From Armatimonadota bacterium (GTDB taxonomy: Bacteria; Armatimonadota; UBA5829; DTJY01): DNA of 39,190 bases. Both the position numbers and the translations under genes were made by a program. Of the stretch, positions 1 to 39,190 are shown piece by piece. Under the pieces are notes generated by a model, which had not been told where the DNA came from, ran no database searches, and was given only the letters and a program-made list of their open reading frames with translations. The stretch covers positions 1 to 39,190 of the forward strand of contig JAGONM010000019.1 of assembly GCA_017993055.1 (NCBI GenBank), in the 5' to 3' direction. How positions within the stretch are numbered: the first letter of the stretch is position 1; every line of letters starts with the position of its first letter.

Positions 1-32
1 ATCACGCGCACACTGATCATGGAGGTATAGGA

Positions 33-716
33 ATGCGGGTACGGTCTCTGTCCCTTTCGATAATGGCGGTCCTGATAGGCACGTGTTGCGTCCAGTCCAC
101 CGCCAAGTCGAAGATAGACACGGTTGTCTATGAGGTGAAGCTATCGTCTCCCCAAGGTGATATGGGAACACGGAAGATGTATCGAAGGGGAGATCACTTT
201 CTCTGGGAGTACGAGTCCGCCGGGATGAAGATGAAGTTCGTCCGCAACAAGGACGGCGCTTTCATGATCCACCCGACCGGCAGGTATGCAGGCAAGTACC
301 CGCCCGGATCGAACCGCGAGAATCCGATCACCTTCCTTCCCGGCCCTCAGGGCGACGTGAAGGAGTTTCTGAACAGGCAGAGGGCCGAGCGAGTGGGCGA
401 GGAGAAGGTCGAGGGCAGGATCTGCGACATCTACACCTACATAGAGAGTGAGTCCCAGTGGAAGTGCAAGCTCTGGGTGGACAAGAAGGACTTCGTGCCG
501 GTGAAGATGACAATGACCGGCGCCAAGAAGACCGACGTCATTGACGTGATCTACCTGAGCTACAAAACGGGTGTCGTGGTCGCCGAGTCCAGGTTCGACC
601 TGCCCAAGGATATTGAGATACGCAACGTCCCGGAGCCTAAGAAGGACAGCGAGGCCGCCGACAAGAGCGAAAAGCCGGATGCCGCAGCAAGAGACGAGAC
701 CGCGACAAAGGAGTAA
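33..716 (+). CDS. LolA-like secreted protein of unknown function
   Basis: This 227-aa protein starts at an ATG with GGAGGT at 21-26, six bases upstream. Residues 1-24 form a signal peptide (basic start, hydrophobic core, then CCVQSTA). There is no good lipobox, because the residue before the first Cys is Thr. The mature part alternates short beta-like stretches (YEVKLSSPQG, MYRRGDHFLWEYES, KMKFVRNKDG) and resembles the LolA/LolB-type or DUF4412-type half-barrel that binds lipids or outer-membrane lipoproteins. The last 30 residues are a charged, probably disordered Lys/Glu/Asp tail. The stop codon lies three bases before the ATG of the cytochrome gene, so the two are probably co-transcribed. 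The fold assignment comes from overall pattern only. The ligand is unknown, and a role tied to the downstream cytochrome is an inference. Confidence 0.75.
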   Translation: MRVRSLSLSIMAVLIGTCCVQSTAKSKIDTVVYEVKLSSPQGDMGTRKMYRRGDHFLWEYESAGMKMKFVRNKDGAFMIHPTGRYAGKYPPGSNRENPITFLPGPQGDVKEFLNRQRAERVGEEKVEGRICDIYTYIESESQWKCKLWVDKKDFVPVKMTMTGAKKTDVIDVIYLSYKTGVVVAESRFDLPKDIEIRNVPEPKKDSEAADKSEKPDAAARDETATKE

Positions 717-719
717 GCG

Positions 720-2177
720 ATGCAGTTTATCAGCCCTCGACGCTTCCGGATCCTCGCGTGGTCCGTGTTCGCCTTTGCAGCGGTTTCGGGGCTCACCCTG
801 TCAGCATTGTTCACCTCTACAGGAGGAGCATCGCCGTCAGGCTCTAAGAAGCTGACCATCCTGTACAGCAACCAGGCCTTCGGACAGATACGCTCGTGCA
901 ACTGCACGAAGTTCCGCTACGGGGGATATGGTCGGGAGGCCACGCTGGTTCAGAACCTGAGGAAGGAAGACCCAAACGTCGTTCTCGTCGAAGGCGGCGA
1001 TGCCGTGGGGCGCGAGGATATCGAGCAGGACAAGCTGAAGTCGGAAGTCGCAATGAAGGCGATGAAGGATATCGGGTACGCGGCGTTTGTGCCTGGCGAG
1101 GCCGAACTGCGGTTCGACCGCGAGCACATCCAGAACTGGGCCGCTCTTTCCAAGACGCCTTTCATCATGGCCAACGCCAAGTATAAAGAGACCGGAGAGC
1201 CGGTCTGCGACCAGTCTTACATAGCAGTGAAGATGCCCAACGGACTCCGCGTGACGGTAATCGGCGTCGCGGGCACCGAGCTGTTCCCGGACATGATGCA
1301 ACCGAACCTCAAAGTGGAAGTGTCGGATCCCGAGGCGGCGGTCAAGGACATTCTGCGGAAGGTCCGCTCACAGTCCGAAGTGGTAATCGTAATTGCGCAC
1401 ATGACGACAGAGAAGGCCAGGCCGCTTGCCAGGATCGCCGGCATCGACGCGCTCATCTGCACGCATTCGTTTGAGAAGCTGGAGATGCCCGAGAAGGACC
1501 GGAACATCGTGCAGACCCCGCACGAGAAGATCGGAGACTGCGTATTCGTCATCAGCAATTCGAGATCGGGATGGGGAGTGGGGAGACTCGATCTGGAGGT
1601 CGCCGGCAAGAAGATCAACGTTGTACAGAGCCGAACTTTCTTCCTCGACCGCGAATATGACGAGCACCCCACGATAGTGAAGCTCTACGACGAGTACAAC
1701 ACAAAGGTCGCCGAGATGACGGCCAAGCAGCAGAACCAGTTTCGACAGCAGTTCGAAGAGCGCTTGAAGGAACGGGGCATTGACCCTAGCACGCGCAAGC
1801 GCGAGAGCCCGTTTACCGGCGGCGACGCATGCAAGACGTGCCACGAGGACGCCTACAGCCAGTGGGCAGGCACTCGTCATGCGACGGCGATGGCCACGCT
1901 CGAGAAGATGGGACAGCAGGCCGACCCGGAGTGCGTGGGATGCCACACGACGGGGGCCCTGCAACGAGGCGGGTTCACTACACTGAAGGAGACCCCGAAC
2001 CTGGTGAACGTGCAGTGCGAGGCGTGCCACGGCGCCGGGCTCTCACACAAGGAGAAACCCGCCGCCGGATACGGCAAGGTATCAGAGGAACTCTGCCGAA
2101 GCTGTCACACTGAGGCGTACAATCCGGACTTCGACTACGAAGCGATGCTCGCGCCGGTCCGGCACAAGAAGGACTAG
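720..2177 (+). CDS. Degenerate 5'-nucleotidase-like domain fused to four-haem cytochrome c
   Basis: The protein has 485 aa. Residues 1-35 hold an N-terminal membrane anchor or signal segment. Residues ~43-330 follow the UshA/5'-nucleotidase metallophosphoesterase pattern (TILYSNQAFGQIRSC, GGYGREATLV, VEGGDAVG, GIDALICTHS). The metal-binding positions are altered: the usual TNDxHG reads SNQAFG and the usual GNHE reads GEAE, so phosphoesterase activity is doubtful. Residues 371-463 carry four CxxCH haem c motifs at C371, C405, C433 and C459, as in cytochrome c-554-type multihaem proteins. This implies a periplasmic or surface location and electron transfer. The start codon overlaps the coupling region of the preceding gene, with GGAG at 709-712. 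Fusions of this general kind are seen in multihaem cytochrome families, but the electron donor and acceptor here are unknown. Confidence 0.88.
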   Translation: MQFISPRRFRILAWSVFAFAAVSGLTLSALFTSTGGASPSGSKKLTILYSNQAFGQIRSCNCTKFRYGGYGREATLVQNLRKEDPNVVLVEGGDAVGREDIEQDKLKSEVAMKAMKDIGYAAFVPGEAELRFDREHIQNWAALSKTPFIMANAKYKETGEPVCDQSYIAVKMPNGLRVTVIGVAGTELFPDMMQPNLKVEVSDPEAAVKDILRKVRSQSEVVIVIAHMTTEKARPLARIAGIDALICTHSFEKLEMPEKDRNIVQTPHEKIGDCVFVISNSRSGWGVGRLDLEVAGKKINVVQSRTFFLDREYDEHPTIVKLYDEYNTKVAEMTAKQQNQFRQQFEERLKERGIDPSTRKRESPFTGGDACKTCHEDAYSQWAGTRHATAMATLEKMGQQADPECVGCHTTGALQRGGFTTLKETPNLVNVQCEACHGAGLSHKEKPAAGYGKVSEELCRSCHTEAYNPDFDYEAMLAPVRHKKD

Positions 2178-2196
2178 CTAACCTTGACAAACCAGA

Positions 2197-2222
2197 GCCC
2201 CCGACCGCTCGCGGTCGGGGGC
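2197..2222. terminator. Hairpin between convergent genes
   Basis: GCCCCCGACCG (2197-2207) pairs perfectly with CGGTCGGGGGC (2212-2222) around a four-base loop. It lies between the cytochrome gene and the convergent PEP-CTERM gene. Neither side has a strong T tract. The minus-strand flank (TTTGTCAAGGTT) is the more T-rich, so it may end the PEP-CTERM transcript better than the cytochrome one. Confidence 0.6.
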
Positions 2223-2250
2223 GGGCCGGCATTTCACGCGTCGGCGATCG

Positions 2251-2742
2251 TCACGCTCTGCGCCGTCTGATCATCGCACCGAGCGAAGCGACTCCGCCGA
2301 GCAGGGCCATCATCGAGCCGGGTTCCGGTACGGCTACGCCGTCATACGGAGTCTGCTCCTCACCAAGCACGCTGTAGTAGGCGGTGAAGAAGAGGGCCGG
2401 CGTCGGCGCGGCGATCTCAAAACCTTTGAGCTTCTCGCCCGGGCCGGGATCGTTCCCTACGGCATCGAACGCGGGGAAGTCATAGGCGGGGTTGACAACC
2501 CAGCCGGCCGGCGCGCCGACAACCGTGAAGTAGTCGCTCGCGACCGCCGGATCCCAGTAGATGTCGAGATACAGAGGGATCACGTCTCCTCCGGGTGCGT
2601 CGTTGTTGATGAGCGTGTATATCCACGTGCCGGGCGCGGCACCGGGACCGTAGGTCATCGAGAAGGGACCCACGGCAAAAGCGGATGTGCTGCAGAGGGC
2701 GATCACAGCCAGGGCTATGATCAGGCTCAATGTCAGTTTCAT
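2251..2742 (-). CDS. PEP-CTERM sorting-signal protein
   Basis: This 163-aa protein has a clear signal peptide (MKLTLSLIIALAVIALCSTSAFA) and a mature part without recognised domains. It ends in a classical PEP-CTERM tripartite signal: VPEPGS, a hydrophobic helix (MMALLGGVASLGAMI) and a basic tail (RRRRA). Such proteins are exported by Sec, then recognised and cleaved by an exosortase, and usually end up in the exopolysaccharide matrix or at the surface. No exosortase gene is in this window. AAGGAGGT lies at 2751-2758, eight bases before the start codon. A consensus sigma-54 promoter lies about 130 bases upstream (2871-2888), which suits the known RpoN/PrsR control of PEP-CTERM genes. The core is rich in aromatic and Gly/Pro residues (GWVVNPAYDFPAF) and its function cannot be named. 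Confidence 0.93.
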   Translation of the reverse strand: MKLTLSLIIALAVIALCSTSAFAVGPFSMTYGPGAAPGTWIYTLINNDAPGGDVIPLYLDIYWDPAVASDYFTVVGAPAGWVVNPAYDFPAFDAVGNDPGPGEKLKGFEIAAPTPALFFTAYYSVLGEEQTPYDGVAVPEPGSMMALLGGVASLGAMIRRRRA

Positions 2743-2870
2743 CGTACATTACCTCCTTATAGCGGCTGACGAAACTTTTGGAAGAACGATTGCCGGACGG
2801 GTACTCTCCGTCCAGCAGGTGCAGGCACAGACGCAGAGCAGCGTTTTCCAGCGACTGCCACAGGTACTAT

Positions 2871-2888
2871 CTGCAAGAAACGTGCCAA
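2871..2888 (-). promoter_or_regulatory. Sigma-54 (RpoN) promoter of the PEP-CTERM gene
   Basis: On the minus strand this reads TTGGCACGTTTCTTGCAG, a full match to the -24/-12 consensus TGGCACG-N4-TTGCW with correct GG-to-GC spacing. The expected transcription start is near 2861, giving a 5' leader of about 120 bases. Sigma-54 promoters need an enhancer-binding protein, and PrsR is the known activator for many PEP-CTERM genes. A short inverted repeat (ACTAA at 2913-2917, TTAGT at 2923-2927) lies upstream and could be an activator site, which is only a guess. Confidence 0.8.
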
Positions 2889-2948
2889 AGACTGACGGAC
2901 GACGAAAAAACCACTAACTAATTTAGTAAGCAACCGCCAGCAGTGTTG

Positions 2949-2957
2949 TGGTATAAT
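2949..2957 (+). promoter_or_regulatory. Extended -10 promoter
   Basis: TGGTATAAT is a perfect extended -10 element (TGN plus TATAAT). No good -35 hexamer lies at the right distance, as is usual for extended -10 promoters. Predicted transcription would begin near 2964, about 25 bases before the ATG at 2989. A Shine-Dalgarno-like GGGGAGA lies at 2976-2982. It faces away from the sigma-54 promoter, so this 246-base gap drives both neighbours. Confidence 0.55.
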
Positions 2958-2988
2958 GTTGTATAACTTCGGACTGGGGAGATAGCCA

Positions 2989-5900
2989 ATGACTGTCAGA
3001 TTTGCACCGGCAAGAAACCTGCTCATTGCCATACTGGCGATGACTGCGCTGGTAGCGTGCAGCAGCACCCTGGCGGCACCGACTCCCGGCGCCGAGTTCA
3101 AGCTGCCCAACGCGGTCGGCCCGACTCGGTACAATCAGCAGTACACGGACATCTGCGCCGGAAACGGGGTGTATCTGGCGGTCTGGCACGACCAGCGGTC
3201 AGGCGCCGACTTCGACGTCTACGGGATCCTGCTGGACGTGAACGGCAACCCGATCGGCGAGGAGTCTTTCCTGATCTCGAAGATGACGGGAGGCGCATCT
3301 GCCCCAAATGATCAGTTATACCCGGGGGTCGGGTTCAACGGGACCAACTTCCTGGTAGCGTGGGCAGATAAACGTGCCGCCAACGTCATTCCCCGCATCT
3401 ACGCGTCCAGAGTCACCCCATCCGGCGAAGTCCTCGACCTCAATGGGATCGCACTGCCGACAGCTGTTACACCCACGGATCAGACTGCGCCGCAGATCGC
3501 ATCGAACGGCACGGACTGGATGGTCGTGTGGCAGGAGAAGAGCTCCAGCGGCAGTGACGACATATGGGGCACCGTCGTATCCGCGGCAGGCACCGTGGGT
3601 ACAAGGACTGCCATATCAAACCGCACGGACAACGAACAGTGGCCGGGCATCGCTTGGAACGGCACGAACTACCTTGTGGTATGGCAGGACTACCGAAACT
3701 CCGAGTCCACCGGCACGGATATCTACGGCGTCAGGCTCACCAGCGCAGGCGCGAAGGTGGCAGGCTCGGAGAAGATCATCTCGACCGCCGCAGGCTCTAC
3801 ATCGGCAGGGGCCGCAGGGGCTCAGAGCGTGCCCTCCGTCGCCGCGGTAGCGTCGAGCATCTGGCTCATAGTCTGGCAGGACGCTCGCGGCGCCAACTCA
3901 GACATCTACTGTGCCCGCATGAGCAGCAGCGGGACCGTATCGGATCTCGGCGGAGTGGCGGTATCCACGGCCGCCAACGATCAGGAGGAGCCAAGAGTGA
4001 CCTGGGACGGCACGTACTTCCTAGCGGCATGGAGGGACAAGAACGCCTCGTACGGCATCCGGGCCTCCAGAATCACCACGAACGCTGCGGTGCTCGATCC
4101 GGGCGGCATAGCCGTGATAAACAGCGCCGCCGGACCGTATGGGCCGGCAGTTTCAGGGCGCGACGGCGTCAGCCTGGTGGCCTGGTACTCCCTGGACATT
4201 TCCGATTCGGACATCTTCGGCGCGTCGGTCAACTCCTCCGGCCAGGTGGGTGCGCTGAAGACCCTGTCGCTCTCTACTCAAGACCAGCCGACCTTCGACG
4301 CCGCCTACGACGGCACAAACTACGTCGTTACATGGGCCGACCGCAGATCCGGAGTCTACAGAGTCTACGCGGCACGGGTATCTCCGGCCGGAGTCATCCT
4401 AGATCCGGACGGCGTGCTTGTCAGCGCCACGTACACCGGCAGCCAGACCGAGCCGACGATCGCATGGGACGGCACGCAGTTCCTAGTAGCATGGACTGAA
4501 CTCGGCGCCGTGTTCACGGACATCAAGGGCATGCGGCTATCCCCTACCCTCGCGCGCCTCGATGCCACGCCGCTGAACATCTGCAACATCGATCTGGACC
4601 AGAAATCGCCGACGGTCGCTTGGAACGGCGCGAACTTCCTCGTAGCGTGGGTGGATTATCGCGGCGCGGTCGCCCCGGACTACTTCTCCGACATCCGCGG
4701 GGCCAGGGTCTCGCCCGCCGGCGTAGTCACCGCGATCGGAACGGCGATATCGGGAGCGGCAGACCACCAGTTCGCTCCTTCGGCGGCCTCATGCGGCGGG
4801 AACTGGCTGGTCGCGTGGGAGGACTATCGAACCAACAGTTCACCGGTGGTGTACTGCACAAGGGTGACCGGCGCGGGGAGCGTACAGGATGTCGCGGGCA
4901 TAGTCGTTCCCTCGTATCCCTACTGGCAAGTTCAGCCTAGGGTCACCACCGACGGCACGAACTACTTCATCGTATGGTCCGACAAGCGCGACGGCTGGTC
5001 GAACGACAACATCTACGGCGTGCGCATGTCCACATCGGTTGTACGGCTCGATCCCGCTGACCTCCTGATCTGCGGCGCGACCTCATCACAGACAAGCCCC
5101 TCCGCCGCCTGGAACGGGCAGAAGTACCTCGTCGCCTGGCAAGACAGCCGCACGAGTTCGATCTCATCGAGCGACATATATCTGAAGCAGGTCACATCCG
5201 CCGGAGCGGTTGATCCTACGGACGCACTGATCTCCGGGGGAACCCACGCGGAGATGAACCCGAAAGTCATCGCGCCGGGGCCGGGTGCGGCGGCCTTCTT
5301 CTACAGCAACTTCATCTCGGGAACTTACCGGACTGTCGGTCGAACACTCGTCGAGGCACCGCCGGTGCCGATCGTCAGCGACGACGGCGCGATCACGACA
5401 AGTTCCTCGTCGCTGCATGCCACATGGCACGTGGGCGGCAGGGAAGCTGAGGTGCTGGAATACCGATACACGATCGGCACGACGCCGGGCGCTTCTGACG
5501 TCGTACCGTGGGCCTCGGCGGGCACCAACACCGGAATCACGCACACTGGACTCTCTCTCGTTGACGGCCAGACCTACTACTTCGCGGTCCAGAGCCGGGT
5601 CTCCGCAGATCCGTGGAGCGGCTCGGGCGTCAGCGACGGAATCATGGTAGACGCGTCCGCGCCGACGACCCCGGTCGTCACCGACGACGGGCAGTACACG
5701 TCCAGCCTCGACTCCCTCCACGCGACGTGGACATCGTCCGACCCGCAAACCGGCGTCGCGCAGTATCAGTATGCAATCGGCACGTCCTCCGGCGGGACCG
5801 ATGTCATCGGCTGGACATCGGCTGGCACGAATAGCTCAGTGACGAGGACGGGGCTCACACTATCGGAGGGCGCGACTTATTTCATAAGCGTGAAGGCCCT

Positions 5901-7188
5901 CAACGGCGCCGGGCTCTGGAGTATCGTCGGATCGAGCAACGGCATCACCGTCGAGGCGTCCGCGCCGACCACGCCGGCCGTTACCGACGACGGCGAGTAC
6001 ACTTCGAGCCAGGATACTCTTCACGCGACATGGGCGTCTTCCGATCCGCACTCGGGCATCGCGGAGTATCAGTATGCCATCGGCACGACCGCTGGCGCGA
6101 CGGACGTAGCAGGCTGGACCTCGACGGGAACGACTGCCGGGGCAACGAAGGCCGGGCTTTCGCTGAGCGATGGCACGACCTACTTCTTCTCGGTGAAGGC
6201 AAAGAACGGCGCCGACATGTGGAGCACCGTGGGAAGCAGCGATGGCATCACGGTGGACGCGAGCGCCCCGACCACTCCGACCGTAACAGACGACGGCGAT
6301 TTCACACTCCCCGATATGCTGCACGCCTCGTGGAGCGCCGAGGACCCGCATTCCGGAATCGCGGAGTATCAGTATGCCATCGGCACGACCGCAGGCGGCA
6401 ACGACATCGTGGATTGGACATCGGCGGGCGCGGATACTGAGGTCACCAAGACCGGGCTCTCGCTCTCTCAGGGAGTTCAGTACTTCGTCAGCGTGAAGGC
6501 GCTGAACGGCGCGGGCCTCTGCAGCGACGCGGGTTCGAGCGACGGCATATCAGTCGCCGCCGACGCGGGAACGAGCCTTCAGGCAAAGGCCCTCGCAGAC
6601 GGTGCAGGGCTGATCCTGAGCCACAAGGTAGTCACCGCAGGCGCGGATAACCTGCCGAACCTGGGCGGCGCCCTCTTCTACATCGAGGAGGCCGACCGGA
6701 CATCGGGCATCAAGGTCATGAGCGACGAGCCGATCAATGCCGGGAGCATCATTGACGTCGCGGGCGAGATCGAACTCGTGGACGGCGAACGGCAGATCAC
6801 GGCCTCGGCCGTCAAGGTCGTATCGACCGGGAATCAGCTTCCCCGCCCGTTCAACATGAGAGGACGCGCCATCGGAGGCGTTGACTTCAACGAGCATACC
6901 CCGGGCGTATACAACGGCGAGGGGCCAAACAACCTGGGGCTGTACATAATGACCTGGGGCAAGGTGACCTACACCGGTGGAGAAGGCGATGACTTCTTCT
7001 ACGCGAACCCGGGGACATTCTTGAGGGACGGCTCGGGCTACGTGGGAGTCAAGATCAGATGCCGTCCCGAACTCAAGCCCACGGTAGGATCGACCGTGAT
7101 CGTCACGGGCATCAGTTCCTGCGAGCCGCTCGACGAGAACTCGATCCGCCGGGTGCTGGCCACGCAAGTGCTGGAATACTCACAGTAA
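2989..7188 (+). CDS. Giant extracellular repeat protein: 14 propeller-like units, four 101-residue modules, OB-like C-terminus
   Basis: The protein has 1399 aa. The N-terminus looks like a lipoprotein signal with lipobox L21-V22-A23-C24, although a type I site after LAA is also possible. Residues ~45-790 hold 14 imperfect units of about 55 residues with the core 'NGTNFLVAW-D-R ... DIYG-R-- -G'. The number and strand pattern suggest beta-propeller blades, perhaps two seven-bladed rings. Residues ~794-1190 hold four copies of a 101-residue FN3-like module (TTPxVTDDG ... LHATW ... YAIGT ... GLxLxxGxxYFxSVKAxNGAG). Residues ~1190-1399 form two OB-like beta domains (FYIEEADRTSGIKVMSDEP; FLRDGSGYVGVKI). 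The protein is probably an adhesin or matrix protein at the cell surface. No catalytic motif is visible. The next gene shares the module and the C-terminal pair and begins 15 bases downstream, so both are probably one transcript. Confidence 0.85.
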   Translation: MTVRFAPARNLLIAILAMTALVACSSTLAAPTPGAEFKLPNAVGPTRYNQQYTDICAGNGVYLAVWHDQRSGADFDVYGILLDVNGNPIGEESFLISKMTGGASAPNDQLYPGVGFNGTNFLVAWADKRAANVIPRIYASRVTPSGEVLDLNGIALPTAVTPTDQTAPQIASNGTDWMVVWQEKSSSGSDDIWGTVVSAAGTVGTRTAISNRTDNEQWPGIAWNGTNYLVVWQDYRNSESTGTDIYGVRLTSAGAKVAGSEKIISTAAGSTSAGAAGAQSVPSVAAVASSIWLIVWQDARGANSDIYCARMSSSGTVSDLGGVAVSTAANDQEEPRVTWDGTYFLAAWRDKNASYGIRASRITTNAAVLDPGGIAVINSAAGPYGPAVSGRDGVSLVAWYSLDISDSDIFGASVNSSGQVGALKTLSLSTQDQPTFDAAYDGTNYVVTWADRRSGVYRVYAARVSPAGVILDPDGVLVSATYTGSQTEPTIAWDGTQFLVAWTELGAVFTDIKGMRLSPTLARLDATPLNICNIDLDQKSPTVAWNGANFLVAWVDYRGAVAPDYFSDIRGARVSPAGVVTAIGTAISGAADHQFAPSAASCGGNWLVAWEDYRTNSSPVVYCTRVTGAGSVQDVAGIVVPSYPYWQVQPRVTTDGTNYFIVWSDKRDGWSNDNIYGVRMSTSVVRLDPADLLICGATSSQTSPSAAWNGQKYLVAWQDSRTSSISSSDIYLKQVTSAGAVDPTDALISGGTHAEMNPKVIAPGPGAAAFFYSNFISGTYRTVGRTLVEAPPVPIVSDDGAITTSSSSLHATWHVGGREAEVLEYRYTIGTTPGASDVVPWASAGTNTGITHTGLSLVDGQTYYFAVQSRVSADPWSGSGVSDGIMVDASAPTTPVVTDDGQYTSSLDSLHATWTSSDPQTGVAQYQYAIGTSSGGTDVIGWTSAGTNSSVTRTGLTLSEGATYFISVKALNGAGLWSIVGSSNGITVEASAPTTPAVTDDGEYTSSQDTLHATWASSDPHSGIAEYQYAIGTTAGATDVAGWTSTGTTAGATKAGLSLSDGTTYFFSVKAKNGADMWSTVGSSDGITVDASAPTTPTVTDDGDFTLPDMLHASWSAEDPHSGIAEYQYAIGTTAGGNDIVDWTSAGADTEVTKTGLSLSQGVQYFVSVKALNGAGLCSDAGSSDGISVAADAGTSLQAKALADGAGLILSHKVVTAGADNLPNLGGALFYIEEADRTSGIKVMSDEPINAGSIIDVAGEIELVDGERQITASAVKVVSTGNQLPRPFNMRGRAIGGVDFNEHTPGVYNGEGPNNLGLYIMTWGKVTYTGGEGDDFFYANPGTFLRDGSGYVGVKIRCRPELKPTVGSTVIVTGISSCEPLDENSIRRVLATQVLEYSQ
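3120..5358 (+). repeat. Fourteen 'GTNFLVAW' propeller-like protein repeats
   Basis: I count 14 successive units, each with a variant of 'NGTNFLVAWxDxR' followed by 'DIYGxRxxxxG'. Examples are FNGTNFLVAWADKR, WNGTNYLVVWQDYR and WDGTQFLVAWTELG. The units have diverged, so this is a protein repeat and not a recent DNA tandem repeat. Confidence 0.8.
5368..6561 (+). repeat. Four copies of the 101-residue TTPxVTDDG module
   Basis: Copies begin near residues 794, 895, 995 and 1096. Each carries 'VxDDG', 'LHATW/LHASW', 'YxYxIGT', 'W-S-G', 'GLSL' and 'YF-V'. The middle copies are highly similar at DNA level, which suggests recent duplication or gene conversion. Confidence 0.85.
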
Positions 7189-7203
7189 GGATGTGGTAAT
7201 GCG

Positions 7204-10200
7204 TTGAGACGGGAGATATCACCGTCGCGGACAGGACGGTTGATATGCAGCGCGCTCGCGCTGGGCGCGCTGCTTCTCTCGTCAATACCCGTTACTGCTG
7301 AGCTTGCTTCCAACTGCTGGCCGAAGTTCAGGGGAGACATCCGCAACACGGGTTTGAGTCCGGGTCCGGGACCGGGCGGCGACGACCTCGCATGGACCTA
7401 TACCACCGGAGGTGCGATTGCGTCCTCCCCGGCGGTGGCTCCGGGCGGCACGGCGTACTTCACCTCACGCGACGGTTACCTGTATGCGCTCGCGCCCGAC
7501 GGATCACTGGTCTGGCGGTACGGCATCAGCGCCTATTCCGCATACTCCTCGCCCGCGATTGACTCCGACGGCACGGTCTACGTCGGATCGGACGACTACT
7601 ACCTGTACGCCCTGAACCCAAACGGAACCCTCAAGTGGAGGCGCGGGATCGGCTCTCAGATCTCCTCATCTCCGGCGATCGGCGGCGGACGGGTCTACGT
7701 CGGCGCCTCCGGCGGAAGGATCTACGCCGTAAATCAGGACGGCACCGTCGCATGGTACTATCAGACCGGCGGGGCAGTTACCTCCACTGCGGCGGTGGGG
7801 GCCGACGGCACGATCTACATCACCTCAAAGGACACCTACCTCTACGCACTCAGTCCGACGGGCACGCTGAAGTGGCGCTATCGGACGAACAACAGATCGG
7901 AATCGTCCCCGGCTGTCGGCGAGGACGGGACGATCTACTTCGGAAGCGACGACGGCAAGATGTATGCGGTGACCTCAGCGGGCGCTCTCAGTTGGAGCTA
8001 CGCGGTCGGCTCGATGGTGCGCTCGTCACCCGCCATCGGGGCCGACGGCGCGGTATACTTCGGCGCCGACGACGGCTACCTGTATGCCCTGCAGCCCGGC
8101 GGATCGCTCCGCTGGCGGTGCCAGACGGGCGGGATTGTCCGGTCGTCGCCCGCTGTCGGGAGCGACGGGACGGTATATGTGGGATCGCAGGACCGATACA
8201 TCTACGCCCTCAATCCCGATGGGACGCTCAAGTGGAGACGGCTCACGGGCGGATGGGTTGACTCCTCGCCCGCGATCATGGCCGGAGGCAGGCTCTACGT
8301 CGGGTCGTATGACAGCAAGCTCTACGCCTTCGAGAGCGACCAGACCCCGCCGACGACTCCCATCGTGGTGGACGACGGCCTGTACTCCACGAGCCCGGAC
8401 TCCCTCCACGGATCTTGGAGCGCCTCGGACCCGGAGTCCGGAATCGCGGAATACGCATACGCGATCGGGACCGCGCCGGGGTCGGCCGACATCGCGGGCT
8501 GGACTTCGGCAGGCACGGCGACCGAGGTGACCAGGACGGGATTGCCGCTTGTCAACGGGAGCATCTGCTACTTCTCGGTCAAGGCGCGGAGCGGCTCGGG
8601 CCGATGGTCGGATGTCGGCGTAAGCAACGGCATCCTCGTTGATTTCACCGCACCGACCACGCCTGTGGTCGTGGACGACGGGGCGTACACGACCTCGCTC
8701 GCCGCCCTGCATGCATCGTGGAGCGCATCCGACCCGGAGACCGGAGTGGCGGAGTACCAGTACTGCATCGGGACCGCCCCGGGCCTTGACGACATCGCGC
8801 CCTGGACCGGCGTAGGAACGGCGATCGAGGTCACCGCGTCCGGATTGAACCTCGCGAACGGGGGCACGTACTTCTGCAGCGTCAGGGCCAGGAGCACCGC
8901 GGGACTATGGAGCGCTGTCGGCGCGACTGACGGAGTCCTGGCAGATGCAACCCCTCCGGGTGCACCGTCGGTGACCGACGAAGGCGACTTCACCAGTTCG
9001 TCGGACAGTCTCCATGCCTCATGGACAGCAAGCGACACGGAATCGGGGATCGCCGGTTACGAGTACGCGATCGGGACGACTCCAGGCGCATCCGATACTC
9101 TGGGCTGGACGACGGCAGGAAGTTCTACCGAGGCGACGGCGACGGGCCTGACTCTGAGTGACGGCGCGACGTACTACTTCGCCGTGCGGGCGAAGAACAA
9201 CGCCGGTCTGTGGAGCGCCGCGGGGGCCAGCGACGGCATACTGGTTGACCTGTCCGCGCCCTCTAGTCCGGTGGTGACCGACGACGGCGATGCGACCGCC
9301 TCACCGGACACGCTTCACGCCTCCTGGAGCGCGAGCGACCTTCAGAGCGGCGTCGTCGAGTACCTCTACGCCATCGGCACATCACCGGGGAGCTCGGACG
9401 TCGCGGGCTGGACGTCGGCAGGTACCGAAGCGGAGATCACCCGGAGCGGCCTCTCCCTGGCCAGCGGCACTACCTACTACTTGGCGGTGAAAGCGAAGAA
9501 CGGAGCGGGGCTCTGGTCGGAGGTCGGATCGAGCGACGGGATACTCGTGGACCTGACGCCTCCGATCACGCCAATCGTAGTGGATGACGGCGAGTTCACC
9601 GCGAGCGCGGACACTCTTCACGCCTCCTGGCATTCATCGGACGCGGAGACCGGCGTCGCCGAGTATCAGTACCGCATCGGCACCGCGCCGGGGCTCGATG
9701 ACGTCGCGCCGTGGACATCCGCCGGCCTGTCCACCGAGATCGCGCGCGGCGGATTGAGCCTGACGAGCGGGACGACGTACTACTTCGGGGTGAGGTCGAG
9801 AAACTCCGTCGGCCTGTGGAGCCAGGTCGGTACGAGCGACGGTATCTTGGCGGACCTGACGCCTCCAAGTATCCCGGCCGTCACCGACGACGGCACCTAC
9901 ACGTCATCCATGAGCGAACTGCGCGCATCCTGGACGGCAGCCGACGCCGAAACCCCCATCGTGGAGTACCAGTACGCAATCGGGACGACCGCGGGCGGGC
10001 TGGAGATCGCCGGGTGGACCCCCGTCGGGACGGCGACCGAGGCAACCTTCACCAACCTGCCGCTGGCAAACGGCGGCACGTACTACATCTCGATCCGCGC
10101 GAGGAACGCGGTCGGCCTGTGGAGCGGTCCCGGCACGACCGACGGCATCACGGTTGACATAACCGGGCCGTCCACCCCCGTCGTGGAGGACGATGGAGAC

Positions 10201-12453
10201 TTCACGTACTCCTTTGACACGCTGAACGCGACATGGGCGTCCGCCGACCCGGAGAGCGGCATCGCGGAGTACCTCTACGCGATCGGGACGGCCCCGGGCG
10301 CGACCGACACGGCCGACTGGACCTCGGCCGGGGCGTCGGGCGGGATTTCGAGATCCGGGCTCGATCTGGCAGACGGGGTGCTGTATTACTTCTCCGTGAA
10401 GGCGCGTAACGGCGCGGGAATGTGGAGCGCGACAGCGTTCAGCGACGGGATCGCCTGCCTGCCCTCGCCGGTGTGGCCGAAGTTCCGAAGGGACGCCGTC
10501 AACAGCGGGCTGAGCGACTTCAACGGCTCCCGGTACGGCGCGCTCCTGTGGGAGTTCCCGACGTCCGGCTGGGTCGAATCGTCGCCGGCGATAGGTGGCG
10601 ACGGGACGATCTACATCGGCTCGGGCGACGGGCATATGTACGCCATCCGCGCGAACGGCACGATGAACTGGGACTACCAGACCGGAGGCCCGATAGACTC
10701 ATCCCCGGCGATAGGCGGACGCGGCGAGATATACTTCGGCTCGTACGACGGCTACCTGTACTGCCTGGCGTCGAACGGCTCCCTGAGGTGGAGGTACCGC
10801 ACCGGCGACATGGTCTGGTCGTCGCCCCTGATCGGTCCGGACGGAACGATCTACATCGGCTCCCATGACGGCTACCTGCACGCGGTGAACCCGAACGGCA
10901 CGCGCAAGTGGCGTTTCAACGCCGGCGGAGCGGTATGGTCGTCGCCCGCGATGAGTTCCGACGGCGTTCTGTACTTCGGCGGCGGCGACACGAACATCTA
11001 CGCGGTGTATGCCGCGGCAGGGACGCTCAAGTGGAAGTACGTGACTGAGACGGCCGTAGACTCATCCCCTTGCATCGCGCCGGACGGGACGATCTATGCA
11101 GGGTCGGGAGACAGCTACTTCTACGCGCTGAGGCCCGACGGCACGCTCAAATGGAGATGCTACACCGGCTGGCCGGCCGATTCGTCCGCCGCCGTCGCGC
11201 CGGACGGGACGGTCTACGTCGGCGCGGGCCACAGTTGGACGGAGGGAGCGCTCTACGCGTTCAATCCGAACGGCAGCGTGAAATGGAGTTACGCAGTGCC
11301 CGGCTCGGTCAGGTCGTCCCCCACCCTCGGCGCGGACGGCACGATATACTTCGGGTGCGGGGACGGGTTCGTGTACGCCCTGACGCCAGCCGGAACGCTG
11401 AAGTGGAGGCACGACACGGGGGCTCCGGTTCTCTGCTCTGCCGCGATCGGAAGGGACGGGACTCTCTGCATCGGCTCTTACTCCGGATCGGTCTACGCGT
11501 TCAGGGATACGGGGATTGACGACACTACCCCGCCGACGACGCCGCTGGTCACCGACGAGGGGGCGTATACCCTCAGCGCGACCGGCCTGTCCGCATCGTG
11601 GACGGCGAGCGACCCCGAATCGGGCATCGTGGAGTACCAGTACGCGATCGGGACGGCGCCGGGGGCGTTCAACACCGTGCCCTGGACTTCGACGGGCGGG
11701 ACGGCGTCGGTCACGCGGAACGGGCTGAGCCTGACGCGCGGGACGACCTACTACGTCTCGGTGAAGGCCAGGAACTCGGCGATGATGTGGAGCCCGGCGG
11801 GGTCGTCGGACGGGATCGTTCCCGTGAACGCGAGCGACGTGAGTTCGATCGGCAGGGCGGAGAACCTACCGGACACCGCGCTCGCCTGCCTGGACGACGT
11901 GGTGGTGACCGGCTCGTTTTCCGACTGCTTCTACGTGGAACAGCCGGACCGCTCGGCGGGCATAAAGGTCGCCGCAAACGGGAAGCCGATCCCGGCGGAG
12001 GGCACGCTGGTGTCGCTGGTCGGAACGATGACGACGGTCGGCGGCGAGGCGGCGGTCTCGCTCGGCACCGTTCACCGGAAGGGGACGGCGTCCGTGCCGA
12101 GGGCGCTGGGGATGGTGCTGAAGACGGTGTGCCCCGAGAGACCCGACCTGAGGCCGGGCGGGACCTCCGCTCCCGGGCTCGAGACCATCGGCCTGCTGGT
12201 GACGATACGGGGGCGCGTGACGGCGGTGATGTCGGACTCGTTCTACGTGGACGACTGCTCTGGATACGCCGACCCGCTCGGAATATCCGGCATCAAGGTG
12301 CGGACGACCAGCCTCTCGCCATTGCGGGTGATCACTCCGCCGGCGAACGGCAAGTGGGTGCGGGTGACCGGAGTGCTGTCGGTCGAGCCGATCAACGGGA
12401 GCTTCCGGCACGTCCTCCGCCCGCATGCCCAGACGGCGATCGGGCTGCTCTGA
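7204..12453 (+). CDS. Giant secreted protein with two PQQ-like eight-blade propellers, eight 101-residue modules and OB-like C-terminus
   Basis: The protein has 1749 aa and a signal peptide ending near IPVTA. Residues ~40-380 hold eight BamB/PQQ-like blades (SSPAIxxDGTxYxGSxDxxLYALxPxGxLKWR). Residues ~382-1085 hold seven 101-residue modules like those in the preceding gene. Residues ~1088-1440 hold a second eight-blade array with its own lead-in (WPKFRRDAVNSGLS, matching WPKFRGDIRNTGLS at the N-terminus). Residues ~1444-1543 hold an eighth module, and ~1545-1749 two OB-like domains. No quinoprotein catalytic residues stand out, so scaffold or binding roles are more likely than dehydrogenase activity. 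The start is taken as TTG 7204. An ATG at 7199 has better Shine-Dalgarno spacing but is one base out of frame and stops after two codons. The true start may therefore hide a one-base change. Confidence 0.83.
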   Translation: MRREISPSRTGRLICSALALGALLLSSIPVTAELASNCWPKFRGDIRNTGLSPGPGPGGDDLAWTYTTGGAIASSPAVAPGGTAYFTSRDGYLYALAPDGSLVWRYGISAYSAYSSPAIDSDGTVYVGSDDYYLYALNPNGTLKWRRGIGSQISSSPAIGGGRVYVGASGGRIYAVNQDGTVAWYYQTGGAVTSTAAVGADGTIYITSKDTYLYALSPTGTLKWRYRTNNRSESSPAVGEDGTIYFGSDDGKMYAVTSAGALSWSYAVGSMVRSSPAIGADGAVYFGADDGYLYALQPGGSLRWRCQTGGIVRSSPAVGSDGTVYVGSQDRYIYALNPDGTLKWRRLTGGWVDSSPAIMAGGRLYVGSYDSKLYAFESDQTPPTTPIVVDDGLYSTSPDSLHGSWSASDPESGIAEYAYAIGTAPGSADIAGWTSAGTATEVTRTGLPLVNGSICYFSVKARSGSGRWSDVGVSNGILVDFTAPTTPVVVDDGAYTTSLAALHASWSASDPETGVAEYQYCIGTAPGLDDIAPWTGVGTAIEVTASGLNLANGGTYFCSVRARSTAGLWSAVGATDGVLADATPPGAPSVTDEGDFTSSSDSLHASWTASDTESGIAGYEYAIGTTPGASDTLGWTTAGSSTEATATGLTLSDGATYYFAVRAKNNAGLWSAAGASDGILVDLSAPSSPVVTDDGDATASPDTLHASWSASDLQSGVVEYLYAIGTSPGSSDVAGWTSAGTEAEITRSGLSLASGTTYYLAVKAKNGAGLWSEVGSSDGILVDLTPPITPIVVDDGEFTASADTLHASWHSSDAETGVAEYQYRIGTAPGLDDVAPWTSAGLSTEIARGGLSLTSGTTYYFGVRSRNSVGLWSQVGTSDGILADLTPPSIPAVTDDGTYTSSMSELRASWTAADAETPIVEYQYAIGTTAGGLEIAGWTPVGTATEATFTNLPLANGGTYYISIRARNAVGLWSGPGTTDGITVDITGPSTPVVEDDGDFTYSFDTLNATWASADPESGIAEYLYAIGTAPGATDTADWTSAGASGGISRSGLDLADGVLYYFSVKARNGAGMWSATAFSDGIACLPSPVWPKFRRDAVNSGLSDFNGSRYGALLWEFPTSGWVESSPAIGGDGTIYIGSGDGHMYAIRANGTMNWDYQTGGPIDSSPAIGGRGEIYFGSYDGYLYCLASNGSLRWRYRTGDMVWSSPLIGPDGTIYIGSHDGYLHAVNPNGTRKWRFNAGGAVWSSPAMSSDGVLYFGGGDTNIYAVYAAAGTLKWKYVTETAVDSSPCIAPDGTIYAGSGDSYFYALRPDGTLKWRCYTGWPADSSAAVAPDGTVYVGAGHSWTEGALYAFNPNGSVKWSYAVPGSVRSSPTLGADGTIYFGCGDGFVYALTPAGTLKWRHDTGAPVLCSAAIGRDGTLCIGSYSGSVYAFRDTGIDDTTPPTTPLVTDEGAYTLSATGLSASWTASDPESGIVEYQYAIGTAPGAFNTVPWTSTGGTASVTRNGLSLTRGTTYYVSVKARNSAMMWSPAGSSDGIVPVNASDVSSIGRAENLPDTALACLDDVVVTGSFSDCFYVEQPDRSAGIKVAANGKPIPAEGTLVSLVGTMTTVGGEAAVSLGTVHRKGTASVPRALGMVLKTVCPERPDLRPGGTSAPGLETIGLLVTIRGRVTAVMSDSFYVDDCSGYADPLGISGIKVRTTSLSPLRVITPPANGKWVRVTGVLSVEPINGSFRHVLRPHAQTAIGLL
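7411..8343 (+). repeat. First PQQ-like propeller array (8 blades)
   Basis: Eight 'SSPA' blade starts can be counted (ASSPAV, YSSPAI, SSSPAI, TSTAAV, ESSPAV, RSSPAI, RSSPAV, DSSPAI). Each is followed by DGTVYVGS and YALNPDGTLKW-type strands. Confidence 0.85.
8347..10458 (+). repeat. Seven copies of the 101-residue VxDDG module
   Basis: Copies start near residues 382, 483, 583, 683, 783, 884 and 984. Each carries 'VxDDG' or 'VTDEG', 'LHASW', 'ESGIAEYxYAIGT' and 'YYFxVxAxNxxGLWS'. The spacing is nearly constant at about 100 residues. Confidence 0.85.
10471..11520 (+). repeat. Second PQQ-like propeller array (8 blades)
   Basis: Eight blades again: VESSPAI, IDSSPAI, VWSSPLI, VWSSPAM, VDSSPCI, ADSSAAV, VRSSPTL and VLCSAAI. 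The array is introduced by a WPKFR..N.GLS motif like that of the first array and followed by one more 101-residue module (11530-11826). Confidence 0.85.
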
Positions 12454-12811
12454 GCGACGCCTCGATTATTCCTTTCTACTCCTCCGCTCGATACCCTTGC
12501 GCCTGTTATCACAGCAAGCGAGCCTCTTATTGTTTGTATACCGATCCAAATATACAAGTTTCTTGATGGGTGGTTTGACATTCGGTGATACTGGGTAGAG
12601 AGGATGTTGGTTACACACCAACTCACCGACCCTCGGTAACAGGTGAGTGGGTTTCTTGTGTCACCGATTTCCGTCGCCAGTCTTCACTGGTGCCGCGGGA
12701 TCAACGTCATGTGCGGCTTGAAGCCAGCACCCGGATAGTGGCTGCCGTTCAATATCTGGCTGATACCGAATCAGTTTCCTCAACTGATGCGTGGAAAAGG
12801 AGATACTACTA
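12454..12811 (+). other. Gene-free interval with two inverted repeats
   Basis: This 358-base gap holds no convincing gene. It contains ACTCACC (12621-12627) facing GGTGAGT (12642-12648), with a nested CCGA/TCGG pair. It also has a TTGACA (12575-12580) without a good -10 partner, and the hairpin at 12770-12788. It probably holds the promoter and leader of the NlpC/P60-like gene. Confidence 0.5.
12770..12788 (+). promoter_or_regulatory. Hairpin just upstream of the ribosome binding site
   Basis: ATCAGTT (12770-12776) and AACTGAT (12782-12788) are perfect inverted repeats around a five-base loop. The hairpin ends nine bases before the AGGAG at 12798-12802. It could stabilise the mRNA or act as an operator half-site pair; neither is shown. 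Confidence 0.45.
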
Positions 12812-15800
12812 ATGCAGAACCGGCTCATTGCTGTTGCGCTGTTGTGTCTGACGTTCCTATTGGCGTCTGTGGAAGTAACTCTGGCGGTGACGGCTGAGGA
12901 TGTGATAGCGGTTGCTCGCCAGGAATGCGGGGACGCGACCGGTGCAGGGCAGGGGCATTTTTGGTGGCCGGGAAATACCACTACGCTCCAGCCGTGGAAT
13001 CCGATCCCTCCAGGCACATACTCCCGCATTGATCTGGCCAAGAACCTGTGGGCTGGTGCGTGCGGCAATGTACCCGCCGACCCCCCGAGCACCGGATGTA
13101 AGACACATAATAGTGCACCAGCGCAGTACTGTTGCACGGGTCATAGACATTACGACTGTGTTGGTTTCATCTGGTATTGTTTTAGAACCGTAGATGCCAT
13201 AGGCTTGATTGACGATCGTTACTATGGCGATCCATGGGAAGGATACGGATGGCGAGGTTGGCGTTCAATCGAAGCCGGTTGGTCCGGCGTCAAGCTTGAT
13301 TACGAGGAATGGTACAATAACCCGCAGCTTAGGAAACTCGGCGACATCATAGTATGCGGTGCCTGCGATCCGGGCTCCGCGTGCGACGAGTTTGATGAGG
13401 ACGATCCTATCGGTCATCTAGCTCTATATGTGGGCGGCCAGAGCATGATAGACTGCATACATTTCAGCGCGTCTGATACCGGCGTTAGGGAACGGCAGTT
13501 GAGGCCTGTATGCAGTTGTCAGATCAAGGGCAGGCCATGGAAGGTACTGAGGCCGACTTACGACGAACCATGTCGTGCCTCCATTACAGTACGCAAACTT
13601 GACCGGGGACTCCCCCTAGAAGGATTCCCGATTGAGATGGAGAAACCGGATGGCACCACGCTGTCGCAGCCTACCGATGTGGACGGTTACGCGCGATTCA
13701 AGGATCTGGTGACGGATGCGGACAAGGACTACGTCGTCAGAGAGAACGTGATCATCACCGATGGCATCATATCCTGGAACGGAAAGCGGTATCGCCCCGA
13801 CGGACCGACCACATACAGTATTCGAGTGACACAATGTGAAGACTATGCACGCATCTTTGACAACGTGTGTCTCGGGTCCGTTACCGCGCGGAAGTTCAAC
13901 GACTGCAACATGAACGGGCGGCGCGACTCCGGCGAGGCTTTCATCCCAGGGTGGCCGATGCGGCTCACCGGCGTCAAGGTGAACGGCGAGGCGGTCGGGC
14001 CGATTGACAAGCTGACCGACGGGAACGGCGCGGTCAAGTTCGCGGATCTCGATCCCGGCGACTACGTGGTGAGCGAACTCGGGAACGGGATCAGTTGGAC
14101 AAAGGTACAGAGCACCTGCGGCGCGACCTCCTACTGCGATTGGCGCACGTCGTGGGGCGGCAAGCGGTGGCAGGCCACTCAACCTCGACCGCCGGACAAC
14201 TGTAATGCCGCCGGCGCGGCGCCGTCGCTCCCGGTCCACATAGACTGCAACGACGTTGACATCGCGTTCGGCAACGTGGAACTCGGCGAGGTGAAGGCGT
14301 TCAAGTTCCACGACATGAACCTCGACAAGGAGTTCCAGCCGGTCGGCGAGGCGGACGCGGGCGGCGACCAGAAATGTACACCCGCCGAGCCGTTCACCGA
14401 CCTCAACTGCAACGGCAAGTGGGACGACGGCGAGTACTTCAGCGACCTCAACGGGAACAAAACGTGGGACCCCGCGGAGGCATTCGCGGACTCGGACGGC
14501 GACGGCTCCTACGACTGGCCGGAGTGCCCGGTCCCGACCTGGCCGTTCGCACTCACGGGCCTGCGGGCCGACGGTCGGCCGATCTGCCCGAAGGGGCTCA
14601 CGGGAGCCGACGGATGGGTGACGTTCCCCGACATCCCGCCGAGCAACGCCTCGGGCTACCGCCTCGCGGAGGACGACGGCATACTCCACTGGTGCGCCGT
14701 CAACCTCGGCTGGCCGGACGACCCGATACTGCGGTGCTCCTACACCGTGACCGACATCTGCACCGGCGCGGGGCCGTGCCGGACGATTGACCGCTGGCAG
14801 GCGACGACCACGACGTTCATGGACTTCGTGCTGCAGTGCGGGGCCGATCGGGAGGAGCAGTTCGGAAACATCTGCCTCGCCCGCGTTGACGGGATGAAGC
14901 TCATCTACGACGACGGGATGCCGGGGCAGGCCGACCCGGTCTTCCGTCCTTGGGCGATATGCCTCGCGGGGAAGGACCATTACGGGCGCGACGTCATACC
15001 GAGCGCGTCGCCGTGCACACCGCTCCCGCCGGCGGGACAGGCCCCGATCACGATCCCCTGCCATAGTCCGGCATGGTATGAGACGATCTGCAGCGGGGCG
15101 GACGGCACGTTCAGCTTCGTTGACCTGCTTCCGGGCCACTACCACCTGACCGAGCAGCCGGACGCCAACTACCGCATGGCGATCTCAAGGCCGATGCTCT
15201 CCGGGTTCGACGTCATGTGCTGCCCGGAGGAGGTAGAGATACAGAACATCCGCAAGGACCTCGCGTGGAAGGTATACCAGACCTATCCCGGCGACTCGAA
15301 CGAGGCGGAACTCGGCAACTTCGGCTACGGCGGCATGCTGGGCGATCTGATCCGCGCGGTGCCGGGCGCGCTGAAGATCGTCCCGGGAGAGAACTGGACG
15401 AACTACAAGCAGGGCGCCCAGCTCTGCCGTGAGACTCCGGGCAAGAGCACCATACTGACGAAGAAGTTCGACGGGTTCTCGCAGTGCGGGGACGTGTTCT
15501 ATCCCCTGACGGTGAGCCAGCAGGGCACGTCGAACATCCGGCTGTGGTGGCCGCTGATGTACGAGCCGCCGACCACGACTTGGACGCTGAGGCTGATCTA
15601 CGGCACGAAGACGGCCGTGCGCTTCCCCGGCGAATCCAGGGAGGGATACGTGCATGAGGACGTGTGGCGGTGGGTGGTCGAGACAGACATCCCGCACATG
15701 AAGCTGTTCCTGGACCTGCTGAGGGAGGCTCCGTTCGGCCTCGACGAGGTGCCGCTGATCTCCGATGAGGTGATGTACCCGGCGCTTCATGCGAAGCTCG

Positions 15801-16036
15801 ACGCGGTGCAGGCGGCGGTTGACGCGGGCAACAAGGTGTCCGCGGGGCTGCTGCTGGGGCAGTTCGAGATGCAGGTGATGGATGCGTGCATCGCTCTATC
15901 GCCCGCGAAGCCGTTCCCGACCGGACCGGGGACGGGGATAGCGAACTCGTTCGAGAACCCGGCGTGCTGTAAGCTCCTCGTGGACGCAGAGCATGTGGGG
16001 AAGACGCTCAACATCTTCCAGCCGACGAAGGACTAG
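12812..16036 (+). CDS. Secreted NlpC/P60-like protein with SdrD-B-like modules and the shared C-terminal domain
   Basis: The protein has 1074 aa from ATG 12812, chosen because AGGAG (12798-12802) and the signal peptide (ending SVEVTLA) fit it; a GTG 21 bases upstream fits neither. Residues ~28-250 resemble NlpC/P60 cysteine peptidases: nucleophile C116 in HYDCVGF, H202 in GHLALYVG, possible third residue H217. Such enzymes cut peptide stems of peptidoglycan. Residues ~255-810 are SdrD-B/prealbumin-like beta modules (VTARKFNDCNMNGRRDSGE, DLDPGDYVVSE). They include three consecutive calcium-loop-like motifs at 530-571 (DLNCNGKWDDGE, DLNGNKTWDPAE, DSDGDGSYDWPE). Residues 822-1074 are the ~254-residue domain also found in the convergent gene and in the 1858-aa protein. 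Enzyme activity is inferred from motifs only. Confidence 0.85.
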   Translation: MQNRLIAVALLCLTFLLASVEVTLAVTAEDVIAVARQECGDATGAGQGHFWWPGNTTTLQPWNPIPPGTYSRIDLAKNLWAGACGNVPADPPSTGCKTHNSAPAQYCCTGHRHYDCVGFIWYCFRTVDAIGLIDDRYYGDPWEGYGWRGWRSIEAGWSGVKLDYEEWYNNPQLRKLGDIIVCGACDPGSACDEFDEDDPIGHLALYVGGQSMIDCIHFSASDTGVRERQLRPVCSCQIKGRPWKVLRPTYDEPCRASITVRKLDRGLPLEGFPIEMEKPDGTTLSQPTDVDGYARFKDLVTDADKDYVVRENVIITDGIISWNGKRYRPDGPTTYSIRVTQCEDYARIFDNVCLGSVTARKFNDCNMNGRRDSGEAFIPGWPMRLTGVKVNGEAVGPIDKLTDGNGAVKFADLDPGDYVVSELGNGISWTKVQSTCGATSYCDWRTSWGGKRWQATQPRPPDNCNAAGAAPSLPVHIDCNDVDIAFGNVELGEVKAFKFHDMNLDKEFQPVGEADAGGDQKCTPAEPFTDLNCNGKWDDGEYFSDLNGNKTWDPAEAFADSDGDGSYDWPECPVPTWPFALTGLRADGRPICPKGLTGADGWVTFPDIPPSNASGYRLAEDDGILHWCAVNLGWPDDPILRCSYTVTDICTGAGPCRTIDRWQATTTTFMDFVLQCGADREEQFGNICLARVDGMKLIYDDGMPGQADPVFRPWAICLAGKDHYGRDVIPSASPCTPLPPAGQAPITIPCHSPAWYETICSGADGTFSFVDLLPGHYHLTEQPDANYRMAISRPMLSGFDVMCCPEEVEIQNIRKDLAWKVYQTYPGDSNEAELGNFGYGGMLGDLIRAVPGALKIVPGENWTNYKQGAQLCRETPGKSTILTKKFDGFSQCGDVFYPLTVSQQGTSNIRLWWPLMYEPPTTTWTLRLIYGTKTAVRFPGESREGYVHEDVWRWVVETDIPHMKLFLDLLREAPFGLDEVPLISDEVMYPALHAKLDAVQAAVDAGNKVSAGLLLGQFEMQVMDACIALSPAKPFPTGPGTGIANSFENPACCKLLVDAEHVGKTLNIFQPTKD
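15275..16033 (+). other. Shared C-terminal domain, copy 1
   Basis: Residues 822-1074 of the NlpC/P60-like protein. The conserved blocks are YPGDSN, VPG, W-N, QCGDVF, QQGTSNIR, WPLMYE, TTWTL, DEVPLISDEVMYP, DACIALSP and GPGTGIANS with ENPACCKLLVDAE. Four cysteines are shared by all three copies. Confidence 0.9.
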
Positions 16037-16069
16037 CAGCGGAAACCGGGACGGTTGACTGACGAAGAA

Positions 16070-16109
16070 AAGGGAGTCGGGACTTCGGTCCCGACTCCCT
16101 TGTTGTTTC
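16070..16109. terminator. Bidirectional intrinsic terminator
   Basis: A perfect 14-base-pair stem (16070-16083 with 16088-16101) is closed by a TTCG tetraloop. It is followed by TTGTTGTTT on the plus strand and by TTTTCTTCGTC on the minus strand. It sits between two convergent genes and should end both transcripts. Confidence 0.92.
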
Positions 16110-16130
16110 CGTGGAGGGAAGGAGCGGCGG

Positions 16131-17870
16131 TTACTTGACGGTGGCGATCAGGCCGAGGCGCTTGCCGACGTACTCGGCATCGGCGAGAATCTTGCAGCAG
16201 GCCGGATTCTCGACGCTGTTCGCTATGCCGGTGCCGGGGCCGGTGGGCCTGGGCTTCGCAGGGGAGACCGCGATGCAGGCGTCCATCACCATCATCTCAA
16301 AATCACCGAACGCGAGCCCGGAGTTCACGAAGTCGGCCATCCCGTGGAAGGCGATGATCTCGTCAAGCTTGGCCAGAAGCTTCGGATAGAGCACCTCATC
16401 CGAGATGAGCGGCACTTCATCGGTCGCGAACGGCACCTCGTGGAAGAGCGCGAGGAGGTCCTTCATGCTCTCCAGGGTGGCATCCACGTACCATTCCCAC
16501 GTCTCGGTGTGCACGTATGCGGGCTTGTTCGGGCCGGGCCCGTCGTCGTCCCAGGGCACGGACGTGCCGTACAGGATCGTGAGGGTCCAGGTCGTTCCGG
16601 GGATCTCGTACATCAGCGGCCAGTTGGTGCGGATGTTAGGCGTGCCCTGCTGGCTGATACGCTTCGCGGGGAACACGTCCGCGCACTGGATGATATCCGG
16701 CGTCTGCTTCGTGAGGGTCACGTTCTTTATGCCGTACTGGATTCCGGCCTTCGCGGCGCCGATGTAGTTCGCCCACTTCTCGCCGGGGATGATCTTCAGC
16801 ACGCCCGGCACGGCGGTGATCGCGTCGCCGTAGTTCCCGGCGCGGCCCGCCTGGTGCTGATCGAGGCCGTTCGAGTCGCCGGGATAGGCCTGCAGGAGCG
16901 GCTGAGGCTCGCGCGGTGGCTGGGGCGGCCTGGCGTCGCGGCCGACCCAGAATGCGACGGTCACCGGAACGATCTGTCCCGGGGCGATGGTGCCGAGAGA
17001 CCACTTCATCGCGCCGGCGACCTCGGCGGGGCCGACGAGGGTCGTGCCGGGAAGCGCGTCGGCATACAGCGCCTGAAGGAGGCCCACCGCAGGCTCGCCC
17101 GCGTGACCGGAGAACTCCCCTACCCCAAACGCAGTCGGCTGGACGTTCGAGCTGAAGCCGACGAGGTCGCTGCCTTCCGCAGTCCACAGGGATCCGCCAT
17201 ACGAGGTGATGTCGTAGCGGTAGTCCTGCAAGCCGCCGAGAGCGTAGGGAGTCGGATCGTAGACGGCGAAGTTGTTCGGACCCAGGTCGTTATTCGGGTG
17301 CGGGTGCAGGAACTGGTAGAAAGCAAAGTTCGTCACCGGGGTGGAACTGACGTTTCGGATGTTGTACGTCTGGAACAGCACGTACGGCGAACTGCGGAGC
17401 GCCGGCTCTGCGCCGACGCCTCCCGGATTCACACCGACTGCCATGCCTTCGGAGAGCTGCCGCATCTCGACGAGAATCTCGATCGAAAGCTTGTCGTTCC
17501 GGATGCGACTGCGACCGGTGTCGTTTCCGGTAACAGGATTGGTCGGCTCATCCCACGTAGTCATCGGCGCGACGACCTGAAACATCGAGTTGGTGGGGAA
17601 GTCCGGGCGGAAGAACTCCGGCGGCAGGAGCATCGAGTAGCCTGAAGGCGTGTTCATGCCGTCGTAGCGAACGGCCCCCGACCAGTCTCCGCAGAGTATC
17701 TCGTGAGGGCCCAGCGGACTCGGCAGAAGAGTCGTGACCAGGTTGGAATAGCCAAACCCGTCAAGAAAGATCTGCCAGTCGGGCGACTGGAGGTCCTGGG
17801 CGTGGGCCTGCATCCCTGCCGCAAACACAACGATGCAGAACAAGACAAGAGACTTCGTGATCAACCGCAT
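16131..17870 (-). CDS. Secreted protein of unknown function with the shared C-terminal domain
   Basis: The protein has 579 aa from the ATG at 17870. That start carries a signal peptide (MRLITKSLVLFCIVVFAAG, then MQAHAQ) and a GGAGGAGAGG ribosome site; an in-frame start 138 bases upstream has neither. Residues ~25-310 form an unrecognised beta-rich region (TNSMFQVVAPMTTWDEP, RSRIRNDKLSIEI, NNDLGPNNFAVYDPTPYA) that looks like an exported surface or choice-of-anchor type protein. A Pro-rich linker (PPQPPREPQP) follows, then residues 327-579, the domain shared with the convergent neighbour and with the 1858-aa protein. The second half is closer to that of the 1858-aa protein (for example SVPWDDDGPGPN beside SFPWDDDGPVGPN). 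No catalytic motif is seen. Confidence 0.85.
   Translation of the reverse strand: MRLITKSLVLFCIVVFAAGMQAHAQDLQSPDWQIFLDGFGYSNLVTTLLPSPLGPHEILCGDWSGAVRYDGMNTPSGYSMLLPPEFFRPDFPTNSMFQVVAPMTTWDEPTNPVTGNDTGRSRIRNDKLSIEILVEMRQLSEGMAVGVNPGGVGAEPALRSSPYVLFQTYNIRNVSSTPVTNFAFYQFLHPHPNNDLGPNNFAVYDPTPYALGGLQDYRYDITSYGGSLWTAEGSDLVGFSSNVQPTAFGVGEFSGHAGEPAVGLLQALYADALPGTTLVGPAEVAGAMKWSLGTIAPGQIVPVTVAFWVGRDARPPQPPREPQPLLQAYPGDSNGLDQHQAGRAGNYGDAITAVPGVLKIIPGEKWANYIGAAKAGIQYGIKNVTLTKQTPDIIQCADVFPAKRISQQGTPNIRTNWPLMYEIPGTTWTLTILYGTSVPWDDDGPGPNKPAYVHTETWEWYVDATLESMKDLLALFHEVPFATDEVPLISDEVLYPKLLAKLDEIIAFHGMADFVNSGLAFGDFEMMVMDACIAVSPAKPRPTGPGTGIANSVENPACCKILADAEYVGKRLGLIATVK
16134..16892 (-). other. Shared C-terminal domain, copy 2
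   Basis: Residues 327-579. The same ordered blocks are present: YPGDSN, AVPGVLKIIPGEKW, QCADVF, QQGTPNIR, WPLMYE, DEVPLISDEVLYP, DACIAVSP and GPGTGIANS with ENPACCKILADAE. The length is within two residues of the other copies. Confidence 0.9.
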
Positions 17871-18346
17871 GATTGTTACCTCTCCTCCACAGAATCGTTG
17901 CCGGCAGGGACTCGAGGTCGTCATACAAGATGTATATTCCCATCCACGCCGCCGTTCAACCGCGAAACGCCAAAAAAAGCATTGAAAAGTAGAATATTTA
18001 TCAAGCAAGCGATATCATGTAGAATCAACCGGCGCACGCTCAACTTGCGGTGGTCTGAAAAGTAATCCGGCAACTTAGGTTTGAGACGCCGGTATTGTGG
18101 GTAATCCAACTCCGGAACGGCTGAGCTTCCGCAGAGGCAGGCTATCAGCATCGGAAGCAGTCTTGGTACTGGTCGTTCCATCTGCCGTTGCTTGGCTGTT
18201 TGGCAAGGGCATAGTTTGGGTATAGATGAGTTGCACTGCCGAGGGGCGGACGCCTGCGCAGAGTTTCTTCCGCACTCAGATTCCCCCACGATCGCAAGAC
18301 CGGGGCGGCAGTGTCAGCGAAAATAGAACCGGGGGTGACGGCTGAA
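17871..18346. other. Divergent intergenic region
   Basis: This 476-base region separates two divergent genes. About 17970-18030 is AT-rich and probably holds the promoter of the minus-strand gene, but I could not fix its hexamers. A direct repeat GTAATCC occurs at 18062-18068 and 18101-18107, and a 5-bp inverted repeat CCGGC/GCCGG at 18067-18071/18088-18092. No gene is convincing here. Confidence 0.5.
18200..18226 (+). promoter_or_regulatory. Possible promoter of the barrel gene and Tad locus
   Basis: TTGGCA (18200-18205) and TATAGA (18221-18226) resemble -35 and -10 hexamers, but the spacer is only 15 bases. This is weak, and it is the best candidate seen before the barrel gene. Confidence 0.25.
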
Positions 18347-19174
18347 GTGAAGTTCAGGAAGCTGACGGTCTGGATCGCGCTCATTCTCATCCTGTCGGCT
18401 GCGGCCGCCCGCGCGGACGAACCGATGCGGGGGCTGGTGGTTGATCGAGGCAGCGGAGCCTTGTGGCTGGGTCTGCCCGGCCCGGTTCCGATCGGCACGG
18501 GTTTCAACGTATACCTCGCGCCGGGCGGCGAGCCGATGGCGTTCGCCACGGTCATTGACATCACTCCCGACGCCCCATACGTTGCGAAGGCGAAAATGAG
18601 GGCGCTGCGACCGGACGCATTCATCCCGGTCGGGGCCTATGTAGAGGCCGCCGCCACGGAGATCCCCGAAGCAGACAAGCACGAGGGCGGATTTCAGGAC
18701 ATGAGCCTGACCCGCCGCTATGACCGCCGGTTGACGTTCCGGGCGGGCGCGCTGTTCCCGACGAACGGCGACCTGAAGGACGAGACGGACAACCTCTGGC
18801 CTGCGTTCCAGGCCTCATACCGGCTCTGCGACTCCCCCGAGCGGGACCTGCAGGTCGGCCTGGGATACTTCGGCGGGAGCGGCACATTCACCGGGGGCAG
18901 CCGGGATTTCCGCGTCCTCCCGGTCACTCTCGACGCCAGGTTCCGCACGTCCGCAGGCTCGGGATTGTTTGCGAGAGCCGGAATCGGGGCATATTACATC
19001 CGCGACGAGCGGACACTCGGCCTGGTCACAACGTCCAATGATATGGTGACGTTCGGCTGGCAGGCGGGATTCGGCTATACCTCCGCCGGGGGATACTCCG
19101 CGGAGATATGCTACACGGACGTACTCCGGACGGATTTCGGAGGCGTGGTTCTGAGTCTGGGGACTCAGTTCTAA
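18347..19174 (+). CDS. Outer-membrane beta-barrel protein
   Basis: The protein has 275 aa if it starts at GTG 18347. This gives a classic signal peptide (KFRKLTVWIALILILSAAAARA before DEP) and places a Shine-Dalgarno-like GGGGGTG about ten bases upstream; in-frame GTGs at 18311 and 18335 are alternatives. Residues ~25-95 form a small beta domain (GTGFNVYLAPGGEPMAFATV). Residues ~110-275 show alternating amphipathic strands typical of an eight- to ten-stranded barrel (LTFRAGALFP, LQVGLGYFGG, GLFARAGIGAYYI, FGWQAGFGYTS). It ends in VVLSLGTQF, with the C-terminal Phe that the BAM machinery recognises. It lies about 80 bases before the pilin gene and may be a porin or belong to the Tad unit. Its specific role is unknown. 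Confidence 0.75.
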   Translation: MKFRKLTVWIALILILSAAAARADEPMRGLVVDRGSGALWLGLPGPVPIGTGFNVYLAPGGEPMAFATVIDITPDAPYVAKAKMRALRPDAFIPVGAYVEAAATEIPEADKHEGGFQDMSLTRRYDRRLTFRAGALFPTNGDLKDETDNLWPAFQASYRLCDSPERDLQVGLGYFGGSGTFTGGSRDFRVLPVTLDARFRTSAGSGLFARAGIGAYYIRDERTLGLVTTSNDMVTFGWQAGFGYTSAGGYSAEICYTDVLRTDFGGVVLSLGTQF

Positions 19175-19177
19175 GTA

Positions 19178-19194
19178 CCTGCGGTCGCCGCAGG
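19178..19194 (+). other. Small hairpin before the pilin gene
   Basis: CCTGCGG (19178-19184) pairs with CCGCAGG (19188-19194) around TCG. No T tract follows, so it is not a standard terminator. It may attenuate read-through or shield the 5' end of the abundant pilin mRNA. Confidence 0.4.
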
Positions 19195-19253
19195 CTGGCC
19201 TCAGCAGGTCACCTGTTACGAACGCGAATCTGACGACGAAGGAGGTGTCGCAA

Positions 19254-19439
19254 ATGGTAGAGAGAATCAAGAGGCTGTTCGCGGATGAGGAGGGTGCCAC
19301 GATGGTCGAATACGCCCTGCTCCTGGGCCTGATCGCGATAGTTGCGATACTGGCTCTGACGGGACTCGGTGGAACGGTAAAGAACCTCTTCACAGGAGCA
19401 GACAACGAGCTCAAGAAGGTCCCAACGACCCCCGGCTAG
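19254..19439 (+). CDS. flp: Flp-type (type IVb) pilin precursor
   Basis: This is a 61-aa pre-pilin, the major subunit of the Tad/Flp pilus. The start is ATG 19254, with AGGAGGTG at 19240-19247; a GTG nine bases upstream lies inside that ribosome site. The leader (MVERIKRLFADEEG) ends in Gly and is followed by ATMVEYALLLGLIAIVAI. That is the type IVb hallmark: cleavage after Gly, Glu at +5, and a hydrophobic helix. The C-terminal part is short and charged, as in other Flp pilins. The prepilin peptidase gene follows after 51 bases. Confidence 0.95.
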   Translation: MVERIKRLFADEEGATMVEYALLLGLIAIVAILALTGLGGTVKNLFTGADNELKKVPTTPG

Positions 19440-19490
19440 CGCCGAACGGGGCTCTGTACGACAACCGAGACCGCCATGTCGAGAGCTTGA

Positions 19491-20012
19491 ATGAGCCATC
19501 TAACCCGGTTGGCAGTGCCTGCCGTGTTGACTGTCCTGCTCGGTGCGGCAGTTTACACAGACCTGAGGCACGGTAAGATATACAACAAGCTTACCCTGAC
19601 CTGCACAGCGTTGGGGATAATCCTGTCCCTGCTGTCAGCCGGAATCCGCGGGGCTGGTGAGAGCCTTGCGGCGGTAGGACTGGTCGTGCTGCTCTACTTG
19701 CTGTTCGCACCCCTGACCGGGGTCGGCGGCGGTGACGTGAAGCTCATGATGGCGGTCGGAGCGCTGGTGGGCATCAGGCTGGCGGTGTGGGTTCTGCTCT
19801 TCTCAGCGGCGATCGGTGGGGGCATCGCGGTGATCGTGATGGTACGGCACCGTGTGTTCTGCCGCACGGTTGGGACGATGAGCACGAACCTGATCCTGAA
19901 GCTGTTCTATCGTGCTCCGGTGGAAGTGACCGGCGGGTCCCGAGGGTTGAGGTTCCGGTACAGTCCGGCTATCGCCCTCGGGACACTGCTGGCGTATGTT
20001 ATGAGACGTTAG
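19491..20012 (+). CDS. tadV: Prepilin peptidase of the Tad pilus (TadV/CpaA)
   Basis: This 173-aa integral membrane aspartic protease (family A24) removes the leader of the Flp pilin and the TadE/TadG pseudopilins. It shows the two expected Asp sites: D24 in YTDLRHGKIYN and the Asp of GVGGGDVKLM. It has about five hydrophobic segments and lacks the methylase domain of PilD, as is normal for TadV. The stop is followed by two hairpins and then tadE. Confidence 0.92.
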   Translation: MSHLTRLAVPAVLTVLLGAAVYTDLRHGKIYNKLTLTCTALGIILSLLSAGIRGAGESLAAVGLVVLLYLLFAPLTGVGGGDVKLMMAVGALVGIRLAVWVLLFSAAIGGGIAVIVMVRHRVFCRTVGTMSTNLILKLFYRAPVEVTGGSRGLRFRYSPAIALGTLLAYVMRR

Positions 20013-20060
20013 ACCGGAAGGCCCGAAGGCCGGTCCCACTCATGAAGAGGATGCCTCTTC
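20013..20060 (+). other. Two hairpins between tadV and tadE
   Basis: The first is ACCGG (20013-20017) with CCGGT (20030-20034), and an inner GGCC/GGCC alternative. The second is a perfect 7-bp stem, GAAGAGG (20044-20050) with CCTCTTC (20054-20060), around ATG. Neither has a T tract. They may be mRNA processing or stability elements that set the pilin and peptidase apart from later genes. Confidence 0.5.
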
Positions 20061-20088
20061 ACTCGCGGTTTTGAACGGAATCGAACCG

Positions 20089-20526
20089 ATGAACACCTGG
20101 CGGATGAACAATCGAGGCGTCGCGCTGGTGGAGTTCGCGCTCATAGCACTGCTCTTCATCACCCTCGCCATTGGAATCATAGATTTCGGACTGCTTGCCA
20201 AGGATTACCTGACGCTGGGCAGCGCCGCGCGGGAGGGCGCCAGAGCGGCCGCCCTGGGGGGCGCGAAAGAAGAAGTCATCGCGGCCGTACGCGCGAGCGC
20301 GCCGACGCCGAACAGCACCGAGAACCCGAAGGTGTACATGTGGTACGCGGAGATGGGTGCGAACCCTGACTGGAGGGCGTACAGTTCTCCTGACGAAATC
20401 CCCCCTGAACTGGCAGACGTGCAGGTCAAGGTACGCGCGGAGTATGAATGCAACCGGATATCGGGGACTTTCTTCGGCGAAGACCCGATCACCCTGAGCG
20501 CAGATGAAGTCATGCGAAAGGAATAG
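20089..20526 (+). CDS. tadE: TadE-like pseudopilin
   Basis: The protein has 145 aa from ATG 20089. TTG 20071 and ATG 20104 are alternatives, and none has a strong ribosome site. The N-terminal leader is followed by RGVALVEFALIALLFITLAIGIIDFG, the TadE pattern: a prepilin-like site before ALVEFAL with Glu near +5 and one membrane helix. The sequence then continues KDYLTLGSAAREGARAAALGG, very typical of TadE. The periplasmic C-terminal domain has one Cys. Such minor pseudopilins are processed by TadV and needed for Flp pilus assembly. Confidence 0.9.
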   Translation: MNTWRMNNRGVALVEFALIALLFITLAIGIIDFGLLAKDYLTLGSAAREGARAAALGGAKEEVIAAVRASAPTPNSTENPKVYMWYAEMGANPDWRAYSSPDEIPPELADVQVKVRAEYECNRISGTFFGEDPITLSADEVMRKE

Positions 20527-20582
20527 CCCCCGGTTCGCCGGTCAACACCGTGGGGGCACTCACCGGCACGGAGGTGCCAAAG

Positions 20583-21635
20583 ATGCGCAACGATAGCAGG
20601 AAGGACCGCGGCGCTATCCTGGTTCTTGCGGCGGTGCTGCTCATCGCGCTGATAGGCGCGGCGGCGCTGGCCGTTGATCTGGGACGGTTGCGTCTGGGCC
20701 AGGCGCGGGCACAGGATGTCTGCGACGCAGCCGCTCTGGGGACTGCCTGGCTACTCGAACCGACCGATATCGAGTCAACCGTGGCGAGGATATCTGATAC
20801 AGCAGACGAACTGGCTCGGGCGAACAACCAGTCCGATAACAGGAAGGTGCTCAAAGAAGGGCTTGATCAAGAGGGCGTGACGGTAACCAGAGTCGAGGGC
20901 AAATCGGTCAGACTGAGAGGCGAGGTCAAGGTCAATTTCGGCTTTGCCAGGATACTTGGACCCGGACCCGAGTTCAGAACGGGCCGAGTGGGAGCAGGAT
21001 CCAAGGCAATTCTGGAGAGCGCCAGAGGATTCCCCTACAAGTTCGCCCCGTTGGCCGTCACCCAGATGCAGGTCATGGACCCTGACTTCGCCAATGGGCG
21101 CAATCAGAAGTTGAGCAGCCGCTACTACAAGACCGATGGAACGCCTGATCAGATCAACAACCTGCATCCGGTCGGGGCCGAGGCCGACTTCGCGAGCCAA
21201 CTGGGAGTGTTTGGCAAGGAGATCGCGCTAGCCACGAGAAAACAGTTGCCTCGTATAGAGAAGGACATGTCAGCCCCCATCGTGAGCAATCTCAGTGAGC
21301 GCGTGAATGGCGACACGTGGACGTGGGAGCAGTGGAGCGCTGCCAGCGATGACGATAAGGCCACGAGCAGTCGCATAGTGATCATGCCGGTGGTGGACAA
21401 CAGCATGACCGTCGTGGGGTTCACGGGCTTCTTCGTAGAGACTGTCGGTCTCTACGTCGATACTAGAAACGACCGGCACTGCGCGGCGGTGTGGGGCCAT
21501 TTCGTACCCGGTGTTGTCGGCGCCACGTCGTCGGTACATTGGCTGAGGCCGTTCGAGGACTTCGATCAGCCTTGGCTCAACCCGTTCCAAGAAGACATGG
21601 GCAACCTGATGTATCGGGTCCGCTTGAGCAAGTAG
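20583..21635 (+). CDS. tadG: TadG-like Tad pilus protein
   Basis: The protein has 350 aa from ATG 20583, chosen because GGAGGTG at 20570-20576 is six bases upstream; a GTG at 20550 opens the same frame but lacks one. The N-terminus is the 'Tad' domain: RGAILVLAAVLLIALIGAAALAVDLGRL, a single membrane helix, then a conserved heptad-rich segment (QARAQDVCDAAALGTAWLL). The rest is a periplasmic region of mixed alpha/beta character without a von Willebrand motif that I can see. TadG proteins work with TadE and TadF at the pilus base. Confidence 0.85.
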   Translation: MRNDSRKDRGAILVLAAVLLIALIGAAALAVDLGRLRLGQARAQDVCDAAALGTAWLLEPTDIESTVARISDTADELARANNQSDNRKVLKEGLDQEGVTVTRVEGKSVRLRGEVKVNFGFARILGPGPEFRTGRVGAGSKAILESARGFPYKFAPLAVTQMQVMDPDFANGRNQKLSSRYYKTDGTPDQINNLHPVGAEADFASQLGVFGKEIALATRKQLPRIEKDMSAPIVSNLSERVNGDTWTWEQWSAASDDDKATSSRIVIMPVVDNSMTVVGFTGFFVETVGLYVDTRNDRHCAAVWGHFVPGVVGATSSVHWLRPFEDFDQPWLNPFQEDMGNLMYRVRLSK

Positions 21636-21655
21636 CAACCTAGGGAGAGAGAACC

Positions 21656-22555
21656 ATGAGTATGCAGACGAGACAGAAGACGCTGGTGATTGCCGCGGTC
21701 CTCGGGGTGCTGGCCGCCGCGCTGGTCTGGAGCTTCCTGGCCGGACAGAAGGCGCAGAAGGCCGAATCCGAGGTCCAGGTGGTGGTCGCCGCGAGCAACA
21801 TCCCCCGCGAGACCGTGGTGTCGCCCGCCGACATCACCATGCGGAGTTACGCCAAGGAACTCGTGCCCGCGGGCGCCGCGATCAGCGAGGGCATGGTGGT
21901 CGGCAAGGTCACTACGACCGACATCCGTGCCGACCAGCCGATCCTGACGGCGAGCCTGATGTCCAAGGACCGCCTGTCCTATGTGATCCCGCCGTTCATG
22001 CGCGCGGTGACCGTCGGCCTAGACCCGGTGATCGGAGTCGGCGGATTCCTCAAGCCGGGCGACCGCGTGGACGTGATCGCAACGTTCGATATGAACGAGA
22101 CCTCTTTCGCGAAGACGGTCCTGCAGAACGTCAGCCTTCTCGCGATCGGCTCAGAGGCGGTAGAGGAAGGCGACAAGCTGGCCGGCGACAAGCAGACAGC
22201 ACGCGTCCAGCCGACCGCCACGCTGGCGGTCACCCCCACCGAGGCTGAGAGGCTGATCCTCGCCGAGGCGAAGGGCAGACTCCGCCTGACGCTGCGATCC
22301 GCCGAGGACAGGCTCGTCAAGTCCGCCAGGCCTATCAGCGTCAGCGCTGTAATGGGCGTCGCACCGACGAAGTCCGCGCGCGCATCCGCACCGGCGGCCG
22401 CCCCGACCGGAGGCGGCTCGCCACTCATACCCCCGGCGCCGGTCGGCGGACAGCAGCTCACCCCCCTGCCCGGCACGGTGCAGATCGCGCCGCCCGTCAA
22501 GACCGTCACCGTCGTGCGCGGCACGAAGGTCGAGGAGACCGTAGTCCCGGAATAG
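21656..22555 (+). CDS. cpaB: Pilus assembly protein CpaB/RcpC
   Basis: This 299-aa protein has an N-terminal membrane anchor (TLVIAAVLGVLAAALVWSFLAG) and a SAF domain at ~41-105 (VVVAASNIPRETVVSPADI, GKVTTTDIRADQPIL). The RcpC core follows (AVTVGLDPVIGVGGFLKPGDRVDVIATF), and then a Pro/Ala-rich tail. CpaB/RcpC proteins act in the periplasm, help assemble the secretin and may contact peptidoglycan. The ATG lies 20 bases after tadG, with GGGAGAGAG upstream. Confidence 0.94.
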   Translation: MSMQTRQKTLVIAAVLGVLAAALVWSFLAGQKAQKAESEVQVVVAASNIPRETVVSPADITMRSYAKELVPAGAAISEGMVVGKVTTTDIRADQPILTASLMSKDRLSYVIPPFMRAVTVGLDPVIGVGGFLKPGDRVDVIATFDMNETSFAKTVLQNVSLLAIGSEAVEEGDKLAGDKQTARVQPTATLAVTPTEAERLILAEAKGRLRLTLRSAEDRLVKSARPISVSAVMGVAPTKSARASAPAAAPTGGGSPLIPPAPVGGQQLTPLPGTVQIAPPVKTVTVVRGTKVEETVVPE

Positions 22556-22636
22556 CCATTCGAATGCCATAAACGCCATGCAAAGGAGGCACGGGTCGAA
22601 GGGACGTTCCCTGCAGCACTCAGCGGCCCGGTCATT

Positions 22637-24259
22637 ATGAAAACTCGAAATGCTTGCTTGATAACTCTACTTGGGATAGTCGTGCTGTGCAGCATGGTCT
22701 CGCTTGCTTTCGCCGCGGCAGATCGGCTTGCGCCGGAGATGGTGCTCCGCGTCGGTGACAGCGAGATCATCGAGTGCGAGGACGCGAGGCGCGCGGCAAT
22801 CGGGGATCCGATCGTCGCGGACGTGGTCGCGCTCTCGACGACGGACATCCTGCTCAACGCAAAGTCACCCGGCACGACGGTCCTCTACGTCTGGGACAGG
22901 AACGGCAGGCGGCTCTTCCGCGTCAAGGTCGTCCCGGGCGAGGTGGACATGGACGCGCTGTGCGCAAGGATCAGCTCCGAGATAGGCGACGCGCGCGTCT
23001 CCGTTCGAGGCGTCGGGAACACAGTGATCCTCGAGGGCACGGTCAACCGCGAGGCCGAGTCGAGCAAGGCGGAGGCGATCGCCCGGGCGGTGGTCGAGAC
23101 TATGATCTTCCAGGGGACGAGCGCCGGCGCGAAGTCACAAGAGGTCAGGTCGGTCTCCCGTCCCGAAGGCGAATCCTTCGTGCTCGAGAAGGTGGTCTTG
23201 GACAAGGACACCTCTGTGGAAGCTCAGACGGGCCCGCGAGTCCCGAAGGTCGTCAACCTGATCCAGATCGAGAAGGCGATAGACGAGGTGACGGCGCTCA
23301 CGATGGAGGTTGCCGCGGCGTTCCGGCAGGCGCTCAACGAACCCGATCTGACGGTTCGCGCTCTGCCCGGCAGCGTGGTGCTCGTCGAGGGCAAGGTCGG
23401 AACTCCCGCCGAGATGGAACGGATCAACCTGCTGATCAAGGGATACAGCAAGGAAGTCGAGACCGACAAGGTGGCGGGCGGCGCGAAGGAACTCGTGACC
23501 ATGATCAACATGGTGAAGCTCGACAGTTCCCGCGCCCGTCAGATCATGGTCCGCGCGCAGGTCGTGGACATCAACAAGGAAGCTCTGAAGGAGTTCGGCG
23601 TCAACTGGGGACGCATCCTCGGCGGCAACCTGGATGACAACAACTGGTTGATCGGCCAGAGCGGCACCGGCCCGTTCGATCTGTTCGGCGGCGGGGCGAT
23701 TGACCGGCTCGATCCGATCGGCGCGAGGATCCGCGCGCTCGAACAGCAGGACAAGGCGAAGATACTGTCCCAGCCCAACCTGCTGGTGCTCGACGGCCGC
23801 GAGGGAAACATACTGGTCGGCGGCGAGATACCGATCCCGGTGCCCCAGACGAGCTCAACCGGCGGCGGGACGACGATCACCATCGAATACAAGGAATACG
23901 GCGTGCGGCTGAGGGTTCTTCCCGAGATAACGGGCGACGGCACGCTCCAGCTTCAGGTCATGCCGGAGGTGAGCACGTTGAGCGACGCCGGCTCCATCAC
24001 GATCAACGGATTCGACGTGCCTGCTCTGCGGACTCGCAGGGCGGAGACGACGGTCAGCGTGCGGGACGGACAGTCGCTCATCATCGGCGGACTGATTCAG
24101 AACGAAGACTCGAAGCTGGTCAACAAGATACCGATTCTCGGAGACCTGCCGATCATCGGGGAGTTGTTCAAGAGCCGGAGATTCCAGAACAACGAATCCG
24201 AACTCGTAATCATCATCACGCCGCAGATCATGCAGCCCACAGCGACTGCTCAGGGATAG
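22637..24259 (+). CDS. cpaC: Secretin of the Tad pilus (CpaC/RcpA)
   Basis: This 540-aa protein has a signal peptide (ITLLGIVVLCSMVSLAFA). The N0/T2SS-N-like domain at ~30-100 carries VGDSEIIECEDARRAAIGDP. Two BON-like stretches follow at ~110-290, and then the secretin core from ~310 to 535: RAQVVDINKEALKEFGVNWG, AKILSQPNLLVLDGREGNI, GGEIPIPVPQ, then DGQSLIIGGLIQNED and KIPILGDLPIIGELFKS. It forms the outer-membrane ring through which the pilus passes. An AGGAGG at 22583-22588 is too far from the start to serve it, and no strong site is nearer, so translation may depend on coupling with cpaB. TadZ starts five bases after its stop. Confidence 0.96.
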   Translation: MKTRNACLITLLGIVVLCSMVSLAFAAADRLAPEMVLRVGDSEIIECEDARRAAIGDPIVADVVALSTTDILLNAKSPGTTVLYVWDRNGRRLFRVKVVPGEVDMDALCARISSEIGDARVSVRGVGNTVILEGTVNREAESSKAEAIARAVVETMIFQGTSAGAKSQEVRSVSRPEGESFVLEKVVLDKDTSVEAQTGPRVPKVVNLIQIEKAIDEVTALTMEVAAAFRQALNEPDLTVRALPGSVVLVEGKVGTPAEMERINLLIKGYSKEVETDKVAGGAKELVTMINMVKLDSSRARQIMVRAQVVDINKEALKEFGVNWGRILGGNLDDNNWLIGQSGTGPFDLFGGGAIDRLDPIGARIRALEQQDKAKILSQPNLLVLDGREGNILVGGEIPIPVPQTSSTGGGTTITIEYKEYGVRLRVLPEITGDGTLQLQVMPEVSTLSDAGSITINGFDVPALRTRRAETTVSVRDGQSLIIGGLIQNEDSKLVNKIPILGDLPIIGELFKSRRFQNNESELVIIITPQIMQPTATAQG

Positions 24260-24264
24260 CAACT

Positions 24265-25473
24265 ATGTCAACCAGAGTACTCGTAGCCGAATACGACTCC
24301 GCGCATCGAGATGAAATAGCGCGGGCGGCCGCGTCGGACCCGGGGGTCGAGATCGTCGGTCTGGCGCGGGACGGCCAGGAGGCGGTCCAGCTCTCAGTGA
24401 TGCGGGCGCCGGACGTGGCGATCATCTCCGACAGGCTGCCGGGTCTGACCGCGCTTCAGACATGCGAGACGCTGAACGCGGTCGCGCCACAGGTGATGCC
24501 GATACTGCTGTCGGACTCCAGGACACCCGAAATGCTGGAAACCGCGATGAGGTCCGGCGCGAGAGCAGTCGTCACCAGGCCGGTGGACGCCAAGAGCCTG
24601 ATGCCCGTCATCGGATCGCTGATCGAGATCGGCAGCCGCCGCGACTCCGAGGAAGTCAAAGAGTTGAGAGACCCCTCGACGTTCCCCCGGGTGATAGTGG
24701 TCACAGGGGCGAAGGGAGGGGTCGGCAAGAGCACGGTTGCCGCGAACCTGGCCGTCGTGCTGGCGAAGTCGGCACCGCGCAGAGTCGCACTGGTGGACAG
24801 CTACACGCAGTACGGAGACATCGCCACGATGTTCCACGTTCGGCCCGGGCGCCCGCTGTCTGAACTCGAGTCGGTCGCATCCGAACTCGACGCCACGATA
24901 GTGCGCGACTATGTGACGCAGCACCCTTCCGGCGTGGACATACTGGTGGCGTCTACGGAGCATCAGTCGCTCGACGCCTTGTCGGCGGAGTGCCTGGAGA
25001 ACCTGCTCTACGTGCTGCGCCGGATGTACCGCTACATCATCGTGGACGTGCCGCCGATACTGCACGCCCCCACCCTGCGGGTCCTCTCGAACGCAAACGC
25101 AATCCTGGTTATCGCCAACCTGTTCGACGTGACCACGGCTACGGACACCAAGCGGTTCTTCACGGCGATCGAGGAGTCAAAGATCCCGAGGGAGAACTTC
25201 GGCATCGTGCTGAACCGGGTGGCAAAGAGCAATCACATCAACCCCGAGGACATCGAGAGTCTATTCGAATGCGGGATACTCGCCAAGATCCCGAACGACG
25301 GGCGACTCGTCTCCGCTATCAACGAGGGAGTACCGATCGCATCATCGAGCGTGAACTCTCCCTTCGGCCGAAGCATCGCGGACCTCGCTGCCCGGGTGTC
25401 AGGCCAGAACGGGTACTGCGCGTCGAGGAAACCCGCACCAAGATCCGGCACGAAGGCCCGTGCGCGGACGTGA
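24265..25473 (+). CDS. tadZ: TadZ/CpaE pilus-localisation ATPase with pseudo-receiver domain
   Basis: The protein has 402 aa. Residues ~4-125 form a response-regulator-like domain that lacks the key residues: the phospho-acceptor Asp position is Ser55 (IISDRLPG) and the usual Lys is Arg (VTRPVDAKSL). The ATPase is MinD/ParA-like, with a deviant Walker A K150-GGVGKST-157 and switch regions DSYTQYGD and VDVPPIL. TadZ proteins dock at the pole and recruit other Tad proteins there, and an atypical receiver is typical of the family. It starts five bases after the secretin stop and is followed by the ATPase tadA. Confidence 0.95.
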   Translation: MSTRVLVAEYDSAHRDEIARAAASDPGVEIVGLARDGQEAVQLSVMRAPDVAIISDRLPGLTALQTCETLNAVAPQVMPILLSDSRTPEMLETAMRSGARAVVTRPVDAKSLMPVIGSLIEIGSRRDSEEVKELRDPSTFPRVIVVTGAKGGVGKSTVAANLAVVLAKSAPRRVALVDSYTQYGDIATMFHVRPGRPLSELESVASELDATIVRDYVTQHPSGVDILVASTEHQSLDALSAECLENLLYVLRRMYRYIIVDVPPILHAPTLRVLSNANAILVIANLFDVTTATDTKRFFTAIEESKIPRENFGIVLNRVAKSNHINPEDIESLFECGILAKIPNDGRLVSAINEGVPIASSSVNSPFGRSIADLAARVSGQNGYCASRKPAPRSGTKARART

Positions 25474-25517
25474 CGGCGGATTGCGGGTGAAACAGGTGGC
25501 ATGCAAGGAGAGCCGAA

Positions 25518-26834
25518 GTGGATACGGAAATCGAACAGGGTGATCCTGGAGGCGCAATGAACGCGCGCAGCTTGATGGATCTGAAGGCTCAGATCCACGA
25601 AAGGCTGATGGACGACATTGACGCCGGCGAACTGGGCCGCATCGAGAGGCACGCGCTGGCCCAGGAGGTCCGCCGGGTGATGGCGGATGTCATGACGGAA
25701 GGAGCCGTCACGCTCCCACTGCGGCTGCGCGAGCAGGTGGTTTCCGACGTCATAGACGAGGTCCGCGGCTATGGTCCGATTCAGACCCTGCTGGACGACG
25801 CCGACATCACCGAGATCATGGTCAACGGGGCCAACAAGGTCTATGCCGAGAGAAACGGCAAGGTGTTCCTGACCGACCGCGTTTTTCGCGACGACGAACA
25901 TGTGATGCGGATCATAGGCAAAATCGTGACACCGCTCGGCCGCCGCATAGACGAGAGTTCGCCGATGGTGGACGCACGACTCCCGGACGGTTCACGAGTG
26001 AACGCGATCATCGCTCCGCTTTCGGTCAAGGGGCCGACGCTGACGATACGCAAGTTCTCCAGGGAGCCCTACGTGATGGAGGACCTGGTGAGCTTCGGCA
26101 CACTGAACCCCCGGATGGCGGACTTCCTGCGGGCCTGCGTCGCGGCCAAACTCAACATGATGGTCTCCGGCGGCACGGGCAGCGGCAAGACCACCACACT
26201 GAACGTTCTCTCATCCTTCGTGTCTAACGACGAGCGCATCGTGACCATAGAGGACGCGGCGGAGCTTCGCCTCCAGCAGGAGCACGTCGTCAGCCTCGAG
26301 AGCAGGCCCCCGAACATCGAGGGCGAGGGGGAGATACCGATCCGGATGCTGGTCAGGAACGCCCTCAGGATGCGCCCGGACAGGATCATCGTGGGAGAGG
26401 TCCGGGGCGGCGAAGCGCTCGATATGCTCCAGGCAATGAACACCGGCCACGACGGATCACTCAGCACGGCGCACACCAACTCGCCGCGGGACACACTTTC
26501 CAGACTCGAAACGATGGCGCTCATGGCCGGCACAGAGCTTCCCTCCCGGGCGATACGAGAGCAGATCGCGTCGGCGGTACATCTGATAGTTCACCAGAAC
26601 CGCCTCCGGGACGGAAGCAGGAAGATCACCCACATCACCGAGGTTCAGGGCATGGAGGGCGAGGTAATCACGCTCCAAGACATCTTCCTGTTCGACCAGC
26701 GGGGAGTTGACGCGCACGGAAGAGTACTGGGCGAGCACATCGCCACCGGTCTCAGGCCGAAGTTCGTGGACCGTCTGTATCAGCAGGGAGTCGAACTTCC
26801 CTCGGACATGTTCAACACAAGGACACTCGTATGA
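25518..26834 (+). CDS. tadA: Tad pilus assembly and secretion ATPase (TadA/CpaF)
   Basis: The protein has 438 aa from GTG 25518, with AAGGAG at 25505-25510. An in-frame ATG at 25557 preceded by GGAGG is an equally plausible start. This is a type II/IV secretion ATPase: an N-terminal domain (DDADITEIMVNG, VDARLPDGSRVNAI, LTIRKFS), Walker A G218-GTGSGKTTT-226, an Asp box (TIEDAAEL), Walker B (RPDRIIVGEVRGGEALDML) and a His box (GHDGSLSTAHTN). It forms the cytoplasmic hexamer that powers pilus assembly. Its TGA overlaps the ATG of tadB (ATGA), a sign of translational coupling. Confidence 0.97.
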   Translation: MDTEIEQGDPGGAMNARSLMDLKAQIHERLMDDIDAGELGRIERHALAQEVRRVMADVMTEGAVTLPLRLREQVVSDVIDEVRGYGPIQTLLDDADITEIMVNGANKVYAERNGKVFLTDRVFRDDEHVMRIIGKIVTPLGRRIDESSPMVDARLPDGSRVNAIIAPLSVKGPTLTIRKFSREPYVMEDLVSFGTLNPRMADFLRACVAAKLNMMVSGGTGSGKTTTLNVLSSFVSNDERIVTIEDAAELRLQQEHVVSLESRPPNIEGEGEIPIRMLVRNALRMRPDRIIVGEVRGGEALDMLQAMNTGHDGSLSTAHTNSPRDTLSRLETMALMAGTELPSRAIREQIASAVHLIVHQNRLRDGSRKITHITEVQGMEGEVITLQDIFLFDQRGVDAHGRVLGEHIATGLRPKFVDRLYQQGVELPSDMFNTRTLV

Positions 26835-27787
26835 AGTTCCTATGGGCAACTGCGGCCTTTGCGGCCGTGTTCGCAGCCGTACTGCTGGTGGGGATTCTCT
26901 CATCGCGACGACAGAAGCGGGTCTCCGCGCGGCTGAAGGAACTCACCGGAACGGCCGTCCAGACCGCCAAGCCTCGGTCCAGTGATCCGATTCAGCGGGA
27001 AGACGCGGTCCCGATCCTGACACGACTGCTCAAGGGCAGGCGGATAACCGATCGCGTGTACTCGGAACTGTCGGCCGCGGGACTGCCGATACGCCCGAGC
27101 GAGTTCGTCGGGATTCTGTGCGGCTGCCTCATCGTGTCGCAGCTGCTCGCGTTCGCGGCGAACAAGGGCATCATCGCGCACCTGGTCTTCGGAGCAGTCG
27201 CCATCGGGCTGCCCATCGCGATAGTCCGATCGCTGCAGACGAAGCGACGTGCCGCGTTCGACGCTCAAATCGTGGACGCCCTGATCACGATGTCGGCGTC
27301 GCTGAAATCAGGTTTCGCTCTGATGAGAGCGATGCAGATGGTGGCGCAGGAGATGCCGCCGCCTATCTCGCAGGAGTTCGAGCGAGTCGTGAACGAGGTC
27401 GGAAACGGCCGAGGCACGGGCGACGCGCTTCGAGCGTCCGTGGAGAGAGTCGGTAGCTACGACTTCGATCTCGTCGTTACGGCGATACTGATACACCAGC
27501 GCGTGGGAGGCAACCTGTCCCAGATCCTGGACACCATAGCCGACACGATCAGGGAGCGCGCGAAGGTCATGGGCGAGATGAAGGCCCTGACCGCCGAGGG
27601 GCGCATATCCGGGCTGGTGCTCGTCCTCCTGCCGCTCGTGCTTGCCGTCTTTCTCTTCGGCACACGCCCGGAGTACATGTCGCCGCTGTTGACCGACCCG
27701 CTCGGACAGATGATGGTAGGCGCCGCCGCGTCACTGCAGATCATCGGCGTGCTGATCATGCGAAAGATGCTCGCTCTGGACTTCTAG
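26831..27787 (+). CDS. tadB: Tad inner-membrane platform protein TadB
   Basis: This 318-aa protein overlaps tadA by four bases. It has an N-terminal membrane helix (LWATAAFAAVFAAVLLVGILSS), two central helices (~100-145) and a type II secretion F-like domain (VDALITMSASLKSGFALMRAM, VGSYDFDLVVTAILIHQRVGGNLSQILD), then C-terminal helices (ISGLVLVLLPLVLAVFLFG). It pairs with TadC to form the platform on which TadA acts. Confidence 0.95.
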   Translation: MKFLWATAAFAAVFAAVLLVGILSSRRQKRVSARLKELTGTAVQTAKPRSSDPIQREDAVPILTRLLKGRRITDRVYSELSAAGLPIRPSEFVGILCGCLIVSQLLAFAANKGIIAHLVFGAVAIGLPIAIVRSLQTKRRAAFDAQIVDALITMSASLKSGFALMRAMQMVAQEMPPPISQEFERVVNEVGNGRGTGDALRASVERVGSYDFDLVVTAILIHQRVGGNLSQILDTIADTIRERAKVMGEMKALTAEGRISGLVLVLLPLVLAVFLFGTRPEYMSPLLTDPLGQMMVGAAASLQIIGVLIMRKMLALDF

Positions 27788-27803
27788 TGGAGAGTAGGCC
27801 GTC

Positions 27804-28727
27804 GTGCTTGTGCTCATAGTCATATTCACATTCGGATGCATCACACTGCTGGTGATCGGCCTCACCACCCGATCGGAGCGGAGCATCGTCAGAGAGCGGC
27901 TGTTCGCCCAGTCCCGCGGCAAGACGAGCGCCCTCGACTCAGTCGAGACCGAGATGGCCGAACCGTTCCGCGATCGCGTCATCCTGCCTTTCCTGCGCCG
28001 TCTCGCCAACTTCGCAGTGCGCCTGACCCCGGGGGGAGCGTCGCAGGCGGTGGAGGAGAAGCTCGTGACCGCCGGAAGGCCCTGGAACATGGGCGCGCGG
28101 GAGTTCATGGGCCTCAGGGTGCTGTCCGTCCTCTCCATGACGCTGCTCGGCGTCGCGGGGGTCAATCTCCTCGACGCGTCGGCTCTCCTGCGGATCGTGC
28201 TGATCGTCATACTGGCCTTCTGCGGAGCCGCCATCCCGGACTACCTGCTGGAATCGGCGATCAGGAAGCGGCAGTCGGCCGTGCGAAAGGTGCTCGCCGA
28301 TTCGCTCGACCTCATGGCGGTCTGCGTGGAAGCCGGGATCGGCCTCGACGGCGCTATGCAGAACGTCGTCGAGAAGCTCAAGTCGCCGTTCTCGGACGAG
28401 ATGTCGCGGGTGCTGGAGGAGATCAAGGTGGGCAAGGTTCGGGGGGATGCCCTGAAGGACATGGCGAAGCGAATCCACATTCAGGAGGTTTCCTCGTTCG
28501 TGGCCGCGATCTGCCAGGCCGACCAACTCGGGGTGAGCATCGTGAACGTGATCCGCGTCCAGTGCGACACGCTTCGCAACGTGCGCAGCCAGAGGGCGCG
28601 CGAGGCGGCGGCAAAGCTGCCGGTCAAGCTCCTGTTTCCCCTGATATTCTGCATCTTCCCCGCGATCTTCGTCGTGGTCATCGGCCCCGGCGTGATCGAC
28701 ATCTTCAGGAACTTCTTCCTCGGGTAA
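27804..28727 (+). CDS. tadC: Tad inner-membrane platform protein TadC
   Basis: The protein has 307 aa from GTG 27804, 16 bases after tadB. It contains one N-terminal helix (LVLIVIFTFGCITLLVIGL), two central helices and a type II secretion F-like domain (VLADSLDLMAVCVEAGIGLDGAMQNVVEKL, VSSFVAAICQADQLGVSIVNVIR). It ends in two hydrophobic helices (LLFPLIFCIFPAIFVVVIGPGVIDIF). This layout is typical of TadC. It is the last gene of the Tad run. No TadD-like or RcpB-like gene follows, and no terminator for the plus strand was found just after it. Confidence 0.95.
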   Translation: MLVLIVIFTFGCITLLVIGLTTRSERSIVRERLFAQSRGKTSALDSVETEMAEPFRDRVILPFLRRLANFAVRLTPGGASQAVEEKLVTAGRPWNMGAREFMGLRVLSVLSMTLLGVAGVNLLDASALLRIVLIVILAFCGAAIPDYLLESAIRKRQSAVRKVLADSLDLMAVCVEAGIGLDGAMQNVVEKLKSPFSDEMSRVLEEIKVGKVRGDALKDMAKRIHIQEVSSFVAAICQADQLGVSIVNVIRVQCDTLRNVRSQRAREAAAKLPVKLLFPLIFCIFPAIFVVVIGPGVIDIFRNFFLG

Positions 28728-28858
28728 GAACCTCTCCGCGGATAGCCTGCAAGCAAGCCATTGTAATACCAGCAAACTGACGCTAATAGTTACTACGACC
28801 AAGCGGTTTATATCTAGCTTGATATACCAGATTTGAGTAAGTTTGTGATTTATGGGCC

Positions 28859-28881
28859 AAAAAACTTGCCGATCCGGCAGG
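28859..28881 (-). terminator. Minus-strand intrinsic terminator
   Basis: Read on the minus strand, a 7-bp stem (CCTGCCG / CGGCAAG, with one G-T pair) around a GAT loop is followed at once by TTTTTT and GG. It is a good terminator, but no minus-strand gene precedes it within the gap. A second small hairpin (AGTCC/GGACT, 28884-28898) abuts it. Confidence 0.6.
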
Positions 28882-29012
28882 AAAGTCCGTTTAGGACTGG
28901 CGGGTTCAAGGGTATCACAACATCAGGTATTGGGATTTGATTTCGTCTAGCAGTGGATGATCCGCGGATGTTCCTGCCGCAGACTCCGCTCACGGTCGAG
29001 GGACAATAAGGA

Positions 29013-29045
29013 GGCGGCCGAAGGGAATGGAGCCCTTCGACCGCC
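29013..29045 (-). terminator. Long hairpin, possible minus-strand terminator
   Basis: GGCGG-CGAAGGG pairs with CCCTTCG-CCGCC: 12 pairs with one C/A mismatch and a 7-base loop. On the minus strand it is followed by TCCTTATTGT. On the plus strand no T tract follows. Confidence 0.45.
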
Positions 29046-29316
29046 GGTAGCGCAGAAGAACCCCCGGTTAGTGGTGAGATCTGCCGCGCCAAACGTGTGT
29101 TTTGGCTGCTGCGCCTACTTCCTCCGGTCCTTCCTCCCTATCACAGCACAACTGCATAGCGGATGCGCGCCGGCGACGATGCGCCCGCCGGGCCCGGAGA
29201 GGCCCGGAAGGGGGGTGCATGGTGTTTGCCGGTGTCTGCGTGCACATTGGTTATTCCACATTTGAGCCTGTTTCGGCAAGGAAGCAGTTCGGGCTCCCAG
29301 AGGAGGAGCGGGAATC

Positions 29317-32300
29317 ATGAAGCTGAAGCGCGCGCTACTACTTATTGCGGTGATGCTGGTCTTTACCAGCCCGGTTCTTGGAGACGATCCGCCGCTGGTG
29401 GAGTTTCAAGGGGACGCCAAGGCGGACTTCCCCGCCGGGACAGTTTGGCGGGATGACGTCCTCGGCGATACAAAGGATCGCCGCGGTCTATGCTACGACA
29501 TGCCGCTGGGCATCGGCTCCTACAAGCAGGAACCCATCAACCCGGAGGACATACCCGCTTCCGGATTCAACGTCGAACGAGTGGGCACGATCTACGACTG
29601 CAAGAACGACATCCTCTACATCGCGCTAGACATCTGTGACGACCGAATAGCGTGGGACAGTGATGCGGATGGCAGGCTCACGAAGTACGACCCGACAACC
29701 GGGATTACGGGTGCTCTGCTGTGGGAAAACTTCCTGGACAATGGTCTTGAGGACTACGAAGTGGACCTCGACGTCGGCAACGGCAGTTTTGGCACTGCGT
29801 TCACTGCGGACATGCGGTTGTTCGTACAGAGCTTTGACGGCGGGGTGACGGTCAATGCCACAGCCTTGCCTCTGCCTGCGGGCGTGACCTTCAGCGCCTA
29901 TGTTCCTATGCCTCGCATCGAGATGCCCGCGGGTTCGGGCCATTACGTGGTCGAGGATCCCAACAATCCCGGCAACTACCTCCCGACTGAGAAGGATATC
30001 GAGGTGAAGATCAAGGGGCTGCGGGAGCATTTTAACAACCTCTTCCCCAACGTATCCTGCCTGCCCGTCAGAATCCAGACCCGTTCCGGAGCTACCGGCG
30101 ACCTTGTCAACGAGGACATAACGGACTCTCTGTTTGATCTCTGTTGCGAGCCGTGCATCGAGATCACGAAGGGCGTGGCGTGCTCGCCGGACGGGCCGTT
30201 CCTGCCGTCGGCGACCGCGCTTCGGGGGTCGGATGTGTACTTCCAGATCGCGGTGACGAACTGCAGTTCCGGAGCCTCTGCCGAGCCCCTGCGGGACGTC
30301 GTGATAAAGGATGAGCTCGATGAGGCTGCTGGCAATCCGCTCCTCGACTGCGCCGGCTGCACTCTGGACGGCGTGCCTATCCCCAACTGCATTCCGAATC
30401 TAGGCATCCCCATCGGCGACCTCGACGTCGGACAGACAAAGTTTATTGTCTGCAAGTTCCCGACCAACCCGGCCTTCGCGGTGGAGGGGAACAACCCGGA
30501 CGCGACCAACAGGGCGAGGGCCACCGGCGTGGGCGTCTACAGCGGCGTTGAGGTGGTATCACCCGCGCAACCCGACCCAAATGTCCAGACTTGGGTCCAG
30601 GCGACGGTGGACGTGCTGGTGCCGAAGATCACCTGCGGGAAGCTGATTGACGACGACAGCAACTTCGGCGCGGACACGTCGGATACCACCGCGCCGTCGT
30701 GCGACTTCCGCATTCCTAGCGGCGAACTGAAGGACAAGCAGATCTTCTATCAGTTCTGCGTGACGAACGACGGCGAGGTGCCGGTTGACTTCGCCGAGGG
30801 CCAGAACCCGAACTGCCCGAGCTTCAACGACGACTTCATCAAGCCGGGCGGAACGGAGATTGACGACCCCGACAACCCGGGCCAGAAGTACAAGATACCG
30901 GGGACCGATCAGAACCTCAACGTGCTCTTCCGCACGGCGCTGCTAGCCAAGTACGGAAGCTTCTTCCTGCGGCCAGGCGAGTCGGTCTGCATAGTGTCGG
31001 CTCCTGTAACGTTTGACCAGAAGAAGCTCTGCCCGGATTACCCGTCGTTCACTGACAGGTTCCAGGCATGCGGTTTCGCTACCTGCTACGACGACCAGGG
31101 CAAACCCGACGCGAATACGAGGTGTGGAGCGCTGTGCCTGCCGCCCGGAGGCGGAGAGAACGTCAGCACGGGCATATGCGAGTGCAAGGTCACGATCTGC
31201 CCGACTAGCATACGCGTAAATAAGTACGCGTCGTGTTCCCCGGATACCCCGCTGCGCCCGGGCGATCCGCTGCCCGGCAAGTCGGTACAGGCGGTACGGG
31301 GGTCTGACATATACTTCATGATCAGCGTCTGGAACAACGGCGGTGAGGACCTGAAGGACGTGCTCATCACCGACGCGCTGACTGAGGGAGCGGGCAACCC
31401 ACTTCTGGACTGCGCGGGATGCACGATTGACGGCGCGCCGGACGGGTGTATCCCGGGAGTGATCAACATCGGCAACCTCGCCGTCAACCAGACGAAGTGG
31501 ATTGTCTGCCGGTTCCCGACAAACTCGGCCTTCGACGTTCAGGGGACTAGCCCGGATGCCACGAATACAGCTAGCGCGTCTGGCGTCGGCGTGCTTACTG
31601 GAGTTGTGGTGAACGACGGACCCAGTCAGGCGACGGTTGACGTGCTGGTGCCGGGAATCGAGTGCACCAAGCTGATTGACGACGACGCCAACCCCGTCCC
31701 GGGCGACGCCGGAGACGCGACTCCGCCGACAGCGCACCTGAACCTGGTTGACTCGGCGGTGGACGTCGAGCAGGCCTGGTACTACTACAAGGTCTGCAAC
31801 ACCGGCGAGGTGGCGGTTGACTTCTCTCCGGGCAACGGCTGTCCCAACTTCGCGGACGACTTCATCAAGCCGGGCGGAACGACAGTCATAGTCCCACCGG
31901 CGAACGAGAACTATCTGATCCCTGGCACCGACCAGGACCTCTACGCCAATTTCCTGACGGCCCTGCAGGCGAAGTACAGCAGGAGCCAGTTACTGCCCGG
32001 AGAGTGCGTAGAGCTAGTACCTGAGCCGGTCACGTTCGACGAAGCCAGGCTCTGCAGGATCAAGGCCGTATGGCCCGACACGCTGAGCGTGTGCGGGCTT
32101 GCTCAGAACTTCGATCTCAACATCTGCGGAAGCCAGCAGGTGACGACCACTTGCAGCGCGGACGTGACGGTCTGCCCGGAGTGCCGCATTAAGATTGAGA
32201 AGCAGGTGTCGTGCTGGCCCGACAGGGGCTTCGGCCCGTCAGTTGACGTGCTGAGAGGCGCGGACGTCTACTTCAAGATCACCGTCACCAACACCGGCGG

Positions 32301-34893
32301 CGAGAACATCGAGCAGGTAGAACTGAACGACGTGCTAGTCGAAGAACCGGGGAATCCGCTCCTCGACTGCGCGGGATGCACTGTGGACGGGAACGTCGTT
32401 CCGACCTGCATCCCCGACATCTGGCAGTTGGGTACTCTGTACGTCGGAGAATCCAGAACCATTATCTGCAGAATCCCGACGAACCCGGACTTTGATGACG
32501 ATCTGCTTTACAAGGGACGCGATCCGGATGCGACGAACTCCGCGACAGTATCCGGCATCTGCGCGCGGAGTCGGATAACCGTCAGCGACGGACCGGCGAG
32601 CGCGACGGTGAACCTGCTGGTACCGGACATCTCGTGCCAGAAGCTGGTTGACGACGACCAGAACCCCGATCCGGACGAGCCGGGCGACCTCACTCCGCCG
32701 AGCAACTACCTCGACCTGTCTCAGGACGAAGAGGTTGGCATCGAGTGCGTATCTTACTGGATGAAGGTATGCAACACCGGCGAGGTAGACGTGGACTTCA
32801 CGAATCCTGCCGGCGCCGAATGCCCCGGATTCAAGGATTCTCTGCTGGACAACCCGATACCGGGAGTGATCCTGCCTCCGGGCACGGACGTTGACCAGAT
32901 GTTCCGGACGGCCCTCCAGGCGAAGTTCGGGAGCGAGGTACTGCCGAAGGGTCAGTGCGTCTCGATCAAGGTACTGAACGTGTGCTTCGACGAGAGCATA
33001 CTCTGCCCGAACAACCGGCTGATGAAGAATACCTTCGAGGCATGCGGCATCGCGAAGGAAGACGGAATCTGCCTGCCGCAGAGCGGAGGCGAGGAAGTCA
33101 AGACCGGAGGCTGTTCGGCGACCGTGCAGATCTGCCCGACTTGCATCAAGCTCGAGAAGACCGTGGCGTGCAAGCTGGACGGGCCGTTCGTCGAGAAGGT
33201 CAACGTGATGAAGGGCGAGCCGGTCTTCTTCAAGATCGTCGTGACGAACTGCGGCGGCGAAGCGCTGAAGGACGTCACATTGACCGACACGCTCACGGAA
33301 CTGGTTGACGACCCGGACCCGCTGCTCAACTGCACCGGATGCACGTTGAACGGCGCGCCGGACGCGCGGTGCATACCGGGCGTGTGGAATCTCGGCACGA
33401 TGCAGCCGGGCGAGACGAAGACCATCGTGTGCAGGGTCCCGACGAACCCTGCGTTCGCGGCGCTCGACGGGGACGACTGGGATGCCAAGAACTGCGCGTG
33501 GGCGACAGGGATCGGAGTCGTGAGCGGCGGGCAGGTCAGATCGCCTGAGGCGGGCGAGGACTGCGCGGAGGTCAACGTCAAGGTGCCGTGCATCGAGGTC
33601 ACGAAGCTGGTTGACGACGACAACCACCCGGCGCCGGACGACGCGGGCGACCTCACCCAGCCGACCCACGACCTGAGCCTGGTAGATGAGGTCGAGGACA
33701 TCGAGGAGGCCTGGTACTTCTTCCAGGTGTGCAACTGCGGCGACACCCCGATTGACTTCACCCCGGGGGCCGACGCCAACTGCCCGAGCTTCAAGGACGA
33801 CTTCATCAAGCCGGGCGGCACTTCGGTCAATACGCCGAGCGGCCCGTACATCATACCGGGCACCGACCAGGACCTGCAGGCGCTCTTCCTGGCCGAGCTG
33901 ATCGCGAAGTTTGGCGGGACGACACTGCCGGCGGGCCAGTGCGTATCGTTGTCGCTTCCGATACCGGTATCGTTCGACGAGGCGACGCTGTGTAAGATAC
34001 GGCGCATCTGGCCGGACAAGGTCGAGGCGTGCGGCATAGCGACGGAGCCGGGAGTCTGCGGCGTCAGGCAGGTGAAGGACGACGACACGGCGCGGGTATA
34101 CATCTGCCCGCCTGACCGAAACCTCTACCAGGCGTACCCCGGCGACTCGAACGAACTGGACCAGCACTTCGGCGGCTACCTCGGGCAGAGCGGAGACACT
34201 ATCTCCGCGGTGCCGGGCGTGTTCATCCTGGTGCCGGGCGACAAGTGGAAGAACTTCGTGAAGGCCGCCCAGGTCGGCGTGGAGTACGAACTGAAGAACG
34301 TGGTGCTCACCAAGCAGGTGCCGACTTTCGCGCAGTGCACGGATGTGTTCCGGCCGATCACGATCAGACAGCAGGGCACGCCGAACATCCGGCTGAGATG
34401 GCCGCTGATGTACGAGGCGCCGGGCACGACGTGGACGCTGACGATTCAGTACGGCACGAGCTTCCCGTGGGACGACGACGGGCCTGTCGGACCCAATCCG
34501 GCAGGATACTACCACGAGAGCGAGTGGGAATGGTCGGTGGACGCGAGCCTGGAGAGCATGAAGCTCCTGCTCGACCTGTTCCACGAGGTGCCCTACGCGA
34601 CGGACGAGGTGCCGCTCATCTCCGACGAGGTACTGTACCCGAACCTGAAGGCGAAGCTGGATGAGGTCATCGCCTTCTACGCGGCGGGTGACATGGTGAA
34701 GGCGGCGTTCGCGCTTGGTGAGTTCGAGATGACGGTGATGGATGCATGTATCGGAGTATCGCCGAAGATGCCTTACCCGGGCGGACCCGGAACGGGCATC
34801 GCGAACTCGGAAGAGAATCCGGCATGTTGCAAGCTCCTGGTAGACGCCGAGTACGTAGCCAAGAAGCTCGGACTGTTCCAGGGCATTAAGTAA
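29317..34893 (+). CDS. 1858-residue cysteine-rich secreted repeat protein with the shared C-terminal domain
   Basis: AGGAGGAG at 29301-29308 supports ATG 29317. The signal peptide is MKLKRALLLIAVMLVFTSPVLG. Residues ~23-279 form an unrecognised domain with one calcium-loop-like motif (DSDADGRLTKYD). Four repeats of 320-351 residues follow, starting at 280, 631, 956 and 1276. Each has a DUF11-like half (RGxDVYFxIxVTN ... GNPLLDCAGCT ... PTNPxF ... PDATN) and a second half (KLIDDDxNP ... YYxVCNTGEVxVDF ... FIKPGGT ... IPGTDQDL ... ACGxA). Conserved cysteines recur at fixed places, which suggests disulphides in an oxidising compartment. Residues 1604-1858 are the domain shared with the two genes at 12812-17870. 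The protein is probably a fibrous surface or matrix protein. Nothing in it looks catalytic. Confidence 0.87.
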   Translation: MKLKRALLLIAVMLVFTSPVLGDDPPLVEFQGDAKADFPAGTVWRDDVLGDTKDRRGLCYDMPLGIGSYKQEPINPEDIPASGFNVERVGTIYDCKNDILYIALDICDDRIAWDSDADGRLTKYDPTTGITGALLWENFLDNGLEDYEVDLDVGNGSFGTAFTADMRLFVQSFDGGVTVNATALPLPAGVTFSAYVPMPRIEMPAGSGHYVVEDPNNPGNYLPTEKDIEVKIKGLREHFNNLFPNVSCLPVRIQTRSGATGDLVNEDITDSLFDLCCEPCIEITKGVACSPDGPFLPSATALRGSDVYFQIAVTNCSSGASAEPLRDVVIKDELDEAAGNPLLDCAGCTLDGVPIPNCIPNLGIPIGDLDVGQTKFIVCKFPTNPAFAVEGNNPDATNRARATGVGVYSGVEVVSPAQPDPNVQTWVQATVDVLVPKITCGKLIDDDSNFGADTSDTTAPSCDFRIPSGELKDKQIFYQFCVTNDGEVPVDFAEGQNPNCPSFNDDFIKPGGTEIDDPDNPGQKYKIPGTDQNLNVLFRTALLAKYGSFFLRPGESVCIVSAPVTFDQKKLCPDYPSFTDRFQACGFATCYDDQGKPDANTRCGALCLPPGGGENVSTGICECKVTICPTSIRVNKYASCSPDTPLRPGDPLPGKSVQAVRGSDIYFMISVWNNGGEDLKDVLITDALTEGAGNPLLDCAGCTIDGAPDGCIPGVINIGNLAVNQTKWIVCRFPTNSAFDVQGTSPDATNTASASGVGVLTGVVVNDGPSQATVDVLVPGIECTKLIDDDANPVPGDAGDATPPTAHLNLVDSAVDVEQAWYYYKVCNTGEVAVDFSPGNGCPNFADDFIKPGGTTVIVPPANENYLIPGTDQDLYANFLTALQAKYSRSQLLPGECVELVPEPVTFDEARLCRIKAVWPDTLSVCGLAQNFDLNICGSQQVTTTCSADVTVCPECRIKIEKQVSCWPDRGFGPSVDVLRGADVYFKITVTNTGGENIEQVELNDVLVEEPGNPLLDCAGCTVDGNVVPTCIPDIWQLGTLYVGESRTIICRIPTNPDFDDDLLYKGRDPDATNSATVSGICARSRITVSDGPASATVNLLVPDISCQKLVDDDQNPDPDEPGDLTPPSNYLDLSQDEEVGIECVSYWMKVCNTGEVDVDFTNPAGAECPGFKDSLLDNPIPGVILPPGTDVDQMFRTALQAKFGSEVLPKGQCVSIKVLNVCFDESILCPNNRLMKNTFEACGIAKEDGICLPQSGGEEVKTGGCSATVQICPTCIKLEKTVACKLDGPFVEKVNVMKGEPVFFKIVVTNCGGEALKDVTLTDTLTELVDDPDPLLNCTGCTLNGAPDARCIPGVWNLGTMQPGETKTIVCRVPTNPAFAALDGDDWDAKNCAWATGIGVVSGGQVRSPEAGEDCAEVNVKVPCIEVTKLVDDDNHPAPDDAGDLTQPTHDLSLVDEVEDIEEAWYFFQVCNCGDTPIDFTPGADANCPSFKDDFIKPGGTSVNTPSGPYIIPGTDQDLQALFLAELIAKFGGTTLPAGQCVSLSLPIPVSFDEATLCKIRRIWPDKVEACGIATEPGVCGVRQVKDDDTARVYICPPDRNLYQAYPGDSNELDQHFGGYLGQSGDTISAVPGVFILVPGDKWKNFVKAAQVGVEYELKNVVLTKQVPTFAQCTDVFRPITIRQQGTPNIRLRWPLMYEAPGTTWTLTIQYGTSFPWDDDGPVGPNPAGYYHESEWEWSVDASLESMKLLLDLFHEVPYATDEVPLISDEVLYPNLKAKLDEVIAFYAAGDMVKAAFALGEFEMTVMDACIGVSPKMPYPGGPGTGIANSEENPACCKLLVDAEYVAKKLGLFQGIK
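30154..34125 (+). repeat. Four large two-part Cys-rich repeats
   Basis: Repeats lie at 30154-31206, 31207-32181, 32182-33141 and 33142-34125 (351, 325, 320 and 328 residues). A CxxC signature repeats in each: LLDCAGCTLDG, LLDCAGCTIDG, LLDCAGCTVDG and LLNCTGCTLNG. KLIDDD or KLVDDD marks each second half. Confidence 0.9.
34126..34890 (+). other. Shared C-terminal domain, copy 3
   Basis: Residues 1604-1858. The same blocks occur: YPGDSN, AVPGVFILVPGDKW, QCTDVF, QQGTPNIR, WPLMYE, DEVPLISDEVLYP, DACIGVSP and GPGTGIANS with ENPACCKLLVDAE. It is closest to copy 2. Confidence 0.9.
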
Positions 34894-34909
34894 GACGGCC
34901 TCCGGCCTG

Positions 34910-34925
34910 GCGGGATTCGTCCCGC
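34910..34925 (+). other. TTCG-loop hairpin after the 1858-residue gene
   Basis: GCGGGA (34910-34915) pairs with TCCCGC (34920-34925) around TTCG. It lies 17 bases after the stop and just before the stronger terminator at 34940. It may act with it or protect the 3' end. Confidence 0.5.
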
Positions 34926-34939
34926 TCTGGCATGGCCCG

Positions 34940-34973
34940 GGCCCCCGGCAGGATGCCGGGGGCCTTTACTTTT
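34940..34973 (+). terminator. Intrinsic terminator
   Basis: A perfect 11-bp GC-rich stem (34940-34950 with 34954-34964) is followed by TTTACTTTT. It ends transcription of the 1858-residue gene. Confidence 0.93.
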
Positions 34974-34991
34974 GTGGGTTCGGCGCGGCAC

Positions 34992-35240
34992 CGAGGCAAG
35001 CTGGTGCTAGTGGACGAGGTGGACTTGCACGCCGAGCGATCGCGAGGGGTGCGGGCTGTTCTGCCGGTTCGTGGCGATGCGCGACGAGGAGGCGAGGCAC
35101 CGTGATGGACCCTAACAGTGCGTTCGACGAAACGTCGGGACTCTTCCACGAACGGGTAATCGTGACGGCGATCCTGCATCGGCTGCTTCATCACTGCGTG
35201 GTGGTGGGCAGCAAGGCGAACCTCCACCGACTCCGGGTCT
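34992..35240 (+). pseudogene. Frameshifted remnant of an IS21-family IstB ATPase
   Basis: Three successive frames give pieces that line up with the C-terminal half of IstB, the AAA+ helper of IS21 transposition. They are RGKLVLVDEVD (from 34992), DREGCGLFCRFVAMRDEE (from 35038) and LFHERVIVTAILHRLLHHC followed by KANLHRLR (to ~35225). The order and spacing match the usual 'LLVIDELGYLPLDREGAELFF ... FGDxVLATAILDRLLHH ... YRLR' pattern. The Walker A half and an IstA partner are absent. It sits between a strong terminator and a hairpin, in a stretch without intact genes. This identification rests on pattern memory and needs a search. Confidence 0.6.
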
Positions 35241-35391
35241 GGGCTACAGGGGTGGCCCGAGCAGAACGAATCGCGGGTGGCACGTCTTTACTCTGCCCGA
35301 GTCGCTGTGTCTTCATCCCGGCGTTGACACAGGCAGAAAGCACGGTTCGGTATCCCTCGTAATCTGCAATCGATTCTGAGCCCGATACGTG
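35241..35391. other. Spacer without recognised features
   Basis: Nothing convincing is seen between the IstB remnant and the hairpin at 35392. A sigma-54-like TGGCACG at 35278 lacks the -12 GC and is followed by no gene. Confidence 0.5.
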
Positions 35392-35427
35392 ATCGAGGCA
35401 GGACCGCAAACACGGTCCTGCCTCGAT
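35392..35427. terminator. 15-bp hairpin after the FN3/LVIVD gene
   Basis: ATCGAGGCAGGACCG (35392-35406) pairs perfectly with CGGTCCTGCCTCGAT (35413-35427) around CAAACA. It lies 41 bases downstream of the minus-strand stop. No T tract follows on either strand, so termination would rely on the stem or on Rho. Confidence 0.6.
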
Positions 35428-35468
35428 ATGTACGCTGATGCCTGTCGATTGAGCCAGCCACTGTCAGT

Positions 35469-37265
35469 CTAGTACTTCGCTATCCGAGCGAGATACTTGT
35501 CATCCGTAAGAAACACCATCCTGCCCTGGGTTGCCACTGATCTGCAGTAACCCCCGTAAACCGAATCCTCATAGGAGGGCAGGAAGAACGCCTCACTTGC
35601 CAGTGATCCTCCCGAGAAATCAACCGCTTGCAGTCCGTTGGCCGTATAGACACGGCTGAAGCTAGCTGAGAACGCATAGCCGTCTCCAGCGCACACTCCC
35701 AAGGCCGTATCGCGAGATGGCACCGCACTCAGAATGTTCGGCAGAGAAGCATTGTGTACGTCAATCAGAAGAATGCCGGAGTTACCCGCAGCTACATAGG
35801 CGAATCCCGCCGCGTCTACAGCGATATCCCGTGTCGAGTCGGAGGTCGCCAAGGACATAAGCCATTGGGGGGAGCAGGGATTCGCGATGTTAACCAGCGC
35901 CACACCACACGTGCCGTCGGCGATGATTGCCGTTGTGCCGGACAGCGCTATTGCGAATGCCTGACCGGGCGTATCTACAGAGCCCACGATTCTCAGGGAA
36001 TACGGGTCGCTGATGTCCACAACCACAAGCCCTGCCAGATAGCACGCGGCATAGACCTTACCACCGCTAATACTGACACCGGTCACGTAATCCGGCATAA
36101 GCAAGGTATCAACGATAGCAGGATGCCGCGGGTCCGAAACGTCCACCATGTGGACATTCCGGTCATCTGCAACTACTGCATAGCATCCAGCGAGAGCGAT
36201 ATCAACTGGGTGGGTCAGCCTCAGGCTTCCGATATGTTCCGGCGACTCGGGGCTACTCACATCGTACACATACAGTGAGGAACTGATCCCTGAACGGCCG
36301 AAAGTGTACATTGTACTCTCAGACACTTCCAGCCCTACCGACCATGTGATCTGCGGAATCACTCCTACGGGTTCGCTCTTCGCAAGATCAAGCACATCTA
36401 CTATGGCAAGCCCTCCATAGCCCGCGGCAACACATGCCACACGGCCTGCAACCGCGACTCCTCCGCGGTTGCGCCCCGCCACAGGCACGAAACCGAGTTC
36501 CTGCGGTATCTCGCCAGAAACATCGAAGACCTGCAGGCCATTGGCCACATTGGCGTAGCTGAAATTGGCGAGGTACGCCTTATTATCCATTATAGCCACA
36601 CCAATAGCACAATCTTTCTGTAGTGACTGTGATAGGAGTCTCGGCACTGCAGGAACCCTCACATCCACAGCCAGAAGACCGGCGTACTGGGCAGCCACAT
36701 ACGCACGACCGTCGGCAGTTACACTGACATCTCGGGCAGTATCAGAAGTCGGAAGCGAACCAAGCAACCTAGGCGCCAGGGCGTCACTGACATCCACCGT
36801 AGCCACTCCTCCGCTACCATCAGCAACTACCGCGGTAAGGCCGTAGACGGACACGGCACAAGCCTGCCCGGGAGTATCAGCGACACCATCCAGCAACCGA
36901 GGTAAGAGCGGGTCACTTATGTCTACTATCCTCAGACCCTTCAGATAGTTAGCTACATATAACTTGCCACCTGAAACATGCACGCCGAGAGCGTAGTCAG
37001 TCAGATCGACGTTCGCGACTACAACTGGTGCCGTTGGCATGGCAACATCAATGACCTTGAGACTCTTGCTGTCGCCTACATATGCGAACCCGGAGCTATC
37101 AACTGCCACATCGTAACCATAAGTCAGATCCAGCGAGCTCTTCACGAGAGGATTCGTCCGATCGCTAATGTCCACAATCTGGAAGCCAGTCGAAGACGTA
37201 ACGTAGGCGTATCTACAGTCCTCTGACATGGCAAGCCCGTATGCTTCGCCGATGACCGGGGTCTT
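35469..37265 (-). repeat. Fourteen LVIVD-type blades in two seven-blade blocks
   Basis: The unit is about 41 residues with 'GxAYVAxxxxGLxIVDVSDPxxPxLLG'. The first block is roughly 36346-37250 and the second 35469-36345. Paired marks seven blades apart are DTPGQA with DTPGQA, PTSDTARDV with ATSDSTRDI, and ANGLQVFDVSG with ANGLQAVDFSG. Confidence 0.85.
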
Positions 37266-39190
37266 GCCGATCCACTGGAGGTTGATGGGATCAGGGGCGA
37301 CCGGGGGCGGCTCAGGCAGTTCGTCAGTAGAGCAAACCCCCGCCTGGGAGTTCGATCCGATGGCTGTAACCCGGTAGTGGTAGACCTGCTTGGGCAAACA
37401 ACCGTTGTCCTGATACGTCGTTATGTTGGCACCGACATCTCCAAGGGGCTCCCACGGACCGTCAGCGCTGACGGTACTCCGTTCGATGTGGTAGCTGGAC
37501 TCATGAAGGCTGTTGTCCATCCAGCATATCTCGACCTGCCATCTGCCGGTGTCGTAGTTGAAATCACCAGGCGTCGCCTTCAAGCCAGTCGGGGTGTTGA
37601 GAAGGGTCGTCGTCGATACAATGCCGGAGTATTCGGATTCGCGAGCGTCACTACGCGCGCGGACCCTGAAGTAGTAGAGGGAATGCTCGCCCAGACCTGA
37701 GACGAGACAGGAGTTGTTCGACCCAGTGTATACCTGCTTAGAGAAGTCCGAGTCGGTGGCGGGACTCATCTCGACGATGAACTCAACGTTCTGAAGCGGC
37801 TCGTATGTCCACCTGACCTGGATCTCCGAACCGGAGATAGCCTCGACCTGCAGGTTCGTCGGTGCGACCAGAGGATCAACCGGCGCGGGCGACTGAGTGG
37901 TTGCGCTTGCGGTCTTGAGCGCGCAAGCCTCGCCGTAGGAGTTCGTCGCGCAGACGGCATAGGTGTACGTCGTGCCGGCAACTAGATTGGTGTCCGTGAA
38001 GGAAGTGCGCGGCGTGGGTATCCATGTCGTCACGTCCGACCATGCACCTCCGCTTCGAGTCACCACAAACCACTGTTCGTTGCTCGAGTTGTCCGTCCAC
38101 GAGACGTCGATCTCGGTCGTTGACTTGGCAGTCGCTACAACACTGCTCGGCGCGGCGGGAGCGCCGCCCAGGGTGATGGCGAAGGACGTGCTGGTCGTGC
38201 TCGAGTAGGTCGAGCAGCCGGCCGCGCTGCAGGCCCGCACCCGGTAGTAGTACTTCGTCGAACTGGACAGCCCGGTGTCCGAGTAGGCGGTCATGTTGGC
38301 GGCGACTTCCGCTATCTGTGTCCAAGTACCAGCGCTCGTGGGCGCTCGCTCGAGTCTAAAACAGGTCTCGTTGTCCGATTTGTCCGTCCAGCTCAGGTTG
38401 ATCTGGCTCGAGGACACCGCAACCGCCTGGAGGCCCGACGGAGCTGCGGGAGGAGGCCCTAAGGTCGTCGCGTTGGCGGAGACACACGCGGAATCGCCTG
38501 TCCCGTTCGTCGCACAGACCTGGTAGTAGTATGTCGTCGAGGCGTTGAGCCCGGTACTCGAGTACGTTGTCACATTTGCACCCAGGGACAGCGGCGTCCA
38601 CGGGCCGGAGGCACTGGTCCCCCGATTGATCTTGAAACCGGTCTCGTTCGAAGAGTTGTCTGTCCAGGCGAGGTCTATCCGACTAGACGAAACAGCGGTC
38701 GCCGTAAGACCCGACGGAGCCTGCGGAACGAGAGCAAGTGTGGTCGCGTTGGCGGTCGCACAGGAAGAGTCGCCCGCCGAGTTCGTCGCACATACTCGAT
38801 AGTAGTAAGTCGTACCGGCGGTGAGACCCTTGTCGGAATAGGAAGCAGCATTCGCCGCCGGGGCGGCTATCTGCGTCCACGGGCCGGAGGCACTCATACC
38901 TCTGCTCACCTTGAAGCCGGTCTCGTTGGCCGAGTTGTCGATCCATGCCAGATTGATCTGGGCCGTGGATACCGCGGTCGCCGTGAAGCCCGAAGGCGCG
39001 GCCGGAGGAGCAATCGGCGTAGCGGCGCTGGTAGATGCATAGGACGAGTCGCCGGCCGAGTTCGTCGCGCACACCTGGTAGTAGTATGTCGTCGAGGCCG
39101 AAAGACCCGTGTGCGAGTACGAAGTCGCGTTCGCCCCTAGATTGACAGCCGTCCACGGGCCCGACGCGCTCGTCCCCCAGTTCAGCTTGA
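35469..39190 (-). CDS. FN3-repeat protein with LVIVD double beta-propeller (5' end outside window)
   Basis: The frame stays open to the right edge. Translation from 39188 gives further FN3 sequence (ASGPWTAVNLGANATSYS), so the start and signal peptide lie outside. The visible part, about 1240 residues, has one partial and six full fibronectin type III-like domains (APSGLTATAVSSSRIDLAW, ETGFKI.R, TTYYYRVCATNSAGDS). An array of 14 LVIVD-type blades follows (GLRIVDISDPLLPRLL, GGVATVDVSDALAPRLLG). Blades 3-6 match blades 10-13 far better than other pairs, which indicates two seven-blade propellers made by block duplication. It ends DDKYLARIAKY, without a known sorting signal. It is probably a secreted or surface-bound protein; function is unknown. 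It lacks the shared C-terminal domain. Confidence 0.88.
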   Translation of the reverse strand, partial: KLNWGTSASGPWTAVNLGANATSYSHTGLSASTTYYYQVCATNSAGDSSYASTSAATPIAPPAAPSGFTATAVSTAQINLAWIDNSANETGFKVSRGMSASGPWTQIAAPAANAASYSDKGLTAGTTYYYRVCATNSAGDSSCATANATTLALVPQAPSGLTATAVSSSRIDLAWTDNSSNETGFKINRGTSASGPWTPLSLGANVTTYSSTGLNASTTYYYQVCATNGTGDSACVSANATTLGPPPAAPSGLQAVAVSSSQINLSWTDKSDNETCFRLERAPTSAGTWTQIAEVAANMTAYSDTGLSSSTKYYYRVRACSAAGCSTYSSTTSTSFAITLGGAPAAPSSVVATAKSTTEIDVSWTDNSSNEQWFVVTRSGGAWSDVTTWIPTPRTSFTDTNLVAGTTYTYAVCATNSYGEACALKTASATTQSPAPVDPLVAPTNLQVEAISGSEIQVRWTYEPLQNVEFIVEMSPATDSDFSKQVYTGSNNSCLVSGLGEHSLYYFRVRARSDARESEYSGIVSTTTLLNTPTGLKATPGDFNYDTGRWQVEICWMDNSLHESSYHIERSTVSADGPWEPLGDVGANITTYQDNGCLPKQVYHYRVTAIGSNSQAGVCSTDELPEPPPVAPDPINLQWIGKTPVIGEAYGLAMSEDCRYAYVTSSTGFQIVDISDRTNPLVKSSLDLTYGYDVAVDSSGFAYVGDSKSLKVIDVAMPTAPVVVANVDLTDYALGVHVSGGKLYVANYLKGLRIVDISDPLLPRLLDGVADTPGQACAVSVYGLTAVVADGSGGVATVDVSDALAPRLLGSLPTSDTARDVSVTADGRAYVAAQYAGLLAVDVRVPAVPRLLSQSLQKDCAIGVAIMDNKAYLANFSYANVANGLQVFDVSGEIPQELGFVPVAGRNRGGVAVAGRVACVAAGYGGLAIVDVLDLAKSEPVGVIPQITWSVGLEVSESTMYTFGRSGISSSLYVYDVSSPESPEHIGSLRLTHPVDIALAGCYAVVADDRNVHMVDVSDPRHPAIVDTLLMPDYVTGVSISGGKVYAACYLAGLVVVDISDPYSLRIVGSVDTPGQAFAIALSGTTAIIADGTCGVALVNIANPCSPQWLMSLATSDSTRDIAVDAAGFAYVAAGNSGILLIDVHNASLPNILSAVPSRDTALGVCAGDGYAFSASFSRVYTANGLQAVDFSGGSLASEAFFLPSYEDSVYGGYCRSVATQGRMVFLTDDKYLARIAKY
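37291..39190 (-). repeat. Fibronectin type III-like array
   Basis: Six full domains and one cut by the window edge. The first three full copies are the most alike (AVS-S-I-LAW-DNS-NETGFK, ASGPWT, TTYYY-VCATN); the last two have diverged more. Confidence 0.88.

Follow-up and report, generated by a model that had tools for sequence, protein, structure and literature searches.

The best described counterpart of the system considered here is the PEP-CTERM/EpsH regulon of Proteobacteria, in which, according to the available text of the original study, a sigma-54 site lies at 99 of 167 PEP-CTERM genes (PMC1569441). The same text reports that the sigma-54 motif was found in Proteobacteria only, and that many PEP-CTERM genes are without it (Haft et al. 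2006; PMC1569441). The activator of this regulon, as far as the accessible portions of two papers describe it, possesses a Fis domain, and the enhancer motif associated with it, 17 nt in length, is located about 63 nt upstream (PMC1569441, PMC9850573). This enhancer motif ends in TTTACA and is expected 32-92 nt upstream.

Small RNAs are also known to be produced under sigma-54. The Qrr RNAs of Vibrio, which are controlled by LuxO, depend on sigma-54, exist in several copies and base pair with mRNAs. CJnc230 of Campylobacter is an RpoN-dependent small RNA processed from the flgE mRNA, according to the part of the report available (PMC11187230). The toxic small RNAs of Betaproteobacteria (RF02278) are described, in the accessible passages, as having a 5' UCUCCUCC stretch, a hairpin and a terminator (PMC4603805, PMC7011215). 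FlgR of Helicobacter and CtcC of Chlamydia are sigma-54 activators which lack a DNA-binding domain, as set out in the available sections of two further papers (PMC9696931, PMC3162934). In the accessible text of PMC3333781, PEP-CTERM targets and a small RNA target belong to different regulators. No report combining a sigma-54 PEP-CTERM circuit with small RNAs was found in the open-licence literature.

The DNA analysed here, referred to as the window, is a stretch of 39,190 nt corresponding to bases 1-39190 of contig C19 in an Armatimonadota genome (G000; 3.72 Mb, 99.6% complete). It contains a PEP-CTERM gene at 2251-2742 on the minus strand, encoding a protein of 163 aa with a signal-peptide-like N terminus. 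The open reading frame exceeds the cut-offs of both PF07589 (21.2 bits, cut-off 20.7) and TIGR02595 (20.6 bits, cut-off 16), and its sorting signal, VPEPGSMMALLGGVASLGAMIRRRR, encoded at 2257-2331 (minus strand), scored 24.0 bits against TIGR02595 in the genome search. The initial annotation described this gene as a lone one, which is correct within the window; genome-wide it is one of about 47. It adjoins, on the opposite strand, a gene at 720-2177 (+) for a UshA/SoxB-like metallophosphoesterase fused to a cytochrome c554-type multiheme tail, which scores 234.9 bits against UshA_like_PCGU, under the cut-off of 275. Divergent from the PEP-CTERM gene is a gene at 2989-7188 (+) for a secreted-looking protein of 1399 aa with fn3 and weak beta-propeller matches.

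The 246-bp intergenic region shared with the latter gene contains a sigma-54 site which points away from it and towards the PEP-CTERM gene. The minus strand reads CTTTGGCACG-TTTC-TTGCAGATAG, and in a pattern scan of the window the 16-mer TGGCACGTTTCTTGCA at 2872-2887 (TGGCACG-TTTC-TTGCA) matched the -24/-12 consensus TGGCACG-N4-TTGCW without a mismatch, including the GG and GC at -24 and -12. The initial annotation had recorded this exact match, one base longer on each side (2871-2888), and its gap of 129 bases between site and ATG (2742) was reproduced. Taking C2873 as position -12 again places the predicted transcription start at 2861 (minus strand). Transcription from there would yield a 5' leader of about 119 nt (2743-2861, minus strand), with a Shine-Dalgarno (SD) sequence AAGGAGG before the ATG. 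At gathering scores, Rfam had no match anywhere in the window, leader included. A perfect 6-bp hairpin without a T-run (GGACGG-N7-CCGTCC) lies in the leader at 2795-2813 (minus strand), and was not seen by eye in the leaders of homologs. Over the whole 39,190-nt window the next-best matches all have at least two mismatches. With up to three mismatches allowed, 56 matches were counted against 52 expected from shuffles, so that the exact match alone stands out; chance exact hits amount to about 0.02 per window-sized stretch, scaled from the reversed-pattern count in the 3.72-Mb genome.

The site is not an isolated occurrence. The genome holds 20 exact sites, as compared with 2 for the reversed pattern, and 39 against 12 when one mismatch is allowed. 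The search for PEP-CTERM proteins returned 51 hits at E<=10, of which 47, including the window gene, exceed the cut-off; 49 of the 51 have at least 100 nt of upstream sequence and could be tested for sites. The best site has no mismatch in six of these, one mismatch in six, two in none and three or more in 37. A site with no more than one mismatch thus precedes 12 of 49 hits, against 0 of 49 for the reversed pattern and about 0.13 expected by simple arithmetic from the genome density. One of the twelve, C27:10622, falls under the PEP-CTERM cut-off, its tail reading VPEPSG. The predicted regulon takes in roughly one PEP-CTERM gene in four. Further sites of this kind before PEP-CTERM genes had been anticipated by the initial annotation, as had separate control of the window gene; the latter is supported for a subset of PEP-CTERM genes. 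As in the proteobacterial PrsK/PrsR regulon, the site stands at a similar distance from the gene and serves only a subset of PEP-CTERM genes.

Six of the 20 exact sites precede PEP-CTERM genes, and behind five there is a terminator (C1:28392, C13:61809, C18:30238, C18:30435 and C18:49102). Another five stand before genes whose products look secreted but are not called as PEP-CTERM proteins (C1:114151, C18:15675, C26:52880, C26:4493 and C42:24532), two of which, at C26:52880 and C42:24532, run past contig ends. The proteins and leaders at C1:114151, C18:15675 and C26:52880 (L073, L075 and L087) are closely alike, the third being cut by the contig end. The site at C72:4972 precedes a radical SAM/SPASM gene (L067:5104-6162, +), whose adjoining PEP-CTERM gene has no site. 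Two exact sites, C3:8530 and C42:19129, are situated within long open frames and have the appearance of chance matches, and C20:67741 falls outside all the other groups. About a third of the exact sites front neither a PEP-CTERM gene nor a terminator-ended unit.

Comparison with relatives extends this picture. There were 23 listed matches to the window protein, of which 20 were checked for sites, namely the protein itself, seven full-length homologs (31-45% identity) and 12 partial matches. An exact site precedes all seven full-length homologs, 118-153 bp ahead of the first aligned residue, and the promoter is thus characteristic of the protein family. The partial matches comprise one with an exact site, one with a one-mismatch site and ten with two or more mismatches, one of the ten having just 1 nt of upstream sequence. 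A contig scan with the window protein gave one hit, confined to the C terminus, in an Acetobacteraceae bin, which carries no information on relatedness. Among the 31 genomes compared, 25 have an RpoN over cut-off, and each of these holds two or more exact sites, albeit with numbers barely above the reversed control in G012 (4 against 3), G019 (3 against 2) and G029 (2 against 2). Five of the six genomes without an RpoN over cut-off (G001, G010, G013, G021 and G025) have no site; the sixth, G011, has four, and this genome is 69% complete. No exosortase was found in G001, G010, G013 and G025. G021 retains an exosortase and 14 PEP-CTERM matches but has neither RpoN, sites nor an ortholog of the activator discussed below, which indicates that it is RpoN, and not PEP-CTERM, with which the sites go together.

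The RpoN concerned appears to be of one particular kind. Two RpoN matches over cut-off occur in 18 of the 31 genomes, and FlhA is found in 17 of those 18. The window genome has the first kind of RpoN alone and no FlhA. G005, G007 and G030 combine FlhA with a single RpoN, so that the division between FlhA and the second RpoN is not strict. In a tree of 28 of the 43 RpoN proteins over cut-off, a branch supported at 99/98 separates from the rest ten proteins whose RpoN box is ARRTVAKYR; the box reads ARRTVVKYREA in the 15 other tree proteins from the class. In many relatives the second RpoN adjoins flagellar-looking genes. On C12 of G003 (L194/L195), a second RpoN, an activator bearing a helix-turn-helix (HTH) and flagellar-looking genes occur together, and the surrounding sites end in TTGCT; the genes which these sites front we take to be flagellar. 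The TTGCT sites may represent a separate promoter variant that belongs to the second RpoN. Sites were sampled in the relatives from 60 of 77 further listed contexts, in addition to loci already included, and duplicate contexts were removed before site endings, terminators with anti-SD motifs and the distinctness of ribosome-binding sites were counted. Among the 92 distinct sites sampled, all 35 distinct exact sites linked to PEP-CTERM genes end in TTGCA. A site at L178 ends in T and precedes a PEP-CTERM-like tail which the search model missed.

The initial annotation had foreseen rpoN and an exosortase elsewhere in the genome. One RpoN (E 4.0e-39, profile search) and one exosortase are indeed present, the exosortase lying with EpsI inside an exopolysaccharide cluster. 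The strongest sigma-54 activator of the genome (C14:77457-78659; PF00158, E 9.1e-74) is encoded on the same contig as this cluster, directly following the gene for a GAF-GAF-GAF-PAS histidine kinase of 902 aa, and the pair is situated about 25 kb from the exosortase. In the proteobacterial PrsK/PrsR regulon, too, the kinase and activator are encoded as a pair in the neighbourhood of exopolysaccharide genes and the exosortase. Three further PF00158 hits over cut-off (E 4e-8 to 3e-5) are probably other AAA+ proteins. The activator has 400 aa and consists of a REC domain and a sigma-54 AAA+ domain, the lid of which extends to residue 397, with nothing after the lid. The same truncated layout is found in 23 orthologs from six families, and HTH_8, the Fis DNA-binding domain, was detected in none of the 23. 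HTH_8 was present in all five other activators considered, namely the best hit in G029 and four paralogs encoded no more than about 4 kb from the second RpoN. Orthologs are absent in exactly the five genomes without RpoN and sites, and one is present in G011. The comparison across genomes shows that the predicted, site-bearing regulon recurs through the class together with a truncated NtrC-type activator. Directly after the activator gene comes that of a PilZ-domain response regulator with a one-mismatch site before it (C14:78772), and this protein probably belongs to the sigma-54 regulon; in G030 and G017 exact sites precede genes which resemble it by look.

In its domain content, REC and AAA+ without a C-terminal HTH, and in being the genome's only strong activator, this protein resembles FlgR and CtcC as these are portrayed in the available literature excerpts. 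It differs from FlgR, there linked to flagella, in being associated with a PEP-CTERM regulon, and in that relatives also have an HTH-bearing activator beside flagellar-looking genes.

Two other explanations of the promoter have to be considered. The match at 2872-2887 could be a functionless coincidence, and the two exact sites within long open frames do indicate that chance matches occur among the 20. Nevertheless, both the conservation of an exact site ahead of all seven full-length homologs and the way in which site counts track RpoN over 31 genomes speak against this, and its probability is negligible. The initial annotation proposed instead that the gene is governed by the same PrsK/PrsR/RpoN circuit as in Proteobacteria, a circuit in which PrsR would act from an upstream enhancer. 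The RpoN, exosortase and EpsI, together with a tandem kinase and NtrC-type activator near an exopolysaccharide cluster, a layout like that in the available text of PMC1569441, agree with this proposal; its named regulators do not. The activator reaches 396.8 bits against PrsR (TIGR02915, cut-off 502.6) and the kinase 103.7 bits against PrsK (TIGR02916, cut-off 300), the latter through the kinase domain only. In addition to these scores and the missing Fis domain, TTTACA was present in none of 24 regions upstream of the genome's own promoters and in one of 92 in relatives, where 25-100 nt upstream were searched. Membership of PrsK/PrsR was rejected on these grounds, and the canonical circuit is regarded as highly improbable. 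Shared k-mers upstream of sites in relatives were no more frequent than in shuffles. In the window genome a GC-rich 6-mer, CGCCCG, occurs in 14 of 24 upstream regions, compared with a maximum of 13 in 40 shuffles, and an enhancer of another kind may exist there. The absence of the Fis domain and enhancer motif and the different activator family set this regulon apart from the proteobacterial one. The preferred reading, in which RpoN transcribes the PEP-CTERM gene of the window from this site as part of a genome-wide regulon, is judged from sequence comparisons to be almost certainly correct.

The terminator-ended units form a second class of apparent sigma-54 target, one which distinguishes this regulon further from that of Proteobacteria. 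Sites counted here were exact or deviated at a single base within the TT of TTGCA; 17 of the 120 distinct ones are followed within 170 nt by a terminator preceded by an anti-SD motif. The same combination was found in none of 120 upstream control stretches, whereas random stretches, up to 1500 in number, gave 22 cases, part of which overlap the small-RNA units themselves. In the window genome the anti-SD motif is present in four of the five terminator-ended units. The units share GGAAA..AACAUCUUUUUCUCCUUC, as judged from alignments of 14 and ten copies out of 20 candidate units, both of which leave out L001, L011, L138, L191 and the two of L231; UUUCUCCUUC does not vary among the ten copies of the smaller alignment, which come from five genomes. 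When reverse-complemented, the conserved core CAUCUUUUUCUCCUUC gives GAAGGAGAAAAAGAUG, in which an SD sequence, a spacer and AUG follow one another. On C18 of the window genome three copies stand in a row, with spacings of 197 and 135 bp; in G003 and G017 the units come in pairs.

RNAalifold predicted no base pair in the small-RNA alignment, and the search model R1 is consequently one of sequence only. Applied to 480 kb of the window genome, R1 recovered four units with a site (one on C13 and three on C18), while missing the terminator-ended units at C1:28392 and C18:49102. Of the units left out of the alignments, it missed L001, L011, L138 and L191, and found the two of L231 weakly (E 0.025 and 0.053). 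A small-RNA copy with a terminator but no sigma-54 site was observed at L101:1969-2032 (+) on C60, upstream of a PEP-CTERM gene, and a further hit, L099, lies antisense to the ribosome-binding site of a PEP-CTERM gene. None of the 20 small-RNA sources had an Rfam match over threshold. The unit of L137 aligns with the whole RF02278 model at 35.1 bits, and has a 5' UCUCCUCC stretch, a hairpin and a terminator like the RNAs described in the available passages on that family; unlike these it lies under the gathering score of 50, and the other 19 sources gave no match. The units resemble CJnc230, as characterized in the accessible report, in being short RNAs under sigma-54 control, here predicted. 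They differ from it in being stand-alone, in having a core that is both anti-SD and anti-AUG and in being predicted to act on exosortase cargo. The predicted sigma-54 control is a likeness to the Qrr RNAs as well, as are the several copies and the predicted base pairing with mRNAs.

The possible targets were assessed from predicted duplex energies between the cores and ribosome-binding-site windows spanning -28 to +12. Gene starts were assigned by a simple SD rule and genes were treated as independent; reading frames were called by length, so that the other genes include false frames and strong-SD subsets offer the fairer comparison. In the window genome, PEP-CTERM genes without a site pair at -21.4 kcal/mol (n=33), those with a site at -17.8 (n=8) and other genes at -14.9 (n=313), the site-less genes differing from other genes with p=1.7e-8 and from site-bearing ones with p=0.081. 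In a second family, f2 (G005, G007, G009 and G011), the values are -24.8 (n=23), -17.5 (n=8) and -14.0 kcal/mol (n=209), with p=4.5e-9 and p=0.0044, respectively. When only genes with a strong SD and ATG are compared, the gap between site-less PEP-CTERM genes and other genes is -5.3 kcal/mol (G000) and -7.7 kcal/mol (f2), and site-less and site-bearing genes differ with p=0.0077 and 0.0059 on four site-bearing genes each; under another grouping the one-sided value for G000 is 0.0063. All of the ten best partners among 240 genes in f2, and seven of the ten best among 354 in G000, are site-less PEP-CTERM genes. The leader of the window gene, by comparison, is a poor predicted partner (-10.1 to -16.6 kcal/mol). 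In a third family, f3, whose pool includes one locus of another family (L139, G017), site-less PEP-CTERM genes differ from other genes (p=4.6e-7; 0/40 shuffles) but not significantly from site-bearing ones (p=0.19); without L139, G016 alone gives p=2.2e-5 and G015 alone p=0.014. The RpoN-less G021 gives p=0.55, on 4 PEP-CTERM genes only. The ribosome-binding sites are not near-copies of one another, 33 of 33 windows in G000 and 21 of 23 in f2 being distinct below 60% identity.

Both the nature of the units and their targets admit other readings. The units might be attenuated leaders of downstream genes rather than independent small RNAs, and genes in the same direction do lie within about 150-370 nt in several cases; in the window genome these are presumably BioY-like, MFS and NanE-like genes. 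However, the core precedes unrelated genes in different genomes, being conserved where the downstream gene is not, and its occurrence as three tandem copies on C18 and as pairs in two relatives also speaks against leaders, an interpretation considered unlikely. That the units constitute a family of sigma-54 small RNA genes is, on the sequence evidence, very probable. Alternatively, the sigma-54 PEP-CTERM regulon and its truncated activator could be real and the small RNAs generic anti-SD molecules which do not act on PEP-CTERM genes. These genes have purine-rich, strong ribosome-binding sites that any anti-SD RNA would favour: purines make up a fraction of 0.77 of the 7 nt before the ATG where PEP-CTERM genes are site-less, the figure for other strong-SD genes being 0.58, and site-bearing genes are not significantly different in f3 or in the full G000 set. 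On the other hand, retaining CUCCUUC and shuffling the flanks reduces the gap from -5.3 to -0.6 kcal/mol in G000 and from -7.7 to -0.9 in f2, with none of 50 shuffles as low as the true value in either. The PEP-CTERM genes of f2 pair better with f2 RNAs than with G000 RNAs (p=0.003), while those of G000 pair equally with both (p=0.51), and the difference of differences is significant for site-less PEP-CTERM genes (p=4.6e-4) but not for other genes (p=0.45). A generic role is rated as doubtful, although it retains an appreciable chance of being right.

Taken together, the favoured model is one in which the histidine kinase would phosphorylate the activator, and this, having no enhancer-binding domain, would act from solution on RpoN holoenzyme at all sites, as H. 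pylori FlgR does. Activated RpoN would transcribe one PEP-CTERM set, which would include the window gene. The small RNAs, with a core complementary to SD, spacer and AUG, would pair with the ribosome-binding sites of sigma-54-independent PEP-CTERM mRNAs and block their translation. With one set transcribed and the other silenced, a single signal would exchange the surface cargo of the exosortase. The small-RNA arm of this switch is proposed as a computational prediction. The chain as a whole, with an RNA arm in some form, seems on balance a reasonable expectation. The specific version, in which a non-flagellar RpoN would transcribe one PEP-CTERM set and conserved, multi-copy small RNAs co-evolving with their targets would silence the other, has about an even chance of being correct.

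The five relatives without RpoN, sites or activator provide natural presence/absence controls, among which G021 keeps its exosortase and PEP-CTERM genes. The control of PEP-CTERM genes outside Proteobacteria had been an open question. Here the same class of cargo appears to be served by a different sigma-54 circuit, one without a detectable enhancer, and the small-RNA family predicts a fate for those PEP-CTERM genes which lack the sigma-54 motif.

Follow-up and report, generated by a model that had tools for sequence, protein, structure and literature searches.

Three exported proteins encoded on one stretch of an Armatimonadota genome end in the same C-terminal domain around a Tad pilus locus, which raises the question of what this domain is and what it does for the proteins that carry it. 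The stretch analysed here, the window, comprises 39,190 nucleotides of contig C19 from its first base; the genome that carries it (G000; 3.72 Mb, 82 contigs) is 99.6% complete. The initial annotation had placed the shared domain at the ends of three exported proteins (P4, P5 and P6; Table 1), and this was confirmed. The translations of the three copies are free of stop codons and align over 256 columns with 57-68% identity, and in a genome search copies 2 and 3 matched copy 1 with E values of 1e-118 and 1e-89. All sequence blocks singled out at that stage, including YPGDSN, WPLMYE, DEVPLISDEV, GPGTGIANS and ENPACCK, as well as four cysteines, are invariant in all three copies. The proposed count of genome copies gave exactly three in the assembly, all inside the window. 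In each case the stop codon follows 0-2 residues beyond the end of the domain, and the protein lengths of 1074, 579 and 1858 aa agree with ATG starts inside the open reading frames at 12791, 16131 (minus strand) and 29317. A profile search detected no PEP-CTERM tail in P4-P6, whose domain copies end in soluble tails without a C-terminal membrane helix. For the N-terminal parts of P4 and P6, related genomes encode homologues that are themselves domain-bearing proteins, for P4 the locus L043 in G007.

Table 1 Coordinates of the domain copies, their host genes and neighbouring features in the window
Feature	Position	Strand	Description
Start of contig C19	1..32	.	Solo domain gene expected upstream
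LolA-like periplasmic/secreted protein	33..716	+	Partner of the solo domain in 11 other genomes
UshA-like metallophosphatase with tetraheme cytochrome C-terminus	720..2177	+	Third cassette gene
Small PEP-CTERM protein	2251..2742	-	Homologue near the G020 cassette
P4	12812..16036	+	Signal peptide, weak NlpC/P60-like N-terminal region, SdrD_B/SpaA-like repeats, domain
Domain copy 1	15275..16033	+	C-terminus of P4 (1074 aa)
Hairpin	16072..16099	.	Perfect; flanked on each side by A and T runs; separates convergent P4 and P5
P5	16131..17870	-	Signal peptide, ~300-residue region without Pfam match, domain
Domain copy 2	16134..16892	-	C-terminus of P5 (579 aa)
Tad pilus locus, complete	19245..28724	+	Flp, TadV, TadE, TadG, CpaB, CpaC, CpaE, CpaF, TadB, TadC
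P6	29317..34893	+	Signal peptide, DUF11-type repeats, domain
Domain copy 3	34126..34890	+	C-terminus of P6 (1858 aa); used for the AlphaFold model

Several further features of this region were recorded. Residues ~117-221 of P4 (open reading frame 12791-16036) resemble NlpC/P60 proteins (DCVGFIW ... GHLALYVGG; E 0.03, under the Pfam cut-off) and may be a peptidase of the cell wall carried by a giant surface protein. The hairpin between P4 and P5 looks like a bidirectional terminator, and an Rfam search of the window returned no match. The idea that gene conversion had recently acted between the three copies was rejected, as near-identical stretches are absent, the DNA identity is 62-72% and the longest identical run is 21 bases.

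The domain defines a real, lineage-specific secreted family for which Pfam and NCBIfam hold no model. In related whole genomes, 27 copies with conserved motifs were found in 12 genomes. A profile built on these copies (A2) recovered the same 12 of the 28 genomes of one Armatimonadota class and gave zero matches in 263 other genomes of the phylum. The scope of the whole-genome profile search was Armatimonadota only; a scan beyond the phylum, made with narrow patterns from three sequences only, found one locus, itself on an Armatimonadota contig. Sequence searches of Pfam, NCBIfam and the PDB gave no match to the family, the PDB sequence matches that did appear, such as HTRA1, being due to chance only. 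A mobile or phage origin was also rejected, with no relative among viral contigs or plasmids.

Fifteen of the 27 copies are solo proteins of ~280-420 aa (typically ~300; one is truncated by a contig end) with little beyond a signal peptide and the domain. Eleven are C-terminal fusions, comprising P4, P5 and P6 together with, among others, a 1226-aa DUF11 protein in G008 and two SdrD-type proteins of 1423-1430 aa in G007. All copies but one (26 of 27) lie C-terminally, or almost so, in an exported protein; the exception, L027, continues for ~200 residues beyond the domain. A tandem pair of very divergent copies occurs in G007 (L048 7799-10050), one of which is this exception. Because the mature secreted protein contains hardly anything but the domain in 15 of the 27 copies, the domain is first an autonomous secreted protein and second a C-terminal module. 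The earlier view of a C-terminal sorting or attachment-type module thus stands as regards position, but not as regards a domain that is chiefly a tag; its occurrence alone, which had been named as an observation that would speak against that view, is the commoner form. The same distribution bears on a cleaved C-terminal secretion signal of the type IX kind. Such a signal would fit the way in which exported proteins carry the domain C-terminally, behind Ig-like or repeat modules, but it is hard to reconcile with a domain that forms the whole mature solo protein, and we consider it barely credible. Type IX tails are short, and 255 residues with a helical bundle are unlike such a tail. A search for the type IX component SprA gave no match, with control genomes equally silent.

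Structure prediction, which had been recommended with the initial annotation, yielded a well-ordered two-part fold. The AlphaFold model of copy 3, computed with a 27-row alignment, reached a mean pLDDT of 88.8 and a pTM of 0.84. Residues up to ~145 form a beta-sandwich; its structural matches are weak (Z at most 4.8 for the whole model and at most 4.5 for this half alone), almost all of them being with fibronectin III or Ig domains. Residues 145-258 form a four-helix bundle that resembles FIMAH modules known from secreted hydrolases; this half counts 118 residues and has an insertion ahead of helix 4. The best match of the bundle was the C-terminal bundle of the NnGH92 mannosidase (PDB 7nsn 1324-1411; 2.1 Å over 86 residues, 16% identity), with a Z of 12.2, which is just under the safe level of the tool for bundle matches. 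A FIMAH profile made from sequences of this phylum matches 7nsn 1329-1405 with an E value of 0.026. When compared with the FIMAH profile, the helical half scored 28.8 (probability 57.8%), while 200 column shuffles gave at most 20.95 and two reversals gave 13.8 and 14.35. None of the 27 copies passed the cut-off of the FIMAH model PF22888 (24.8 bits; best E 0.19, in one copy), and the domain is therefore named FIMAH-like rather than a FIMAH member. The Pfam FIMAH model had no match in any domain-positive genome. The description of the domain as undescribed holds for Pfam, NCBIfam and the PDB at the sequence level, but calls for qualification as regards its C-terminal half, which looks FIMAH-like. 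Much of the strongest conservation falls within the sandwich and within loops without a FIMAH counterpart, namely WPLMYE, the DEVPLISDE loop and TGIANTxENPACC. A literature search found no paper in which FIMAH is the name of a protein domain. For NnGH92, deletion of the four-helix bundle halved binding to the yeast cell wall; this evidence is confounded, as the authors themselves note, in that the deletion lowers the Tm by 7 °C, and deletion of the bundle plus CBM32 raised binding (PMC10167667).

The position of the three copies around the Tad locus suggested a connection with the pilus. The locus is complete, as had been annotated, with the Flp pilin at 19245-19439 and a prepilin peptidase among the Tad genes found. 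One reading of this arrangement is a Tad-dependent export or pilus-tip sorting domain that would route the giants to the Tad pilus. Besides the copies flanking Tad in the window, G014 and G015, which belong to another family, carry two fused copies directly downstream of TadC. The longer giant of these two genomes is the orthologue of P6 (33% identity over the non-repetitive N-terminal 294 residues, E 2e-38), and in a search of the class the P6 N-terminal part was found only in G000, G014 and G015, always beside Tad. As a general rule, however, the link to Tad fails. CpaF occurs in 6 of 12 domain-positive and 6 of 16 domain-negative genomes, that is, without association (Fisher p 0.70), and G007 has six domain copies and no Tad. 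Furthermore, no domain giant was seen near the Tad loci of nine other genomes of the class (several of them cut by contig ends), and the solo copies are located away from Tad. What remains of the proposed link is local: a domain giant adjoins Tad in G000, G014 and G015, recurring in only two genera. A dedicated Tad signal is for these reasons very improbable. The C-terminal domains of the three P6 orthologues fail to group as a single clade (AU p 0.0034), each lying with the copies of its own lineage, which indicates repeated acquisition or exchange of the domain on one kind of protein.

A 287-aa exported protein without a Pfam match precedes the Tad locus (18311-19174), and its homologue occupies the same place in G002 (L100 1388-2296). 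Judged by eye, it is possibly an outer-membrane barrel.

The genetic context of the solo copies proved far more regular. One solo copy per genome occupies a conserved cassette, in the order of a divergent gene for a PEP-CTERM PQQ-propeller protein, the solo domain, a LolA-like gene and usually a gene for an UshA-like tetraheme cytochrome protein. The divergent PQQ-propeller gene is found upstream wherever the contig extends far enough, and all nine divergent single-propeller PQQ proteins examined bear a PEP-CTERM tail (L030, L031, L034-L036, L040, L041, L046, L047). The LolA-like gene lies immediately downstream of the solo copy in 11 of the 11 genomes where the site is assembled, and an UshA-like homologue follows it in all cassettes except those of G007 and of the contig-truncated G026. 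A partner gene tracking the domain, for which a check had been suggested, was thereby identified: the LolA-like gene is present in 12 of 12 domain-positive and 0 of 16 domain-negative genomes (E<1e-24). The corresponding Fisher p, for genomes that are not independent of each other, is 3e-8, or 6e-6 when two marginal matches in domain-negative genomes (E ~3e-4), not counted as present, are included. Four families contain both domain-positive and domain-negative genomes, and within each of them the LolA-like match to the domain is complete. Part of this co-occurrence reflects a cassette that is inherited or lost as a unit.

Such perfect tracking and adjacency would also be expected of a docking pair, in which the LolA-like protein, as a chaperone or receptor in the periplasm, would bind the domain and either carry it to the outer membrane or anchor it there. 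The LolA-like assignment itself is nevertheless weak, with a best Pfam E of 0.0013, under the cut-off, and other members weakly resembling DUF2092 or DUF4412; moreover, operon neighbours are not necessarily binding partners. We regard a docking pair as quite improbable, though it deserves serious consideration.

Further observations concern the genes around the cassette. UshA-like homologues in G004, G002, G019, G024, G026, G015 and G017 (L139, L140, L141 with two genes, L142, L143, L144, L145) each show a single TGA within the frame, in the motif PCG[TGA], with ~390-430 open codons after it, and are likely selenoproteins of the known UshA-like family. The copy in the window has a cysteine at this site (RSCNC). 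Two giant fn3/PQQ-repeat proteins are encoded at 2989-12453 of the window; homologues of both follow the solo cassette in G007, and of the first one also in G020 and G015. The conserved island may therefore exceed the cassette.

In the genome under study, the cassette appears to be interrupted by an assembly gap. The LolA-like gene starts 33 bases into contig C19, and the best PQQ-propeller homologue (G000:C2:39-1175; L134, L138), which bears a PEP-CTERM tail, is incomplete, contig C2 beginning within its signal peptide. With the ends of C2 and C19 placed head to head, the gap would fall exactly at the usual site of the solo gene, and it is natural to infer a fourth, unassembled solo copy there. 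Every other genome with fused copies (G006, G007, G008, G014, G015) also has a solo cassette, G000 being the open case. This companionship is what would be seen if the solo protein polymerised into an extracellular array or fibre that the giants join via the same domain, with their N-terminal parts displayed. The trees agree to some extent, since copies from one genus or genome tend to cluster, as expected if copies must fit each other; the G000 copies, however, cluster only weakly (89/70). Such co-assembly is in our view rather unlikely, though likewise to be taken seriously.

The explanation that we tentatively prefer, at somewhat short of an even chance, is a secreted, disulphide-capable surface- or matrix-attachment module, the basic form of which is the autonomous solo protein. 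The module would consist of a fibronectin/Ig-like beta-sandwich and, after it, a FIMAH-like bundle of four helices, one loop of which bears cysteine. In its basic form it would be secreted as an autonomous protein of ~300 aa from the PQQ-propeller/LolA-like/UshA-like cassette, while in some genomes extra copies would have been fused to the C-termini of giant adhesin- or stalk-like proteins, with DUF11 or SdrD_B repeats and perhaps a peptidase as fusion partners. Most likely, the module would then retain the giant at the cell surface or within a matrix of extracellular polymers, and the N-terminal part would reach outwards. The family, its autonomous form, the cassette, the co-occurrence with the LolA-like gene and the predicted fold are direct results, whereas we infer the location beyond the inner membrane, binding, a ligand and any direct contact with the LolA-like protein. 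PEP-CTERM proteins are reported to be linked to floc formation and, via exosortase, to biofilm (PMC9850573, PMC12188702). A broader version of the attachment reading, possible but unlikely, is that the solo domain, its LolA-like partner, the PEP-CTERM propeller and the UshA-like multiheme protein together constitute a lineage-specific anchoring or display apparatus, and that proteins acquiring the domain at their C-termini are displayed by it. If so, fusion to, or exchange on, the giants beside Tad would have occurred more than once, in line with the separate grouping of the domains of the P6 orthologues from two families.

Little is known of how Armatimonadota, nearly all of them uncultured, keep large exported proteins at the cell surface. 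The present analysis provides a defined family for which neither Pfam nor NCBIfam has a model, a conserved cassette and a partner that tracks the domain perfectly in the genomes compared. The small solo protein is expressible and testable, and a FIMAH-like bundle, the function of which has been poorly tested, is now linked to a PEP-CTERM gene context.

Among known systems, FIMAH (PF22888) and the NnGH92 bundle (7nsn 1321-1411) are the closest in fold, the four-helix bundle being common to both. FIMAH is likewise C-terminal in exported multi-domain proteins and has the helix 2 and 3 sequence pattern L--K------G----A---L--F---V in common with the domain. It differs in being a compact module of ~81 residues, whereas the helical half described here has 118; unlike FIMAH, the domain has an insertion containing cysteines (SPxxPxPxGPGTGIANTxENPACC) that separates helices 3 and 4, and its bundle is always joined to its own beta-sandwich. 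P6 resembles Tad-associated adhesins in its adhesin-like repeats and in its position beside Tad in three genomes, but the domain is found without Tad, and Tad without the domain. The UshA-like protein of the window matches the UshA-like (seleno)protein family NF041198 at 234.9 bits, under the curated cut-off of 275, with cysteine instead of selenocysteine. PEP-CTERM/exosortase surface proteins, finally, are present in the same cassette and probably belong to the same extracellular matrix context, whereas the domain proteins lack both the PEP-CTERM tail and a C-terminal membrane helix.
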